Origin: Bolinopsis microptera
Lineage: Eukaryota; Ctenophora; Tentaculata; Lobata; Bolinopsidae
Assembly (NCBI RefSeq): GCF_026151205.1
Contig: NC_087076.1
Location: 18,401,419 to 18,465,418, forward strand
Reading direction: 5' to 3'
Length of the DNA stretch: 64,000 nt
How positions within the stretch are numbered: position 1 is the first letter of the stretch; every line of letters begins with the position of its first letter. This document shows positions 1 through 64,000 of the stretch, one piece after another. The notes beneath the pieces were generated by a model. That model did not search any database. It worked only from the letters and a program-made list of their open reading frames with translations, and was not told where the DNA came from. The position numbers and the translations under genes were made by a program.

Positions 1-897
1 TGTTCTTCCAGATCTGGTAATCATCTGTTTGATTGCTTCAACTCGGTCTAATTTTTCTTGAATCGTTTTTGCTTTTCTGCCTGATCGTTTAGAAGATTTC
101 CAGGAAAATTCATACGTAGCCCCACTCCTTGTACATAATTTTCCGGGACCAGCTTTGAATTTCGGCTGTTTCAAGAGCTCAACCTTTTCCAGCTGAATCT
201 TCTCTTCTGGGGTAAGACTCTCAGCTTCTGAATCCTCGCTCTCAGAAGACGAAGATTTCCTCAGAACAGGAGCTGATTGCCTTTTCCTAACTTTTGGTGG
301 AAGTTCTGCCATCTCAATAATTCCAACATCTGATCTTGATCTCGCACTCCTAGTTATTATGCGCCTACTAACTGCTGTACTGTCTGCTTCAGTTGGGGTC
401 GATTTACTGTCCTGTGTATCATCGTCACTCTTCTCCATTTGATCTAACTTCTGAGCTTCATGGGTATCTTCATTCTTCTCTTTAAGATCTAACTTCGGAG
501 ATTTGTTGGAATCTGTACAATCGTCAACGGCTTCAGATTGAGATTTTTCGTCAACTGCCTTATCTTCTTCTTCAGAAGCAGCATCTCCACAGCTAGAATG
601 TTCACCGTCAGAAGGGGAGGACTTATCAAGTACAATCGACTTACCAGACCTCAGAACACGGGGCATTTTCATGGCAACTTTGGCGGTGCTTTCGTCACTG
701 AAAACGTCGTTTCCCGATGTCAACAGATCTCTTGTTTTCGAGGAGGTCGGACTTGTGTGGGAAGTTACAGCAGCATTCTCACAGAGGTCACTGTACTCAA
801 TACCCTGGGGAAAGTTATGCATTAACCAGTATATTTCATCTTCTTGTCGTTTTGCTACTCTTTTACTTTTTCTGCTTAGCAGTGGCTTCTTTGTCAT
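1..897 (-). CDS. Unrecognised acidic Ser/Glu-rich protein, 3' end outside window
   Basis: A frame on the minus strand is open from an ATG at 897..895 through the left edge, giving at least 299 residues with no stop. An in-frame TAG lies just upstream of the ATG, and AG directly precedes GTAATG, so this could instead be an internal exon with an acceptor there. The N-terminus is basic (MTKKPLLSRKSKRVAKRQ), followed by a short hydrophobic/aromatic patch (DEIYWLMHNFPQ). A long low-complexity stretch rich in Ser, Glu, Asp and Lys follows. The last ~60 visible residues are more ordered and basic (CTRSGATYEFSWKSSKRSGRK, roughly residues 260-280). Composition suggests a nuclear or chromatin protein, but that is inference. 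I do not recognise a family. Codon use is even and host-like, and the frame lacks the decay seen in nearby retroelements. A splice acceptor (TTTCCCCAG) also sits just before 804, but translation upstream of it looks equally coding. Confidence 0.7.
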   Translation of the reverse strand, partial: MTKKPLLSRKSKRVAKRQEDEIYWLMHNFPQGIEYSDLCENAAVTSHTSPTSSKTRDLLTSGNDVFSDESTAKVAMKMPRVLRSGKSIVLDKSSPSDGEHSSCGDAASEEEDKAVDEKSQSEAVDDCTDSNKSPKLDLKEKNEDTHEAQKLDQMEKSDDDTQDSKSTPTEADSTAVSRRIITRSARSRSDVGIIEMAELPPKVRKRQSAPVLRKSSSSESEDSEAESLTPEEKIQLEKVELLKQPKFKAGPGKLCTRSGATYEFSWKSSKRSGRKAKTIQEKLDRVEAIKQMITRSGRT

Positions 898-1685
898 TAC
901 CTATAATGAATTGAACGTGTAAATTGATTAACCATTGCATATAAGCGTTTTACACAGATAGATGTTTCACAATTCATTACAATTTTCTTGGCTAGAGCTA
1001 GAAGTATTTCTAGTTTCAAGATACTTACACTATATAAATCAATATTTGTTGTCTAACGGCCAAGGGAGCAGTAAAACATGATTTGAAAAAGTAATAAATT
1101 AAAACTATTTTACGCTATATAAAGTGTAAAAATGCACGATAATACTTTAAAACAATGTGTTTAATTCCTTCCCGATCTTTCACATAATTCGACATCACCC
1201 CGCTAATTACAGAAACTGTGCCTAGTCAAACCAAAGGCACATATAATGAGTACACACACTACACAAAGTGGATATGTACATGTTATATATTATGAGGAAA
1301 ATGACGATAATGTGAAGGATCCTTATTATAATTCAACAAATAGAACTAAGTTGAAGCCTTATACACAGCATAAAAGTGGTTCATTTCAAAGCACGAGCTT
1401 TAAATGACAGTTAATCAGAAGGTATCTTATATAAAAGCTGTATTTTGTACATAAAAATTGTAAGTTTCAAAACTAAAAGGAACAATAAATTAAATTTGTG
1501 TCCACTTTTGTATGAAAATGTTGTCAGCACAATAGTAAGCAACAGCCAGATGTGGACATTGTTAATGTATCACTTGTTATCTTCAGAGTAAGAGTAAACC
1601 TGGCCTGCCATAGTGCCATGGTGGTCAATGCGGGTCAATGTTCTCTTTCCATAGGCATAATAATCAACAGAGCAGATGTTGCTTA
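898..1685. other. AT-rich intergenic stretch, no gene seen
   Basis: The gap lies between the unrecognised gene on the left and COX17. No conserved frame is visible on either strand. It presumably holds the COX17 3' UTR and the promoter of the left-hand gene, both on the minus strand. I could not pick out a clear COX17 poly-A signal. Confidence 0.5.
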
Positions 1686-1853
1686 TCACACTTTATATCC
1701 GTGTTTGAGCATGCAGGCTCTGTGAGCCTCGATCAAGTCCTGGCAATTCTCCTCTCCGTTTTCTATGACACACTCGTCCCGCGGAACCCTCGTCTCCGGA
1801 CAGGCGCAACATGGCTTGCATTTGGGTTCAGCTGCTTGCTCTGCTTCAGTCAT
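1686..1853 (-). CDS. COX17: Cytochrome c oxidase copper chaperone COX17
   Basis: A 55-residue single-exon frame encodes a copper chaperone that carries Cu(I) in the mitochondrial intermembrane space and passes it to SCO1/SCO2 and COX11 for cytochrome c oxidase assembly. The family signature is complete. Residues 13-21 read KPCCACPET, with the Cu-binding pair Cys15-Cys16. The twin CX9C motifs are Cys18-Cys28 and Cys37-Cys47, which form the two disulfides of the coiled-coil-helix-coiled-coil-helix fold and mark Mia40-dependent import. The ending [16 protein letters not shown] closely resembles the animal COX17 C-terminus. Animal COX17 proteins are about 60-65 residues, so the short variable N-terminus ([10 protein letters not shown]) is normal. 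The chosen ATG is the only one before the motif. On the minus strand, a LINE 3'-end fragment ends about 10-15 bases upstream of this ATG. Confidence 0.94.
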
Positions 1854-1861
1854 ACTTTGAT

Positions 1862-2010
1862 ATCTACATTAGAATTAGAATTAGAAACAAATTTACACAG
1901 CAAATTAAACGCCTATTATTGCTAATTAATTTTAAGATGCTGGTGAAGCTTTGTTAAGGACATTTAAATTAGTTCTCCGACCTGTTAAAAAGTACACCAC
2001 TAAGGCTGTC
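1862..2010 (-). mobile_element. 3'-end fragment of the LINE-B family upstream of COX17
   Basis: Read on the plus strand, this begins with tandem AGAATT/TTAGAA units and then AAATTTACACAGCA. The same order occurs at 22573-22616, the 3' tail of the LINE at 22573-28262. Beyond it both copies share a TTTAAGA..GC..GGACATT stretch with decay, so this is an old 5'-truncated copy of that tail. The outer boundary is approximate. Confidence 0.6.
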
Positions 2011-3889
2011 AATAAGATTAGTAGAAAGTTAATTAATTAATGTAGTAAATTTGTTAAACTTATTACTTTACTTAACTATCAGATTGTTAACTAAATTAGA
2101 AGCCATGCCTGGTCTATATTAATATCCATTATCCATGTACTGATTCACTGACATAATATCAACATGGTACTTGAAAGTGTATTAGATAGGCGCCACCATG
2201 TGGACTGTGGAGATGGGTCTGCCGTCCGTGACCACAAGTTGATTGAATGATCTGGATTTTAACTTTCATTATATATATGGATTTTGAAATCAATGAAACA
2301 GTCATTTACATTCAATTTCAAAGTGTAAAACATTTCAAACTTAGACTTTCACCTCTGCTCAAAAAGGAATCTATTTTCAAAGCTTTTAAATGTTCTCACG
2401 GCAAGATTTAAAACCATATAAAATTACTACTACATATTATGACGATTTAATCAAAAATCATTGATACAATTTGAAATTTCTGACAATTAATATCATTTAA
2501 TAGCACTACTAAGAGTTACAAAATTGTAATAATGACATAAAATATACTAGATTGTATTCAATAGGTCAAAAATATCACTGTTAACTGAACCACATTTACT
2601 ACGACTCCAAATGTTACAATTATGAATGAAAATGAAAGTATAGCATATCAATGAAAATATCAAAATAGGGTCATCTTTAAACTTAGTCACTAAAATTGAA
2701 ATCATAAGGTCAGTATTAAAATAAAGATCACCCCTAAACACCCCTACTCAAAACACATCGATCCAAGCTATATCATAACGATCTTTAAACGTTGACGAAC
2801 TATCAAATTTTGATTAATCCACAATTCAATTGTGTCAATATCACATTTCAATTTAGAAACTGTAAATGAAGTCATCAACACTTATTAATCAGGGCATTAA
2901 GGAAACTTCTGATATCTTTATTCTTTAACCTAATTAAGGTCAATCAGTAAGATTTATTATTTGGAGTGTTGAAGATTATACTTGTACTATACTGTGGACT
3001 GAGTCTCTAAAATCTACTAATTCGAAGCTATGTATGTAAATAATTATATCCAAGAGAGTGCCGGATGCATTTAACTAAAAACAGATTCTCAAGTGCATCA
3101 CCAGAAATACTACTTTTCTTCAGCAATAGCCAAACAGCGAGTCGTACTACAGTCAAAATTGTTTAATTTAAAGACAAAACCATAGTTATATAAGTTAATA
3201 TTCCACTGCCAGTTGCGGGTTGCATTGTTAAAAATCAACATTTCAAAATTTCATTAAACAAATTTGTATAGTCTGGACCCGGTCAGCCAATTCTTGGTTT
3301 AAAACCACTAAGTGCTCACCAAAAATACTACATATATAATAAACATTCTGCAACAGTCCCTAAAAACGAGACCAAAGATTTAAAGGTATTTCAATTAACA
3401 TGTCACGTCAGTTGAAAGAACCAAAACCGTTCACTAATCACTCACTACAGAAAACAGCATTCGAAATCTAGAATTTGCCGATTAAGGAACGTTGCTATTT
3501 AGTGTTTATATACTCCAATATCATGAATAATCCTTTAAAAATGAAAAGAAGCAATCCACTATCACTATTATGCCAATCATGTCTGATTGAAATAATCGAC
3601 AACCAATAAAAGCCTAAATCAAGCATTTCAGTGCACATTGACAATTTAGAATGTTTCGAAATTCACGACTTAAAATCCAAGTCCCAACAATACCCAGCAT
3701 CGGGAAGCAAGCAGATATACTCTTAGGGTAGCTAAATACTGCATTCAGAAATTGTAACACTCCTACGTGGTCAAACGGTGCAGAAATTGTCCATTGTAAA
3801 CTATCCAAACTATCATAATAAAAGCCTCACAGTAACTCGATGTTCTGAAAGATGGAGCACAAAGCACAAATTGTAGTGCTTCGGAGTCC
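2011..3889. other. Non-coding AT-rich stretch
   Basis: I see no conserved frame, RNA gene or recognisable transposon protein here. Short frames on the minus strand (2547-2741, 3614-3808) have no recognisable composition or motif and are treated as chance. Confidence 0.5.
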
Positions 3890-3895
3890 TTTATT
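3890..3895 (-). promoter_or_regulatory. Candidate poly-A signal for the BASP1-like gene
   Basis: AATAAA on the minus strand, about 140 bases beyond the stop codon of the BASP1-like gene at 4039..4037. Position and sequence fit a cleavage and polyadenylation signal, but AT-rich DNA yields such hexamers by chance. Confidence 0.45.
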
Positions 3896-4036
3896 TAATT
3901 AGATATCAATAAACGTAGGTACTGTGTTCACCTTGTGAACACTGTATTTTATTTTTATGTTTATCTTTTCAACCTCAAGTCCAGCTCTGGAAGTGGCCTC
4001 CGAACTAGTAGCAAAATATAGTTTATCGTCAATAAA

Positions 4037-5206
4037 TTACACTCCCATTTTCTCCATATCCTCGGGAATAACTTCTCCCTCAACTTTTGAAGCAGGCACT
4101 TCTGCTGGTTCTTCTGCAGCTGGGGCTGATTCTTCTGCAGCTGGGGCTGGCTCTTCAGCAGCTGGGGCTGGCTCTTCAGCAGCTGGAGCTGGCTCTTCAG
4201 CAGCTGGGGCTGGCTCCTCTGCTGCTGGCTCTTCGGCAGCTGGGGCTGGCTCCTCTGCAGCTGGCTCTTCGGCAGCTGGGGCTGGCTCTTCTGCTGCTGG
4301 CTCTTCGGCAGCTGGCTCTTCAGCAGCTGGTGCTGGCTCTTCAGCAGCTGGCTCTTCGGCAGCTGGGGCTGGCTCTTCTACAGCTGACTCTTCAGCAGCT
4401 GGGGCTGGCTCTTCAGCAGCTGGCTCTTCAGCAGCTGGCTCTTCAGTAGCTGGCTCTTCAGCAGCTGGCTCTTCAGCAGCTGGCTCTTCAGCAGCTGGGG
4501 CTGGTTCTTCAGCAGCTGGGGCTGGTTCTTCAGCAGCTGGGGCTGGCTCTTCAGCAGCTGGGGCTGGCTCCTCTGAAGCTGGCTCTTCAGCAGCTGGGGC
4601 TGGCTCTTCGGCTGCAGGTTCTTCGGCAGCTGGTGCTGGTTCCTCAGCAGCTGGCTCTTCAGCAGCTGGGGCTGGCTCTTCAGCAGCTGGGGCTGGCTCT
4701 TCAGCAGCAGCGGCTGGCTCTTCAGCAGTAGCAGCTGGCTCCTCAGCAGCAGCGGCTGGCTCTTCAGCAGCAGCGGCTGGCTCTTCAGCAGCAGCGGCTG
4801 GCTCTTCAGCAGCAGCGGCTGGCTCTTCAGCAGCAGCAGCTGGCTCTTCAGCAGCTGGGGCTGGCTCTTCAGCTGCAGGTGCAGGCTCTTCAGCTGCAGG
4901 TGCTACTGGTTCAGGAGCCTTTTCAGGTTCAGGAGCAACCTCTTCTTTGTTTTTCTGAAATTGTAATATTACAATACATACTCAAGTAGCATAAATTACA
5001 GGCAATTGGCACACTGCGATAACAGGCATCCCATTGCTACGAAACTACAGACATCGAATCATCAATTATGAAATTAGAGGTGTAATTTAATAAATATTAC
5101 AGATAATTACTAATTAGACTAAAACAAGGTTAACAAAGTTAAATTTGTGAAATATCTATCATTTATGACAAATGGAGCTTACCGGGGTGGAGCTTTTGTT
5201 TCCCAT
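4037..5206 (-). CDS. BASP1/MARCKS-like N-myristoylated Pro-Ala-Glu repeat protein (two exons)
   Basis: Two exons: 5206..5183 (8 codons, MGNKSSTP) and 4954..4037 (305 codons plus TAA). The 228-base intron has GTAAGC at its donor and TTACAATTTCAG at its acceptor, in phase 0. The predicted protein is 313 residues. Met-Gly-x-x-x-Ser at the start is a classic N-myristoylation signal, so membrane attachment is likely. The rest is about 45 copies of five- or seven-residue Pro/Ala/Glu units (PAPAAEE, PAAEE, PAAAAEE) and ends with a distinct tail (SKVEGEVIPEDMEKMGV). This architecture resembles BASP1 (CAP-23/NAP-22) and MARCKS, myristoylated disordered acidic proteins that act at the plasma membrane on PIP2 and actin. 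The likeness is compositional, so orthology is unproven. The repeat leaves all frames open on both strands, which creates a large false frame on the plus strand. Confidence 0.8.
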
Positions 5207-5456
5207 CTCAAAAAGTGGCTTTTAAATCCTAATAAGGTAACATTGGTAAGAGATTATTATTATTAAATCTAAAATTCTAAAATAGCTAATAAGAGAAGTT
5301 TCTGTACTAGTATATCTAAATTGGAAGAATTATTTCACAAAAATCAATCATGTCAAATTATGTCAATGGAGTAATATAAAAAGAAGAAAGTCTAATATAA
5401 AGTCCAATTGGTAATTCATGAATCTTAAGAGGGCATTATTTCAACCTTAGTTTCTT
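5207..5456. other. Upstream region of the BASP1-like gene; contains a dispersed short repeat
   Basis: This is probably the 5' UTR or promoter of the minus-strand BASP1-like gene. Around 5250-5295 it carries an ATTATTATTAAATCTAAAAT..AAAATAGCTAATAA segment. The same segment reappears at 8243-8275 inside an insertion in a LINE fragment, so it belongs to a small dispersed repeat. Confidence 0.4.
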
Positions 5457-5650
<194 letters not shown>

Positions 5651-6480
5651 GTCAATTTTTACAGCACAGCAATATATATCTAAATATCAGATCCTCTGTA
5701 ATCATAATGTATAAAAAAAGGAGCTTTTCTCTGTGCTGAAGGATGAATCAAGGCAGATCATGGTTCTGTTAGCAGGCCACCCTAGTTATGGACAATACAT
5801 ATATATAAAATAATTAAATTATAATTTTAAAATTGTGTCAAGATTGAACTAAAACATAACTCAGGGTAAAATAGACGTATTCCCTTCGTCAAATTAACTA
5901 TTTACAATACTAAACTTAAACGAACTCCGGGTAAAATAAACGTAATCCCTTTGTCAAACTTGCTATTTACAATAAGTTAATAAATTAATACGGTTGAAAA
6001 TTATTTCATATTCAATAACAATGCAGCATCAATATAATTGATACAAATGAGGAGCATACATAGCAGTGAGAATTGCACATAACAGGAGGACTGGAGGTAT
6101 GGAGCAATAATGATTGACAGTGCACCTTTCCACTGATGTTCCTAATTTCCTGTAATAGCTTAATAGGCATGGAAATACTTTGATTGCAGGGGATGGATTG
6201 GATTCACTTATGTACTGAGATAACTTAACCGAAATAACATAACTGCCTAGATACATTGGCTAGTGTTGGGTGGGATCATGAATTTATATAATGGGTACTT
6301 GTTGTTTGTAGTGCAGTGGTGCAACAGACTTTAAGAGTTGACCATCAATTAGGAGACTGCATAAAAGTCCTTGGCGCACCATATGGGATTGTTGGCAAGA
6401 GCCAGTCTCCAACCCATAATCTTCGATTAAGTCCCTTTAAGTGACAACTGCAACTTGACCACCAAAGATCTTTAGGCAGG
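5651..6480. other. Non-coding stretch
   Basis: No supported gene. A direct imperfect repeat occurs at 5850-5960: a phrase resembling AACTC.GGGTAAAATA.ACGTA.TCCCTT.GTCAAA appears twice. I see no other structure. Confidence 0.4.
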
Positions 6481-6489
6481 GTCCCTCCT

Positions 6490-6660
6490 CATTGAGGGGT
6501 GGCCAAGTGGTTAGGTTACATCATTTTCAATCACCTTGGCCTTGGTTGCTTACGGATGGTCGGGAAATCCGAAATTAAGGTTTACAGGAGGGTCCCAGCC
6601 AAAAGATCTAGTGTCTCGTATGGGTATCTCTTAGTAATTAATATGCTTGCACTGTAGTAT
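6490..6660 (+). repeat. Possible degenerate tRNA-derived SINE
   Basis: GGTGGCCAAGTGGTTAGG at about 6496-6513 matches a pol III A-box in a Ser/Leu-type tRNA D-arm. A weak B-box-like GGTCGGGAAATCC follows about 60 bases later. No intact cloverleaf is visible, so a decayed SINE is more likely than a tRNA gene. Confidence 0.3.
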
Positions 6661-7257
6661 AAGGCGTAAGCCATAGAAAGTAGTGCTACTGCTACTGATT
6701 TAACCAAGTGCAGGAAACTGCTAGGTCCTTACACCCCTAGGGTTGATGGTTGATGTGGGTATCAAACCAGCAGTCCCTTTCATCTGAAAGCCCATTCTAC
6801 ATTCAAGTGATGAGATCACTCATTGAGTGCAGAGATCACATATCCGCCGGAGTTTTAAATGGTTGACCAAAGGGAAATCCTGTTTGTCGAATTCTATACT
6901 ACACTATACTGTGGTATCGCATGTCATCCAAAGTATTAATAAAAGTTGGTACAGCCCACCAACATCATTTATGTGCAATGCCAAAAGATCCACTTCATTA
7001 TAGCTAGAAATTGTCGTTATCAGTACTATGAGAGCCACGAGGATGGCAGACAGCTCACATGTTAATATCTTGATACAAACAACAGAGTCAAATGTAATAT
7101 TTGACAGGCAAATCCAGATTTGCAGTTTTGACTAAAAAAAAATGTTTCGAACAGTATACATGTAATTTCAGCAATGGTAATTGTCTAGCTATAGGGATAG
7201 ACACCCTCGAAAAATGAATAAACCAATTCAATAGATATAAATAAAATCCACAAATTC

Positions 7258-8083
7258 ACATCACAACAAAAAGCAGTCTAGACCCCCACCTAACAAGCAC
7301 TCCATGGCCTGTTTAGGAGTGTTGATCAGGTTAAGGTCCAAATCACTTATCGCCATGGATGGAAGAGTTTTGGTACCTCTGTAACCCCTGATAGAGATTA
7401 TACAAGTTCTGAGTAAATCAAAACGCAGTCTGCGTCTGACAAATGATATCACATCACAATACCGTTGGCCTTTCTTAATGCTGATCTTTTCAGCGAGATG
7501 TTTAAGGAACTGTGAAGCCTCAGTTGCCATTCTTCCTGTAGTACTGAACACCAGTGGTGTGAAGGTAGCCTTTTCCACATTGAGGACTCTGTCGTTGTAC
7601 TCACGTTTTTTGTTTTTCTCGTGAGATTGGTACATCTGTGAGATGTTCTTGTCACTGTTGGACTGGGCTTGAGGGTGAAGTACCCTTACATCTGTGAATG
7701 CCCTGACCAGCAGCGACCAGAACGATCTCGCACTGATGTCCAGTCTTGCACCATCCTGCCTATTTGTTCCATTAGATAGTTCAAGTGTGTGAGGAACCGA
7801 GAGGAGCCGGGGTTCTGTTTTCTTTGCAAACAGTGGTTAGGAGTTCAGCTATTGTATCTCTAAGTGAATTGTGTCTAAGTGAAACGATGCCTCCGATTTT
7901 GCAGGTTAGAGTATGGTTGATATGATTTTGATTTCCACATACACATAGGGGACTTCTGTTAGCTGTAGACAGTGTAAGATTATATCTGAGTGAGAGGGCA
8001 TCAAAGAATTCTTGTTTGTTGAGGACGACGTACCCACATGTTTTTAGAGGGAGTGTGGATAACCAAATGGATGCTCCTTTTTC
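7258..8083 (-). pseudogene. LINE C-terminus with zinc knuckle and restriction-like endonuclease (decayed)
   Basis: Read from 8083 downwards on the minus strand: a segment starting KGASIWLSTLP, a Cys/His cluster of zinc-knuckle type (CVCGNQNHINHTLTC) and then DGARLDISAR..VRAFTDVRVLHP. The last part has the Asp-x(~14)-Asp spacing of the restriction-like endonuclease found in some non-LTR retrotransposons. The frame continues to 7261 (VVFSTT-like, RRRLRFDLL). The same blocks in the same order occur at 28265-29480, so both belong to one family. Frameshifts are present around 7800 and 7660. A different LINE tail abuts exactly at 8084 and cuts off the upstream RT. Confidence 0.7.
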
Positions 8084-8640
8084 AATGAAACAAGAAATTC
8101 AATGAAACAAGAAATTTAATTTTAGCACATTGTTACAGAATAAAAGGATGTGAAACAATTCATAAAATATAATGCCCTTTGGGTGTATGACTTTTTGTCC
8201 TTGACTGCTTGTTTGGTTTTGGAAGGACAGGTAACTAACGGGGCATTATTATTAAATCTAAAATAGCTAATAATTTAATAAATTATTAGCAGGCCCCTTA
8301 ACGTGGGCAATAATATATGCTTTATAAATTATATAAACAAATTGAAGTCTATTTTTCAATGTTGTTAAGTGTCTCTTTCGATCTGTTTTGGTCTTTCGTG
8401 GGAGTTCCCACATTTGTTGGTTGAGAATGCTCAACATAACATACATGGGCAAGGAATGTGCGTGCCTGGAAGCTTTTGCACACACCGAAACGCTAGTTCA
8501 GTTAAGTTTTCACTAAGGAGATCTATTTGCCTTTGTGTTGATGGGGATACCCATTCATAATAGTTTCACGTTGGTGTTTGTAAATCTCTTCCTTGCCCTT
8601 CTTTACTTCACTTATGATGCCATGCTGCAGTTCTTCGTTT
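8084..8640 (-). mobile_element. LINE-A 3'-end fragment with a ~205-bp insertion
   Basis: It starts at its 3' end with two tandem copies of CAATGAAACAAGAAATT, the tail of the LINE-A family also seen at 30445 and 37482. The shared phrase GGACAGGTAACTAACGGGGC is followed by GGAATGTGCGTGCCTGG. In this copy the two are separated by about 205 bases (8240-8443) that are absent from the other two. That insert begins with the same ATTATTATTAAATCTAAAAT repeat seen at 5250. No coding part remains. Confidence 0.7.
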
Positions 8641-8644
8641 AGTT

Positions 8645-8682
8645 AGAAAGTAGTAAGTAAGTAAGTAAGTAAGTAAGTAAAG
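8645..8682. repeat. (AAGT)n microsatellite
   Basis: A short uninterrupted run of AAGT/GTAA units. Confidence 0.9.
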
Positions 8683-8837
8683 ATTATGACATAACATCAT
8701 CACAAGTGTCTACAAAATATCATTGCACTAAATAAAAAAATAATTTAAATAAATATATTTTTCCATCAACATTAATAATTTATCAAATTCAATTTTATTA
8801 ATTAATAAAATCTAATACATTATCTATAAATAATTCA

Positions 8838-9746
8838 TTAATACTTCCCAGTGGAATAAAGATTTATGAAACGCTTCTTTGCCACAAAAGGATGAAACCA
8901 AAGATATTCATTATGTGTCTCCTTATTGCTTAAATAACTGGGTTCTTCAATTTTCCCTAAAACTTCATTCGAAACATTCCAAAAATAAAAATCATTTACA
9001 CTGTTTTTAGAAATCATTTCTTTCTTAAATCCTTCCAATCTAACTTTAAAGCTTAAAACTGTCGAGCAGTTCTTGACATCTGAAGGGAGTTTGTTCCAGT
9101 AAGGAATGACTCGCTCCGGAAGAAAAGAAGACTGGAGATTCTTAACTTTAGTTACACTCTTATTACACCTATTGGTTGAAACTAGATTAAGACCAGATCT
9201 GCTCATTCTGAACAAACCCGATCCATATTCAGTCAAACCACTAGTTACTTTAAAAGCTTCGATAAGGTCCCCACGTATTCGCCGCTCTGCCAGCGTTGTC
9301 AAATTGAGGATATCCAGTCTGCAGCTGTATGGAAGAGTACCCACCTCATCAATAAGACGGGTAAACCGCCTCTGGACGCTCTCCAGCTCCAAAACAGTCC
9401 CCCAACTTCCATGAGCCGCAACTGGATTCCACAATTGGACACAATACTCAAGATGAGGTCTTATCAAAGCTTTATAAATAGCTATCATTACAACCTTTTC
9501 TCTAATAACTAAGTTCCTTACAATCCAGCAGATCATACGATTTGCTTTAGAAATACATGCTTTTATCTGTTCATTCCAAAGCAAGGAGCTATGGGTAATA
9601 ACCCCCAAATCTTTTTCCTGTGCAGATACTTCTAGTTCTACTCTATTTACAATATAATTCGAGTTAGGATTATTATTTATAGTAAACTGTTGAAAAACTG
9701 CTTCTGTGAGCTGTTTTGTAGCTGTTTTGTAGCATTTACTGAGCAT
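8838..9746 (-). pseudogene. Jockey/CR1-like LINE reverse transcriptase, C-terminal fragment (LINE-C)
   Basis: About 300 residues match the end of an APE-type LINE ORF2 downstream of the RT catalytic core: a KDLGVI..SLLWNEQI thumb segment, then ALIRPHLEYCVQLWNP, the block RRFTRLIDEV..LPYSCRLDILNL..RRIRGDLIEAFK, and a NxFKVRLEGF end. The catalytic core and endonuclease are missing, so this is a 5'-truncated, dead-on-arrival copy. The frame itself is uninterrupted, which suggests fairly recent insertion. A short duplication (GCTACAAAACA twice) sits at its 5' edge. The 3' UTR is AT-rich to about 8690. Confidence 0.85.
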
Positions 9747-12685
9747 TTCATCTCTGCTGTTGATGTGCAGTATGGTTGTACGGCAAACAAAATTCCATCT
9801 TTTGGACGTTCCTTAGATGAAAGTGGAGTAGGCTAGCTAAGGTTCGTTTGCAGCTATATCGACGAGTCCTAGAACGTCTGCTTTCCAACTTTCTGTCTCC
9901 TTTAATATAAACTCTTTTACCCCTTCTTCTGAACCAATATATGACCCAAGATAACTTGGGACATAAAAATTAGTATACAAATTATTCAAACAATACACAC
10001 ATAATGTCACAATGATCCTATTTTATATTTAAAAAACGACCCTTCTTAACTCGATATATTCCCTATCTCAAATATTGGGAGAAACATTTGAAAATCATCC
10101 TTGGCTTTGTGGCTCCAAGTTCAAATTTAGACTATCTATAATAACAAAGTCCTTTCTCGCACCTCAACTGATACTAAAAATTCATAGTACCATCGATTAT
10201 TAACAAACGACAATAAAATCCAGTTAAAAAATATGAAATAAAAAGATTTTTAATCGTAATGTTTCCAATTCAACTGCTAATTCTTACGTATTACGTGCAA
10301 TTATTTTACAATTTGAACACTAACAAATATTAAATTGCAACGGGACGAAAATATTTCGATTTTTTGCGATTATTTATGATTTGATTTGATGCATAAGTAA
10401 TTTTTTTCGAAAAATACGATGTTTAATAATACAAATGTGTAAACCCAGAAAACTCCACTGGTAGGGTATATCAAAAAGTAAAACAGATACCGACCTCCGG
10501 TTTTCAGCAAAATGGTCGTCTTATAAAACTTATGTTCAAAGTTAGCTCCCTAGTCGCAGACACCTCAGTTAAGAAAAGACAATTTTTTTTCAGTTAAGCA
10601 ACCCTGTTTGCGACTGGAGAGCTAAAAGACATATGATCTTCATACAAAAATGCTTGTTTTTGGCCTTTAAGCCTTATATCCCTGCAGTTTCTTTTCGTTT
10701 AAATCGTAAATTCGCGCGCAAAAATTTCACCGGCGCGCCTTCCATTAATGATGCATTAGACACATACATTATAAGCATCGAGTGTGTTTAACGGATGGTC
10801 ACTTGCGCCGCGCGAAATATGAATAGCATAGCGATCAATTATGTGTCAACACTGAACACTTACAATTTAATATTATATTGTGTTGTAAGATTTTTTTGTA
10901 TAATGAGCCAATTTATGTTTTAAATTGATGAGTAATAATAGTTTTTGTTTTTGTTATTGACAAATACGCGTTCAATTCAATGTTGTGTGTTGATAAATAT
11001 GGTAGTAATATGGTTTTAAATATATGACACAAGTATCATTCTTACATTACATTAGAATTATATAAATATATAATTCTGGTTTTGCATCAAAAAGGAAGTA
11101 ACATATGTTTTTTCTGCAATCATATTTAGGTTACAAATCACTAAACTGTAAACTGAAAACACAAAGCCACGCGCCGATTTGTACGGCATTTTGTCATTAT
11201 AACAACCTTTTAAATACCATAAATTATACCCAGTTCATAACTTTTGTGAAATAATGATTCGATATTATATTAACTGCAAGTATCATTCGTTAAATTTTAG
11301 TCGAAGATTGGTTTTTTATTTTAAGATGTGCGCGTGTTTTGCTTGATTTTACAATCTGCAATCTTGGAATATCCTCCGCATAACTTCGGCTTGGAATTTA
11401 CAAAAGTGTGTTGCTTGCTGTATAGTAGCAACGAATTTAAAACCTGTTTTGTCAAACAAAAATTTGATTAAATTCATTTTAACTGCGTTTGTTGTTTTTC
11501 AATAATTATTTCTATTGACTTGACAAGTCAAAACGTTAGTTTAATATCGGTTTTATGAAAATTTTCAAGTATTGCTACAGGGCCTTTGGAATGACTTTAG
11601 ATGGTGCAAATTTAAACTATTGCCAGGAACTTCATGTGTTTGGTCAGTTTGGAATGTCAAATTTAAAGTCTTTGCAGCTTCCCTATTTTGATCGTTTTTT
11701 GCTCATTAACGTTCAATGACTAAAATCCAGATAAAACGGATTTTAATTTATATTTCATTAGTAAAACAGAGTAATAGTCTGTCGAAAGACTGTTACTCAT
11801 TGCAATAAAGTTGTAATTCTACTAACGTGTACAAATGGCTCTGTTCTGTAATTTTATTATCTTCAGACCTTGTATGTGTGCAGCTGGTTATGAAAAGTTG
11901 AGAACCGTTTGGTTTTGATTTAATTTACAGGATCAACTCTATTTTAGGATTCAAATTCATTCATGCCCTTGTTAACTACATTTAATAAAGATCAATGTGG
12001 CAAGAAAACTTAAGTGCTTTTAATTTACTGTAAAACCAATAAATCTTCAATTAGAATGAACACCAGACCGGCACTTCACACGGTGAAAGACAACCTTGGC
12101 ATTCATCAGCAGATAACATGCATCAGCAGATAACCCTTACTCTTCAGATTATTTGATAATCATGAGGTATTTACTAATCACTTATAACTTATAATTATAA
12201 TTCGTAAGTTCGTTTATACTTCGATCTATGAAAAGCTCTGTTACTACTTTCATAAAAATTTGCTTTTAAACCTTACTTAAAGTTGGCACATGATATCATA
12301 AATATTGGTTAATTTGTAATTTAACATAAACATAATCTATAGCTATCTGTAATTCTGTATTTAATCCAATATAGTCTTTACAAACTTAAATTCTTGGAAA
12401 ATGTTGGCATCAGGGAAATGTCAATAAATTAAACTTTTAAGAACAGAGCGCTTTAACAGAGTCAATGAGAACTTATGATAGCTTCATTGATCCAGCTGAT
12501 CTGCAATACTAATGGACATTTTTTCAGAATGAATACCGACAGGTTTTGCCTTGGAACACTCCTTCATGTGACTTACCTGTTGTTGTAGGTTAGTACTTAG
12601 TAATTTTTTGAAATTGCAACTGTACAGTTCATTAGCAGTGTATGTTATGTCGAAAGTTAGTTATTTTTGGTAACTGGAAACAACA
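9747..12685. other. Non-coding AT-rich stretch with CpG-rich palindromic patches
   Basis: No supported gene. An imperfect 20-base inverted repeat at 10542-10625 (TTAGCTCCCTAGTCGCAGAC and its partner) could form a hairpin or be a tiny MITE. Short GCGCGC-type patches occur near 10711, 10733 and 10809. Confidence 0.45.
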
Positions 12686-14200
12686 CAGCAATAGCAGCAA
12701 ATCTGGGGAAACTTAGTGGACATTGGCTAACTTGTCCAGACTTGCCTTAAATTTTGACAGTGAACCTTGTGATCTCTATCAGTGGTTAATCTTTAGTGGT
12801 AATGCCATGAATTTTACAATATATGCAGATAAATAGTTTATTTTTGGTGGTTAACAATTGGTTAAGATAACACTAATGTGCTAAAAACAGCAGTTAATGT
12901 GCGAAAACGTGTATGAAACACCTATGGAATCATATTTTAACATTTGAAATAGCCTATTATACCCCATCATACTTAAGCTTGCACCTGCACAGTGGGCACA
13001 AGCCCCAAATAACATAGCTTTAGCCGATAAATTGGTAAAAAATCTGCAATTTAAAAAAAATGCCCAAGATGATTTTTTTGTATATTGTAGGGAATACTCT
13101 AGGCTTTTAGATGGAGTTATGGAATAGGGCGGCAAATGCCGGCAACACAACTATATTTGGGCTGGAAGGCCAAAAATTTGCCTAAAAATGGGGCAAAAAC
13201 TCAGGTTCATGTCAAAAATCAGCTAAATTATAGATAGCCTATTAAGGTTTTTTCAAATAAATTAAGATTTGAGAGTTGTTTGGAGATATGAAAGGAGTCA
13301 ACTTATTATATTATCTCATTTGTGTAACAGACATAGAGTAAGAGCTATTTTTCGCTGCCAAAAAGCCAAAAAATTGGTTTGCGAAAAATCGCAAATTTCG
13401 CGGCCGCGTAGCGGTTAAACCATTAACATAAGGAATTTTTAATTTTGGTTTTTTTGCATTTTGTAGGGAACCAGTTTTCCTATCAGATAATTTTAAATGC
13501 ATCTTAAACTGACAAACTCAATTTTGAGCCTAATATAGCCTGGTATCAATTATTATGGCGTACGGAAGTGGCTGTTTTAGTGGTTTATTTGATTGCTATA
13601 GCTATACCATAGTCATATCAGCTTCATAATTGATTATTACTGTAAGTTCTAAGGTGTCGATAATTGGTGGTTAATATTGATCAAAACCGACCATTTGTTA
13701 ACAATTAGTCACATATTTTATTCAATTTATTGTAATTCGTGTACCAAATATGTGGTTAAGATACCATATATGTGCTGAAAACAGCGGTTAAATTGGTTTG
13801 AAACGTGCAATTACCCACATATATGAAACCACGTATCTACATTTGATACGTATCTAGTATCCTCCCTTAACAATTATTCTGACGTACTGAGTTGAATTTC
13901 AGAGCTTAATCATCGCTTGAATGACTTAAATGTACATCTTTGTTGGGTATATTTTAATGTCGAAGCGTGTAATAAATGTTAGAATTTATTTATTTATTTA
14001 TTAAAATATGGCTATTTAGGTGGTTTATCTATCTGTATACTCACATGTCAAGATACGAGCTTCATTATTCATTTGTACTGATACTAATGAAGTGCTGTAA
14101 AATGGTGGTTAATAATGATCCAGAGAGATATTATTCTATCATTTATGTAGAATGTAGATCATTGTTTAATAAGTCTGAATGGATGTACAAAATATTGTAA
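12686..14200 (+). mobile_element. Truncated copy of the TIR element present at 31678-33603
   Basis: It begins with the 29-base TIR CAGCAATAGCAGC..GGGGAAACTT (12686-12714), identical to the TIR at 31678. The following TAGTGGACATT resembles the inner sequence of the right end of that element. The interior has the same signature: many GGTTAA/TTAACC motifs preceded or followed by CCACC/GGTGG, plus a GTGGTTTAT phrase. I could not find the opposite TIR, so the right boundary is uncertain. Confidence 0.6.
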
Positions 14201-14734
14201 ATTTGCAGCCGTCTCACATGTCACTATAAAGTGCTTGTCACTATATAGTCCTGTTCCTATATAGTGCAGCAATCCTCAAATTTATCTAACCATCTCATTA
14301 TAGCTTGTTGTGCTCTCTATAGTACTGTCATCTTTACCCAGCTGCCACTGCACCAGCACGTTATAATTGTAGTAACCTCTGAATGGTACCCTCTGCTTGT
14401 TGGTAATTGTACGAGATACTAGTCAAAAGCTATACTCGGGAAAATGTAAAATCAGCTATTATCTAATCTTTCTGCTTCGCCTAGCTCATGCTGTAAACGT
14501 ATTTGTGTACTATCTTACTATATATAATATGACATATGTCAATAGAATGTAGTAAGTAAGATTTAGGTCTTCATTGTCTTAAAGTTAAGGCACTGCCCAG
14601 TGCCCAGTGTTTAGTTGTTTTCCCAGGTTCGTCCTTGTTGGCAATCTTACATCTACAAGGTTTAACTTATATTGTGGTTGTGCACTTTACTTTGTCTTTA
14701 GTATCTTTGAACAACAGTTCATCAAAATAATCAA

Positions 14735-14758
14735 GGGGGGGGGGGGGGGGGGGGGGGG
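14735..14758. repeat. (G)24 homopolymer
   Basis: Twenty-four consecutive G, followed by TCCAACTACA. The same G-run plus TCCAACTACA junction recurs near 60885-60903. Confidence 0.95.
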
Positions 14759-15421
14759 TCCAACTACATTTTTGTACGTGGCCACCAGATTTTTGCCAAA
14801 TGTACATTGTACATGTACAAAAATGTACAAAAATGTACAAAATATGTTTTTTCCTGTTTGGAAGTTCCCTGGATAGATTACTTGCTGTGGCTAATTTACA
14901 ATGACAGGTACATCACATGGGAATGTATTTGATTACTTTAACACCTTTTCTGCTGTTCTTGACTGGTGGTTTTCAAGTAAACCAGAATGCCAGAAGTTAT
15001 CTTACCTAGTTAGTAGAGTATTAGATTTAAAAGATATGCGACACTTTTAAAGGTTGCGATATATAATTATTTATGTAATATAATACTTATATGTACTTAT
15101 GCAGGCATGTAATTGGTAGAATATTGTAATGTTTGATATAACTACATAACAGTACCTGTGTTTACAATCATTGTTGATAAAATGATATATTGTATAAATG
15201 TACCTGTTAACATTCAGATGAACTATTATTTTGTACAGTGCAGTGTTTGACTGAATTGTCAAACACTGTTTTGGTTCATACACATGCCACACACACAGTA
15301 CACAGTACACACACACCTATTGCTTATTTGTTAGTATTAACTGCACATGACTACAGCCTTTATATATAATTGAGGGATGAAGTCCTTAGTTTATCCTGAA
15401 CACATTTGCTTAATTGTTGCA
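14759..15421. other. Non-coding stretch between poly-G and minisatellite
   Basis: It contains three tandem TGTACAAAAA units near 14813-14842 and a CA-rich patch near 15290-15317. No gene is seen. Confidence 0.4.
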
Positions 15422-17006
15422 GCTCTTAGTACCCTAGCTACTTATTACCCTAGCTACTTAGTACCCTAGCTACTTAGTACCCTAGCTACTTAGTACCCTA
15501 GCTACTTATTACCCTAGCTACTTAGTACCCTAGCTACTTAGTACCCTAGCTACTTAGTACCCTAGCTACTTATTACCCTATCTACTTATTACCCTAGCTA
15601 CTTATTACCCTAGCTACTTAGCACCCTAGCTACTTAGTACCCTAGCTACTTAGTACCCTAGCTACTTAGTACCCTAGCTACTTAGTACCCTAGCTACTTA
15701 TTACCCTAGCTACTTAGTACCCTAGCTACTTAGTACCCTAGCTACTTAGTACCCTAGCTACTTAGTACCCTAGCTACTTAGTACCCTAGCTACTTGATAC
15801 CCTAGCTACTTGATACCCTAGCTACTTAGTACCCTAGCTACTTATTACCCTAGCTACTTATTACCCTATCTACTTAGTACCCTAGCTACTTGATACCCTA
15901 GCTACTTAGTACCCTAGCTACTTAGTACCCTAGCTACTTATTACCCTATCTACTTAGTATTCTAGCTACTTGATACCCTAGCTACTTAGTACCCTAGCTA
16001 CTTAGTACCCTAGCTACTTAGTACCCTAGCTACTTAGTACCCTAGCTACTTATTACCCTAGCTACTTATTACCCTATCTACTTAGTACCCTAGCTACTTA
16101 TTACCCTAGCTACTTATTACCCTAGCTACTTAGTACCCTAGCTACTTATTACCCTATCTACTTAGTATTCTAGCTACTTGATACCCTAGCTACTTATTAC
16201 CCTAGCTACTTGATACCCTAGCTACTTAGTACCCTAGCTACTTAGTACCCTAGCTACTTATTACCCTATCTACTTAGTATTCTAGCTACTTGATACCCTA
16301 GCTACTTAGTACCCTAGCTACTTGATACCCTAGCTACTTAGTACCCTAGCTACTTATTACCCTAGCTACTTATTACCCTATCTACTTAGTACCCTAGCTA
16401 CTTGATACCCTAGCTACTTAGTACCCTAGCTACTTGATACCCTAGCTACTTATTACCCTATCTACTTAGTATTCTAGCTACTTGATACCCTAGCTACTTA
16501 GTACCCTAGCTACTTGATACCCTAGCTACTTATTACCCTATCTACTTAGTATTCTAGCTACTTGATACCCTAGCTACTTAGTACCCTAGCTACTTGATAC
16601 CCTAGCTACTTATTACCCTATCTACTTAGTATTCTAGCTACTTGATACCCTAGCTACTTAGTACCCTAGCTACTTGATACCCTAGCTACTTATTACCCTA
16701 TCTACTTAGTATTCTAGCTACTTGATACCCTAGCTACTTATTACCCTAGCTACTTAGTATTCTAGCTACTTGATACCCTAGCTACTTAGTACCCTAGCTA
16801 CTTGATACCCTAGCTACTTAGTACCCTAGCTACTTAGTACCCTAGCTACTTGATACCCTAGCTACTTAGTACCCTAGCTACTTAGTATTCTAGCTACTTG
16901 ATACCCTATCTACTTAGTACCCTAGCTACTTATTACCCTAGCTACTTATTACCCTAGCTACTTAGTATTCTAGCTACTTGATACCCTAGCTACTTAGCAC
17001 CCTAGC
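15422..17006. repeat. 16-bp minisatellite with a higher-order 80-bp repeat
   Basis: About 1.58 kb of tandem ACCCTAGCTACTTAGT units, roughly 99 copies. Recurrent variants are AGT, ATT or GAT at the junction, TCTAC for GCTAC, and TATTCT for TACCCT. Between about 16420 and 16740 a fixed order of five variant units (80 bp) repeats several times, which is a higher-order structure. Confidence 0.95.
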
Positions 17007-17342
17007 CATTACTTTAAAAAAGCCCGGTTATATTGCCATTGCTTGTAAGATACCATTTGCCATGATTTTATGTTGACCCTCGAATTAAAGCTCACAATTT
17101 AACCGCCCCTATTTCAGGATGTGTATATCAATTACCAGACAGAACTATTTTAAATTTTTATGTTAAATAATATATCTTCGTTTAAAACTGTTTAAAAACT
17201 GAGAGTGGACAATGGTAATATCTTTGAATTGTTTCATAACACCACTATATACTAGGTATACTTGTAGGGCCACGTATCCTGCAATGTATGTAAATTATAT
17301 TTCTAGAAGGTTCTGTTGTTATAATATTTTTCATCTTTTTTT

Positions 17343-17735
17343 ATATGTATACGTCAGTAGTAGAAAGGTGGTTTCCTTCTCCTGAGAACAGTAGTGCACC
17401 AAATACCAATTCTCCTCGAAACAGTAAAGCATTTAAAGTAATTCAGTGAACCGTTTTCTTATCCTGTTGATAACTTGGAGCAACAGATTCCTTATCCTGA
17501 AGACAATGTTTCACGCCCAGAACACTTACGGAATTCAAATGAGTGCCCTGCCGGTATTTTTGACTCTTGTTAACAGTAACATGCTCGTTCCCGTCTCCAG
17601 AATGATTATAAGGTAAAATGCCTGCACCCTCAAGAGAACAATGTCAATAACCTTCTTTGGATTTCAACAGTTCTACAGTTCCATAGGTATACAAATGTAA
17701 ATAAACCTCTTAAGCTCAGTCAGCCTGTTTGAAAT
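17343..17735 (+). pseudogene. Possible degenerate coding remnant
   Basis: Three consecutive open segments in different frames read like protein: VVERWFPSPENSSAPNTN..., then FSEPFSYPVDNLEQQIPYPEDN..., then RSRLQNDYKVKCLHPQENNVNN..., ending at a TGA near 17731. The shifts lie near 17445 and 17575. I do not recognise the product; it may be an eroded transposon ORF or host gene piece. Confidence 0.3.
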
Positions 17736-18499
17736 TTTGTTTCTTGTCTCTATCATGGACAACTTGGGTGTTTTCTTAGTGCTTCTACTTGTGAAGAAAC
17801 CAAAGGTTGAGTTCTTCTCTAACCAGCTTTACCCTTTTGAAGTAGTGAGATTAACTATAGAACGACCTAAAATGAAGCGGTTTATAACGCGCAAAAATTG
17901 TGAACGTGCCTTTGTGATATATTTAGGAAGAAATTCGGATTTGGCGGGATAATCACGGACCTTGCATACGATGTATTTCCCGCCCTAAAGAATATACTAG
18001 AAGTTCTGGGAGAGTTTTCTACATGTTTGTCAGTCACAATTGTCTTTCTGCCGAACGGAAAAAAAATTGTAAGCAATTCTTCCGCTGGCGCCTAGCAACC
18101 ACGCGCAATATAACCGAGCCGCGCGCAATAATTGATATCATATTGATGTAATTAATAATTTTAGCGTATCCAAGCTTCCAAAATCGACCATAACTTGACT
18201 TCAGATGATAAATTTACTAATTCATTAATATCATTCTAGAGGTAATCGTTTAAACTTCAATTCAGTTTCAAATTTTAGTCCGAAAGAAGGTAAATTTTGT
18301 CTAAAATCGCCACTAAAGAGACAAATTCGGATTTATGAATATAAAATAAACATATTGGCAGAACTTTCGAAGTCTTCAGCATTCTCTCTGGTATTGAACT
18401 GTTCAATTTCTCAGGTTTATACAACCCCCGGAAGTACAGACAACAAAGCAGACATAATCTGGAATATCGATAACCTCTAAAGCTCTAAGAGGACCCAAA
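17736..18499. other. Non-coding stretch
   Basis: No supported gene. CpG-rich patches (GGCGCC, ACGCGC, GCCGCGCGC) occur at about 18087-18128 in otherwise AT-rich DNA. Confidence 0.4.
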
Positions 18500-18604
18500 A
18501 TGAAAGCAACTCCTGGAGGCTGGGATTATGAAAGATTTTCACGAAACTCACGCCAGCTGCTTCACACATTGAAAATTATGAGAGGCTGGTGGATTGAAGT
18601 GTAG
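18500..18604 (+). CDS. Short open frame of 34 residues, uncertain
   Basis: An ATG with a good context (CCCAAAATGA) opens a 34-codon frame (starts MKATPGGWDYERF, ends RGWWIEV, then TAG). It has an amphipathic basic middle and unusually high Trp content. I do not recognise it. It could be a small protein, a single exon or chance. Confidence 0.25.
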   Translation: MKATPGGWDYERFSRNSRQLLHTLKIMRGWWIEV

Positions 18605-19379
18605 TCAAACAGTCTTTTTCAACAGTAAGTCAAGTTTAGCAGTTTGAGATGCACTTATAGATTTTCTTTCCCTACTGCACTCGCCACTCAAGTCTCAGAT
18701 TTGATTTTACTCAACCGTATTATTATTTAGTTCCTTTCATTAAAATCTGTTTCAGATGTGGACAGTCATGCCCACTGGACAACTAAAAAGTGCTCCTTCG
18801 TTACCCTCCTTCTCCAAACACTACATGTCAATAGTCCCAACAAAAAGTTATAAAACAAGCAGTCTTGACCTTCCTTTTCCACCATGACAGGCAGAATTAA
18901 TATAGCTATCAAGTATTAGTAACTGCTAAAGAGGGATTGTCGTTGAGAGAGGCACTTAAAGGCACACCAAGTTTTACAACAGATAGAAACATAATCCTTG
19001 GCAAACTGGGCCCAGCCCAAAACGGACCAAATCAGACTGATAAAAACTGCTCATATCTGCAGCTATAGCAGCAATTTAAAATCTATGCTATAGCTGATAG
19101 CGACGACTCCGAACTGAATACTAATCGATGCATATGCAATACTGCTCACGTCTGTTACTTGTATTTAAAAATAATCAGAGACAGACATTGTTATTTCTAT
19201 TAAATTGTAGTATAATGATGCTTTGCGTATAGCTGCTTTGCCATTTCTAATTATGAATTTCATCCTAGAGTAAAACTTTTAATATAATTAACTAATCAAT
19301 ATTAACCTAACACTGTCACTAGAGAAGCTTTTTGATGAAAATAGTAAACAACTTGTTTCAGTTCAAACTAAATAAAGGT
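18605..19379. other. Non-coding stretch
   Basis: No gene or repeat that I can support. Confidence 0.4.
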
Positions 19380-19448
19380 CAGACCGGGATTCGAACCCTC
19401 AGCTAGCACGGTCAATCGCCCTCTTAGCCAACTAGGCTATCGTGCCGG
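19380..19448 (-). repeat. tRNA-derived SINE head with intact A and B boxes
   Basis: On the minus strand the sequence starts GGCACGATAGCCTAGTTGG. It has a consensus pol III A box (TAGCCTAGTTGG, 19439..19428) and, 31 bases later, a perfect B box (GGTTCGAATCC, 19397..19387). The two ends that should form the acceptor stem (GGCACGA and GGTCTGA) do not pair, so it is not a functional tRNA gene. A tRNA-derived SINE promoter is the best reading. Confidence 0.6.
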
Positions 19449-20547
19449 ATGCCGAAAATCAATATTAACTATCATATTGTCGTGCTCGCGCATTCCCTAC
19501 GCAAAGTTATTCTACTACGATGTATATTTTTAGCCATTTTGGGGCTATTGCGCGGCGCGGAAGCTTTAAACCGTCATAACTCTGTCCAGGAACAGTCTCC
19601 AGAACTGATTAAACTTGTGATCTCTTAGTCAGAGGATGTACTTTACGAAGATATATGATTTGTCATACCTGCGTCCACACAGTGGAATCACAAATGGGTA
19701 TAGTCGCGAACGCAAAGAAACCGCAGGGATTAATTGGGTACTTATATTAATTGGGTACTTCATCATGTATTCAGATTTGGAGGACTTCGCCGCTTCGCTG
19801 CGCCGCGCAAACTTATACATAAAATTGAATTTTAGACAGAAATGTGAATATATTAAAATTTAAAACTTTCAAAACGGAGGCTTATAAACATAATTATATT
19901 TTGACATACGTTGCATGCCACTTTTCGCGCGCGAAGCATGTATCAAATTATATTATGATTGTTTACCTGGAGACCTCAGGCTATTATGTTCATAAACATA
20001 GCCTGACAAATTAAAACCCTCTCAAACGCGCAATGCTCTCAAACAGGCGCGTTTCTGCGCCTGGAGTGCTTGGCGCGCACGTGATGTGCTTAGTAATATT
20101 ATAATCTCATTTTGGTAGACCTTATGGACGTTATGAAGGCACTTTGTGACAGAGTATGGGCTTAATATCAGTGTTTAGTTGTCAGTAGAGTTATAAGTAA
20201 AATACAATTTTAAGTAAAATACAATTTTTATTTTCCACAGAAGAATCAATACATATTGAATTATAAATATCCGATAATTCCATTAATAATCATTAAAAGT
20301 TGCTTTGTCATTTGTAAAATCAAAAACGAAAAGCCGTACGCTGAACTGTGAACGCGCGCGGCGTTTTCTCTGCAGCTGCCTAGCTTCAAGCTTGTAGCCG
20401 CTAACATCAAAGCCGCCGCGCGCGGCCAGTGCTGGGGTGCATTCTCATTAACAATTAAACTTGGTCAAAGATAGTTATATACAATTCCTAAATTAAATCA
20501 ATAATCATGTTTATATGAGTATTCAACACTACTCGACAACAAATATT
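19449..20547. other. Non-coding stretch rich in GCGCGC palindromes
   Basis: No supported gene. Repeated CpG-rich palindromic patches occur at about 19549, 19793, 19926, 20046-20084, 20354 and 20411-20423. Confidence 0.4.
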
Positions 20548-20699
20548 TGCCGGCCCATCAACGATTCAGTCGCCGAAACAAAAATCAAATGTTTGCTTTT
20601 TCTTTTCGGGGACTGTTTGAACTCAGTACTATATCCGACTAATCATACTTTATAATGGTTGAAATACAAAGTAAAAAGATTTTCCTCGATGGGCCGGCA
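20548..20699. mobile_element. Small MITE-like element with 12-bp inverted ends
   Basis: TGCCGGCCCATC at 20548-20559 is exactly inverted at 20688-20699, enclosing 152 bases with no coding capacity. Flanks are AT-rich with a possible short T-rich target duplication. Confidence 0.45.
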
Positions 20700-21902
20700 T
20701 TTGCAACCGCGAAACGTTTTGAGTACGACAAACGATGACACCACCACCAGCCGTTAATTAATAAGTCCATGGGTGACGGGATAAAGTTAAAGTAAGATGT
20801 GTAATTTCATATTGCCTATCACCTATCACCAAAGTTACTTTACATATACTGCTTCTAGTTACACGATAGCGATCTCAGTTTCCCAATAACGTGTGACCCA
20901 ACAGAAGGGATTGTGGAAGGACACGTACATTTTTCATTAACACGTGCCCTGATTACCCCCTCCGTTGAGCTACTATACGGGGAACGTTTACTGTTTACCG
21001 CCAGTCTGTATAGTAGTCAGATCGTTAATAAATTTTACTTTAAAATTGGTTGCCGGGTGATGGTGTCAGTGAGAGACGTTAAGTTAAGTGAACATTGGTA
21101 CAAAAATATAATAATATAGCAGTTTATCTCAAAGTTAAAATCACTATTTGTTAAAGTTTACAAACAGTTCTACTCAAAAGAACAAAGTCCGAGAGCAGAG
21201 ATAAGAGAAGATTTGGAGACTATACACGCATATGTGGGGTTTAAATTTGGTATTAGTAATTTTAGGGTTCGACCGAAAATGTTGGTCGGTTGGTTAATAG
21301 GGAGCAGTCACTGTCATATACGTAAACACCAAACGTTTTACTTCTTTTATAATAGTCATACAAGTAGTGACTTGGGCCAATTTGATTATATTTTATAATT
21401 GAGTTTAAACAGGGTATTTACTTATTACTGTTCGCCAATCGCCATAGGGCAGACAAGGAACAGAAACACAAAAATCACGGATATTCACCCTCGCTCCGAT
21501 CTTCTGCACCCTGAACAAACTGTCCTTAGCTTATAGTTTTACCATTGCAACAAGACATAGGCAAAAATATAGCCTAGCACTCCACAGCAAAAACGCGATC
21601 AATGGACAATGCTATGTAATTCTGCAATATCTATCAATTTTGTTAGAATAGAGATTCGGCGGAATGACAGGCTGAGCGCGGCCCAGTAATATGATTGTAA
21701 AATAAAGGATAAAATTTTAAATTTGTTCCACTAAAAATTTGTTTCAATAATGACTAACTAGTTGCAAAGTTGAAAGTAAAAATCGTGTATTTTTTGTAAA
21801 CTGTTTAGTGTAAATTAATTTACTACATATTAATTTATTACTTGTACACTTGTATCACGTTGCGACCACCACGGTCGTTTCACTATTTATCGTTTCACTA
21901 TT
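20700..21902. other. Non-coding stretch
   Basis: No supported gene. Short plus-strand frames at 20913-21119 and 21213-21398 have no recognisable features. Confidence 0.4.
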
Positions 21903-21966
21903 TATCGTCCTGACGATACAGGGGGAGCCGCGCACTTCGTGCGCGGCGGGTCATACAACGTATGAC
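21903..21966. other. Cluster of three perfect hairpins
   Basis: TATCGTC-CT-GACGATA (21903-21918), GCCGCGCAC-TTC-GTGCGCGGC (21927-21947) and GTCATAC-AAC-GTATGAC (21950-21966) stand side by side. All arms pair perfectly and loops are 2-3 bases. Confidence 0.7.
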
Positions 21967-22078
21967 AATTGTACACATATCACAAATTATTTTATTTTAA
22001 TAAAACCACTTTTGTGAAATAGCTATTTTGACTTTCAATATTTGAACAAAATATGAATTGATTTTGGGAATAAAATAA

Positions 22079-22509
22079 ATTTTGATTTATAAAAATTTTG
22101 GTTTTTATGCAAATTGGTTATTTCACATAGCCAAGAGTCTACGTGTACTGCGTGACGCGCTTGTTTCACAAGTAAGATCCTGTGCTGCCTTCAGTGGTTG
22201 CGCTCGTTTCATCCACAACATAGTAGACAGAACTATGGACTTGATTCCCTTCTATAAGAAGTCCCACATACTCCCTATAGACCAGCGAATCTTCTTTAAA
22301 GTTTGTCTATTAACCCAAAAATTGGTCCACGGTACTTAACTGCACCTGGTCACCTCAAAGCATTACTGGATGTGGATGTAGTGGATACAGAATTTCCAAA
22401 CACCGTTTTGGGTGATAATGTCACTGTACTATCCTTCATTATACCTACTGTATGTATATATCCTGTCATCACTCCTGGAGTAATGGATATTATATGTTTA
22501 TTTCAATAA
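22079..22509 (+). pseudogene. LINE reverse-transcriptase C-terminal fragment, plus strand
   Basis: CARFIHNIVDRTMDLIPFYK followed by LPIDQRIFFKVCLLTQKLVHGT is the conserved post-RT block of APE-type LINEs (compare the usual LPI..RI.FK...L..K..HG.AP). After a frameshift at about 22335 it continues as TAPGHLKALLD. Both ends are truncated. Confidence 0.7.
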
Positions 22510-23036
22510 ATATAATAATCAATAAATTAAAATAGAATCTTGTCTTCTTTTCAGCTCACTCTGCTGAAACCACTTAGAATTAGAATTAGAATTAGAATCA
22601 AATTTACACAGCAATACAATAAGAATAAAAAATAATTTAAGAAGCTTCAATCTGCTGTGCAGGACATTCAAGTCAGTCAAAAACTGTTAGCAGAACACCC
22701 TTCTAGGGACATAAGGATATAGCATGTAAATTGTAAAACAAAATAAGCAATACATTAATGAGTGGTAAAATAAGATATGATTTAACAGTGAACTGTGGGC
22801 ATGAAGGTAACAATTAATGTTGAAAATTACATAGATGCCCACTTTGGAATTTCGTAAGTAATATTATTTACAGTTATACACAGAGAAGTATAGAACAACA
22901 TTAGAATGGCAATGATAACAAATGGGAACGAATAAAGGAGATGTTTAAAGTTCTATACTTCTGAAAATAGGTCATATAACGCAGGGGGCCTTTCCACCCG
23001 ACAAAAACTCCAGCACCTTAAAAATTGTTTCAGTTG

Positions 23037-26034
23037 TCACATAGCTAGAGTGTAGAAATAGTCGAAACTATTGTTTATTTCATAGGATGAGACTCCTTGA
23101 ATTACATCTGACATAAATTTAGATTTCATACATTGTGAGAAATTTACACTACATTCTATAGTCCTTATGTTCTCTGGAATTGTATTCCAACATTTTGCAC
23201 CTAAATATGTAAAGGTTTTGTGTGTTCTGGATTTGTGAATATAAAGGTTGCACCTCTCAGCATCACGTGATCCTCCGGATACATAAGAAAATTTACCGGT
23301 GAATGATGATGGTGCAGCCTCATTAAGAATTTTATACATATACGTTGATAGATGGAGTTGTCGTCTTAAGTGTAAGGGTAACCACTTCATATTTCGATAT
23401 ACATTTACTGATGGTTCCTGCCAATGAACATCCAGTGCAATTTTTGCTACTTTCTTGTATAATATATCAAGAGAATTAAGTCTGGTTTTGGCAGCCCTAG
23501 ACCATATTATATCCAGGTAGTCAAATTGGGGGAGCATAAGAGCATTTACAAACATTTTTCTATATTTCAGTGGAAGAAGATTTTTCGACCTGTATAATGC
23601 CCCTATTCTTTTAGCAATTTTTGATTTCACATAATCAATATGGTCTTGAAAGTTCAATAAATTGTCTATCATGAGACCTAAATATTTTTGAGATTTAGTT
23701 TCTTCTATAAAAAGGCATTCTTTTTCCAAATCCAGAGGGATTGACAACGTGTCCAGATTAGGATATCTATCAAATACAATGAATGAAGATTTTGCAGCAT
23801 TTAGTCTCAGCTTGTTGATTCTAAGCCATTCATACACAATTTTCATATCCTTAATTACATTTTCATATATGCTTCGGGAAATGTTATCAAAATATAGTGC
23901 ACTGTCATCTGCAAATAAGTAAACAGTAGATTGTGTGCAATTTCTACTGAGATCATTTATGAATAAACTAAATAGAATTGGTCCTAATATGCTACCCTGT
24001 GGCACACCTGTTTTAACAGGGAGTGATGTGCTTACATTACCACGTATTTTGGTGTGCTGCTTTCTGTCCCCAAGGTAGCTTTTGAACCACTTTATGACAA
24101 AGCCATCAACTCCATAATACTTAAGTTTTTTCAATAAAATATTATGGCTTACTGTGTCAAAGGCCTTTTTAATATCTAAGAATACAATTGCAGGTTTCTT
24201 CTGTGATTCCTTAGACGTAAATATTTTATCAAATAGATTAAGCATTATAAAAGTGGTGGAATGATCTTTTCTAAATCCATACTGATTGTTGGTAAGTAGT
24301 TTATTTGTTTCAACATACTCTGTGAGCTGTTGGTTAACAAAATATTCTATACATTTTCCAAGTAGGGGGAGTATGGATATTGGCCGGTAGTTATTTGGAT
24401 CATTAGGGTCACCAGTTTTAAGAATTGGAGTGACTGATGCAATTTTACATGCCAACGGCATTGTTCCACTTTTCATACTAAGGTTTATAATATGAGCTAC
24501 TGGATCGATGATTTGGGGAATAATATACTTATATACTTTAATAGGCATGATATCGTTAATAGATTTATCTGATGGTATACTGAGTATATATTCTTTTACT
24601 TGTTCAACAGTCACCTCTTCGAATACAGAGAGTTTACACTCTGGTGGAGGCGGCATATATTCTAGAAAGTCGTCTGAATCCTTTTCCTTAATTGATTCTT
24701 GTAATATTGTACCAACTGTGGCAAAATGCAGGTTAACTCCGTTAACATTTAAGTTGCTTGGGGAAGAGCTACTTATTTTTCCAGGTAAGTTTGAAGCATG
24801 TTTGATAGTTTTCCAAATACCTTTCAAATCGTTTTTTGCACTTTTCGTGCAGTAAGGTCCTGAACAATATTTGTACGTCTGTTTTCTTTGGATAATTTTG
24901 TCACATAGTTTCTTTGGGGACGATAGTTATCCCACGAAGTAGAGCATTTCTTATGTAGTTCACTTTTTCTGCGGTTACATATTCCATTAATACACTTACA
25001 CTTGAATTTGTTTAATTGTCCTAAACACTTTTTATACTTTCTGAAAAGCATCTTCTTCTTCCGTATTTCTGCCAACAGTACTTTAGAGGGATTACAAAGA
25101 AAGTTACTATTACATTTAATCTGTTTAGGTGGACAGTAATTATCATACGATTCCTGGATGTGATGATTAAGTCCATCTAGCGCATGGTCTACATTAGTAC
25201 AGCTTAGAATATTACTGTAGTTACTGCAGGATCCCAGAAAATAGCTTAAGGCTTTTAGATTGTTTAAGGAGTGGTCTCTGATAAGGACCTTCTGGAACTT
25301 ACTAGCTTTATTTACTTTAAAGTCGAGAACACATTTAAGAGCTTGGTGATCTCCTATTCTATCATCAAGTACTTTACACTCTATGAAATTAGAGTAACAG
25401 TTAGTCATTACAACATCTATTGTGCTCTGCGTTATTCTACCATCTAAGTTTGCAACTCTAGTAATTCCTGTAACAGTCTGTATCATTCCAAAGAGCTTCA
25501 TTGTTATATCTAACTTTTTATAATCTAGATCAGATAAAGAGTTTTGGTTAACATTAACATCGCCAATCCATATTACTTTCTTACCTTGAAGTTTCATCAT
25601 ACATTCAGTCATATAATCAAGGAAAGTATCTAGATGACAAAAGTTTTGTGATCTGTAGAAGCAGCAAATGTAAAGATTGGCGTCCTTGAGTTGTATCCAT
25701 ATAGCTTCGATTTTAGAAATATCAGAGTAGGTTATATCTAAATTGAGTAATTTGTGGTTAACATTTTGGTTGATCAATATACCACACCCTCCTCTTCCTC
25801 TATCGTTAGGTCTATCACACCTTATAAAATCAAAGTTTAAGGGGAAGTTAAGTGTACTAGTGTCTATATCAGATTTAAGGTTTGTCTCATTAATTCCAAT
25901 TATGTCAAGCTTTTCGCGAAATATTAGCTCCTGTAGTTCGAGAGTTTTTGCCAGATTAGTCAGGCCACCCTGTATATTACATAGACCAAGAGAGAGATTA
26001 TCGTTTATTGAGGTACGAATAAGGTTAAACCAAA
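23037..26034 (-). pseudogene. LINE-B ORF2: APE endonuclease and reverse transcriptase, one frameshift
   Basis: The endonuclease part begins upstream of the first good start: in-frame residues from about 26034 read LCNIQGG...LDIIGINET (APE motif). It runs through IWIGDVNVNQNS and a GDHQAL motif near its C-terminal end. At about 24826-24840 the frame shifts by -1 at an A6 run (GTGCAAAAAACG). RT then follows: NNYRPISILPLLGK, FRKDHST, LDIKKAFDTVSH (catalytic Asp), TGVPQGSILGPILFSLFIND and LFADDSALY (FADD catalytic pair). The C-terminal post-RT domain ends at 23037. All catalytic residues look intact; the only lesion I see is the A6 slip. No ATG exists at the ORF2 start, so translation would need reinitiation or another mechanism. 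Confidence 0.85.
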
Positions 26035-26326
26035 GCTAATGGGGAACAAATCCACATGCAGTCTCCTCAAGTAGACTAAGTTTCAAATCATGTCATACAT
26101 ATGATTTAAATTGGATTTCGGATCAGCAATCATACTGCAGTTTAAATCATAAAATTTAACAGCATAAAATAGTAACTCACTTCTGTTTGTGATAAATATA
26201 GCTTGAGAGATATAAAAACGTTAAGTTATTAGAAATTTGTGCTGATCTAACATTTTAAACCAGATAAAACAGTAATCCTGTTATTATTCATGTTGATACC
26301 CTTGGATTATAGAATTTTAATGAAGT

Positions 26327-28243
26327 TTAACACAAGTGAGTTACATATTTGAGATGCTTACCAAGCCTGGCAATTCCTAACTTATTAAGGTGCACATTGT
26401 CATGGCCCCTGCCAAAATACTTGTCCTTTCTATCATAATTTAAAGTAAAGAGATTATTTTCATGTTCTGTGTTAATGTATATTAGCCCATGCTTATAACA
26501 CATATTCTCCAAGTATCGATTAAGTCCCTGCACTATGATGTTCTTACTAGTGACAGCTCTAGGCAGAATATTTAAGATATATATTTTTGCACTATTAAAT
26601 TCTGCCCACAATTTTTGAACAAATTCTTCCATGTCATTGGTGGCACTGTTGAAGTTCATTGTGTTGAGGTCAATTGGATCAACATAGTTAGTACCAGTTA
26701 GTAAAACAACCTTTTTAACCTTTTCTTTGTTGAGAACTTTGAACTGACTGTCGCTAAAGAGTCTTTGGGACATTTGGGTTGAGTTGGCCCCTGGGTAGAA
26801 AAATACTTTGGCCTTCTGAGATGAAGAGCTCAACAGTTTTTCATTCAGATGCCTAAACATGCTGCTGCTGATATAAACTGTGCTCACATCGTTGGGTGTC
26901 TCCTTTTCGAACAATTGTTGTCTGTTAACATGCCGCCCTGATTGATGCAGATGGGGTGGTGGAGATGTATAGGGTGGGGTTAGAGGTCGGTGCTGATAAG
27001 CACCATTCGTTTTCCTTGATGGATGAACTATAAATTCGTCTTCTTGATAAGGTACATAGCCGCTGGAGTTGGAGATGTTTTCATATGGGTCATGGTAATT
27101 GTCATTGCACATGTTGGTTGGTGTACTTGTTAATCTTTGGACAACAGCTACAGGTTTGATCAGTCTGAATGTGATACTGATCCTTTTGTTTGTACAAGAT
27201 GGTTGAGTACAGATTTCATGTCTGTAATGAAGCTGGGATTTTTTAGACATGATACAAACATCCCCATGCTTTAGATCTAGGGCAGACACCACTTTTCCTG
27301 TTTGAATTTCTGTGAACTGCATCGTCCTAGAGGCACCCAGAGAAACTGTAACAATATAAGAGTTTTCATCGATGCATTCTTCATTATCACTATGGATAGG
27401 CATGCATTCTGTCCCAGTACTGTAGTAGTTTACGAGAGCACTGTTGTAAACATAATCCGGGAGTAACACATCAAGATATGAACAGATAGCAGCCAGATAG
27501 GACTGATGTGGTATCTCCTTCGCCTCGTGACTTCCCCCATTATACACATATGGGAAGTCCCCAAAGTAAGCTGTTTTCCTATTTTGAAACTGGTGGCTAA
27601 AATCCAATTCTCTCAGGAAGATGTCTAAGGAGAATTTTTGAAACGGTGCCTGATCAATGAGTTCAACAGGTGGTATGATAATGTCAGGGCTTTCGTCATT
27701 TACACTTAAGGCCACACTAGATATGGGTGTTACATCTATTTCAGCATAATACTTGCCACTCCATGGATTGACAGATCCTGTACTCCCACTGATTTGATTT
27801 TCTGTGTTGTTGGAAATGATAGAATCTGGTGCTTCAATGATGCCATCACTATTGATTAGCATGAAAGATTCAGGCACCTCGCATTCACTGTCATATTCAA
27901 TCTGATCGTTTTCAAATTCTGTCTGAACTGCAACATCTGAACACCTATCCAGGACAGCCCGATAATCTATTGACTGATTGGTACTTTGATGTAACGTACC
28001 ATTAATCTCTGCTATAGTCTGAGAAGTTTGAACAATGTCTTCTAGGATGATCACTTTCCGCTCGAGAAACTTGACATGAGATTTGAGTGCAGTACAGTTT
28101 TTGCATTTTTGATCACATTCCGACAATAGTTTTCCAAAAAATGTTTCCATTGAATCGTCCATGATATTGAGTTGATGATTTGAATTAAGTTGTTGATTTG
28201 AATTGAAGCAAATTGAAGAGTTCACATGTGAGATTTGTTCCAT
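26327..28243 (-). CDS. LINE-B ORF1: AlkB-type 2OG/Fe(II) oxygenase fused to SGNH esterase
   Basis: Intact 638-residue frame from an ATG at 28243. A Cys-rich coiled coil lies at about residues 43-75. The AlkB-like domain spans about 200-365. It has NYY at 272-274 before the iron site, His284-x-Asp286 (IHSDNE), a distal His at 342 (YRHEI) and RISITFR at 354-360, the 2-oxoglutarate-binding Arg pair of AlkB proteins. All known catalytic positions are present. A Pro-rich linker (410-435) leads to an SGNH hydrolase of the CR1 ORF1 type. Its blocks are YISSSMFRHL (456-466), GANSTQ (485-490), LLTGTNYVD (514-522) and DNVHLNKLG (615-623, Asp and His of the triad). AlkB enzymes remove alkyl lesions from nucleic acids; some RNA viruses encode one. 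A role in repairing or de-methylating the retrotransposon RNA is inference. Confidence 0.88.
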   Translation of the reverse strand: MEQISHVNSSICFNSNQQLNSNHQLNIMDDSMETFFGKLLSECDQKCKNCTALKSHVKFLERKVIILEDIVQTSQTIAEINGTLHQSTNQSIDYRAVLDRCSDVAVQTEFENDQIEYDSECEVPESFMLINSDGIIEAPDSIISNNTENQISGSTGSVNPWSGKYYAEIDVTPISSVALSVNDESPDIIIPPVELIDQAPFQKFSLDIFLRELDFSHQFQNRKTAYFGDFPYVYNGGSHEAKEIPHQSYLAAICSYLDVLLPDYVYNSALVNYYSTGTECMPIHSDNEECIDENSYIVTVSLGASRTMQFTEIQTGKVVSALDLKHGDVCIMSKKSQLHYRHEICTQPSCTNKRISITFRLIKPVAVVQRLTSTPTNMCNDNYHDPYENISNSSGYVPYQEDEFIVHPSRKTNGAYQHRPLTPPYTSPPPHLHQSGRHVNRQQLFEKETPNDVSTVYISSSMFRHLNEKLLSSSSQKAKVFFYPGANSTQMSQRLFSDSQFKVLNKEKVKKVVLLTGTNYVDPIDLNTMNFNSATNDMEEFVQKLWAEFNSAKIYILNILPRAVTSKNIIVQGLNRYLENMCYKHGLIYINTEHENNLFTLNYDRKDKYFGRGHDNVHLNKLGIARLGKHLKYVTHLC

Positions 28244-28264
28244 TCCATTAACGTTACATTCGTA

Positions 28265-29480
28265 TTACATTCGTATTACTTTGGTCACCACTTCCTCTAC
28301 ATTCTCAACCTCATCATCAACTTCATAATCTTCATCATGAACATCATCACCCCTGTCTTCATCTCTGGTGATGTGTGCAAGATTTAGGTCCAGTTCGTCA
28401 ACAGGTATTGCTTTCTCATAATACCGTCCTCTCACTGCAATCACAACTGTTTTAAGTAGCTCAAATCGCAAACGACGTCTAAGATTTGCCATGATGAGGC
28501 TTTTGTCCTGGCTGGTCTTGGCTGCCAGAAGTGTTGCCACTCGTTTAAGGAACATGGTAGCCTGTGGGCCAATACCTACGGTGGTCGAGAATACAAGGCC
28601 ATTGCAGGTTCCTTTTTCGATCTGTACACAGCGGTCTCCATATTTCCTTTCTTTCTCTCTCATGCTTATTGTACATCTTTGCTGGGGTGTTGTGATTAGT
28701 GTTGGATTTGGCTCCGGGGTGTAAAACCCTGATATCAAAGAATGCCATCTCCATTGGTGACCACAGACCTCTAGCTGCAATGTCAAGCCTTGCCCCATCA
28801 TCCAGAATGGTACCAGGGCGAAGGCTTTCTCCAGTGCATGGCTGGAGTGTTGGCTCTACAACAACCTCATTGCAGATTTTTTCAAGAATGCTTGCAATGG
28901 TGTCTCTCAGTCGGTTGTGTCTGCTGTTGACAAAGCCTCCTTTCTTGCAAATGAGAATGTGGTTGTAGGTGTTATCTTTGCCACAAATGCATTTCTTGGC
29001 TATGTTGGCAATGGGTAGATCGTATCTCAGTGCTATAGCGTCTTTGAACCCTTGCTTGTTCAAGACAAATCCGTACTTCTCACAAGGTAGTCTGGTCAGC
29101 CAGCTTGATGCACCTTTTTCACATGCATGTGGGATCTTCTCACTGATCAAAGGTGGTAGATCGTTCATCAGCTGGTTTTTGAGAGATTCATGTCTCTTTG
29201 CATTTGACAGGCTAATGGCACTCTTGACCGCTTTCCCAGCCTCTCTGTTGGTATTGAGAGTGGTGTGTTGCTTCAGAATGTGTTCTGTAAGCTGCTGGTT
29301 AGCCATGAGTGAGTTCTTGTACTCAGTATCAGCAATTTCTACTGGATTGATTATAGCTAGTCCACCTAACTTGGCTGGGAGGGAGAACAGACTTTGCTCA
29401 GGGTCAGACCGAATAGTGTGACCTGTCATGTTGGGAATGAGCAAATTCCTGATCTTGTCCTCAATTGGCTGCAAGTTCAC
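28265..29480 (-). pseudogene. LINE-D C-terminus: zinc knuckle and restriction-like endonuclease
   Basis: It starts with a thumb-like segment (LPAKLGGLAIINP). A zinc knuckle follows (CICGKDNTYNHILIC), then DGARLDIAARGLWSPMEMAF and DIRVLHP, with the Asp-x(15)-Asp spacing of a restriction-like endonuclease. After a frameshift near 28680 the frame continues through CNGLVFSTT and RRRLRFELL to the acidic end at 28265. The same blocks are at 7258-8083. Confidence 0.75.
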
Positions 29481-30115
29481 TGCTATGTCGGGGGTGGTCC
29501 TCGTCAGGAAAGACCATCTGCGGGAGGAGCAAAGTGTGGCTCGTGCCGTGCAATTGATGCCAATCCCTTAAACTCTTCTATCCATTCAACACATTTGGCT
29601 TGGATAAAATTATGCTTTCCAGTCTCTGTACCTATAGAGGAACCCAGGTATCGACAACCTTCGGTGGTGATATTAAGGTCGGGGAAGAGAGACTTGGCTA
29701 TCTCTTGGTACTCCTCTTTAACAATAAGCCAGGTCTTGGACGATTTGGGAATAGCCGTAAACAGGGCCAGATGCCTGTAGGGAATCCCACCAAATCTTCA
29801 GGGCTTTAAGCCTTCCTGCTGCTCCAGAATCATCTGCAAACCATATGTGTTTAGCAGCTTCGTTGGTGGGCTTATTAACCTCTGTGGTCCTATCTGGAGT
29901 TGTATCTGGTGGTGTCTTAATCCTATCGTGCTCCTCAGGAGGCTTCTGGGGTGGTTTTGTGTTCTAAAAGACCACAGGAGAAATATCTGGTGGCTCTGTG
30001 GGGAGTTTGTCCAGAAGGGGCATCAGGCTACAGGAGTAAAATGCAGAAGCACAGTTGTCCCCCTGAGTAGTACCTTCTTGGGATAAAATAAACAAACCCT
30101 TGGAGTTTGGTATGT
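29481..30115 (-). pseudogene. LINE-D reverse transcriptase, C-terminal half of the catalytic core
   Basis: From 30115: IPNSKGLFILSQEGTTQGDN (RT motif with QG), a Pro-rich insert, HIWFADDSGAAGRL (FADD catalytic motif), then ITTEGCRYLGSSIG and FAPPADGL. It is split by frameshifts near 29990, 29740 and 29560. Confidence 0.7.
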
Positions 30116-31050
30116 ACAGTAAAACAAAGTATTTAGTAAAACAAAGTATTTTATTTATTAGCAGTGTAATCAATTCATATGATATAATTATAAGAATATA
30201 ATAGTATGTCACACTTATTTAACTGTTACGTTCGAGTAGTCGTGTCATGGCTAAATTTAATTAGGACCAGTGGTGTCGATTAACATTTAAAAGGTGATTC
30301 TAAGTGACACAAATGGAAAATTTTAAGAAAAGACGGATCAAAACACAGATCCAAGGACAAGGAGACCCCACTGCAGGACCATACATGCTATTGGCTTGTG
30401 CATGGCCCAAAAGGTTCCAGTTGTCCAGGAAACTGTACGTAGCTCAATGAAACAAGAAATTTTTCAATGAAACAAGAAATTTAATTTTTAGCACATTTTA
30501 CAGAGTAAAGAGATGTAAAACAATTTATAAAAATATAATGCTCATTTGGTGTATGACTTTTTGTCCTTGACTGTTAGTTTGATTTTGAAGGGACAGGCAA
30601 CTAACGGGGCAGGGAATGTGCGTGCCTGAAAGCTTTTGCACACACCAAAACGCTAGTTCAGTTGAGTTTTTAGAGACAGGGCTCATATGAGGATCAGAAG
30701 AAAATTGTTAGCAGACGTTAGGGGTTCTGTTTGTGTTTGTTACTATGGGTTACAGTCTTGTTGTGACAGAAAGTCTACACTATATATATGCCTAAGTTTA
30801 AATTGTGTAGTTTGAGGATATAAGATGCAACTTTAAGATGGATATTGGAGAGCTGTTGAAAAATTATGTTCGTTGTATCAATGGTTATAATAAGCTAATA
30901 TAAATATCTTAAACTATACAGTGCTAATTAAAAATTTCTTTATACTGCATTATCAAATTAAATGTTAAAAATTCAAAAATATACATTCATTTTATTTTAT
31001 TAAAGACTTTCTCACACATACTTTTCTCACAGAACAAGACTTGGAAAACA

Positions 31051-31677
31051 CTAGACTAGGGGAATTTCGCTGACATGTGTGTGACCAGCAAGTAGTGATC
31101 TTTCGAAGACAATATTGTTGCAGTCAAAATCTTTGATTGTCCAATCAAGCGGGGCGTGGCTGTGTTGATTATTTAATAGTGCACGTTTAAGCTTTCCCCG
31201 CAAACACATCACACTCATGGTAAAGTAATCCATTCTAATTTTTGGAGTAATCATGTTAAAAATTTTGGTTGATCTTGTATTATGGTTATCAGGTGGGTCA
31301 GCCTGACAAATAAGTAGGGTCGGCTTCCTTGTCGAGCATGTGTAGCCTTCATGTAAGGATATTGGAGCACGAAATTTCATTATCTTGTAGAGCTCGAGGT
31401 AACAGTGGTATGTATAGAGATTTTGGATAGCTAGGATATTATTATGTTTGAATAGCGGTTTAGTATGTTCTTTTATGAAAAACTTGTTGTTAAGTCTTTG
31501 GTGCCCTATTGGTCTGGTACGTGCACAGGTCTTAAACTTATCAAGGTAAGCCTCCCTATCACCGAACATAACCCTAAGACAGTACTTCTGGGCGGTAAAC
31601 AGAGAGCTTATACGATGCTTCGCTGCCCCACCCCAGACAGATATACAGTAAGAGAGATGGGATTCAAACAAAGTATA
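31051..31677 (-). pseudogene. LINE-A ORF2 C-terminal part
   Basis: It begins immediately inside the TIR-element junction with LFESHLSYCISVWGG, the classic post-RT block of jockey-like LINEs. It runs to a C-terminus ending HVSEIPLV. The frame is uninterrupted, and removing the TIR element and one TATA copy restores the frame to the upstream half. Confidence 0.8.
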
Positions 31678-33603
31678 CAGCAATAGCAGCAAATCTGGGG
31701 AAACTTTGAAATACACCAATTTGAAGCATTTAACCCCCCCTTAAAAATCAAAGATTATGAATTTTAGTAATCTGATTATTTACATAGGTCCAAAAATGTC
31801 ATAGCTTCATGATAGTGCAACGAAAAAAATCTCAGAACATTTTGGTGCTGAGTTAGGTGGTTAAGTAGTCGAAAAATGACTGATTTGTTAGTGGACATTT
31901 TTTATACCTCTAACACCCAAACCCTTACTACAGTGAAGATATAAGTACTACAGTTAATATTGATGGTCATTATTGAACAAAAATGGTTCATTGACACATA
32001 GTTGAAGAAGGAAATTAAAAAAATTAATAAATGTGGTCTGTGGAGTGGTTTATTTGTTTATGTTATAGTGTACGCGTGCGCGCGCGCTAGCGGGTACTTA
32101 ACCATCTGTAGGCCAACATATTTAGTCTACGCTTAAATTCTTTATATATTATGTCACCACTATGGTGCCCAATACTTTTAGTGAAGGTTTGATGTAGAAC
32201 AGTTAACCACCAACTGTGGTATATCAAAAAAACCATGTTTGTACGCGTGCGCGCGCTAGCGCGTACTTAACCACCTGGTATGGCACAGCATTGAAATATC
32301 ACCATAATTTCAAAAGCAGAGGTCACCATTCAGGTGCCCAAAACTTTTGACTATGGTCCCAATACCATAAAACCTTAGATGTGGCCTCAATGTGGTTAAA
32401 ACATGTTTATTTTGGACTTTCGGTCAACAGAAGCCATCACAAATTAACCATTATTCAGCAACCTCCGAACTTTTTGTGCCTTATTTTGTTTTGATATTTG
32501 ATTATGAGAGATAGCTGGAGGATAATAAGTGATTTTAAAGATAATGCAACAAAATGTGTGGCCGTATGGTGGTTAAAACGACCAAAAACACTGATTTTGG
32601 TCAATTTTAGACCTTTATTAACCATGATGGACGCAACATAGGACTCAGCAATGTTTCTGGTCATATAAATGAGCAGGTAGTTATATCTAGATAATGTAGC
32701 ATGGCCAGCTATAGCTTTACAAAGCTAATATGTGCTCTAAAAATGGTTAATTAGTGCAAATATAGGGTATTTTCGAGACATTTTAACCACCATAGCTGCA
32801 CATTGATCATAATGCATGAACTTGGGGTCAATTATGCATTTGCAAACAATTATACACTCATTTGGATAGCAAACCATTATCTGAAGTTCATATTGTGGTT
32901 AATTTTCACTTTAATAGATGCCTTGTTCAACAGCCTAGCAAGTAATATAGCCCTTTTAACCACTTTTATGACAACATTTCTTGATAAATTTTATCAAGAC
33001 CCTTCAAATGTCCTTTGTTGACCATAAAATGTTGACTAAAATCATTAATAATGTTTTGATTGGTGGTTAACAATAAATTTTGACATTTTAACCATCTTTT
33101 TAGCACTTTTTACGAATATTAACCACCTCAAATCAACCATACTATTAAATTGCACATTTGTGATAAAAAATTATCATCCATGCACAAATGAACAACCAAC
33201 ACTATACATCTATAATCAGAGCAATATTTATAGCTCACCGTTCATCTTCAATTTAACCACCATTAGGACCACAAAATGCCCCCAATGAGGTTTGAAAACT
33301 TTTGTGATAGTTGCACCATGATATGATCTCAATATAATGACTACTCAGTTCATAATATCATATCTCAAAATGGTGGTTAACCCTAAAACTGGTATTTTAA
33401 CCACCATAGTGGCCACATAGATGACCCATTAACCACAATTATTCAACATGACCGTACTGCAGTGTTTTGTGCGCCAGAAAAACATCACTCCAACATTGAG
33501 ATTAACCACAATGAGCTGCAACATAATGTTGAAGTCAACATACTCAAATTGTGTGAAAAAAGTCAATGTCCACCAAGTTTCCCCAGATTTGCTGCTATTG
33601 CTG
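31678..33603. mobile_element. TIR element with dense TTAACCACC motif array
   Basis: A 29-base perfect TIR, CAGCAATAGCAGC..GGAAACTT, lies at 31678-31706 and inverted at 33575-33603. Both sides carry a TATA target duplication (31674-31677 and 33604-33607). It interrupts the LINE-A ORF exactly. The 1.9 kb interior has no transposase frame. It is filled with more than 20 TTAACCA(CC)/GGTGGTTAA motifs in both orientations and two copies of a GTACGCGTGCGCGCGC..TAGCG phrase (32070, 32242). It is non-autonomous; the superfamily is unassigned. Confidence 0.9.
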
Positions 33604-35475
33604 TATAGTATAGTTGTTGATGTAGAAATTCTGGAAGGGAGCAGCGAAGTCGACATAAGGTGGAAGTGGAATGATTTAGATTTCGCTTAAGGGCTTTAAT
33701 GTGTTCTTCCCATGAAAGGTTTTCATCAATTATAACTCCAAGGAATTTAGTGGATGAAACTTTTTTTATCGGAAAGTTGTCTATAGTAAGTCCTACTTCA
33801 TCATCTGATAGAGTCTCTGACTTAGAACCTTTCATGGGAGGCTTGAAGTGTATGTAGCAGCACTTGGACATATTTATATGTAACTTATTTGCTCGCATGT
33901 AAGACTGCAATGATGAAAGAAGCTTATTTCCACGTTCATAGGCCTCACGTTTTGTTTTTCCTACAACAAATATATTGGTATCATCAGCAAATGTAACAAA
34001 TGATCCTAGTTTAGAACTGTTTGAGATGTCGTTCATGTAGAGGAGAAATAGGAGAGGTCCAAGTATTGAACCCTGCGGGACACCAAATTGAATAGATAGG
34101 GTGTCTGATTTTTCTCCCACAACTTCGGTGTATTGTAGTCTATTTGTTAAGTAGCTTTTTATAAGGTTATTTGCTACTCCTCTAATTCCACAGCCCTCTA
34201 ATTTTTATAAGTAGTGTTGAATGGTCGATAGTGTCAAAAGCTTTGCTTAAGTCAATGAATATTCCTAGAACATGATTCTTGAGTTTAAGAGATTTTGTAA
34301 TTAAATCTACAGAGTAATTGACTGCATGAGATGTAGAATGGGATTGCCTAAATCCAAACTGTGTCTCCGATATGGCTCCTTGAGAGCTAACAAATCCGTA
34401 TATTCTTGAGTAAATGAGCTTTTCGAAGATTTTACCGAAGACAGACAGTGTGGATATAGGACGGTAGTTCTCAATTTCTTCAGGGTTACCTTTCTTATAT
34501 ACAGGTGTTATCTTACCAGTTTTCAGGACATCTGGAAATATACCTTCGGCCATAAGGATATTGAAGTAATTTGATAAGACAGGTGCAATTATATGAGATG
34601 ACTTTTTTATTACACTTATTGGAATGTCACTAGCTTTGCCGTTTTCAAACTGATTTATAATTTTCAATATTTCGGTCGGGGAGCAATCTTCTAGCATAAT
34701 AGTTTTTTCATTTCTTTTATTCAGGAAGTCATAAAAAGTTTTCATGGGTAATATAGGCATGCCATGAGATAGGTCATTAAGCGTCTCATTCAGCTTGGGT
34801 GCAATAGAGACAAACCAAGCATTGAATCCATTAGCGATTGTCCTTCTATCAACTATTCTTTGATTATCAATGATAAACGGGGGTTTGGTTTGTCTCTTCT
34901 TCTTGCCTCTAAGTTCATTGATAATTTGCCAAGTTTTCTTGCTGTTTTCACAGTTGTTGAGGATTTCGTTGCAGTAATGCGAACGTTTGGCAGCTTTAAT
35001 GATGGCTTTAAGCATCCTACGATAATTGCTAAATACTTGGTAGAACAAGAGATTACCACCAGGGTTCTTATTGGTAACACTGTCAGACCACTCCTTACGT
35101 AGTTCATGTTTTCTTTCTACCGACTGGATGATACCGTCTGTAATCCATGGGTTGAGTTTCGGAGTTCTTTTTGTCACTTTTGGTACTTCCAGTTTACAGT
35201 GTTTATCAAGTGTCTGGTCAAAACATGCCGTAAACTCATCAAATTGTGTCGAAGGAGTCAGCTGGTTTACCTTCACCTCAAGTTCAGTTACAAAACTTTT
35301 TAATTTGGAGCTTGAGTAATCATAATATCGGACATGTTTCTGGGGCTCTGTATTGCGAGGGGTCTCTACTGAGGTAAAGGTAAATATAGGGGCATGCTCA
35401 CCAAGCCGCTCCTCGATAACACCTGATAAGACTACATTCTCTATTTTATTTGTTAAAATGGTTTTGAATTCAGAC
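33604..35475 (-). pseudogene. LINE-A ORF2: endonuclease end and reverse transcriptase
   Basis: RT motifs: NYRPISTLSVFGKIFEKL, TQFGFRQSHST, IFIDLSKAFDTIDH (catalytic Asp), then after a frameshift at about 34150-34180 FGVPQGSILGPLLFLLYMND and TFADDTNIFV (FADD). The coding continues upstream of the first listed start into an endonuclease tail (about 35475). One frameshift and the TIR insertion inactivate it. Confidence 0.82.
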
Positions 35476-35624
35476 TAGGCTTGATGAGTTCTGGGGTTTC
35501 TAGAGGTAAGATTTGATGGTGCCAGGTTTGTTCAGGCGGACATGGAAATTATGTGAGGAATATATAGGTATGTAAAAATCATATCAATATAAAAATAGAT
35601 CCAAAAATTAAAAAAAAAAAACAA

Positions 35625-35777
35625 TTTCGCTGCTTTTCTGTAGGTATTAACAAGATATTTGTACAGCTCGGGACACATCACACTTGTGTTGTGGAGGGCA
35701 ACTCTCCGGTTTAAACGGTTGAAGGCATTATCTGCATCAACAAGAAGGATACCATGAGTGTCTTCATCTTCATACAT
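35625..35777 (-). pseudogene. LINE-D reverse transcriptase, catalytic aspartate segment
   Basis: GILLVDADNAFNRLNRRVAL carries the first RT catalytic Asp (motif A). It is followed by YLVNTYRKAAKL, which breaks at the insertion of element X. Confidence 0.7.
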
Positions 35778-36002
35778 GGTTCTAAGAGCATGAATAGCAG
35801 CTTCTACTCCACCTTCTAGGCGTGCTGACGCTTGAAGTGGTGCAGTGGCTGCTAGGATCTCTGGTTTGAGCAGAGTAGTAACTGACTTGCCGATTATTCA
35901 GCGGAAGACTTCACCAATCCCTATTGGTCTAACGCCAGGTTTCTTGTCCAAAGGAATAAGGCGGCAAGATATGAACGTTGCTAGGGGATCAGGGTAAACT
36001 AG

Positions 36003-36497
36003 TTAAGTGCAGAGTTTCCTGGTTAGCAGGGCAACTGATTCACATAGTTCAGCACCACATGTCTTGAGTGACTTAGAGCAAAGGATATGTTGCCAAACAT
36101 CAGAATCTAGGCCAGAGGGGCCAGCTGATCCATTGGTGTTCTTTGCTGCCTTCTGGATTGCTTCAATATCTATGTTCTCGAATATAACGTTGTCTACTTT
36201 TTTCAAGTCAACCTTGCTGAGTAGACTGCTTACAAGGAAAGATTCTTCAGGCTGTGGGTCAGGATGTTTACTCTCTAGCAACTTGATAGTTTCTGGTGTT
36301 GGTTCTAGGAGGCCCCAAGCTTTATTTGTCACCCATCCGAGTGCTGCTGACAACTTTCCTTGAAGCATAAGCTTAGAGAATACTTGGTGGGTATGTTGGG
36401 GAGTAAACTTGCTTGATGTTAAACGCTTCTGAATAGCTTCACCTTCTTTGATGAGGCCCTTGATTGCATTTCTCCTAAAGTTTGAGGCGATCTTCAA
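36003..36497 (-). pseudogene. LINE-D reverse transcriptase N-terminal region
   Basis: A 164-residue frame: GWVTNKAWGLLEPTPETIKL, then AGPSGLDSDVWQHIL, the conserved segment upstream of RT motif 1 in this LINE group. Frameshifts separate it from neighbouring blocks. Confidence 0.65.
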
Positions 36498-36730
36498 GAT
36501 ATCTGACGTGGTCCTTTGTTTTGGATCGTTTGGAAGGTTTTTGGAGGAGCAGGGCAGGCATAACCATAAGTGCAGTCATGGCCACTTTTTGAAGGGGGGA
36601 GTTGTTAACATAATAATTGATGACTTTAGAGGTCGCTTTCACATAAGCTTTACCTTGAACACCAGAAGGAACCTTGAACAGGTTTTTCTTCCACTTGATT
36701 ATTTCATAATAGGCATTGCCAAATGTCTCT

Positions 36731-37180
36731 TTAATAACATGCCCCTTGAGCGAACCCCATGTCAGCTGTCTTCACAAAACTTGGGAAGCCAGGGAAAGCC
36801 TCTTTACCATAACATGAGGAACAGTACCAATATCCCTCACCAACTTCTTGATCGCCCTCTGAAAGGCATGTAACATGGAACCATTTTCCACAAATACCAT
36901 CACATCCAACAACATCCCCTCCACAATCAGCTGTTGTGCTGCATATTGGGCAAAGGATTACACTATCATCGGGTTCTTTGTGTATGTTTACACCGTCTTT
37001 GGTTTTATTAACATCATACTGATTACATTTATTTACATTTACATATACATCAGATGCAGTGGGCTTTGCATTGTCACAATTGGTTTTCTCGTTGCATGTT
37101 TTACACACCTCTTCTTCTCTTTTCTTCAGGTCAGCACATTTAACATGGTACCACTGTTTACATGGCCCAAGACACAAATA
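36731..37180 (-). pseudogene. LINE-D ORF with tandem PHD fingers
   Basis: A partial first PHD (CLGPCKQWYHVKC...CKTC) is followed by a full Cys4-His-Cys3 PHD (CPIC...CDGICGKWFHVTC...YWYCSSC). PHD fingers bind histone tails and occur in ORF1-type proteins of some LINEs. The upstream part of the first finger is lost or in another frame beyond 37180. No ATG is seen. Confidence 0.75.
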
Positions 37181-37210
37181 GTATCTTAAACAATAGTATC
37201 TTGAACAATA

Positions 37211-37440
37211 ATCAATAGAAATTAACCCTTATTAACTCCGCACCACACCCACATATTTGAAAACATGCATTTCATTGTCGTATGAAAGTATGAACTCTCT
37301 CTACAGTTCAAACAGACCGCTATTTAAGCGCTCCCTCCCCTAATAAGTTTAAAGTATCCATGGCAGCACGTAATTATGATATATGTACCAACGCTACATA
37401 ATATTATGCAGCGAGCAAGCCCCGTGATTAAGCTGCTCAA
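37211..37440. repeat. Duplicated 5' flank of the paralogue family, copy at gene 1
   Basis: GAAATTAACCCTT(A/G)TTAACTCCGCACCACACCC and the following CATTGTC..TATGAAAGTATGAACTCTCTC..CAGTTCAAACAGACC recur at 48745-48970 upstream of the third gene. The matching flank continues here at about 38218-38345, after an inserted LINE-A tail. Confidence 0.75.
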
Positions 37441-37481
37441 GCCATTTTATGTAACATTTGTGGTACAAAACCATCAATTAA

Positions 37482-38145
37482 ACCAATGAAACAAGAAATT
37501 TCAATGAAACAAGAAATTTAATTTTAGCACATTTTACAGATTAAAGATGTAAAACAATTCATAAAATATAATGCCCATTTGGTGTATGACTTTTTGTCCT
37601 TGACTGCTTGTTTGGTTTTGGAAGGACAGGTAACTAACGGGGCAAGGAATGCGCGTGCCTGGGAGCTTTTGTACACACCAAGGACTATACGAAAAATTGT
37701 TAGCAGACATTAGGGGTTCTGTTTAAAGTTTTTACTATATAGGTTGCAGTCCTGTTGTGACAAAAAGTCTACACTAAAACATGCTTGATTTTATATTGTG
37801 TAGTTCAAGGATTAAAAATGCACCTTCAAGGTGGATATTGGAGAGCAGGCGAAAGATTATGGCTTAAATTTATCAATGGTTATAATAAGCTATAAATATT
37901 TTAAACTATACAATGCTAATTAAAAATTTCTTTATACTTCATTCTCAAATTAAAATTTAAAAATTCAAAAATATACATTCATTTTATTAAAACTTTCTCA
38001 CACATACTTTACTCACAGGACAAGACTTGGAAAACAGTAGCCTAGGGTAATTTAATTTAGATGTGTGTGACCAGCCAGTTATAATGTTTGGAAAATAATA
38101 TTTGTGCAGTCAAAGTCTTTTACGGTCCAATCAAGCAGGGCCACT
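37482..38145 (-). mobile_element. LINE-A 3' fragment in the 5' flank of gene 1
   Basis: It has the same tail (two CAATGAAACAAGAAATTT units) and 3' UTR as the other copies. The last codons of ORF2 are recognisable at 38145-38060 (LDW..KDFDC..NI, then LAGHTH). It is 5'-truncated and interrupts the duplicated gene flank. Confidence 0.75.
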
Positions 38146-38552
38146 TACCAACGGCCGATTTAAAAAAATTTGCTTTTTGGCTTTGTCAGAGTTTTGTCGG
38201 CACTATACCGAAAAAACCAGTACGGTAACTCTTACCGTTTTTATAAAATATTTAACCGCTCTGAAATTTCCTGCACACACACATATACACATACACACAC
38301 ACACACACAGATTTCTTGAGATTATTAAGGTGATTGTTTGGATACTTTTTAATATTGATTTATGTAATTAACGAAGTGACTCCATCTGAGTACAGCTTGA
38401 TTCTATTCCATTCTATAGTTACTCAAGAAAGACCCTGCCCAAAGATAAAGTATCTTTTGGATACCTGTTGGATACCCTTGTGGTACATTTCAATAGTAGT
38501 GTACTACAATTAAACTTAATTCATTGCTCAACTTCTCAGAAAATGTCCTAGC

Positions 38553-40944
38553 ATGAGGCTGCATGACAATCGTGATGTTGATGTCCTTTCTGACTTCCGT
38601 GATGTATGCCGCAATCCATTGTTATTCCCAGACATCAAAAAATTTCCTGTGAAATATGCGAGGCGTATTACTGGGATAATATCCACTCATGTAAAACCTT
38701 TACAAGACAGTTTTTTAAATCATAAAGATCTAACAGAAAGTTTGGAAATCCCAAGTTTTGAGCAATTATGGGAATGTTTGTATTACACCAAGAAACTTCT
38801 TTGTGTTGGACTAGGCAGAGTTACAATCGTCAATGAAACATCTTATGCTGATAAAGGTATTTTTGATATTTGGAACAGTTCAATTGACTGCATCTCTAAT
38901 CTTCCTGAGATTGCAATTGAAATATGTAATCATTCGTTTGTTTGGTGTAATGATCTTCTTATTGAGTCACTCCAGTCCCTGATTCCGTTCAAAATACCGT
39001 ATACTGCATGGCAGTTGATTGTCCTTCATCTTAGTGCTGGTCCTGATTCATTAAATAAGAAATCTGGAATGCTACTCACCAAATTAGGAACCATTTCCAG
39101 AGGCAAAAAATCTCAAATTGTTGAGAGATTTTTCATCAGAGAATGCATCTTGATGTCTGGAGATTTAATCAGAAACCTTTACCAAACTCTCTACCAAAAA
39201 CTGTCACACATTACGGCCAGGAAGATGAAGCAAAAGTTGCCCTTGCTTTTAAACAAGTTCAACAACTCAATGAAGCGTCTCTCACGTTTTCTTGGTTCCT
39301 GCAAACCATCATCAGGGTGTATCAACTATTATATAAGTAATCCATTTTATATCCCATAAGCGACCACTCAAAGTATGAAGAAGCCTTTGGTCTAACACTG
39401 AAGAAAGGGTATAAACCAAACATATTGAAGATAACAGGTGTTAGCACTGGCTATCAAAATAATGCAGGCCACTTAACTATGTTCATAGCTGATATGACAG
39501 AAGAAAAAAACTTGTATCATATTCTATGCATTGATAAAAATTGTACTGACCTCTTTGAAAGTGAAGAAAGTGCTTCAAATTCCAAATTTACATTTCTTTT
39601 GGGAGCCTTACATTCACAAAATCCCCCAATTGTACATTGTTTTGGAAGTTTGGTTGCTGGCATTGGGTTCGAGGACTCTACTAATCGTAATCAGAAGACT
39701 TTGGCTGTTTGGGATATCTCAGATGAAGGCTGTAAGAGAAGAATTTTTTATTCTGATTTTGCAACAATGAAAGAATCCTGGAAAAATATTTACTCTAGGC
39801 TTTATTCAACTTTACTTTTGGACGAAAATATCACAATTTCTGGAATGGCAAAGTTTGATAAAACATTAAAAGTGATGTTTTATACAATGCCCTTTCCTTC
39901 TAAACCAAGACAAAGTCCGATGTGTGTAATAGCTGAGTATGATCTAGATGCATTTTCATCAAGGATTCTTTTCTGAAACCAGAGCTTCGATTTTCTCTCT
40001 TTTCTAATGCCTTGCCATTAGGAATACACAACAACATGGCTTTTGTTATGCACCTTGAAACAAACCTGCTGTGTGTTTATGAAATCAAACAAAAAGGTGA
40101 GATTGTAATCAGCAAAACCAGCTTTGGATGTGGAAAAGGTTGGAAAATACAGTTTAATAGCAATCCTGAAGTACATTCATGCCTTCTGTACAAAAAAAAT
40201 CATTTTCAATTACGAGAACTTGATGGAGAATTGACTCTAGTGAATGAATTTACCCTCGATTTGGACCATTTTTCACAACTTAATAACAGTTTTGAGTTTC
40301 AGTTTTATGATGATCTTTTATATTGTTTTCTTAATAATCAGGAAGATATGCACGAAACTGATGACCACATTCATGCATTGTTTGAATCTTTACCAGACAA
40401 AGAGTGTGACACTTTCTTAAGTAGGAGGTTTGCTGATGCACATATGGTTCACTTATTAGTTGACTTAGATAGTGATGAGAAAGAGCTTGTTTACGTTGAT
40501 TTTGGTGTTGATAATGTAGATTCTAGTGATGTTGTCGAAGGTCATTCTAAAAACTTAGCAGATTTACAATTTTGTCTTACTGGATTCAATGATAATCGAG
40601 AACTTGTTCAGTTGAGTATGTCACTGGAGGTGTGTAAGGGAATTGATTTTAATGATTTTAGAACTGAAATGGTTTGGTCCACTATAAAATTCTACAAAAG
40701 CTTTCAAGACACGATTAATTTGATGTTACCTGATGTTGAGAAAGTCATTGAGGGTGCTGAAGAAGGGCGTAAAAATAAAGAGAGGGAAGAGCAGGAAAAT
40801 ACGAAAAGGCAAATCATACAAGCTGAGAAGCTAAAACAAAAAACAGAGACAAAGAAAGCAAAAAAGAAACAGAGGCTAGAGTGGAAGCAGCAACGGATTA
40901 TCAACCAACAGGCCCTGGAAGTAGATCAGTCTGAGTACTATTGA
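38553..40944 (+). pseudogene. Paralogue 1 of an unrecognised family: two frameshifts, no cold-shock domain
   Basis: Three frames join into one protein homologous to paralogue 3: 38553-39359 (helical domain, from MRLHDNRDVDV through LLFPDIKKFPV and FVWCNDLLIESLQSLIPFKI), about 39360-39976 (ITGVSTGYQNN, LAVWDIS, ISGMAKFDKTLK) and about 39975-40944 (LFSNALPLGIHNNMAFVMH, FADAHMVHLLVDLD, then a Lys/Glu coiled coil). One-base losses near 39353-39360 and 39970-39977 break the frame at places where the paralogues read through. It ends after the coiled coil (QSEYY), before where paralogue 3 has its cold-shock domain, and lacks the acidic N-terminus. The frameshifts are at plain junctions without splice signals, so introns are unlikely. 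It is probably a pseudogene; a sequencing error is possible. Confidence 0.8.
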
Positions 40945-41583
40945 CAGTCTGAGCACTATTGACAACCAAGAGTCATCAGGAGACAGTTAGAGAACTCCAT
41001 GACCTGAAATGCCAATAGCCACTAGAATTTATTTTCTCTGGTTCTAGAAATAGTGACCGTACTAGATTCCTTCTTAAATTGAAGACTGATTTTAGAGCCA
41101 TCTCATGGCTTTTGTGTAATCATTTCGGGCTTAAGAGATTAGAGTTTGGGCAAGGGATTATCATGATACATTATATAATAATCGATGAGGGTAGAAATTT
41201 GGAAACGCTATTTTTGGACTAACCCCTGGCCCTTCTGAGGCGTTTCTTCAAACAGCTTCAATCCTTGTGAAGATGTTTCACCCAAAAGTAAATAAGTCAT
41301 AAAATAATCTTGTAAAGAAATTAGTAGTAGAACTGGTGTGATTTCAAAAAGCTGTGATGGAACAGCAATCACATACAATTTAATATGATCTGATACTAAG
41401 ATAATCTTTTTTCTATATTATATTTAGATCTGTAGCAAAATAATTACCATAATTGTGATGTATAAAACTTGATTTATTTATTGTTTCGTTTATTGATCTA
41501 ATCCTTATAAATCTGACCTTGTGTTTTGAGATATCGTGCGCCAAATATTGAGGTTTACCTGTAATTTACATGTAAAACTATAA
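40945..41583. other. Intergenic stretch between paralogues 1 and 2
   Basis: No gene seen. The first ~60 bases still resemble the coding region following the coiled coil in paralogue 3 (a GTCATCA.GAGA phrase), so the lost C-terminus of paralogue 1 has eroded here. Confidence 0.45.
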
Positions 41584-42210
41584 GGACACGTTCATTGAAG
41601 TTTGAGGATATTGGTAAATATTAGTGACCTTACTGAATGGCATGAAGATGTAAAATGTGTCACACTATGACATTATATAAACCCTCTATGCCTAGGATAA
41701 TCGTTTCCTCCTCAGGATAAACTTTGTCGCATAACGATGTCTTTATCAGACAATAAAATATCGCTTAAATGCGGCCAGCAGTGAGTTGTAAACTTTGTCA
41801 CACTATAAAAACGTGACAGAGTTTATATGGACCCCTTGTTGCCGTGTTTGACCAAATTTTCGAATTTCCAATTCATAGGATAACTTTGCATATATGACTA
41901 TTATCTACATATTTAGCGACTTTTTTCGTTAAATGGTAGCACCATGTAAACTCCGTCACACATTTAAGAAATTTATATGAGGGATGTTTATGTCATTCTG
42001 TCACAAAAATGTGACATTTTTACATTATAGTACCTTAAAGCAATAAATTTTATTTCTGAGCAGTGCATATAATAGGAGTATGGGTCTCGTGGCTAATATT
42101 TAGGACTTATGAATACACTAGATTGATTGATGCTAAAATTAAGCCACTATCGTCGAAAACGCTATTTTAGAAACTTACCAATATATCCTCAAACTTCAAT
42201 GAACGTGTCC
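41584..42210. mobile_element. MITE with 28-bp TIRs and GTCACA motif array
   Basis: GGACACGTTCATTGAAG..GAGGATAT at 41584 is inverted at 42183-42210, and ATAA is duplicated on both flanks (41580-41583, 42211-42214). The 627-base interior holds repeated TGTCACA/GTGACA motifs and no coding frame. Confidence 0.88.
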
Positions 42211-42580
42211 ATAACTTAAACTGAAAAAAAAGGTAATCCTCCTTAACGGGAAAGGACTGGCCACAACCAGGAGCTGAAACTTGGCACATGTGTTCTTTGG
42301 GGTGTCATGCAAAAACATTATGTTTTAGAATTTAGATATATAATGTCCTTGAAATAGGTATGAGGTTAACAAAATTATGGCAAAATGTGATTTTTTTTCT
42401 TCTTGTTTTGTCTCCAGCAGCTCTGTAATGTAATTCCTCAGGATATGATTAATGAAAGTTATGACATCCTACTCATCAATACTGTTAGAAACCAAAAAGT
42501 TATTTTTTGAGTCTACGCAGCGGGCGACAGTTATAAGATCAGCCCATATGCGACCATTACAAGATATCTGTCCATACTAA
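42211..42580. other. Non-coding stretch before paralogue 2
   Basis: No similarity to the 5' part of the paralogue family. The match to paralogue 3 begins abruptly at about 42582, which marks the truncation point. Confidence 0.5.
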
Positions 42581-44596
42581 TCAGTAACTGAAAGGTTGAA
42601 TATCCCTATTTATGAACAATTGTGGGAATGCCTGAATCATGTCAAGGAAATAGTGTGTGCTGTTGACAAAGAACTTACGATTCCCAGCAAAACACCTAAT
42701 ATTATTGCTAAAATGTGGAACAGTTCAATTAAAAGTATCTCACCCCTCCCTGGGAGTGCAGATGAAATGGGTTCCTATTGGTTTGTTTGGTGCAACGATC
42801 TTCTTATTGAATTACTCCAGTTGTTGATTCCATATGAGATACCTTATACTGCTTGGACGTGCATCATCTTTCATCTCACTGATACTGATACATGCCGTAC
42901 CTACTCTGATGAACTGCTCAGAACCAACTTAGGAACCATTTCTAGTGACAAAAAATCACAAATTATTGAAAGAATGTTTATTAGAGAATGCATCTTAAAG
43001 TCTGTCGATTTAACTAATTGTTTGTATCGAATTTTACACCAAGAACTGTCACATAGAACAGTCAGATTGATGAAATGGAGATTGCCTTTGCTTTTAGACA
43101 GGTTCAACCGCTCTATGAAGTATTTGGTATGCTTTCTGTGTTCGTCTGAACCATCTCCAAGATGTATCAACTATTATATACAAAAGCCATTCATATTTTT
43201 TATAAGTGACTGCTTTGATATAGTACCTGGGCTAAAAGAGCACTATGAAGCAAACATATTTAAGATGGTAGGTGCTAGCACTGGCTATCAAAACAGATCC
43301 AAGTTTTTCACTATGTTCATACCTGACTGTAAGGAATCAGGTGAAACATACTTGTACCATCTTCTGTGTATTGATAAAAACTGTACAGACAATGAAGAAA
43401 ATACTTCAAGTTTAAAAGTTTTTTCAGAAGCCTTAAGTGCAAAAAAACCACCTATTATATTAAGTTGTGAGGGTCTGGTTGCTGGAATCGGTTTTGAGGA
43501 CTGTCCTAATGAGACTCAAAAACATTTGGCTGTTTGGGATGTTTCTAATGGAGACTGTGGAAGGATACTATTTTCTTCAAGTTTTGCAAATATTACAAAT
43601 TCATGGAAAGAAATTGATCTTGGAATCAATTCAACGTTCTTCTCGATTGAGCATGTTAACATATCTGGTATGGCAAAATTCGATAAAACAATAAAGCTGA
43701 TGTTTTCTTTAGCGCCCATCTGTCCTGAAGTCTGTGAACAATTGCCCTCTTGTATTATTGCTGAGTATTACTTGGATGAATGTCCAGAAGAGTTTTCATC
43801 TTCAAAGTCAAACCTACAAAAATCTTACTTCAAGAATGCTATACCAATGGGATTACATAAAAATATGGCGTTTGTAATGCATCTAACAACAGATATGCTG
43901 TGTGCATATGATATTGAACGAGAAGATGAGGTTGTAATCAGCAAATTATGGCTTGAAAGTGGGAAAGATTGGAAAATATTGTTTAATAGCAATCCTGAAA
44001 TGAATTCATGCATTGTGTACAAAAACAATAATTTTCAAAGCAGACAACTTGATGGAGAATTGACTCTAGTGAATGAATTTACCCTTGATTTGGACCATTT
44101 TTCGCAAACCAATGGCAATAACAGTTTTGAGTTTCAGTTTTATGACAAGATATTGTATGGGTTTTTAAATAACCAAGAAAATCTGCAAGAAACTGAAAAT
44201 GAAATGCATGAATCATCTTTACCTGACAAACATGAAAAGTGTGCTGCTTTTTTAAATAGGAGGTTTGCTGATGCACATATGGTTCACTTATTAGTTGACT
44301 TAGATGATGATGAGAAAGAAATTGTTTACCTTGATTTTGATCCCAAAGATGACGATTACATTGATAAAGAGGTACAATTTTGTCTCACTGGATTCAACAG
44401 CAATGGAGAACTTGCCCAATTACGCATGTCTCATGAAATCTATGATGGAATTGATATCAATGATTTTAAAGAAGGATATATGACATTTACGACTGTTAAA
44501 TTTATTGAGTGCTTCGAAGACACGATTAATTTCATGTTGCCCAATGCTGAGAAAGTTGAAGAGCAAAGGAAGCAACAGATCATGTTTACTTCTTAA
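42581..44596 (+). CDS. Paralogue 2 of the unrecognised family: intact middle, truncated at both ends
   Basis: One uninterrupted frame follows a TAA at 42578-42580. Homology to paralogue 3 starts at SVTE (residue ~114 there) and runs through the helical domain (FVWCNDLLIE, IPYTAW, KKSQIIERMFIRECIL), the WD-like middle (LVAGIGFED, LAVWDVS, ISGMAKFDKTIK, MGLHKNMAFVMHL) and FADAHMVHLLVDLD. It stops at EEQRKQQIMFTS, before the coiled coil and cold-shock domain. There is no ATG near the 5' end; the first in-frame one is at 42713. With ~670 codons free of stops despite missing ends, it may be young, still translated from the later ATG, or joined to an unseen upstream exon. It is probably a pseudogene or partial duplicate. 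Confidence 0.72.
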   Translation, partial: SVTERLNIPIYEQLWECLNHVKEIVCAVDKELTIPSKTPNIIAKMWNSSIKSISPLPGSADEMGSYWFVWCNDLLIELLQLLIPYEIPYTAWTCIIFHLTDTDTCRTYSDELLRTNLGTISSDKKSQIIERMFIRECILKSVDLTNCLYRILHQELSHRTVRLMKWRLPLLLDRFNRSMKYLVCFLCSSEPSPRCINYYIQKPFIFFISDCFDIVPGLKEHYEANIFKMVGASTGYQNRSKFFTMFIPDCKESGETYLYHLLCIDKNCTDNEENTSSLKVFSEALSAKKPPIILSCEGLVAGIGFEDCPNETQKHLAVWDVSNGDCGRILFSSSFANITNSWKEIDLGINSTFFSIEHVNISGMAKFDKTIKLMFSLAPICPEVCEQLPSCIIAEYYLDECPEEFSSSKSNLQKSYFKNAIPMGLHKNMAFVMHLTTDMLCAYDIEREDEVVISKLWLESGKDWKILFNSNPEMNSCIVYKNNNFQSRQLDGELTLVNEFTLDLDHFSQTNGNNSFEFQFYDKILYGFLNNQENLQETENEMHESSLPDKHEKCAAFLNRRFADAHMVHLLVDLDDDEKEIVYLDFDPKDDDYIDKEVQFCLTGFNSNGELAQLRMSHEIYDGIDINDFKEGYMTFTTVKFIECFEDTINFMLPNAEKVEEQRKQQIMFTS

Positions 44597-45233
44597 TGTA
44601 CAGCTATGATTTACAGAATTGACTTGTGAACTCTACCCCAGATCTAGCCCATTTCTGTGTCAATTATATTCAATCCATGGATCACATCACTAATTGTACG
44701 TCACTAATTGGTGACGTGATCTGACCCCTCTTGGGGGCCGGATCAGTTTTCTGACCCAAAGTCTCCCAGCCCAGGTCAATATCATTAAAAATATGTCGTA
44801 TATTATTATATCTGGGTGAAATATGTCATGGTTTTTATCACCCGATGGGGCATTTTTGGGCCCCACAATGATCCAAAATGGCAGAGCCTGATACAGGGGG
44901 ACAAAGCCTGCTATAGGCGAGTCCTAGAAAAATTTATTGAAAAATTCTTAACTATTTTGATATAATTCTTCAAACACAAGGATATTTTTATATGGTATCT
45001 CCTGTCAGATATGTCAAATAATCGTTCATCTGATCAAATATGCGCAAACGATTTTCATGTCAAGTTCTGCCTGTAAAAGACAGGTAAAAATATGCGTGAA
45101 CTTTCTCAGATATTTGTAAATCATGACAAAATGTCAAGATTTCGAATGTCATGATTTTGGATGTCATGAAAATATCAAAATTTTCGCAAACATTTTTCAA
45201 GAAATTTTTTCGAAAAAAGTTTTTTTAAAGGTA
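44597..45233. other. Intergenic stretch with a palindrome
   Basis: No gene. At about 44685-44722 TAATTG occurs twice within a palindrome (ACGTCAC-TAATTG-GTGACGT at its core). Confidence 0.45.
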
Positions 45234-46484
45234 CGGGTAAATGCCTCACAGAATGGCTAGCCTCACAGAATGGCCAAATTTGTAAATGTTTTTGTAACTA
45301 ATTTTTCATATAAGACTGGTTGGTTTTGTGGATACCATATGAAACAAAAGTCTTCTGGCAACACTTCCTGTGGTGAAATCATTAACTAGGACCACATTTT
45401 CTGGCATAAATATGACTGTTTATGTAGAAATTTTGAGCACTGAAAATTTGTTTTCAAATTTTTGAACTAAGTTTACATTTTGGTGAGAACTTCTGGCACC
45501 AGTATGACAGAAGATGTTTAAAGAATAGTATTCATCAAACAAAACGAACATTGTTCAAAATAGGAAGAAAAAAATGCTAAAATGGCTACACGCCTCACAA
45601 AATATGCCTCACAAAATTTGTTTTCAAATTTTTGAACTAAGTTTGCATTTTGGTGAGAACTTCTGGCACCAGTATGACAGAAGATATTTAAAGAATAGTA
45701 TTCATCAAACAAAACGAACATTGTTCAATATAGGAAGAAAAAAATGCTAAAATGGCTAAACGCCTCACAAAATGGCCAAAATATGCCTCACAAAATGGCC
45801 AAAATTTAAAACTCCTTTTATTCAATGAAACAATAAGTCTAAAGTATTCACAAGCTATTTATCATACAATAACACCCCAGATGGAGTGTTTTTACAGCCG
45901 AATGAAGGTTATAAATCATGAAATCAGGGAATATGAACAACGCCACACAAAATGGCCATTTTTGGTGTAGGAAATTATGCCCTTTTTATTCAGTTCTAAG
46001 AAATTTCACCTATATGGGGGTGTTAACAAGGCATATTTATACCAGCAGCATGCCTGAAACAAGAGCCAAAGGTTTTAGAAAAATAAAATTTTCTCGTTTT
46101 CTTTTTTTTTGGCCATTTTGTGAGGCATTTTTTCTTTTTTGTGAAATAATTTTTCACAGCTCAGTTTTTTCGTGAGTTTTAGGTTATTACCCCATTCCTT
46201 AATAGGTTTTCTAACAACGTGTGGTGATAGAAATTTAAAAAGTATCTCCATCAAAAAATTATAGAAATTCAGATTTGGCCATTCTGTGAGGCATGTTTTT
46301 TTGGAGGAAGATTTTCCAGCCAATTTTTCTCAAAGAAAAAATGGTTATGAGATTAAATCAACCCCCGGGAAGAAAAATATGAGTGTCAACTTAGCTTCTT
46401 ATGAGATAAAAACTGGAATAAAGTGTGTTTTGTGATTTTGAGAGACCTTCCTTTTATTTGGCCATTCTGTGAGGCATATACCCG
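45234..46484. mobile_element. TIR element with GCCTCACARAATGGCC motif array and 170-bp internal duplication
   Basis: CGGGTA(A/T)ATGCCTCACAGAATGGC at 45234 is inverted at the right end (46461-46484), with TA on both flanks as expected for a TA-inserting (mariner-like) transposon. GCCTCACA(A/G)AATGGCC recurs about eight more times inside in both orientations. Two tandem ~170-base units with few differences begin near 45447 and 45617. No transposase frame is present. Confidence 0.82.
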
Positions 46485-46573
46485 TATTCTGTAATCAATT
46501 ATTTCTGAAATTAAATTAGTTTGTAACAAAATTTAACAATAAGTTGATTATGTCGTGGTTTTCCTTCCCAGTG

Positions 46574-46640
46574 GGAATTGATATCAATGATTTTAAAGAA
46601 GGATCTATGACATTTTCGACTGTTAAATTTATTGAGTGCT
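46574..46640 (+). pseudogene. 67-bp fragment of paralogue 2
   Basis: This matches 44447-44513 at about 65 of 67 bases (the GIDINDFKEG..TFxTVKFIEC part). Nothing else from the gene flanks it. It shows a recent local copy or a remnant of a deleted duplicate. Confidence 0.85.
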
Positions 46641-46679
46641 CCTTTAAATATCAAATTGATTTATTGTAAACTTGTTTAC
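46640..46679. repeat. 40-bp direct repeat, left copy
   Basis: The 40 bases beginning TCCTTTAAATATCAAATTG recur exactly at 48426-48465. The pair brackets ~1.75 kb that includes the TIR element at 46858-48325. Confidence 0.9.
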
Positions 46680-46857
46680 AAACAAGTTAAACTTAAAAAC
46701 GACTCTAAATCAGTAGGCTGTCACTCTATTAATGCACCACACCGCTACCTCCACTGCACTAAAAGTTATACTATAAATTCTACAATCCTTATTTTTTATC
46801 GTGATGGAGACCGGTTTCCATACAAAACTTTTACTAGGTTGCCGTTTGGTGGGAGCA

Positions 46858-48325
46858 GAGGCACATATTAGGTGCGGTAAAAAATCGAAATTATGCGTTA
46901 CCGCACCCGACTATAAAGGTAAAATGTGCGGTAAGGTGCGGTAAATTTTTACCAATTATGCGGCAAATGTGCAGCGATTTTTTCGAAATTTGTGCGGGAA
47001 TTGTGCGGGTTTTTTTGCATTTTCTCAAGGACTTTGGGAATTCTAAACGTATAACCGCCGCTCTTATCAAAAATAGGTCTGTTTATGTGTTACTGAGGGT
47101 GTAGTTCTTTACTAAGACCATGATTGAACCTATATTGAGATTCAGTTATCTGAGAACCGTGACTTGATCTGGTAGAGATCAGGAATCAGGATACAGTTAT
47201 TTGAAGACGCCTCTTGATAGAGTCGATCAGATCCCATGCGTGATCGCAAATATGTGACATGCTTGTTGGCATTGATCGTCAGTATTTGTGAACCATTTGA
47301 TCCAAGATCCATTAAGCCCACTATAAAGCCAACGCTGCAACGAATAAAGCTCATTACCCTTTACACCTACTTCTTCTATTATCACCTACGAATGATAACT
47401 GATACACTATAATCGAAGTACGGTAACGACGAGGGTTCCATAATGGCCTGGGTCACGGTCCCGAAAGGGCCTGGATCACGGTCCCGAAAGGGCCTGGGTC
47501 ACGGTCCCGAAAGGGCCTTAGTCACGTGGCCTAAGCATGAGTTCCAAAAGGGCCTGGGTCACGGTCCCGAAAGGGCCTGAGTCACGTGGCCTAAGCATGA
47601 GTTCCAAAAGGGCCTGGGTCACGGTCCCGAAAGGGCCTGGTTCAGGGTCCCGAAAGGGCCTGGGTCAGGGTCCCGAAAGGGCCTGGGTCACGGTCCCGAA
47701 AGGGCCTGAGTCACGTGGCCTAAGCATGAGTTCCAAAAGGGCCTGGGTCACGGTCCCGAAAGGGCCTGGGTCAGGGTCCCGAAAGGGCCTGGGTCAGGGT
47801 CCCGAAAGGGCCTGGGTAACGGTCCCGAAAGGGCCTGGGTCACGGTCCCGAAAGGGCCTGGGTCACGTGGTAACCGGGTCATGTGACCTAAGCATGAGTT
47901 CCAAAAGGGCCTGGGTCACGGTCCCGAAATGGCCTGGGTCAGGGTCCCGAAAGGGCCTGGGTCAGGGTCCCGAAAGGGCCTGAGTCACGTGGTAACTGGG
48001 TCACGTGCTCACGTGGCCTAGGTATGAGTTCCAAAAGGGCCTGGGTCAGGGTCCCGAAAGGGCCTGGGTCAGGGTCCCGAAAGGGCCTGAGTCACGGTCC
48101 TAAAAGGGCCCGGCTTTTAACATATTTTGGTTTTTACACTCGAAAATCTTAACGCGAAAATTTCAAAATTATGCGAAATTACGCGGAAAATGCTAGATTA
48201 TGCAGAAATATGCAGATAATTACAAAATGTGCGGAAATGTGCGGAAAACAATAAATTATGCGGAAGTGTGCGCAAAACGGTAAATTGTGCGATCCCGCAC
48301 CCATCGCACCTAATATGTGCCCATG
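46858..48325. mobile_element. TIR element with TGCGG motif array and internal minisatellite
   Basis: GCACATATTAGGTGCG near the left end (46861) is exactly inverted at the right (48305-48320). GGTGGGAGCA occurs on both flanks (46848-46857, 48326-48335), a 9-10 base target duplication that suggests a Mutator-like insertion. Subterminal regions are filled with (A/T)TGTGCGG and ATTATGCGG motifs. The middle holds the 23-bp minisatellite. There is no transposase. Confidence 0.82.
47450..48112. repeat. 23-bp GC-rich minisatellite inside a TIR element
   Basis: Units of GGGCCTGGGTCACGGTCCCGAAA with variants (CAGGGTC, TAACGGTC). A recurrent spacer, TCACGTGGCCTAAGCATGAG followed by TTCCAAAA, gives a higher-order pattern. 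The open frame through it (47537-47983) is a repeat artefact. Confidence 0.92.
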
Positions 48326-48425
48326 GGTGGGAGCAATAGCGAACAGCACGCACACTCCTTTGCCTTGTCAACCTATATCTAATCTATTTAAAGAGTGACA
48401 ACCATACTACACTTTGAATTAGGAT

Positions 48426-48465
48426 TCCTTTAAATATCAAATTGATTTATTGTAAACTTGTTTAC
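48426..48465. repeat. 40-bp direct repeat, right copy
   Basis: Exact match to 46640-46679 (see there). Immediately after it, at about 48490-48545, ATTTTTGTTTAACTGAA is repeated three times in tandem. Confidence 0.9.
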
Positions 48466-48744
48466 TCTGTAATAAATGGCATAAAATTGAAATTTTTGTT
48501 TAACTGAAATTTTTGTTTAACTGAAATTTTTGTTTAACTGATTCAAAACCTGCATTAGGTGAGCAATTCTATTCGGAGTACCCTCTCGTATCCAACAGTA
48601 ATAATCTCATAATCAGTTCTTTCTCGTGGATAATTAAGTCATTATTAGGCACCACATTCCATGATCATAAGGTCCGAACACCGACTATTACACCTCATCA
48701 CTCCCGTCTTGAACCGCTTTCCATTTTTATTTAAATCGTTTTAG

Positions 48745-49060
48745 AAATTAACCCTTGTTAACTCCGCACCACACCCGCCTATTATATTTGAAAACACGCA
48801 TAACATTGTCTTATGAAAGTATGAACTCTCTCTGCAGTTCAAACAGACCCGGCCAAACAGTGCCCCCTCCCCTAATAAGATTATAGTATAACATGACAGT
48901 GAATCTTACCCCGCTAACCCAATTAAGGTTATTACTTATGCAGCTACATGTGCAGAGAGAGCCAGCCCCGTAACTCTTACCATTTTCTTGATTAAGCTGC
49001 TCGGAAAACACACACACACATTCTGAGATTATTGTTTAAGATTGTTATTGTATTCCTTTG
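48745..49060. repeat. Duplicated 5' flank of the paralogue family, copy at gene 3
   Basis: Matches 37211-37440 and 38218-38345 upstream of paralogue 1, including TTAACTCCGCACCACACCC, TATGAAAGTATGAACTCTCTC, GTAACTCTTACC and a CA-rich tract followed by GAGATTATT. This shows that the genes arose by DNA-level duplication that included the promoter side. Confidence 0.75.
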
Positions 49061-49474
49061 TCAATTTGATCCTAATTCCAGTTCTCATTCTATTCAAGTA
49101 AATTTATTTCATAATCATAGTGTTTTGGGCCCATCAGAGTTGCACTGGCACTCCAATATTAGAGTTTATCATATGTATTGATTATATAATCGGTAATAAA
49201 TTTAACATTTGTTTTATTAACTTTAAAAATAACTGTGTTTCGATATCTCCCAATCCTTATCATTTGGTAGCAGATCGAGTTAAATTTGAGTGACTTGAAA
49301 TAAATGATATACAAAAATTGTCTATATTGAATATTGATTGTTCTGGCAATATCAGCCATATATTTTTTACAGAAATAAAGATTACCATTCAGAGATATTT
49401 ATCGATTTTAATACAACAGTGCAGTGTCCATCTCACAACACTTATTTATCTAGATTCTAGTAACTCAGGGTCTA

Positions 49475-52315
49475 ATGTTCTATGACAGTGACGACGATGA
49501 TGACGATCACTACATGTTTGGTGGATTCAATGGCTATGGGGAATATGGATTTGAGGGTTTTGGTATAGAATTTGGTGATTGGTTGGATTTTGGCGGATAT
49601 GAATCTGATGATTACTACAATGACTACTTTCTTGATAGTGATGACTCAGATTACACTTGTCACAGTGATCAATCATATGACGACTTTTACGATTTATGTC
49701 ATAGTCCATCTTTATTTCCTGATACAAAGAAATTTCCCGTGGAGTGTGCACGGCGGCTATCAAAGATACGATCAGCTCTTTTACATCCATTTCCTGAAAT
49801 CCCTCAATATCAGTCAGTAACTGAAAAGTTGGAAATCCCAATTTTTGAACTACTTTGGGAATCTTTGTTTTACGTTAAGCATGCAATGTCTGTTGGACTT
49901 GGTAGGGTTGCAATTTCTGGTGAAGCTTCAGATGATGTTAATAAAGGCATCACGAAGATGTGGAACAGTTCAGTTGACTGCATCTCAGCCCTTCCCGGCA
50001 CGGCAGATGAAATGTGTAATCATTGGTTTGTGTGGTGCAACGATCTTCTTATCGAGTCACTCCAGTCATTGATTCCATTTAAGATACCTTATACTGCTTG
50101 GGAGTCCATCATCCTTCATCTCAGTTCAGACTCAACTTGGGCCAATAGAACCCTACTTTCCAAGATAGGAACCATTTCCAAAGACAAAAAATCTCAAATC
50201 ATTGAGAGAATTTTGATCAGGGAATGTATCTTGAGGTCTGTAGATTTAACCAGGGTTATTTACCGAGTTCTCTACAGTCGACAGTCAGACTTAAATGCAG
50301 GCAAGATAAAGCAAAAGTTGCCATTGCTTTTAAACAAATTTACAAACTCTATGGAGCATTATGCTTGCTTTCTCGATTCCACAGAACCATCTTCAAAGTG
50401 TATCACTCATTCTGTCCGGAACCAATTCTCTTTATTTATAACTGACCACTCTGACCAAGTACTTGATCTCAAACAGGATGAATTCAACATACTTAAGATG
50501 GTGGGTGCCAGTGCTGGCTGTCAAAACGGAAGTGATCACTTCACTATGTTTATAGCTGATTGTGAGGATTCTGGAGAAGAAGACTTGTATCATCTCTTGT
50601 GCATTGATAAAGACTGTCTTGATAATGAGCAAAATACTAGATTTATGTTTGTTCCAGGGGCCTTCTATTCACCACAAAAACCACCAGAAATTTTCAGCTG
50701 CAAAGGTTTGGTATCTGGAATTGGATTTGAGGATGAGAGGAGGACTTTGACTGTTTGGGATATAATGTCAGATGAGGTACCTTTAGAAAGGCAAGGAATT
50801 TTTTCTTCAGATTTTGAAAAAATTACTAACTTGTGGAAGAAAAGTGAGCCTAAGCTCAGCTTACGTATGGTCGATGACGTCAAAATTTGTGGTATGAAAA
50901 AATTAGACAAAACAATAAAGCTGATGTTTTGTGTTGCACCCCTTCAACTTTTAGAAGATGAGGAACTATTCTCTACGTGTATCATTGCTGAGCATGATTT
51001 AGATGCATTTTCATCGAGGTTTTCCTTCCTGAAACCTAAGCTTCAATTTTCTCTCTTCTCGAATGCTATACCATTGGGAATATATAAGAATATGGCTTTT
51101 GTGATGCACTGTACAACGAATATGCTCTATGTGTATGATGTTGAACAAAAAGATGATGTTGTTATCAGCAAAACTAGCTTTGAATGTGGAAAAAACTGGA
51201 AAATACAGTTTAATTACAATCCTGATATAACAACATGCCTTCTATACGAGAGAAATAACCTTCAAATCAGAGAACTTGATAAGGATCTGACCCTCCTGAA
51301 GGAACTAACTCTTCACCTGGACCATCTTCCTCAACTCAATTTAAACAGTTTTGAATTTCAATTTTGTGACAGCATTTTATATGGTTTTCTTAATGTTCAA
51401 GAAAATCTGAATGAAACTCAAAGTAAATTTGTATCAAAAGAAGCTGCATGTGATTTTGATTGTGATACATTCTTGAACAAGAGGTTTGCTGATGCGCATA
51501 CAGTCCACTTTCTAATGGACTTAAGCAGCTATGATAAAGAAATTGTATACCTAGAATTCGATGATAATGCTCATGAATGCACAAGCATTGTTGACAGCTT
51601 CAGAGACTATGGATCTGTATATGTTCAGTTTTGTTTGACAGGATTCAATAAAAGTCGAGAACTTGTTCAGTTGTCTATGGGTCTTGATGTTGACGAAGTG
51701 GAATGTTTAGACTTGAAAATAAGTGCACTGTGCCCGTCAATTGATTTTTCCACTGTTCATTTTTACAAAAGCTTTAAAGACATGACTGATTCGATGTTGC
51801 CTGAAGTTAAGAAAGTTATCTCACGACACGAGGATGAAGTTGCAGACCGTGAAGCCAACATGAAGAAAGAAAAGGAATTTCTGGAAAAGTTACTCAAAGA
51901 AAATGAGGAGCGAGAACGGAAGAAAGAAGCAAAGAAAACAAAAGAGGACCAAAGGAGACAAAGAAAATGGCAACAGAGGATCAAAGCCGAGAAAGACAGA
52001 AAGGCTGCTCGAGTGAACCAGCCCAAAACTTCAGCACAGGGGTCATCAAGAGAGAGTGACAAAGCTGGAAAGTTGAAGGAGCATATCGCTAGTGGAACCG
52101 TTTTCACTTCTACCATCAGTGCTTGGTTGCCTTACAAACACTATGGTTTCTCAACTGTAGAAGTGGACCAAGGGAAGCAAAGTGTATTTGTTCATGAGAG
52201 TTGTATTGTGAACAGCGACAGGAATAATGTGAGGATTGGGAGCTCGATTCAGTTTCAGCTTAGATGGACCCAACCCCACCCCAGACCAAAGGCTATCAAT
52301 GTGAAGCTGCTGTAA
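49475..52315 (+). CDS. Paralogue 3: complete unrecognised protein with a C-terminal cold-shock domain
   Basis: Single intact 946-codon frame from ATG at 49475, preceded by an in-frame-free AT-rich leader. Residues 1-74 are Asp/Gly/aromatic-rich (DSDDDDDD). Residues 75-330 are mostly helical, with LFPDTKKFPVECARR, WFVWCNDLLIESLQSLIPFK (184-203) and KDKKSQIIERILIREC. Residues 335-775 are strand-rich, with WD-like phrases (LTVWDI at 425-430, LYVYDVE at 551-557), so a beta-propeller is plausible. Residues 785-848 form a Lys/Glu coiled coil. Residues 871-946 are a cold-shock domain: GTV (874-876), RNP1-like KHYGF (888-892), RNP2-like VFVHES (904-909) and GSSIQFQL...PKAINVKLL. Cold-shock domains bind single-stranded RNA or DNA, so a nucleic-acid-bound scaffold is likely; the role is unknown. 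Only this copy of the family has the cold-shock domain, and no full-length homologue comes to mind. Confidence 0.9.
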   Translation: MFYDSDDDDDDHYMFGGFNGYGEYGFEGFGIEFGDWLDFGGYESDDYYNDYFLDSDDSDYTCHSDQSYDDFYDLCHSPSLFPDTKKFPVECARRLSKIRSALLHPFPEIPQYQSVTEKLEIPIFELLWESLFYVKHAMSVGLGRVAISGEASDDVNKGITKMWNSSVDCISALPGTADEMCNHWFVWCNDLLIESLQSLIPFKIPYTAWESIILHLSSDSTWANRTLLSKIGTISKDKKSQIIERILIRECILRSVDLTRVIYRVLYSRQSDLNAGKIKQKLPLLLNKFTNSMEHYACFLDSTEPSSKCITHSVRNQFSLFITDHSDQVLDLKQDEFNILKMVGASAGCQNGSDHFTMFIADCEDSGEEDLYHLLCIDKDCLDNEQNTRFMFVPGAFYSPQKPPEIFSCKGLVSGIGFEDERRTLTVWDIMSDEVPLERQGIFSSDFEKITNLWKKSEPKLSLRMVDDVKICGMKKLDKTIKLMFCVAPLQLLEDEELFSTCIIAEHDLDAFSSRFSFLKPKLQFSLFSNAIPLGIYKNMAFVMHCTTNMLYVYDVEQKDDVVISKTSFECGKNWKIQFNYNPDITTCLLYERNNLQIRELDKDLTLLKELTLHLDHLPQLNLNSFEFQFCDSILYGFLNVQENLNETQSKFVSKEAACDFDCDTFLNKRFADAHTVHFLMDLSSYDKEIVYLEFDDNAHECTSIVDSFRDYGSVYVQFCLTGFNKSRELVQLSMGLDVDEVECLDLKISALCPSIDFSTVHFYKSFKDMTDSMLPEVKKVISRHEDEVADREANMKKEKEFLEKLLKENEERERKKEAKKTKEDQRRQRKWQQRIKAEKDRKAARVNQPKTSAQGSSRESDKAGKLKEHIASGTVFTSTISAWLPYKHYGFSTVEVDQGKQSVFVHESCIVNSDRNNVRIGSSIQFQLRWTQPHPRPKAINVKLL

Positions 52316-53107
52316 GATGAAGGACTTCCATCGTGTTTCCTGATGTGTTAATTTAGCATCTTGTGTTTTTTTCATAACATTAATATATTATATCAATTAT
52401 TGTAAATTGTAAAGAGTTACTAGTTGTTCCCAGTTTTAATGTCCATTTTTTGTTGGTTTTGCTTATATTCTCTAAAAGTTTTATCTTGTGATGTGGTGTT
52501 AACGATTTTTAAATTCAAGTTTTTAAATTGTCTCTTCTTAATCTTATATCTCTCTGTTGAGGTTGGTTTTTAACTTAACTTATTTTTAAATTTATTAGTC
52601 GGAAAATTGTTGATTTTACAGAATGAAACAGTCAGCTATACGTTTGGCTGTGCTTGTTGTCCAAATCATTAATACAACTTTTATCCTAAATTAATACTTT
52701 ACGTAATAAAGCATGTTTATCAAAAGATGGCTAATATAATAATTTTGTTACAATGTATGCTGTTGTTTCACTGTCAACTTATCGCATGTTCTGCTTGCAA
52801 TTCGTGCCTGTCAAAACGTGTAAACACCATTGTAAACTCTGTCACACACACGTGTACGAGCTTTAAATCATTTTATATCTAATTATGTTCTGAAGGTGGG
52901 GAGGTGATACAAGTCGTGTCATTCAACTGTGACTAGATCGTCACGTGTCAAAAGAAACTTGTGTTGCCTCCCCATCCGTAGTCAAAGTTTCCTGTAATTA
53001 ACAAGTTATTACAAGGTTAAGAAAATGTTAGTATTAATTTCTACTTTAACTGTTCTGCAGAATGTAATAAGGAAGCCCACTAGAACAAGATTAGCCATCT
53101 GGTTACC
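52316..53107. other. Intergenic: 3' UTR of paralogue 3 and PTPN9-like promoter side
   Basis: A candidate poly-A signal for paralogue 3 is at 52705-52710. GTAAACTCTGTCACACACACG near 52831 resembles motifs in the MITE at 41584. No other gene is seen. Confidence 0.5.
52705..52710 (+). promoter_or_regulatory. Candidate poly-A signal for paralogue 3
   Basis: AATAAA about 390 bases after the paralogue 3 stop codon, followed by a T-rich stretch. It fits a cleavage signal. Confidence 0.5.
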
Positions 53108-56100
53108 ATGGAGTCGCGACTCGAACTCGATTCAAATGAACATCAGGTTTGTTATCTTATCTTAATATATATTATTACATCTTAAAATGTATTCTTCCAG
53201 GTCATTCTTGAAAAAGATTCTCAAGAAAATGTCTAAAATTTTATTACTTAAACTGAAAGTTGCTTTAGCTGTTTAAGATAACTTGTCACATATAATGGTT
53301 TAAAATTTAAGGAAAAATTGTAAGCATTCTTTGCTTAACTTCTGCAAAACATTAAATTTTTATTAAAGGTAATTTAATTCATCAAAAGGAATTCATTGTC
53401 ACATACCCGTTTATCAATCCAAACCAGTATCTGACAGCTATATCGTACAATATTTACAATTATTGCCATAAAAAAGTGAAAACACCCGCACCACACCTTA
53501 ACAACAGTTTAAATCTATTTTTAGAATACTAACCTACAAAATTTAAAGTGCGCCTACAGTGTACACATAGTTAAGTCACTCGTCTGGTCATGTTAACTAA
53601 TCTTTGAGTTGGTGTGTTATTAACGATGAAACCTGTCTTTGAGTACGAACAACTCAAAATTACGTGACATATATTATTATCTTGCAGTGTTTAATGAGCT
53701 GGAAGTCACATGTTTGGAAAAGAAAATAAATAGTCTCGAATATCATGCTGCTGCTTTAAAACTGCCTCATACTTTGTTCTAGAATCTATTTCACCCCAGA
53801 ATCAATTTCCTATGAACAGAATTCCGAGCGTCGTGAACTTGTAACATTTTAAAATTTATCCACGTGGAACAAGATGTATTTATAGCCGTTCCGTGCTGCA
53901 AAAATAACATTGACTTTCATTAACAGTCCGAAGCCAGAAAGTCGTATTAATAACATGTAATGATATGCTAGGAATCCAGATATAATATGTTTAAAATGCG
54001 AACTATGAAGGCTACTATAGTTCGTGTGGTTTCCCGTGGAAAGAATGGTGTGTCCCGTGTTTGCGCGGTTTACTGTCCAATTATGTAATTAAATATTACG
54101 GTCTCAATTAACATAACTTCTTAATCAAGACCAATTAAAGTGTACGTTAGTTTAATTAACGACGTGAAATATTTTAGTTGCATTAAAGAAAGCGGGCTGA
54201 GTGAACTACGTAATATTTATTTACATAAATTTAGGAAATTTCGTTTGAGAACACTTTTAAGATTTGTGCTGTCGCTAAGTTTTAAAAGTCTTGCTAGTCT
54301 ATCCGTTTTATTCATAGAACATGATGTGATGAATCGAGGACTTATAATTAGCCCTTTTTTCTCGAGAATTTTATTTGAACGGTAAGATTTGTTCATGATT
54401 CCATATCTTCCGACGTGTCAAAAGCTAAAACGAAAACAAAACTGACTAAACTGTTTGTTTAAACTCAGAATCATTCATTTTATATCAATTGTTTTAGAGA
54501 TTAGCGGTGAATGATAGAATATTATATGTATGACATGAAATAACATCAACATTCAACATTTTCTCCAAAAGTTATTTTAATTCTTAGATAATTGCCCCCA
54601 CGCCTGGCGGGATAATAAAACGAATCTCGTTCTATTCTACAGAAATTAGTAATAACTCGTACACGGACGTACTCACGCATAGCGATAACTATCTTTAATT
54701 TCAGAAAGTGATAGAGTTTTTGAACTGGGTGAACGTGATGCAGGAACAAGTTGGGCACCCTCCTGTTGACATGAAATGCGCTGTCAAGTTCTTATCTGCC
54801 CGGAAGTTTGATGTCACCCGCGCCATTACTTTATTCAGGAACCATGAGGTAAGGGCACGTTGACGTTTCCCCTTTGGCATCCAAAGAATTGAGGGAATTC
54901 CTTCCGGTGTGTAAGAATTGAAAACACCCCACCTAACAAATTGTGATTCGGACGGAGTAGTGCAGCAGGTGTGTTTTGGATATGATTTCTTATTAGGTGT
55001 GGTTACCGGGGAATGCTAATGACTGATAACTTTAATTTATGAAACATGTCGGCCGGGGGAGGTATTGCGTTTCAAAACAGTGCGCTTCGTTAACCAGCAC
55101 TGTGTTTCACAGTGTGCACCGTCAGCGCTAAATATTACTTATGTGTTCAACTATTGTTGGGAGATTGAGTTATCAACTCGATTTTGCGTTTTCACGTCCT
55201 ACTACTTGATAATTCGATCACCCATGGCTTCATACGTGGCTGTAGTCCCGCCTACTAGGGTGTGTCTCTTTAAGAATTTTTATCCTATTGCTAGTTTTCT
55301 GATATTTTGAGCGGACAAAATAAAGTAAATTTCGCGCGTTATCACAAAAACTTAAATTTGATCCCGCGCAATCTCCCATAAAATATACCATTTTTTCTCA
55401 TGCAAGTAATTTAATCTCCATTAGGCACCGTATTTATTTTATGATTCCATGGGATTGGACCGAACATAATCACTGTCACCATTGTTTAACGATTAGCGAA
55501 CCCCACACTTACCTAAACCTTTTTCTCACAAGGCGATCACACTCAAAGGATTGATCGTTGGATGGAATGACGCGAGGGGTGTCATGTAAGAAATTACAGT
55601 CAAAGGGCGCTGTGTGTACATATTTGTGCGAGGTCGAGGGGATAAGAAATCTCGTATGTAGTGTCAGTATGGCTTCCACTTTTTCATGTGCCAAAGGCTG
55701 TAGTGAGCCGGCTTGTCGGGCTTATCGCTGTCGCGGATATCTTATAGTATAACTCTACCCTTTTAACAGTGTATAAATTTAATGCGAATGAAATGTCCAA
55801 CAGGCGCTGAGGGACCAGTACAAACTGAGAACAATAAACCCTGTCACTGGGCCGCTAAAAGACGAACTCGACAGTGGGAAGTTCACGATTATTGTAAGTA
55901 TGTTACCGGGTAATTATATCTGTGCCATGTACTTCTTTTATGGTCATTAGGTTTTGAGAACTTGTATGGGATCTAACCATGACTGCCAGTAATGTGGGAT
56001 ATTGTTTTACTGTTAAGATTTGCCATGTTTAACATTAGCCTTGTATGTGGGCCTGAGAAGGTGTAAAATGTGTACCTTGAGGGAGTAATTACATTTACAT

Positions 56101-56887
56101 ATTCTGTGACATGTGGACAAGATAAGGATTAAGGATAGAACTTATAAAATAGGGTGTTGAGCCTCTAGTAGCTAGTTAGACTAGAAATATAATCTCTCTG
56201 TCGGATTCTGATTTACGGTTGCAACTGCGTCATGCACTGCATTGAAAGGTAAAGCATTATATAGCTGAGTTGATGAAATTTGAAGAATGGATTTGTGTAT
56301 CTTTAACACTTCCTGTGGTTAACTCAGGGTCTGAAGAAATCGCCAAATAATATTCCACTATGTAATTAGTTTATATTTTAAAGACCGTGTCCTCTAAGGA
56401 GCACAACTATTTTCTAGTGAAAATCTCCTGATCCAACTCTCTGAAAACCAACTCTCTGGGGTATAACTATAAATATGGCTCTCGCGATATAAGGTGTTCA
56501 AAATCATAGTTCCGCTTTACTTACAAATAACCTGTACGAACAATTCATTCAACACGTTGAGGATGTTTAAAGCTCAAATTAATGGAGTAAACCATCAAAT
56601 TGTATACCAGCATGTAACGGAACTGATGATACCTTCTCTATACATCCCCAATTTGTTAATTTATATGTAACACACAAATACTTTACTATACCACATGGTT
56701 TGATTGTACTGTAAATAGAATAAATAGTTATATTATTTATTATTTATAAATTTCAGACGAACCAGCAAGGAGCAGAGGAGCCGCAAGCACTAGCTATATT
56801 CACCGCTCGTAAACACAACATCCACACAGCCTCACACGAGGCCCTCATGAAGTGCATCATCTTCCAGCTCGACTGTGCTCTTCACTT
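53108..56887 (+). CDS. PTPN9: PTPN9/MEG2-like tyrosine phosphatase, first four exons (CRAL-TRIO portion)
   Basis: Exons 53108-53146 (MESRLELDSNEHQ), 54705-54848, 55804-55893 and 56757-56887 have GT-AG borders. The first three join in phase 0; the fourth ends after two bases of a codon. Residues 14-61 contain DMKCAVKFLSARKFDVTRAI, residues 62-91 contain GPLKDELDSGKFTII, and residues 92-135 contain ALAIFTARKHNIHTASHEAL and FQLDCALH. These align in order with the N-terminal Sec14/CRAL-TRIO region of PTPN9, which binds phospholipids on secretory vesicles; the C-terminal phosphatase regulates vesicle fusion and signalling. The lipid pocket and phosphatase exons must lie beyond 64000. No further exon is visible here, so intron 4 exceeds 7.1 kb. 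Another CRAL-TRIO protein is possible, but the CRAL-TRIO N-lobe pattern with SGKFTI is PTPN9-like. Confidence 0.85.
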
Positions 56888-59800
56888 GTAAGATACTTCT
56901 TACGCTTTTTAACTGATTCAGTACTTAACTTTTTTAAATGATTTGATATTGACTTAGTTTAATTTGATTGAATACTTGACAAATACACTAATAGTTTACT
57001 AATTTAATTACGACTTCCAGATAATCAGTTAATAAACATTTTCCCAGTGTTCTAGATACACTTAAAAATGTCTACAGAGAAATGTTAAATAAAGTCACTG
57101 GCACAACTCATTCTCACCGTTTTTAACCTTTAAACTTTCACGTGAATTGTCTCATGCATACTGCACATCTAATCCAGTTACAACGCTGTTTTAAAAAGCA
57201 TATCGTCATGATCTCCACACACTCATTGTGCTGCTCTCAACATGTCAACATGGAAGGAAGGACCTCTAACTCACTAGTACACAGCTGCTGCCACATCCTT
57301 AGCTAACCGCCTCCCCGTCCTTAGATCAGTTCAAAGCCTCTAGAAAACTTGTTAAAACTTTTACTTTCCGTTTTTAGCGTTAAAAACCCGAAAGTTGGGT
57401 GTAGCGAGACAGTGTAGAAGAGCTATAACACGTGGTGCCCATATAAGGAGTTATATTACCATGGTTACATGAGGCGTGGCCTTGTTTAACCTCTCTCTCT
57501 TCAGTCAGTTTGTACAGTTTCTACGTCTCTTAGTGCACAGGCATGGCTTCCTTGCAACTATAGGTACCACGTCCAGGATATTTCCAACATATTTCCAATA
57601 CAGTAGACAGGATACAAAGTTCATGATATTTCTGTTATACTTCTTATGTGGTAGAAATTCTCAAGGGCTTGCTGCACTACAGATATCTTATATCCCGAAA
57701 TTCGCTGACATGTTAAATCCAATCACTCCTCTCAATCACTGACGAGATTAGGTATTGTCTTCCGGTGTTATTTGGCGCCAATGTGGCACACAGGAGCCTA
57801 AACACAGTCTCCTGTCAATTGAGTAGTTACTGCTCAGCCTAAAACACGCACAGTTACACGTACCTTGGAAGCAGCCCTACCCTGTACTGTGGCCACACCA
57901 GCCGACTCCTCCAATCAGGATACCTGATCAGCATCACGTGATGTCACGTGACATGACACTGATAAAGTAGCTACACGACTGTAACAAGTGCACTGCTGCT
58001 GGGTTTCCCTGCACATTCCGACCTTGTGACGTCACAATTCACACACGGCCGAGCTGTAGGATCGGACAGGAGAAAATTACACATATTATGTGTAATAATC
58101 CTGTTGCTTGTGGTTTGGTGATCGCACGATACTTACTATTTGCCGTGATATTGTGCTAACTGTGTGTTCTGCCCGGTTTTTTGTTATGCGAGGCGGGGCT
58201 ACAAAATGTGTAATATTGAGCAGTAATATTGAGCAGTAATATTTAGTAATAATATTTAGTAATAATATTTAGTAATAATATTCAGGATACACACTGCTAG
58301 TTTCCTACACGGTATTACCTAGCTAATTACCAGTCTACTTCACCCCAATTAGCGCCCCAGTCCAACCCAAGTGTGCTGTCAACTTATAATTGGCTGCCAC
58401 ACCGCGATTACATCGTTATTTCGACGTGTCACCGGTGATGACCTTATATAGTTATATGTAACAAATTATTGCAAACATGCACTCAGCAGCGACCATGTCA
58501 GTCATAGACCGTCAGTTTATCACTTAACTCATTTTCTCAAATAGCCTTTCTCTCCTCACTGTGTATTTCAGGGCTGTTTGTGAGTGTTTCTCCTCCACTT
58601 CATCTTTTCTCACAAACATGCTTGTCATACCAATGATTACTGCGTGAGGTAATGCTATGTAATCCTCACTGTAACGTGACCCTGGCCGTCCCACGGAGCT
58701 TGTTCAGAGTGTAGGATTACAAATGAATTATTACTGAGTGTTTGCCAGAGAGCCACCCTGCCCTGGCATGGTGACGCTATCATACCAGTCACGTGATAAG
58801 GAGATACGTCATACACGTAGTGAGGTAGCTGGTAACCCCGTCATCTTATAACTAACTCTCTTCTCTCGCACTTCTCTCAGTGGCCTGATCTCCAGGTAGC
58901 GACACGTTGTTGTTTTAGCTGCCTTATCTTATATCTAGGCTCTATGTTATTTGTTTTTATTGTTTAATCTCTGCTTATTAAGATGGTCCCACACTTTTAC
59001 AGTTTTAGTTCCAGTTCTTGTTCAGTTAGTGTTTATTGTGCTCTCTCTCTCTCTCTCTGTGGTTCTCTCCGGAAGTCTAACTTCAGCTTGGGTTCATCAG
59101 TTTGTGAAGTGACTTCTGCTTCTTATCTAAAACCCTGCTACCTATCATTGTTTAGAGCTTCCCGTGGTTTTAGTCTTATCCTGCTTACTCGTACCCGGAG
59201 TTTTGATGCGTCCTGTAATGAATTTATAGTTCTATAGGTTAATAATTTCGAGGTGGTTTTTCTAGAACCCCTTGGTCAATTTTCTAACCAGTTTTTACAA
59301 CTCACAGTTAATTTTCTAACGAGTTTTTACAAGCCGTAGGTAATTTTCTAGCTATAATAAAGCGGGGTGTGTTCGGAGAGATGTTGAAGGGTATGACCTC
59401 ACTATCTCTCTACACATAGTCTCCTGCTGCCTTCCAGCTACCCTCTCTCGGATCTCAGAGTGAGAGAGAGGACCATGTCCGGTCATGCCCAAGAAAATTC
59501 CCCAACATTTGTCTATCTTAAGGATGAAGGTTGTTGTAATCGATTAATACCGGATATTGTCTTGTCAACGATTGTTCCGGTAGCCTGAAAAAGCTCCACT
59601 CACTGCTTGTAGTTGTAGTAGACGCGGGTTTTAAACTCGTACAGTATGGTTAATTAAATGGCTTATAATTTGCTGTTGGTGTGGTGGTGTTGACTTTACA
59701 ACTTGTCTGGCTTCTCTTTTTCATCACCTCATTTTCGTCAAAATGGGAGGTCTATGTGTGCTCGTAATGTGTCCTGAGTGAGAGAGAGAGCTTATTAAGT

Positions 59801-60044
59801 CACTCTCTCTCTCTCTCCCTGCTCTTGATTCTAGTTATTCACACACCGCTTGTGTCGCTACACAGTTCTCAGTTCTCTCAGTTTTTTTCCCTTCATAACT
59901 CTCTCCATTTTCGGTTTTGAAGCCCCATCCTCATGCGCCTAAGCTAGGCTAGATGCTATCCTGTCTAAATATACCACGTGTGCTGCCACAACGTTCTCTT
60001 TGTTAACTTATCTTCTTTGGTCTGATGTTGAAGGTTCGTAACAC
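56888..60044 (+). other. Start of the large fourth intron of the PTPN9-like gene
   Basis: No exon or conserved frame found. Short features: a (CT)n run near 59041-59058, AATATT(T/G)AGTAATA repeats at 58211-58285, and a TTTTCTA.C.AGTTTTTACAA phrase repeated near 59280-59345. Confidence 0.5.
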
Positions 60045-60603
60045 TAACCAGTAGCCTAGTAACCAGTAGCCTAGTAACCAGTAGCCTAGTAACCAGTAGC
60101 CTAGTAACCAGTAGCCTAGTAACCAGTAGCCTAGTAACCAGTAGCCTAGTTACCAGTAGCCTAGTAACCAGTAGCCTAGTAACCAGTAGCCTAGTAACCA
60201 GTAGCCTAGTAACCAGTGCAGTAGCCTAGTAACCAGTAGCCTAGTAACCAGTAGCCTAGTAACCAGTAGCCTAGTAACCAGTAGCCTAGTAACCAGTAGC
60301 CTAGTAACCAGTAGCCTAGTAACCAGTAGCCTAGTAACCAGTACTAGTAACCAGTAGCCTAGTAACCAGTACTAGTAACCAGTACTAGTAACCAGTACTA
60401 GTAACCAGTACTAGTAACCAGTACTAGTAACCAGTACTAGTAACCAGTACTAGTAACCAGTACTAGTAACCAGTACTAGTAACCAGTACTAGTAACCAGT
60501 ACTAGTAACCAGTACTAGTAACCAGTACTAGTAACCAGTACTAGTAACCAGTACTAGTAACCAGTACTAGTAACCAGTACTAGTAATTTAGTAACCAGTA
60601 GCC
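60045..60603. repeat. Minisatellite switching from 15-bp to 13-bp units
   Basis: About 20 units of AGTAACCAGTAGCCT (15 bp) are followed from about 60340 by about 19 units of AGTAACCAGTACT (13 bp). The short unit is the long one minus GC. Each half is internally homogeneous. Confidence 0.95.
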
Positions 60604-61536
60604 ATGTCATATCGTCACACTCAGTTAAAATGTCATGCTGCACTGGTAATCTCAAGGTAATCGATTAGCAAAGCCTGAAAAAGGTCCCAGTAGCTTCACG
60701 AGAGATCTTTAAAAAAGGAAAGTGACGATATAACAGTATGTTCACACTGGATATCTGGCCCAGGTCATGCAACTCATCACCACTTCATACATCTCATCAC
60801 CTCACAACTAACCACCCACCAAATGCCCTACCATGACCATCACCCATCTCAGTTGTGCTGTAGGAGTTGTGCCTCTAGTGTAAATGGGGGGGGTCCAACT
60901 ACAAAAAATACGAACGCACCCCTAAAATTTCAAATTCGTATTCGTATTTTTTCGTATTTTTTCGTATTTTTTACAAATCGTCATTTTGATAAATAGAAGA
61001 TCACACATCTTCGTAATTAATCAGATCTAAGCTCAACTTAGCAGTGAAGAAACATTAAAATAATATGTAAACCATCATGTATCATACATAAAACCTGGGG
61101 GTGCAACAACAAAAACGATGAACCCACACAAAATTATGAAATTCGCTCCCTTTTTATCGTTTTTTTATTAAAATTTGGGATATATTGTGATCCATTTTAT
61201 GTTTTATTGGAAATTGGTCCATTCAATTGGACATATACATTCCATTAGTATGTTTTATGTGTTTTTCCACTGCAGGGGCTAGTATGCTCACTACTAGTTA
61301 GAGTTATCATGTACTCCCAGACCCGAGTGCTTTCGTCTCTTGTGAAATCGATTGTTTCTGCTCATTGATTTTATCCCTGTTACTTGTTATTACTTATTAT
61401 GTATTAGTACAACACTAGGTACCGGGTTATATTTTGTGGTCCGGTCTTTAAACATACCATAATATCACTATAGTACACAGCACCTTAAATGTATAGTCAA
61501 GTACATTTGTATCGTGACACATGCTTATTATTGGCT
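60604..61536. other. Intronic stretch with a G-run/TCCAACTACA repeat and CGTATTTTTT array
   Basis: At 60885-60903 a G-run is followed by TCCAACTACA, as at 14735-14768. Then come several TTCGTATTTTTT units (60935-60970). There is no coding frame. Confidence 0.5.
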
Positions 61537-64000
61537 TGAGTCCTCCTCCTCAGTCCTCCTCCTCATCCTAAGTCTTCTTCCTCCTGAGTATTCCTCCTCC
61601 TCCTTCTTCTCCTCCTAAGTCTTCTTCCTCCTGAGTCCTCTGAGTTCTCCTCCTCCTCCTCAGTCCTCCTCCTCCTTCTCATCAGTCCTCTTTCTCCTCC
61701 TCTTAAGTATTCCTCCTCCTCCTCCTCATCCTCCTCCTCCCCAGTCCTCATCCTCCTCCTCCTTCTCCTCTTCCTTCTCCTCCTCATCAGTCCTCCTCCT
61801 CAGTCCTCTTTATAGTCGTCCTCGTTCTCGTCCTTAGTCCTCCTCCTCCTCCTCCTCCCCCTGAGTCCTTCTCCTGAGTCCTCCGTCTGAGTCCTCCTTC
61901 TCATCCTCCTCCACAGTCCTCTTCCTCCTCCTCAGTCCTCCCCCAGTTCTCCTCCTCCTCAGTCCTCCTCCTCCTCCTCAGTCCTCCTCCTCCTTCCTCA
62001 GTCCTCCTCCTCCTCCTCAGTCCTCCCCCAGTCCTCCTCCTACTCCTCAGTCATCCTCCTCCTCCTCAGTCCTCCTCCTCCTCCTCAGTCCTCCCCCGGA
62101 CCTCCTCCTCATCAGTCCTTCCCCAGTCCTCCTCATCCTCCTCATCCTCCTCCTTCTCCTTTTTATCAGTCGGCCTCCTCCTCGTCCTCGCTCTCGTCCT
62201 CAGTCCTCCTCAGTCCTTCTCCTCCTCAGTCATCCCCCCAGTTCTCCTCCCCCTCCTCAGTCCTCGTCCTCAGTTCTCCTCAGTTCTCCTCATAGTCGTC
62301 CTCCTCGTCCTCGTCTTCCTTCTCAGTCCTCCTCGTCTTTAGACCTCCTACTCATCAGTCCTTCCCCAGTCCTCCTCCTCCTCCTCCTTATCCTCCTCCT
62401 AAGTCTTCTTCCTCCTAAGTCTTCTTCCTCCTGAGTCCTCATCCTCCTCCTCCTTCTCCTCTTCCTTCTCCTCCTCATCAGTCTTCCTCCTCAGTCCTCT
62501 TCATAGTCGTCCTCGTTCTCGTCCTTAGTCCTCCTCCTCCTCCTCAGTCCTCCTCCTGAGTCCTCCTCCTCATTCTCCTCCACAGTCATCTTCTTCCTTT
62601 TCCGTCCTCCCCCAGTCCTCATCCTCATCAGTCCTCCCCCGGACCCCCAGTCCTCCTCATCAGTCCTCCCCCAGTCCTCCTCATCAGTCCTCCCCCAGTC
62701 CTCCTCCTCCTTCCCCAGTCCTCCTCCTCATCCTCCTCCTCAGTCTCCTCCTTCTCCTCCTCAGTCCTCCTCCTCCTCAGTCCTCCTCCTCTTCCTACTC
62801 CTCAGTCATCCTCCTCCTCCTCAGTCCTCCCCCAGACCTCCTCCTCATCAGTCCTTCCCCAGTCCTCCTCCTCCTTCTCCTCCTCCTTCTCCTTCTTATC
62901 AGTCGGCCTCCTCCTCGTCCTTGCTCTCGTCCTCAGTCCTCAGTTCTCCTTGTCCTTAGTTCTCATCCTTTTACTTATCCTCCTCCTCCTCAGTCCTCCC
63001 CCAGACCTCCTCCTCATCAGTCCTTCCCCAGTCCTCCTCCTCCTCCTCCTTATCCTCCTCCTAAGTCTTCTTCCTCCTAAGTCTTCTTCCTCCTGAGTCC
63101 TCATCCTCCTCCTCCTTCTCCTCTTCCTTCTCCTCCTCATCAGTATTTCTCCTCAGTCCTCTTCATAGTCGTCCTCGTTCTCGTCCTTAGTCCTCCTCCT
63201 CCTCAGTCCTCCTCCTGAGTCCTCCTCCTCATTCTCCTCCACAGTCATCTTCTTCCTTTTCCGTCCTCCCCCAGTCCTCATCCTCATCAGTCCTCCCCCA
63301 GTCCTCCTCATCAGTCATCCCCCAGTCCTCCTCATCAGTCCTCCCCCAGTCCTCCTCCTCCTTCCCCAGTCCTCCTCCTCAGTCCTCCTCCTCAGTCCTC
63401 CTCCTGAGTCCTCCTCCTCATCCTCCTCCTCAGTCTCCTCCTTCTCCTCCTCAGTCCTCCTCCTCCTCCTCCTCTTCCTACTCCTCAGTCATCCTCCTCC
63501 TCCTCAGTCCTCCACCAGACCTCCTCCTCATCAGTCCTTCCCCAGTCCTCCTCCTCCTTCTCCTCCTCCTTCTCCTTCTTATCAGTCGGCCTCCTCCTCG
63601 TCCTTGCTCTCGTCCTCAGTCCTCAGTTCTCCTTGTCCTTAGTTCTCATCCTTTTACTTATCCTCTTCCTCCTCAGTCGTCCTCAGTCCTTCTCCTCCTC
63701 AGTCATCCCCCAGTTCTCCTCCCCCTCCTCAGTCCTCGTCCTCAGTCCTCCTCATAGTCGTCCTCGTCGTCCTCGTCTTCCTTCTCAGTCCTCCTCGTCC
63801 TCAGTCCTCCTCGTCTTTAGACCTCCTACTCATCAGTCCTTCCCCAGTCCTCCTCCTCCTTCTCCTTCTTATCAGTTGTCCTCCTCCTCGTCCTCGCTTT
63901 CGTCCTCAGTCATCAGTCCTCCTCGTCCTTAGTCATCATCCTTTTACTCCTCCTCCTCCTCAGTCCTCCTCAGTCCTTCTCCTCCACAGTCATCCCCCCA
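61537..64000. repeat. TCC-rich polypyrimidine satellite
   Basis: About 2.5 kb of (TCC)n and CAGTCCTCC-type units on the plus strand, running off the right edge. It shows longer-range duplication: the block at about 62345-62640 recurs at about 63000-63300. The strand asymmetry (almost no G on the plus strand) is strong. Open frames of Arg/Glu on the minus strand are artefacts. Confidence 0.95.

Follow-up and report, generated by a model that had tools for sequence, protein, structure and literature searches.

Single-exon comb jelly genes that join two unnamed regions to a C-terminal cold-shock domain

Cold-shock domains (CSDs) are known in animals mainly from a few families, such as the Y-box, LIN28 and CSDE1 proteins. 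An array of large open frames in the genome of the comb jelly Bolinopsis microptera, of which the complete one ends in such a domain, raises the question of what kind of protein is encoded there and whether it belongs to a described family. Comb jellies form a lineage that is perhaps sister to all other animals, and they serve questions on early animal evolution. The array lies in a stretch of 64,000 nt of contig C5 (the window), and the genome searched for its relatives comprises 264.65 Mb in 232 contigs.

Three paralogues are arranged head-to-tail in the same orientation on the plus strand of the window, at 38553-40944 (copy 1), 42476-44596 (copy 2) and 49475-52315 (copy 3), as the initial annotation had proposed. 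Copy 3 is the only intact one of the three. It is a single-exon gene encoding 946 amino acids, and its open frame runs for 953 codons from stop to stop, whereas shuffling the 15-kb region 100 times gave at most 183. Copy 2 is a truncated paralogue with an in-frame TAA; its homology to copy 3 is limited to residues 79-789, so that the acidic N-terminus and the CSD are absent from it. Copy 1 is a decayed paralogue that corresponds to residues from about 70 to 851, is spread across three frames, and contains two internal stops in its middle piece. Decay in the array had been noticed before, but was ascribed to one copy, and two of the three are broken.

The composition of copy 1 appears mosaic. 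Between residues 483 and 566, 43 sites are shared exclusively by copies 1 and 3 and 17 exclusively by copies 1 and 2, and between residues 566 and 733 the corresponding numbers are 44 and 84, a pattern which suggests that recombination or gene conversion may have taken place among the tandem copies. Copy 1 may also once have carried a CSD. A permissive DNA alignment of its tail (40963-41295, plus strand) with the CSD-coding DNA has a score of 268, which was equalled by three of 1000 shuffles and by none of 311 other windows (best 265), and the candidate decayed domain contains an 18-residue match (E 0.094). The trace is suggestive only, because the stricter scoring, which was tried first, gave none (score reached by 70 of 500 shuffles). 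In copy 2 no CSD trace was found under either scoring (score reached by 234 of 500 shuffles under the strict and 649 of 1000 under the permissive one).

When the genome was searched with the window protein, 15 scored candidates reduced to 10 matches, which represent six gene copies: the three in the window and one each on contigs C2, C10 and C1. A search with the C1 protein returned the identical six copies and none further. These two whole-protein searches also serve as the check for other carriers of the middle region, and all family copy counts are lower bounds. With the helical region alone as the query, six places were found, every one a known family copy, so that within this genome the region is known only from these six; with the CSD alone, three places were found, which are the three intact genes and no other. 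The intact single-exon members are located on three contigs (C5, 946 aa; C2, 887 aa; C1, 918 aa) and have predicted masses of about 103-109 kDa, while three copies are broken, two in the window and one on C10. The tandem expansion claimed from the window is real as a three-copy array, but was overstated, since one intact gene stands in the array and three in the genome.

Identity to the window protein is 40% for the C2 protein and 24% for the C1 protein. The order of regions (helical, beta-rich, charged linker, CSD) is common to all three intact genes, each in one frame. The arrangement is therefore a conserved one, with the CSD in frame with the regions before it.

The earlier description of the family as intronless beside spliced host genes agrees with the single open frame of copy 3 and with the spliced gene that adjoins the array, an exon of which (54705-54848) has AG/GT borders and matches CRAL_TRIO_N (E 5.2e-5). 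Judged from the reading frames, an intronless structure may nevertheless be unremarkable in B. microptera: several of the 18 innexin matches in the genome are likewise contained in one open frame each, and four of the 18 span profile positions 1-331 of 333. Innexin pairs with identical scores occur on C1 (4.25 and 4.38 Mb) and C7 (6.75 and 6.94 Mb), and may stem from recent duplication or from haplotypes that the assembly did not collapse.

The CSD (residues 873-946; 52091-52312, plus strand) was identified by Pfam, by a PDB profile search and by conservation. It is the best conserved segment of the protein, with 51.4% identity between the window and C2 proteins and 33.8% between the window and C1 proteins. 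The isolated domain of the window protein matches PF00313 with E 3.3e-5 and 24.1 bits, the curated cut-off being 27. The whole proteins score 18.1 (window), 20.8 (C2; E 3.6e-4) and 22.6 bits (C1; E 9.5e-5), all below this cut-off. In a six-frame search of the genome with PF00313, the C1 domain rises above it (27.3 bits), while the C5 and C2 domains are not among the matches at E 0.001. A family profile built from four sequences has its best PDB match in CspA (2l15, E 1.8e-5), and all 34 distinct PDB sequences matched at E up to 5 fall at profile positions 800-869. The RNP1/RNP2-like motifs W, [Y/F]-G-F and V-F-[V/I]-H are present in all three intact members, and their aromatic residues are those which we take to be the nucleic-acid-binding residues of the domain. 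Since most of the aromatic residues of the binding surface are kept in the sequence, a nucleic-acid-binding, probably RNA-binding, adaptor is the best reading.

The family departs from the known CSD proteins in several respects. It shares with the CspA/CspE type of PF00313 the three motifs and a Csp-like pattern of about 65 residues, but it has one extra residue past the first motif, and here the domain terminates a polypeptide of about 900 residues. A CSD is also present in animal Y-box proteins, and structures of one of them, YB-1, match the family profile (E 0.034 to 0.077). However, Y-box proteins carry the domain near the N-terminus and have basic/acidic tails, whereas in the family it is placed at the extreme C-terminus (873-946 of 946), behind two large unrelated regions. 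LIN28 is another animal protein with a CSD, to which CCHC zinc knuckles are joined on the C-terminal side; in contrast to it, the three family proteins have no zinc-knuckle match in Pfam and nothing C-terminal of the CSD.

Four segments precede the CSD in the window protein, all encoded on the plus strand. The N-terminus (residues 1-69; 49475-49681) is acidic, rich in Tyr, Phe and Gly, predicted to be unstructured, and has a net charge of -22. Its acidic, Tyr-rich character is common to the C5 and C2 proteins, and the C1 protein begins with 70 residues of another kind. It is followed by an all-helical region (residues 70-330; 49682-50464), for which the AlphaFold model predicts 12 helices with low confidence, and by a beta-rich middle (residues 331-790; 50465-51844) with about 20 predicted strands. 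Identities of the window protein to the C2 and C1 proteins are 44.4% and 23.9% in the helical region, and 36.6% and 21.6% in the middle. A charged long helix or coiled coil (residues 778-846; 51806-52012), indicated by the model and by composition, is the only segment modelled at a pLDDT above 60 (66-76 at residues 791-840). The acidic N-terminus, coiled coil and CSD which had been ascribed to the complete copy are thus all found in it.

The AlphaFold model with five window sequences in the alignment is poor (mean pLDDT 35.7, pTM 0.25), and so is that of the middle region alone with four alignment rows, again from the window (mean pLDDT 35.3, pTM 0.27), yet the two agree on the secondary structure, with helices at 67-315, about 20 strands at 356-763 and the long helix at 778-846. 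In Pfam, NCBIfam, PHROGs and PADLOC, the three intact proteins match nothing better than E 0.04 before the linker. The matches in the latter three libraries are to the CSD and, weakly, to the linker, apart from a few with E values of 0.04 or higher. The linker matches go down to E 0.007, one in PHROGs and one in PADLOC, and we read them as a reflection of its charged coiled-coil composition. The PDB search with the family profile likewise gave no credible match ahead of the linker. A described family accounting for the first 780 residues was looked for and did not appear in the libraries searched, and the view that no named family combines these regions agrees with its absence from the four profile libraries.

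The intact genes are divergent, as the label 'fast-evolving' implied, but the estimated rates do not bear that label out. In a codon model of the three genes (777 codons), omega is 0.120 overall, 0.153 in the helical region, 0.151 in the middle and 0.074 in the CSD; these values are rough, since only three sequences are available and synonymous sites are saturated (pairwise dS 2.4 or infinite; branch lengths 2-6). Pairwise counts between the C5 and C2 genes give an omega of 0.23 with dS 2.4.

The broken copies behave differently. Copy 2 has a duplicate on C10 to which it is 98.0% identical over 2,535 nt of DNA. In the first frame (393 codons) 6 synonymous and 10 non-synonymous changes separate the two (ratio 0.46), and in the second (321 codons) 5.5 and 21.5 (ratio 0.94), values which indicate little constraint, as for dead copies. 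Two insertions, each about 1.8 kb long and located downstream of copy 2, distinguish the window from C10. The one at 44770-46565 carries an imperfect inverted repeat (50-nt arms, 76%) as well as repeated 'GCCTCACA(G/A)AATGGCC' motifs, and is possibly a non-autonomous DNA transposon. The other, at 46679-48425, has an exact 40-nt direct repeat on both flanks, and within it, at 47411-48113, 23-nt units (GGCCTGGGTCACGGTCCCGAAAG type) form a GC-rich array.

The explanation that we favor, at about an even chance of being correct, is that these are host genes of the comb jelly, forming a small single-exon family of nucleic-acid-binding adaptor proteins. The conserved aromatic residues of the C-terminal CSD, an OB-fold, would engage single-stranded RNA, or else DNA, and the charged helix would serve as a spacer or in dimerisation. 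Protein partners would be bound by the helical and beta-rich regions, and the acidic, tyrosine-rich tail of two of the three intact members could promote the assembly of RNP particles. The genes are presumably expressed. Of the roles suggested in the initial annotation, RNA binding stands as the best inference from the sequence, and two further genes keep the architecture. A conserved CSD with two unnamed regions in three divergent genes makes the family a candidate lineage-specific RNA regulator of a comb jelly.

A less probable, but still serious, alternative is that these genes are a divergent branch of some animal family already described, for instance of WD40-propeller proteins or of an mRNP factor, with relatives too distant to be detected in the four profile libraries and the PDB. 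With WD40 and other beta-propeller proteins the family has in common the beta-rich middle, WD-like motifs such as VWD, and non-significant Foldseek rows; most of the 50 rows listed per model are propeller proteins, judged by titles, although DNA sliding clamps account for about 15 of the 50 listed for the middle model. Unlike such proteins, however, none of the three intact members matches WD40 or another propeller family in Pfam at E up to 5, and self profile comparison detects no internal repeats (best non-self alignment at 0.1% probability). The structure prediction and Foldseek comparison proposed at the outset supplied the predicted strands and helices but no significant fold match; neither model had a hit that reached E 0.001, and the listed TM-scores were 0.24 or less. 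Because both models are poor, the propeller-like rows are a hint at most. A propeller fold of the middle is possible from these models, but the WD/propeller-like character once assigned to it is not established. We hold only tentatively the further idea that the family is specific to comb jellies, in which case an all-helical region and a beta-rich fold, both new, would have been fused to a CSD as a dedicated mRNP adaptor with no counterpart in other animals. A literature search found no description of such a CSD fusion (PMC7159879 deals with prokaryotic conflict systems), and the family may elsewhere be annotated as hypothetical proteins or may already be named; if relatives across animals carry another name, the finding becomes ordinary.

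Three other explanations are improbable. The protein could be a nuclear, ssDNA-binding or transcription-associated protein instead of an RNA-binding one. CSDs bind ssDNA as well as ssRNA, and the CSD profile gives bacterial CspA a better E value (1.8e-5) than Y-box proteins (0.034); animal CSD proteins, on the other hand, act mostly on RNA, and the present data fit both targets. It is just as doubtful that a mobile element or virus was the source of the genes. Single-exon copies are spread over four contigs, the array is preceded at distances of 3.3 kb and more by reverse-transcriptase ORFs, and the C10 copy has recently moved, but at least six copies is all that the genome yielded, and the family proteins match no integrase, polymerase or capsid family. 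Moreover, no relative was found in IMG/VR or in prokaryote genome contigs with two short patterns each, a search of limited sensitivity in which 45 and 50 pattern stretches, respectively, gave none that was confirmed. The other role suggested initially, in accessory defence or immunity, is very unlikely. Divergent paralogues, copy decay and possible tandem recombination are seen in immune families too. Against this, the only PADLOC match is that of the window protein (E 0.0072), it falls in the charged linker and is not credible, and the C2 and C1 proteins have none; there are three intact genes only, estimated omega is low, and the genomic setting gives no hint of defence.

Other features were recorded in the window and the genome. 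A retrotransposon-like ORF group on the minus strand (23037-29480) has a reverse transcriptase (PF00078, E 2.4e-40) and a weak endonuclease match (PF14529, E 0.0011), and one of its ORFs combines a 2OG-Fe(II) oxygenase (PF13532, E 5.2e-23) with a GDSL-esterase match under the cut-off (PF13472, E 5.5e-6). An oxygenase beside a reverse transcriptase of the non-LTR type is unusual, and no literature on such a neighborhood was found. A second reverse transcriptase, broken and in two frames, is located at 33563-35276 on the minus strand. Wnt matches in the genome number 17 and fall, by position, at five places; Wnt genes are few in comb jellies, and sponges are not known to possess innexins. The last segment of the window (62001-64000) is far from the rest in composition, with a GC fraction of 0.57, a GC skew of -0.72 and an AT skew of -0.58, and is probably a simple or tandem repeat.
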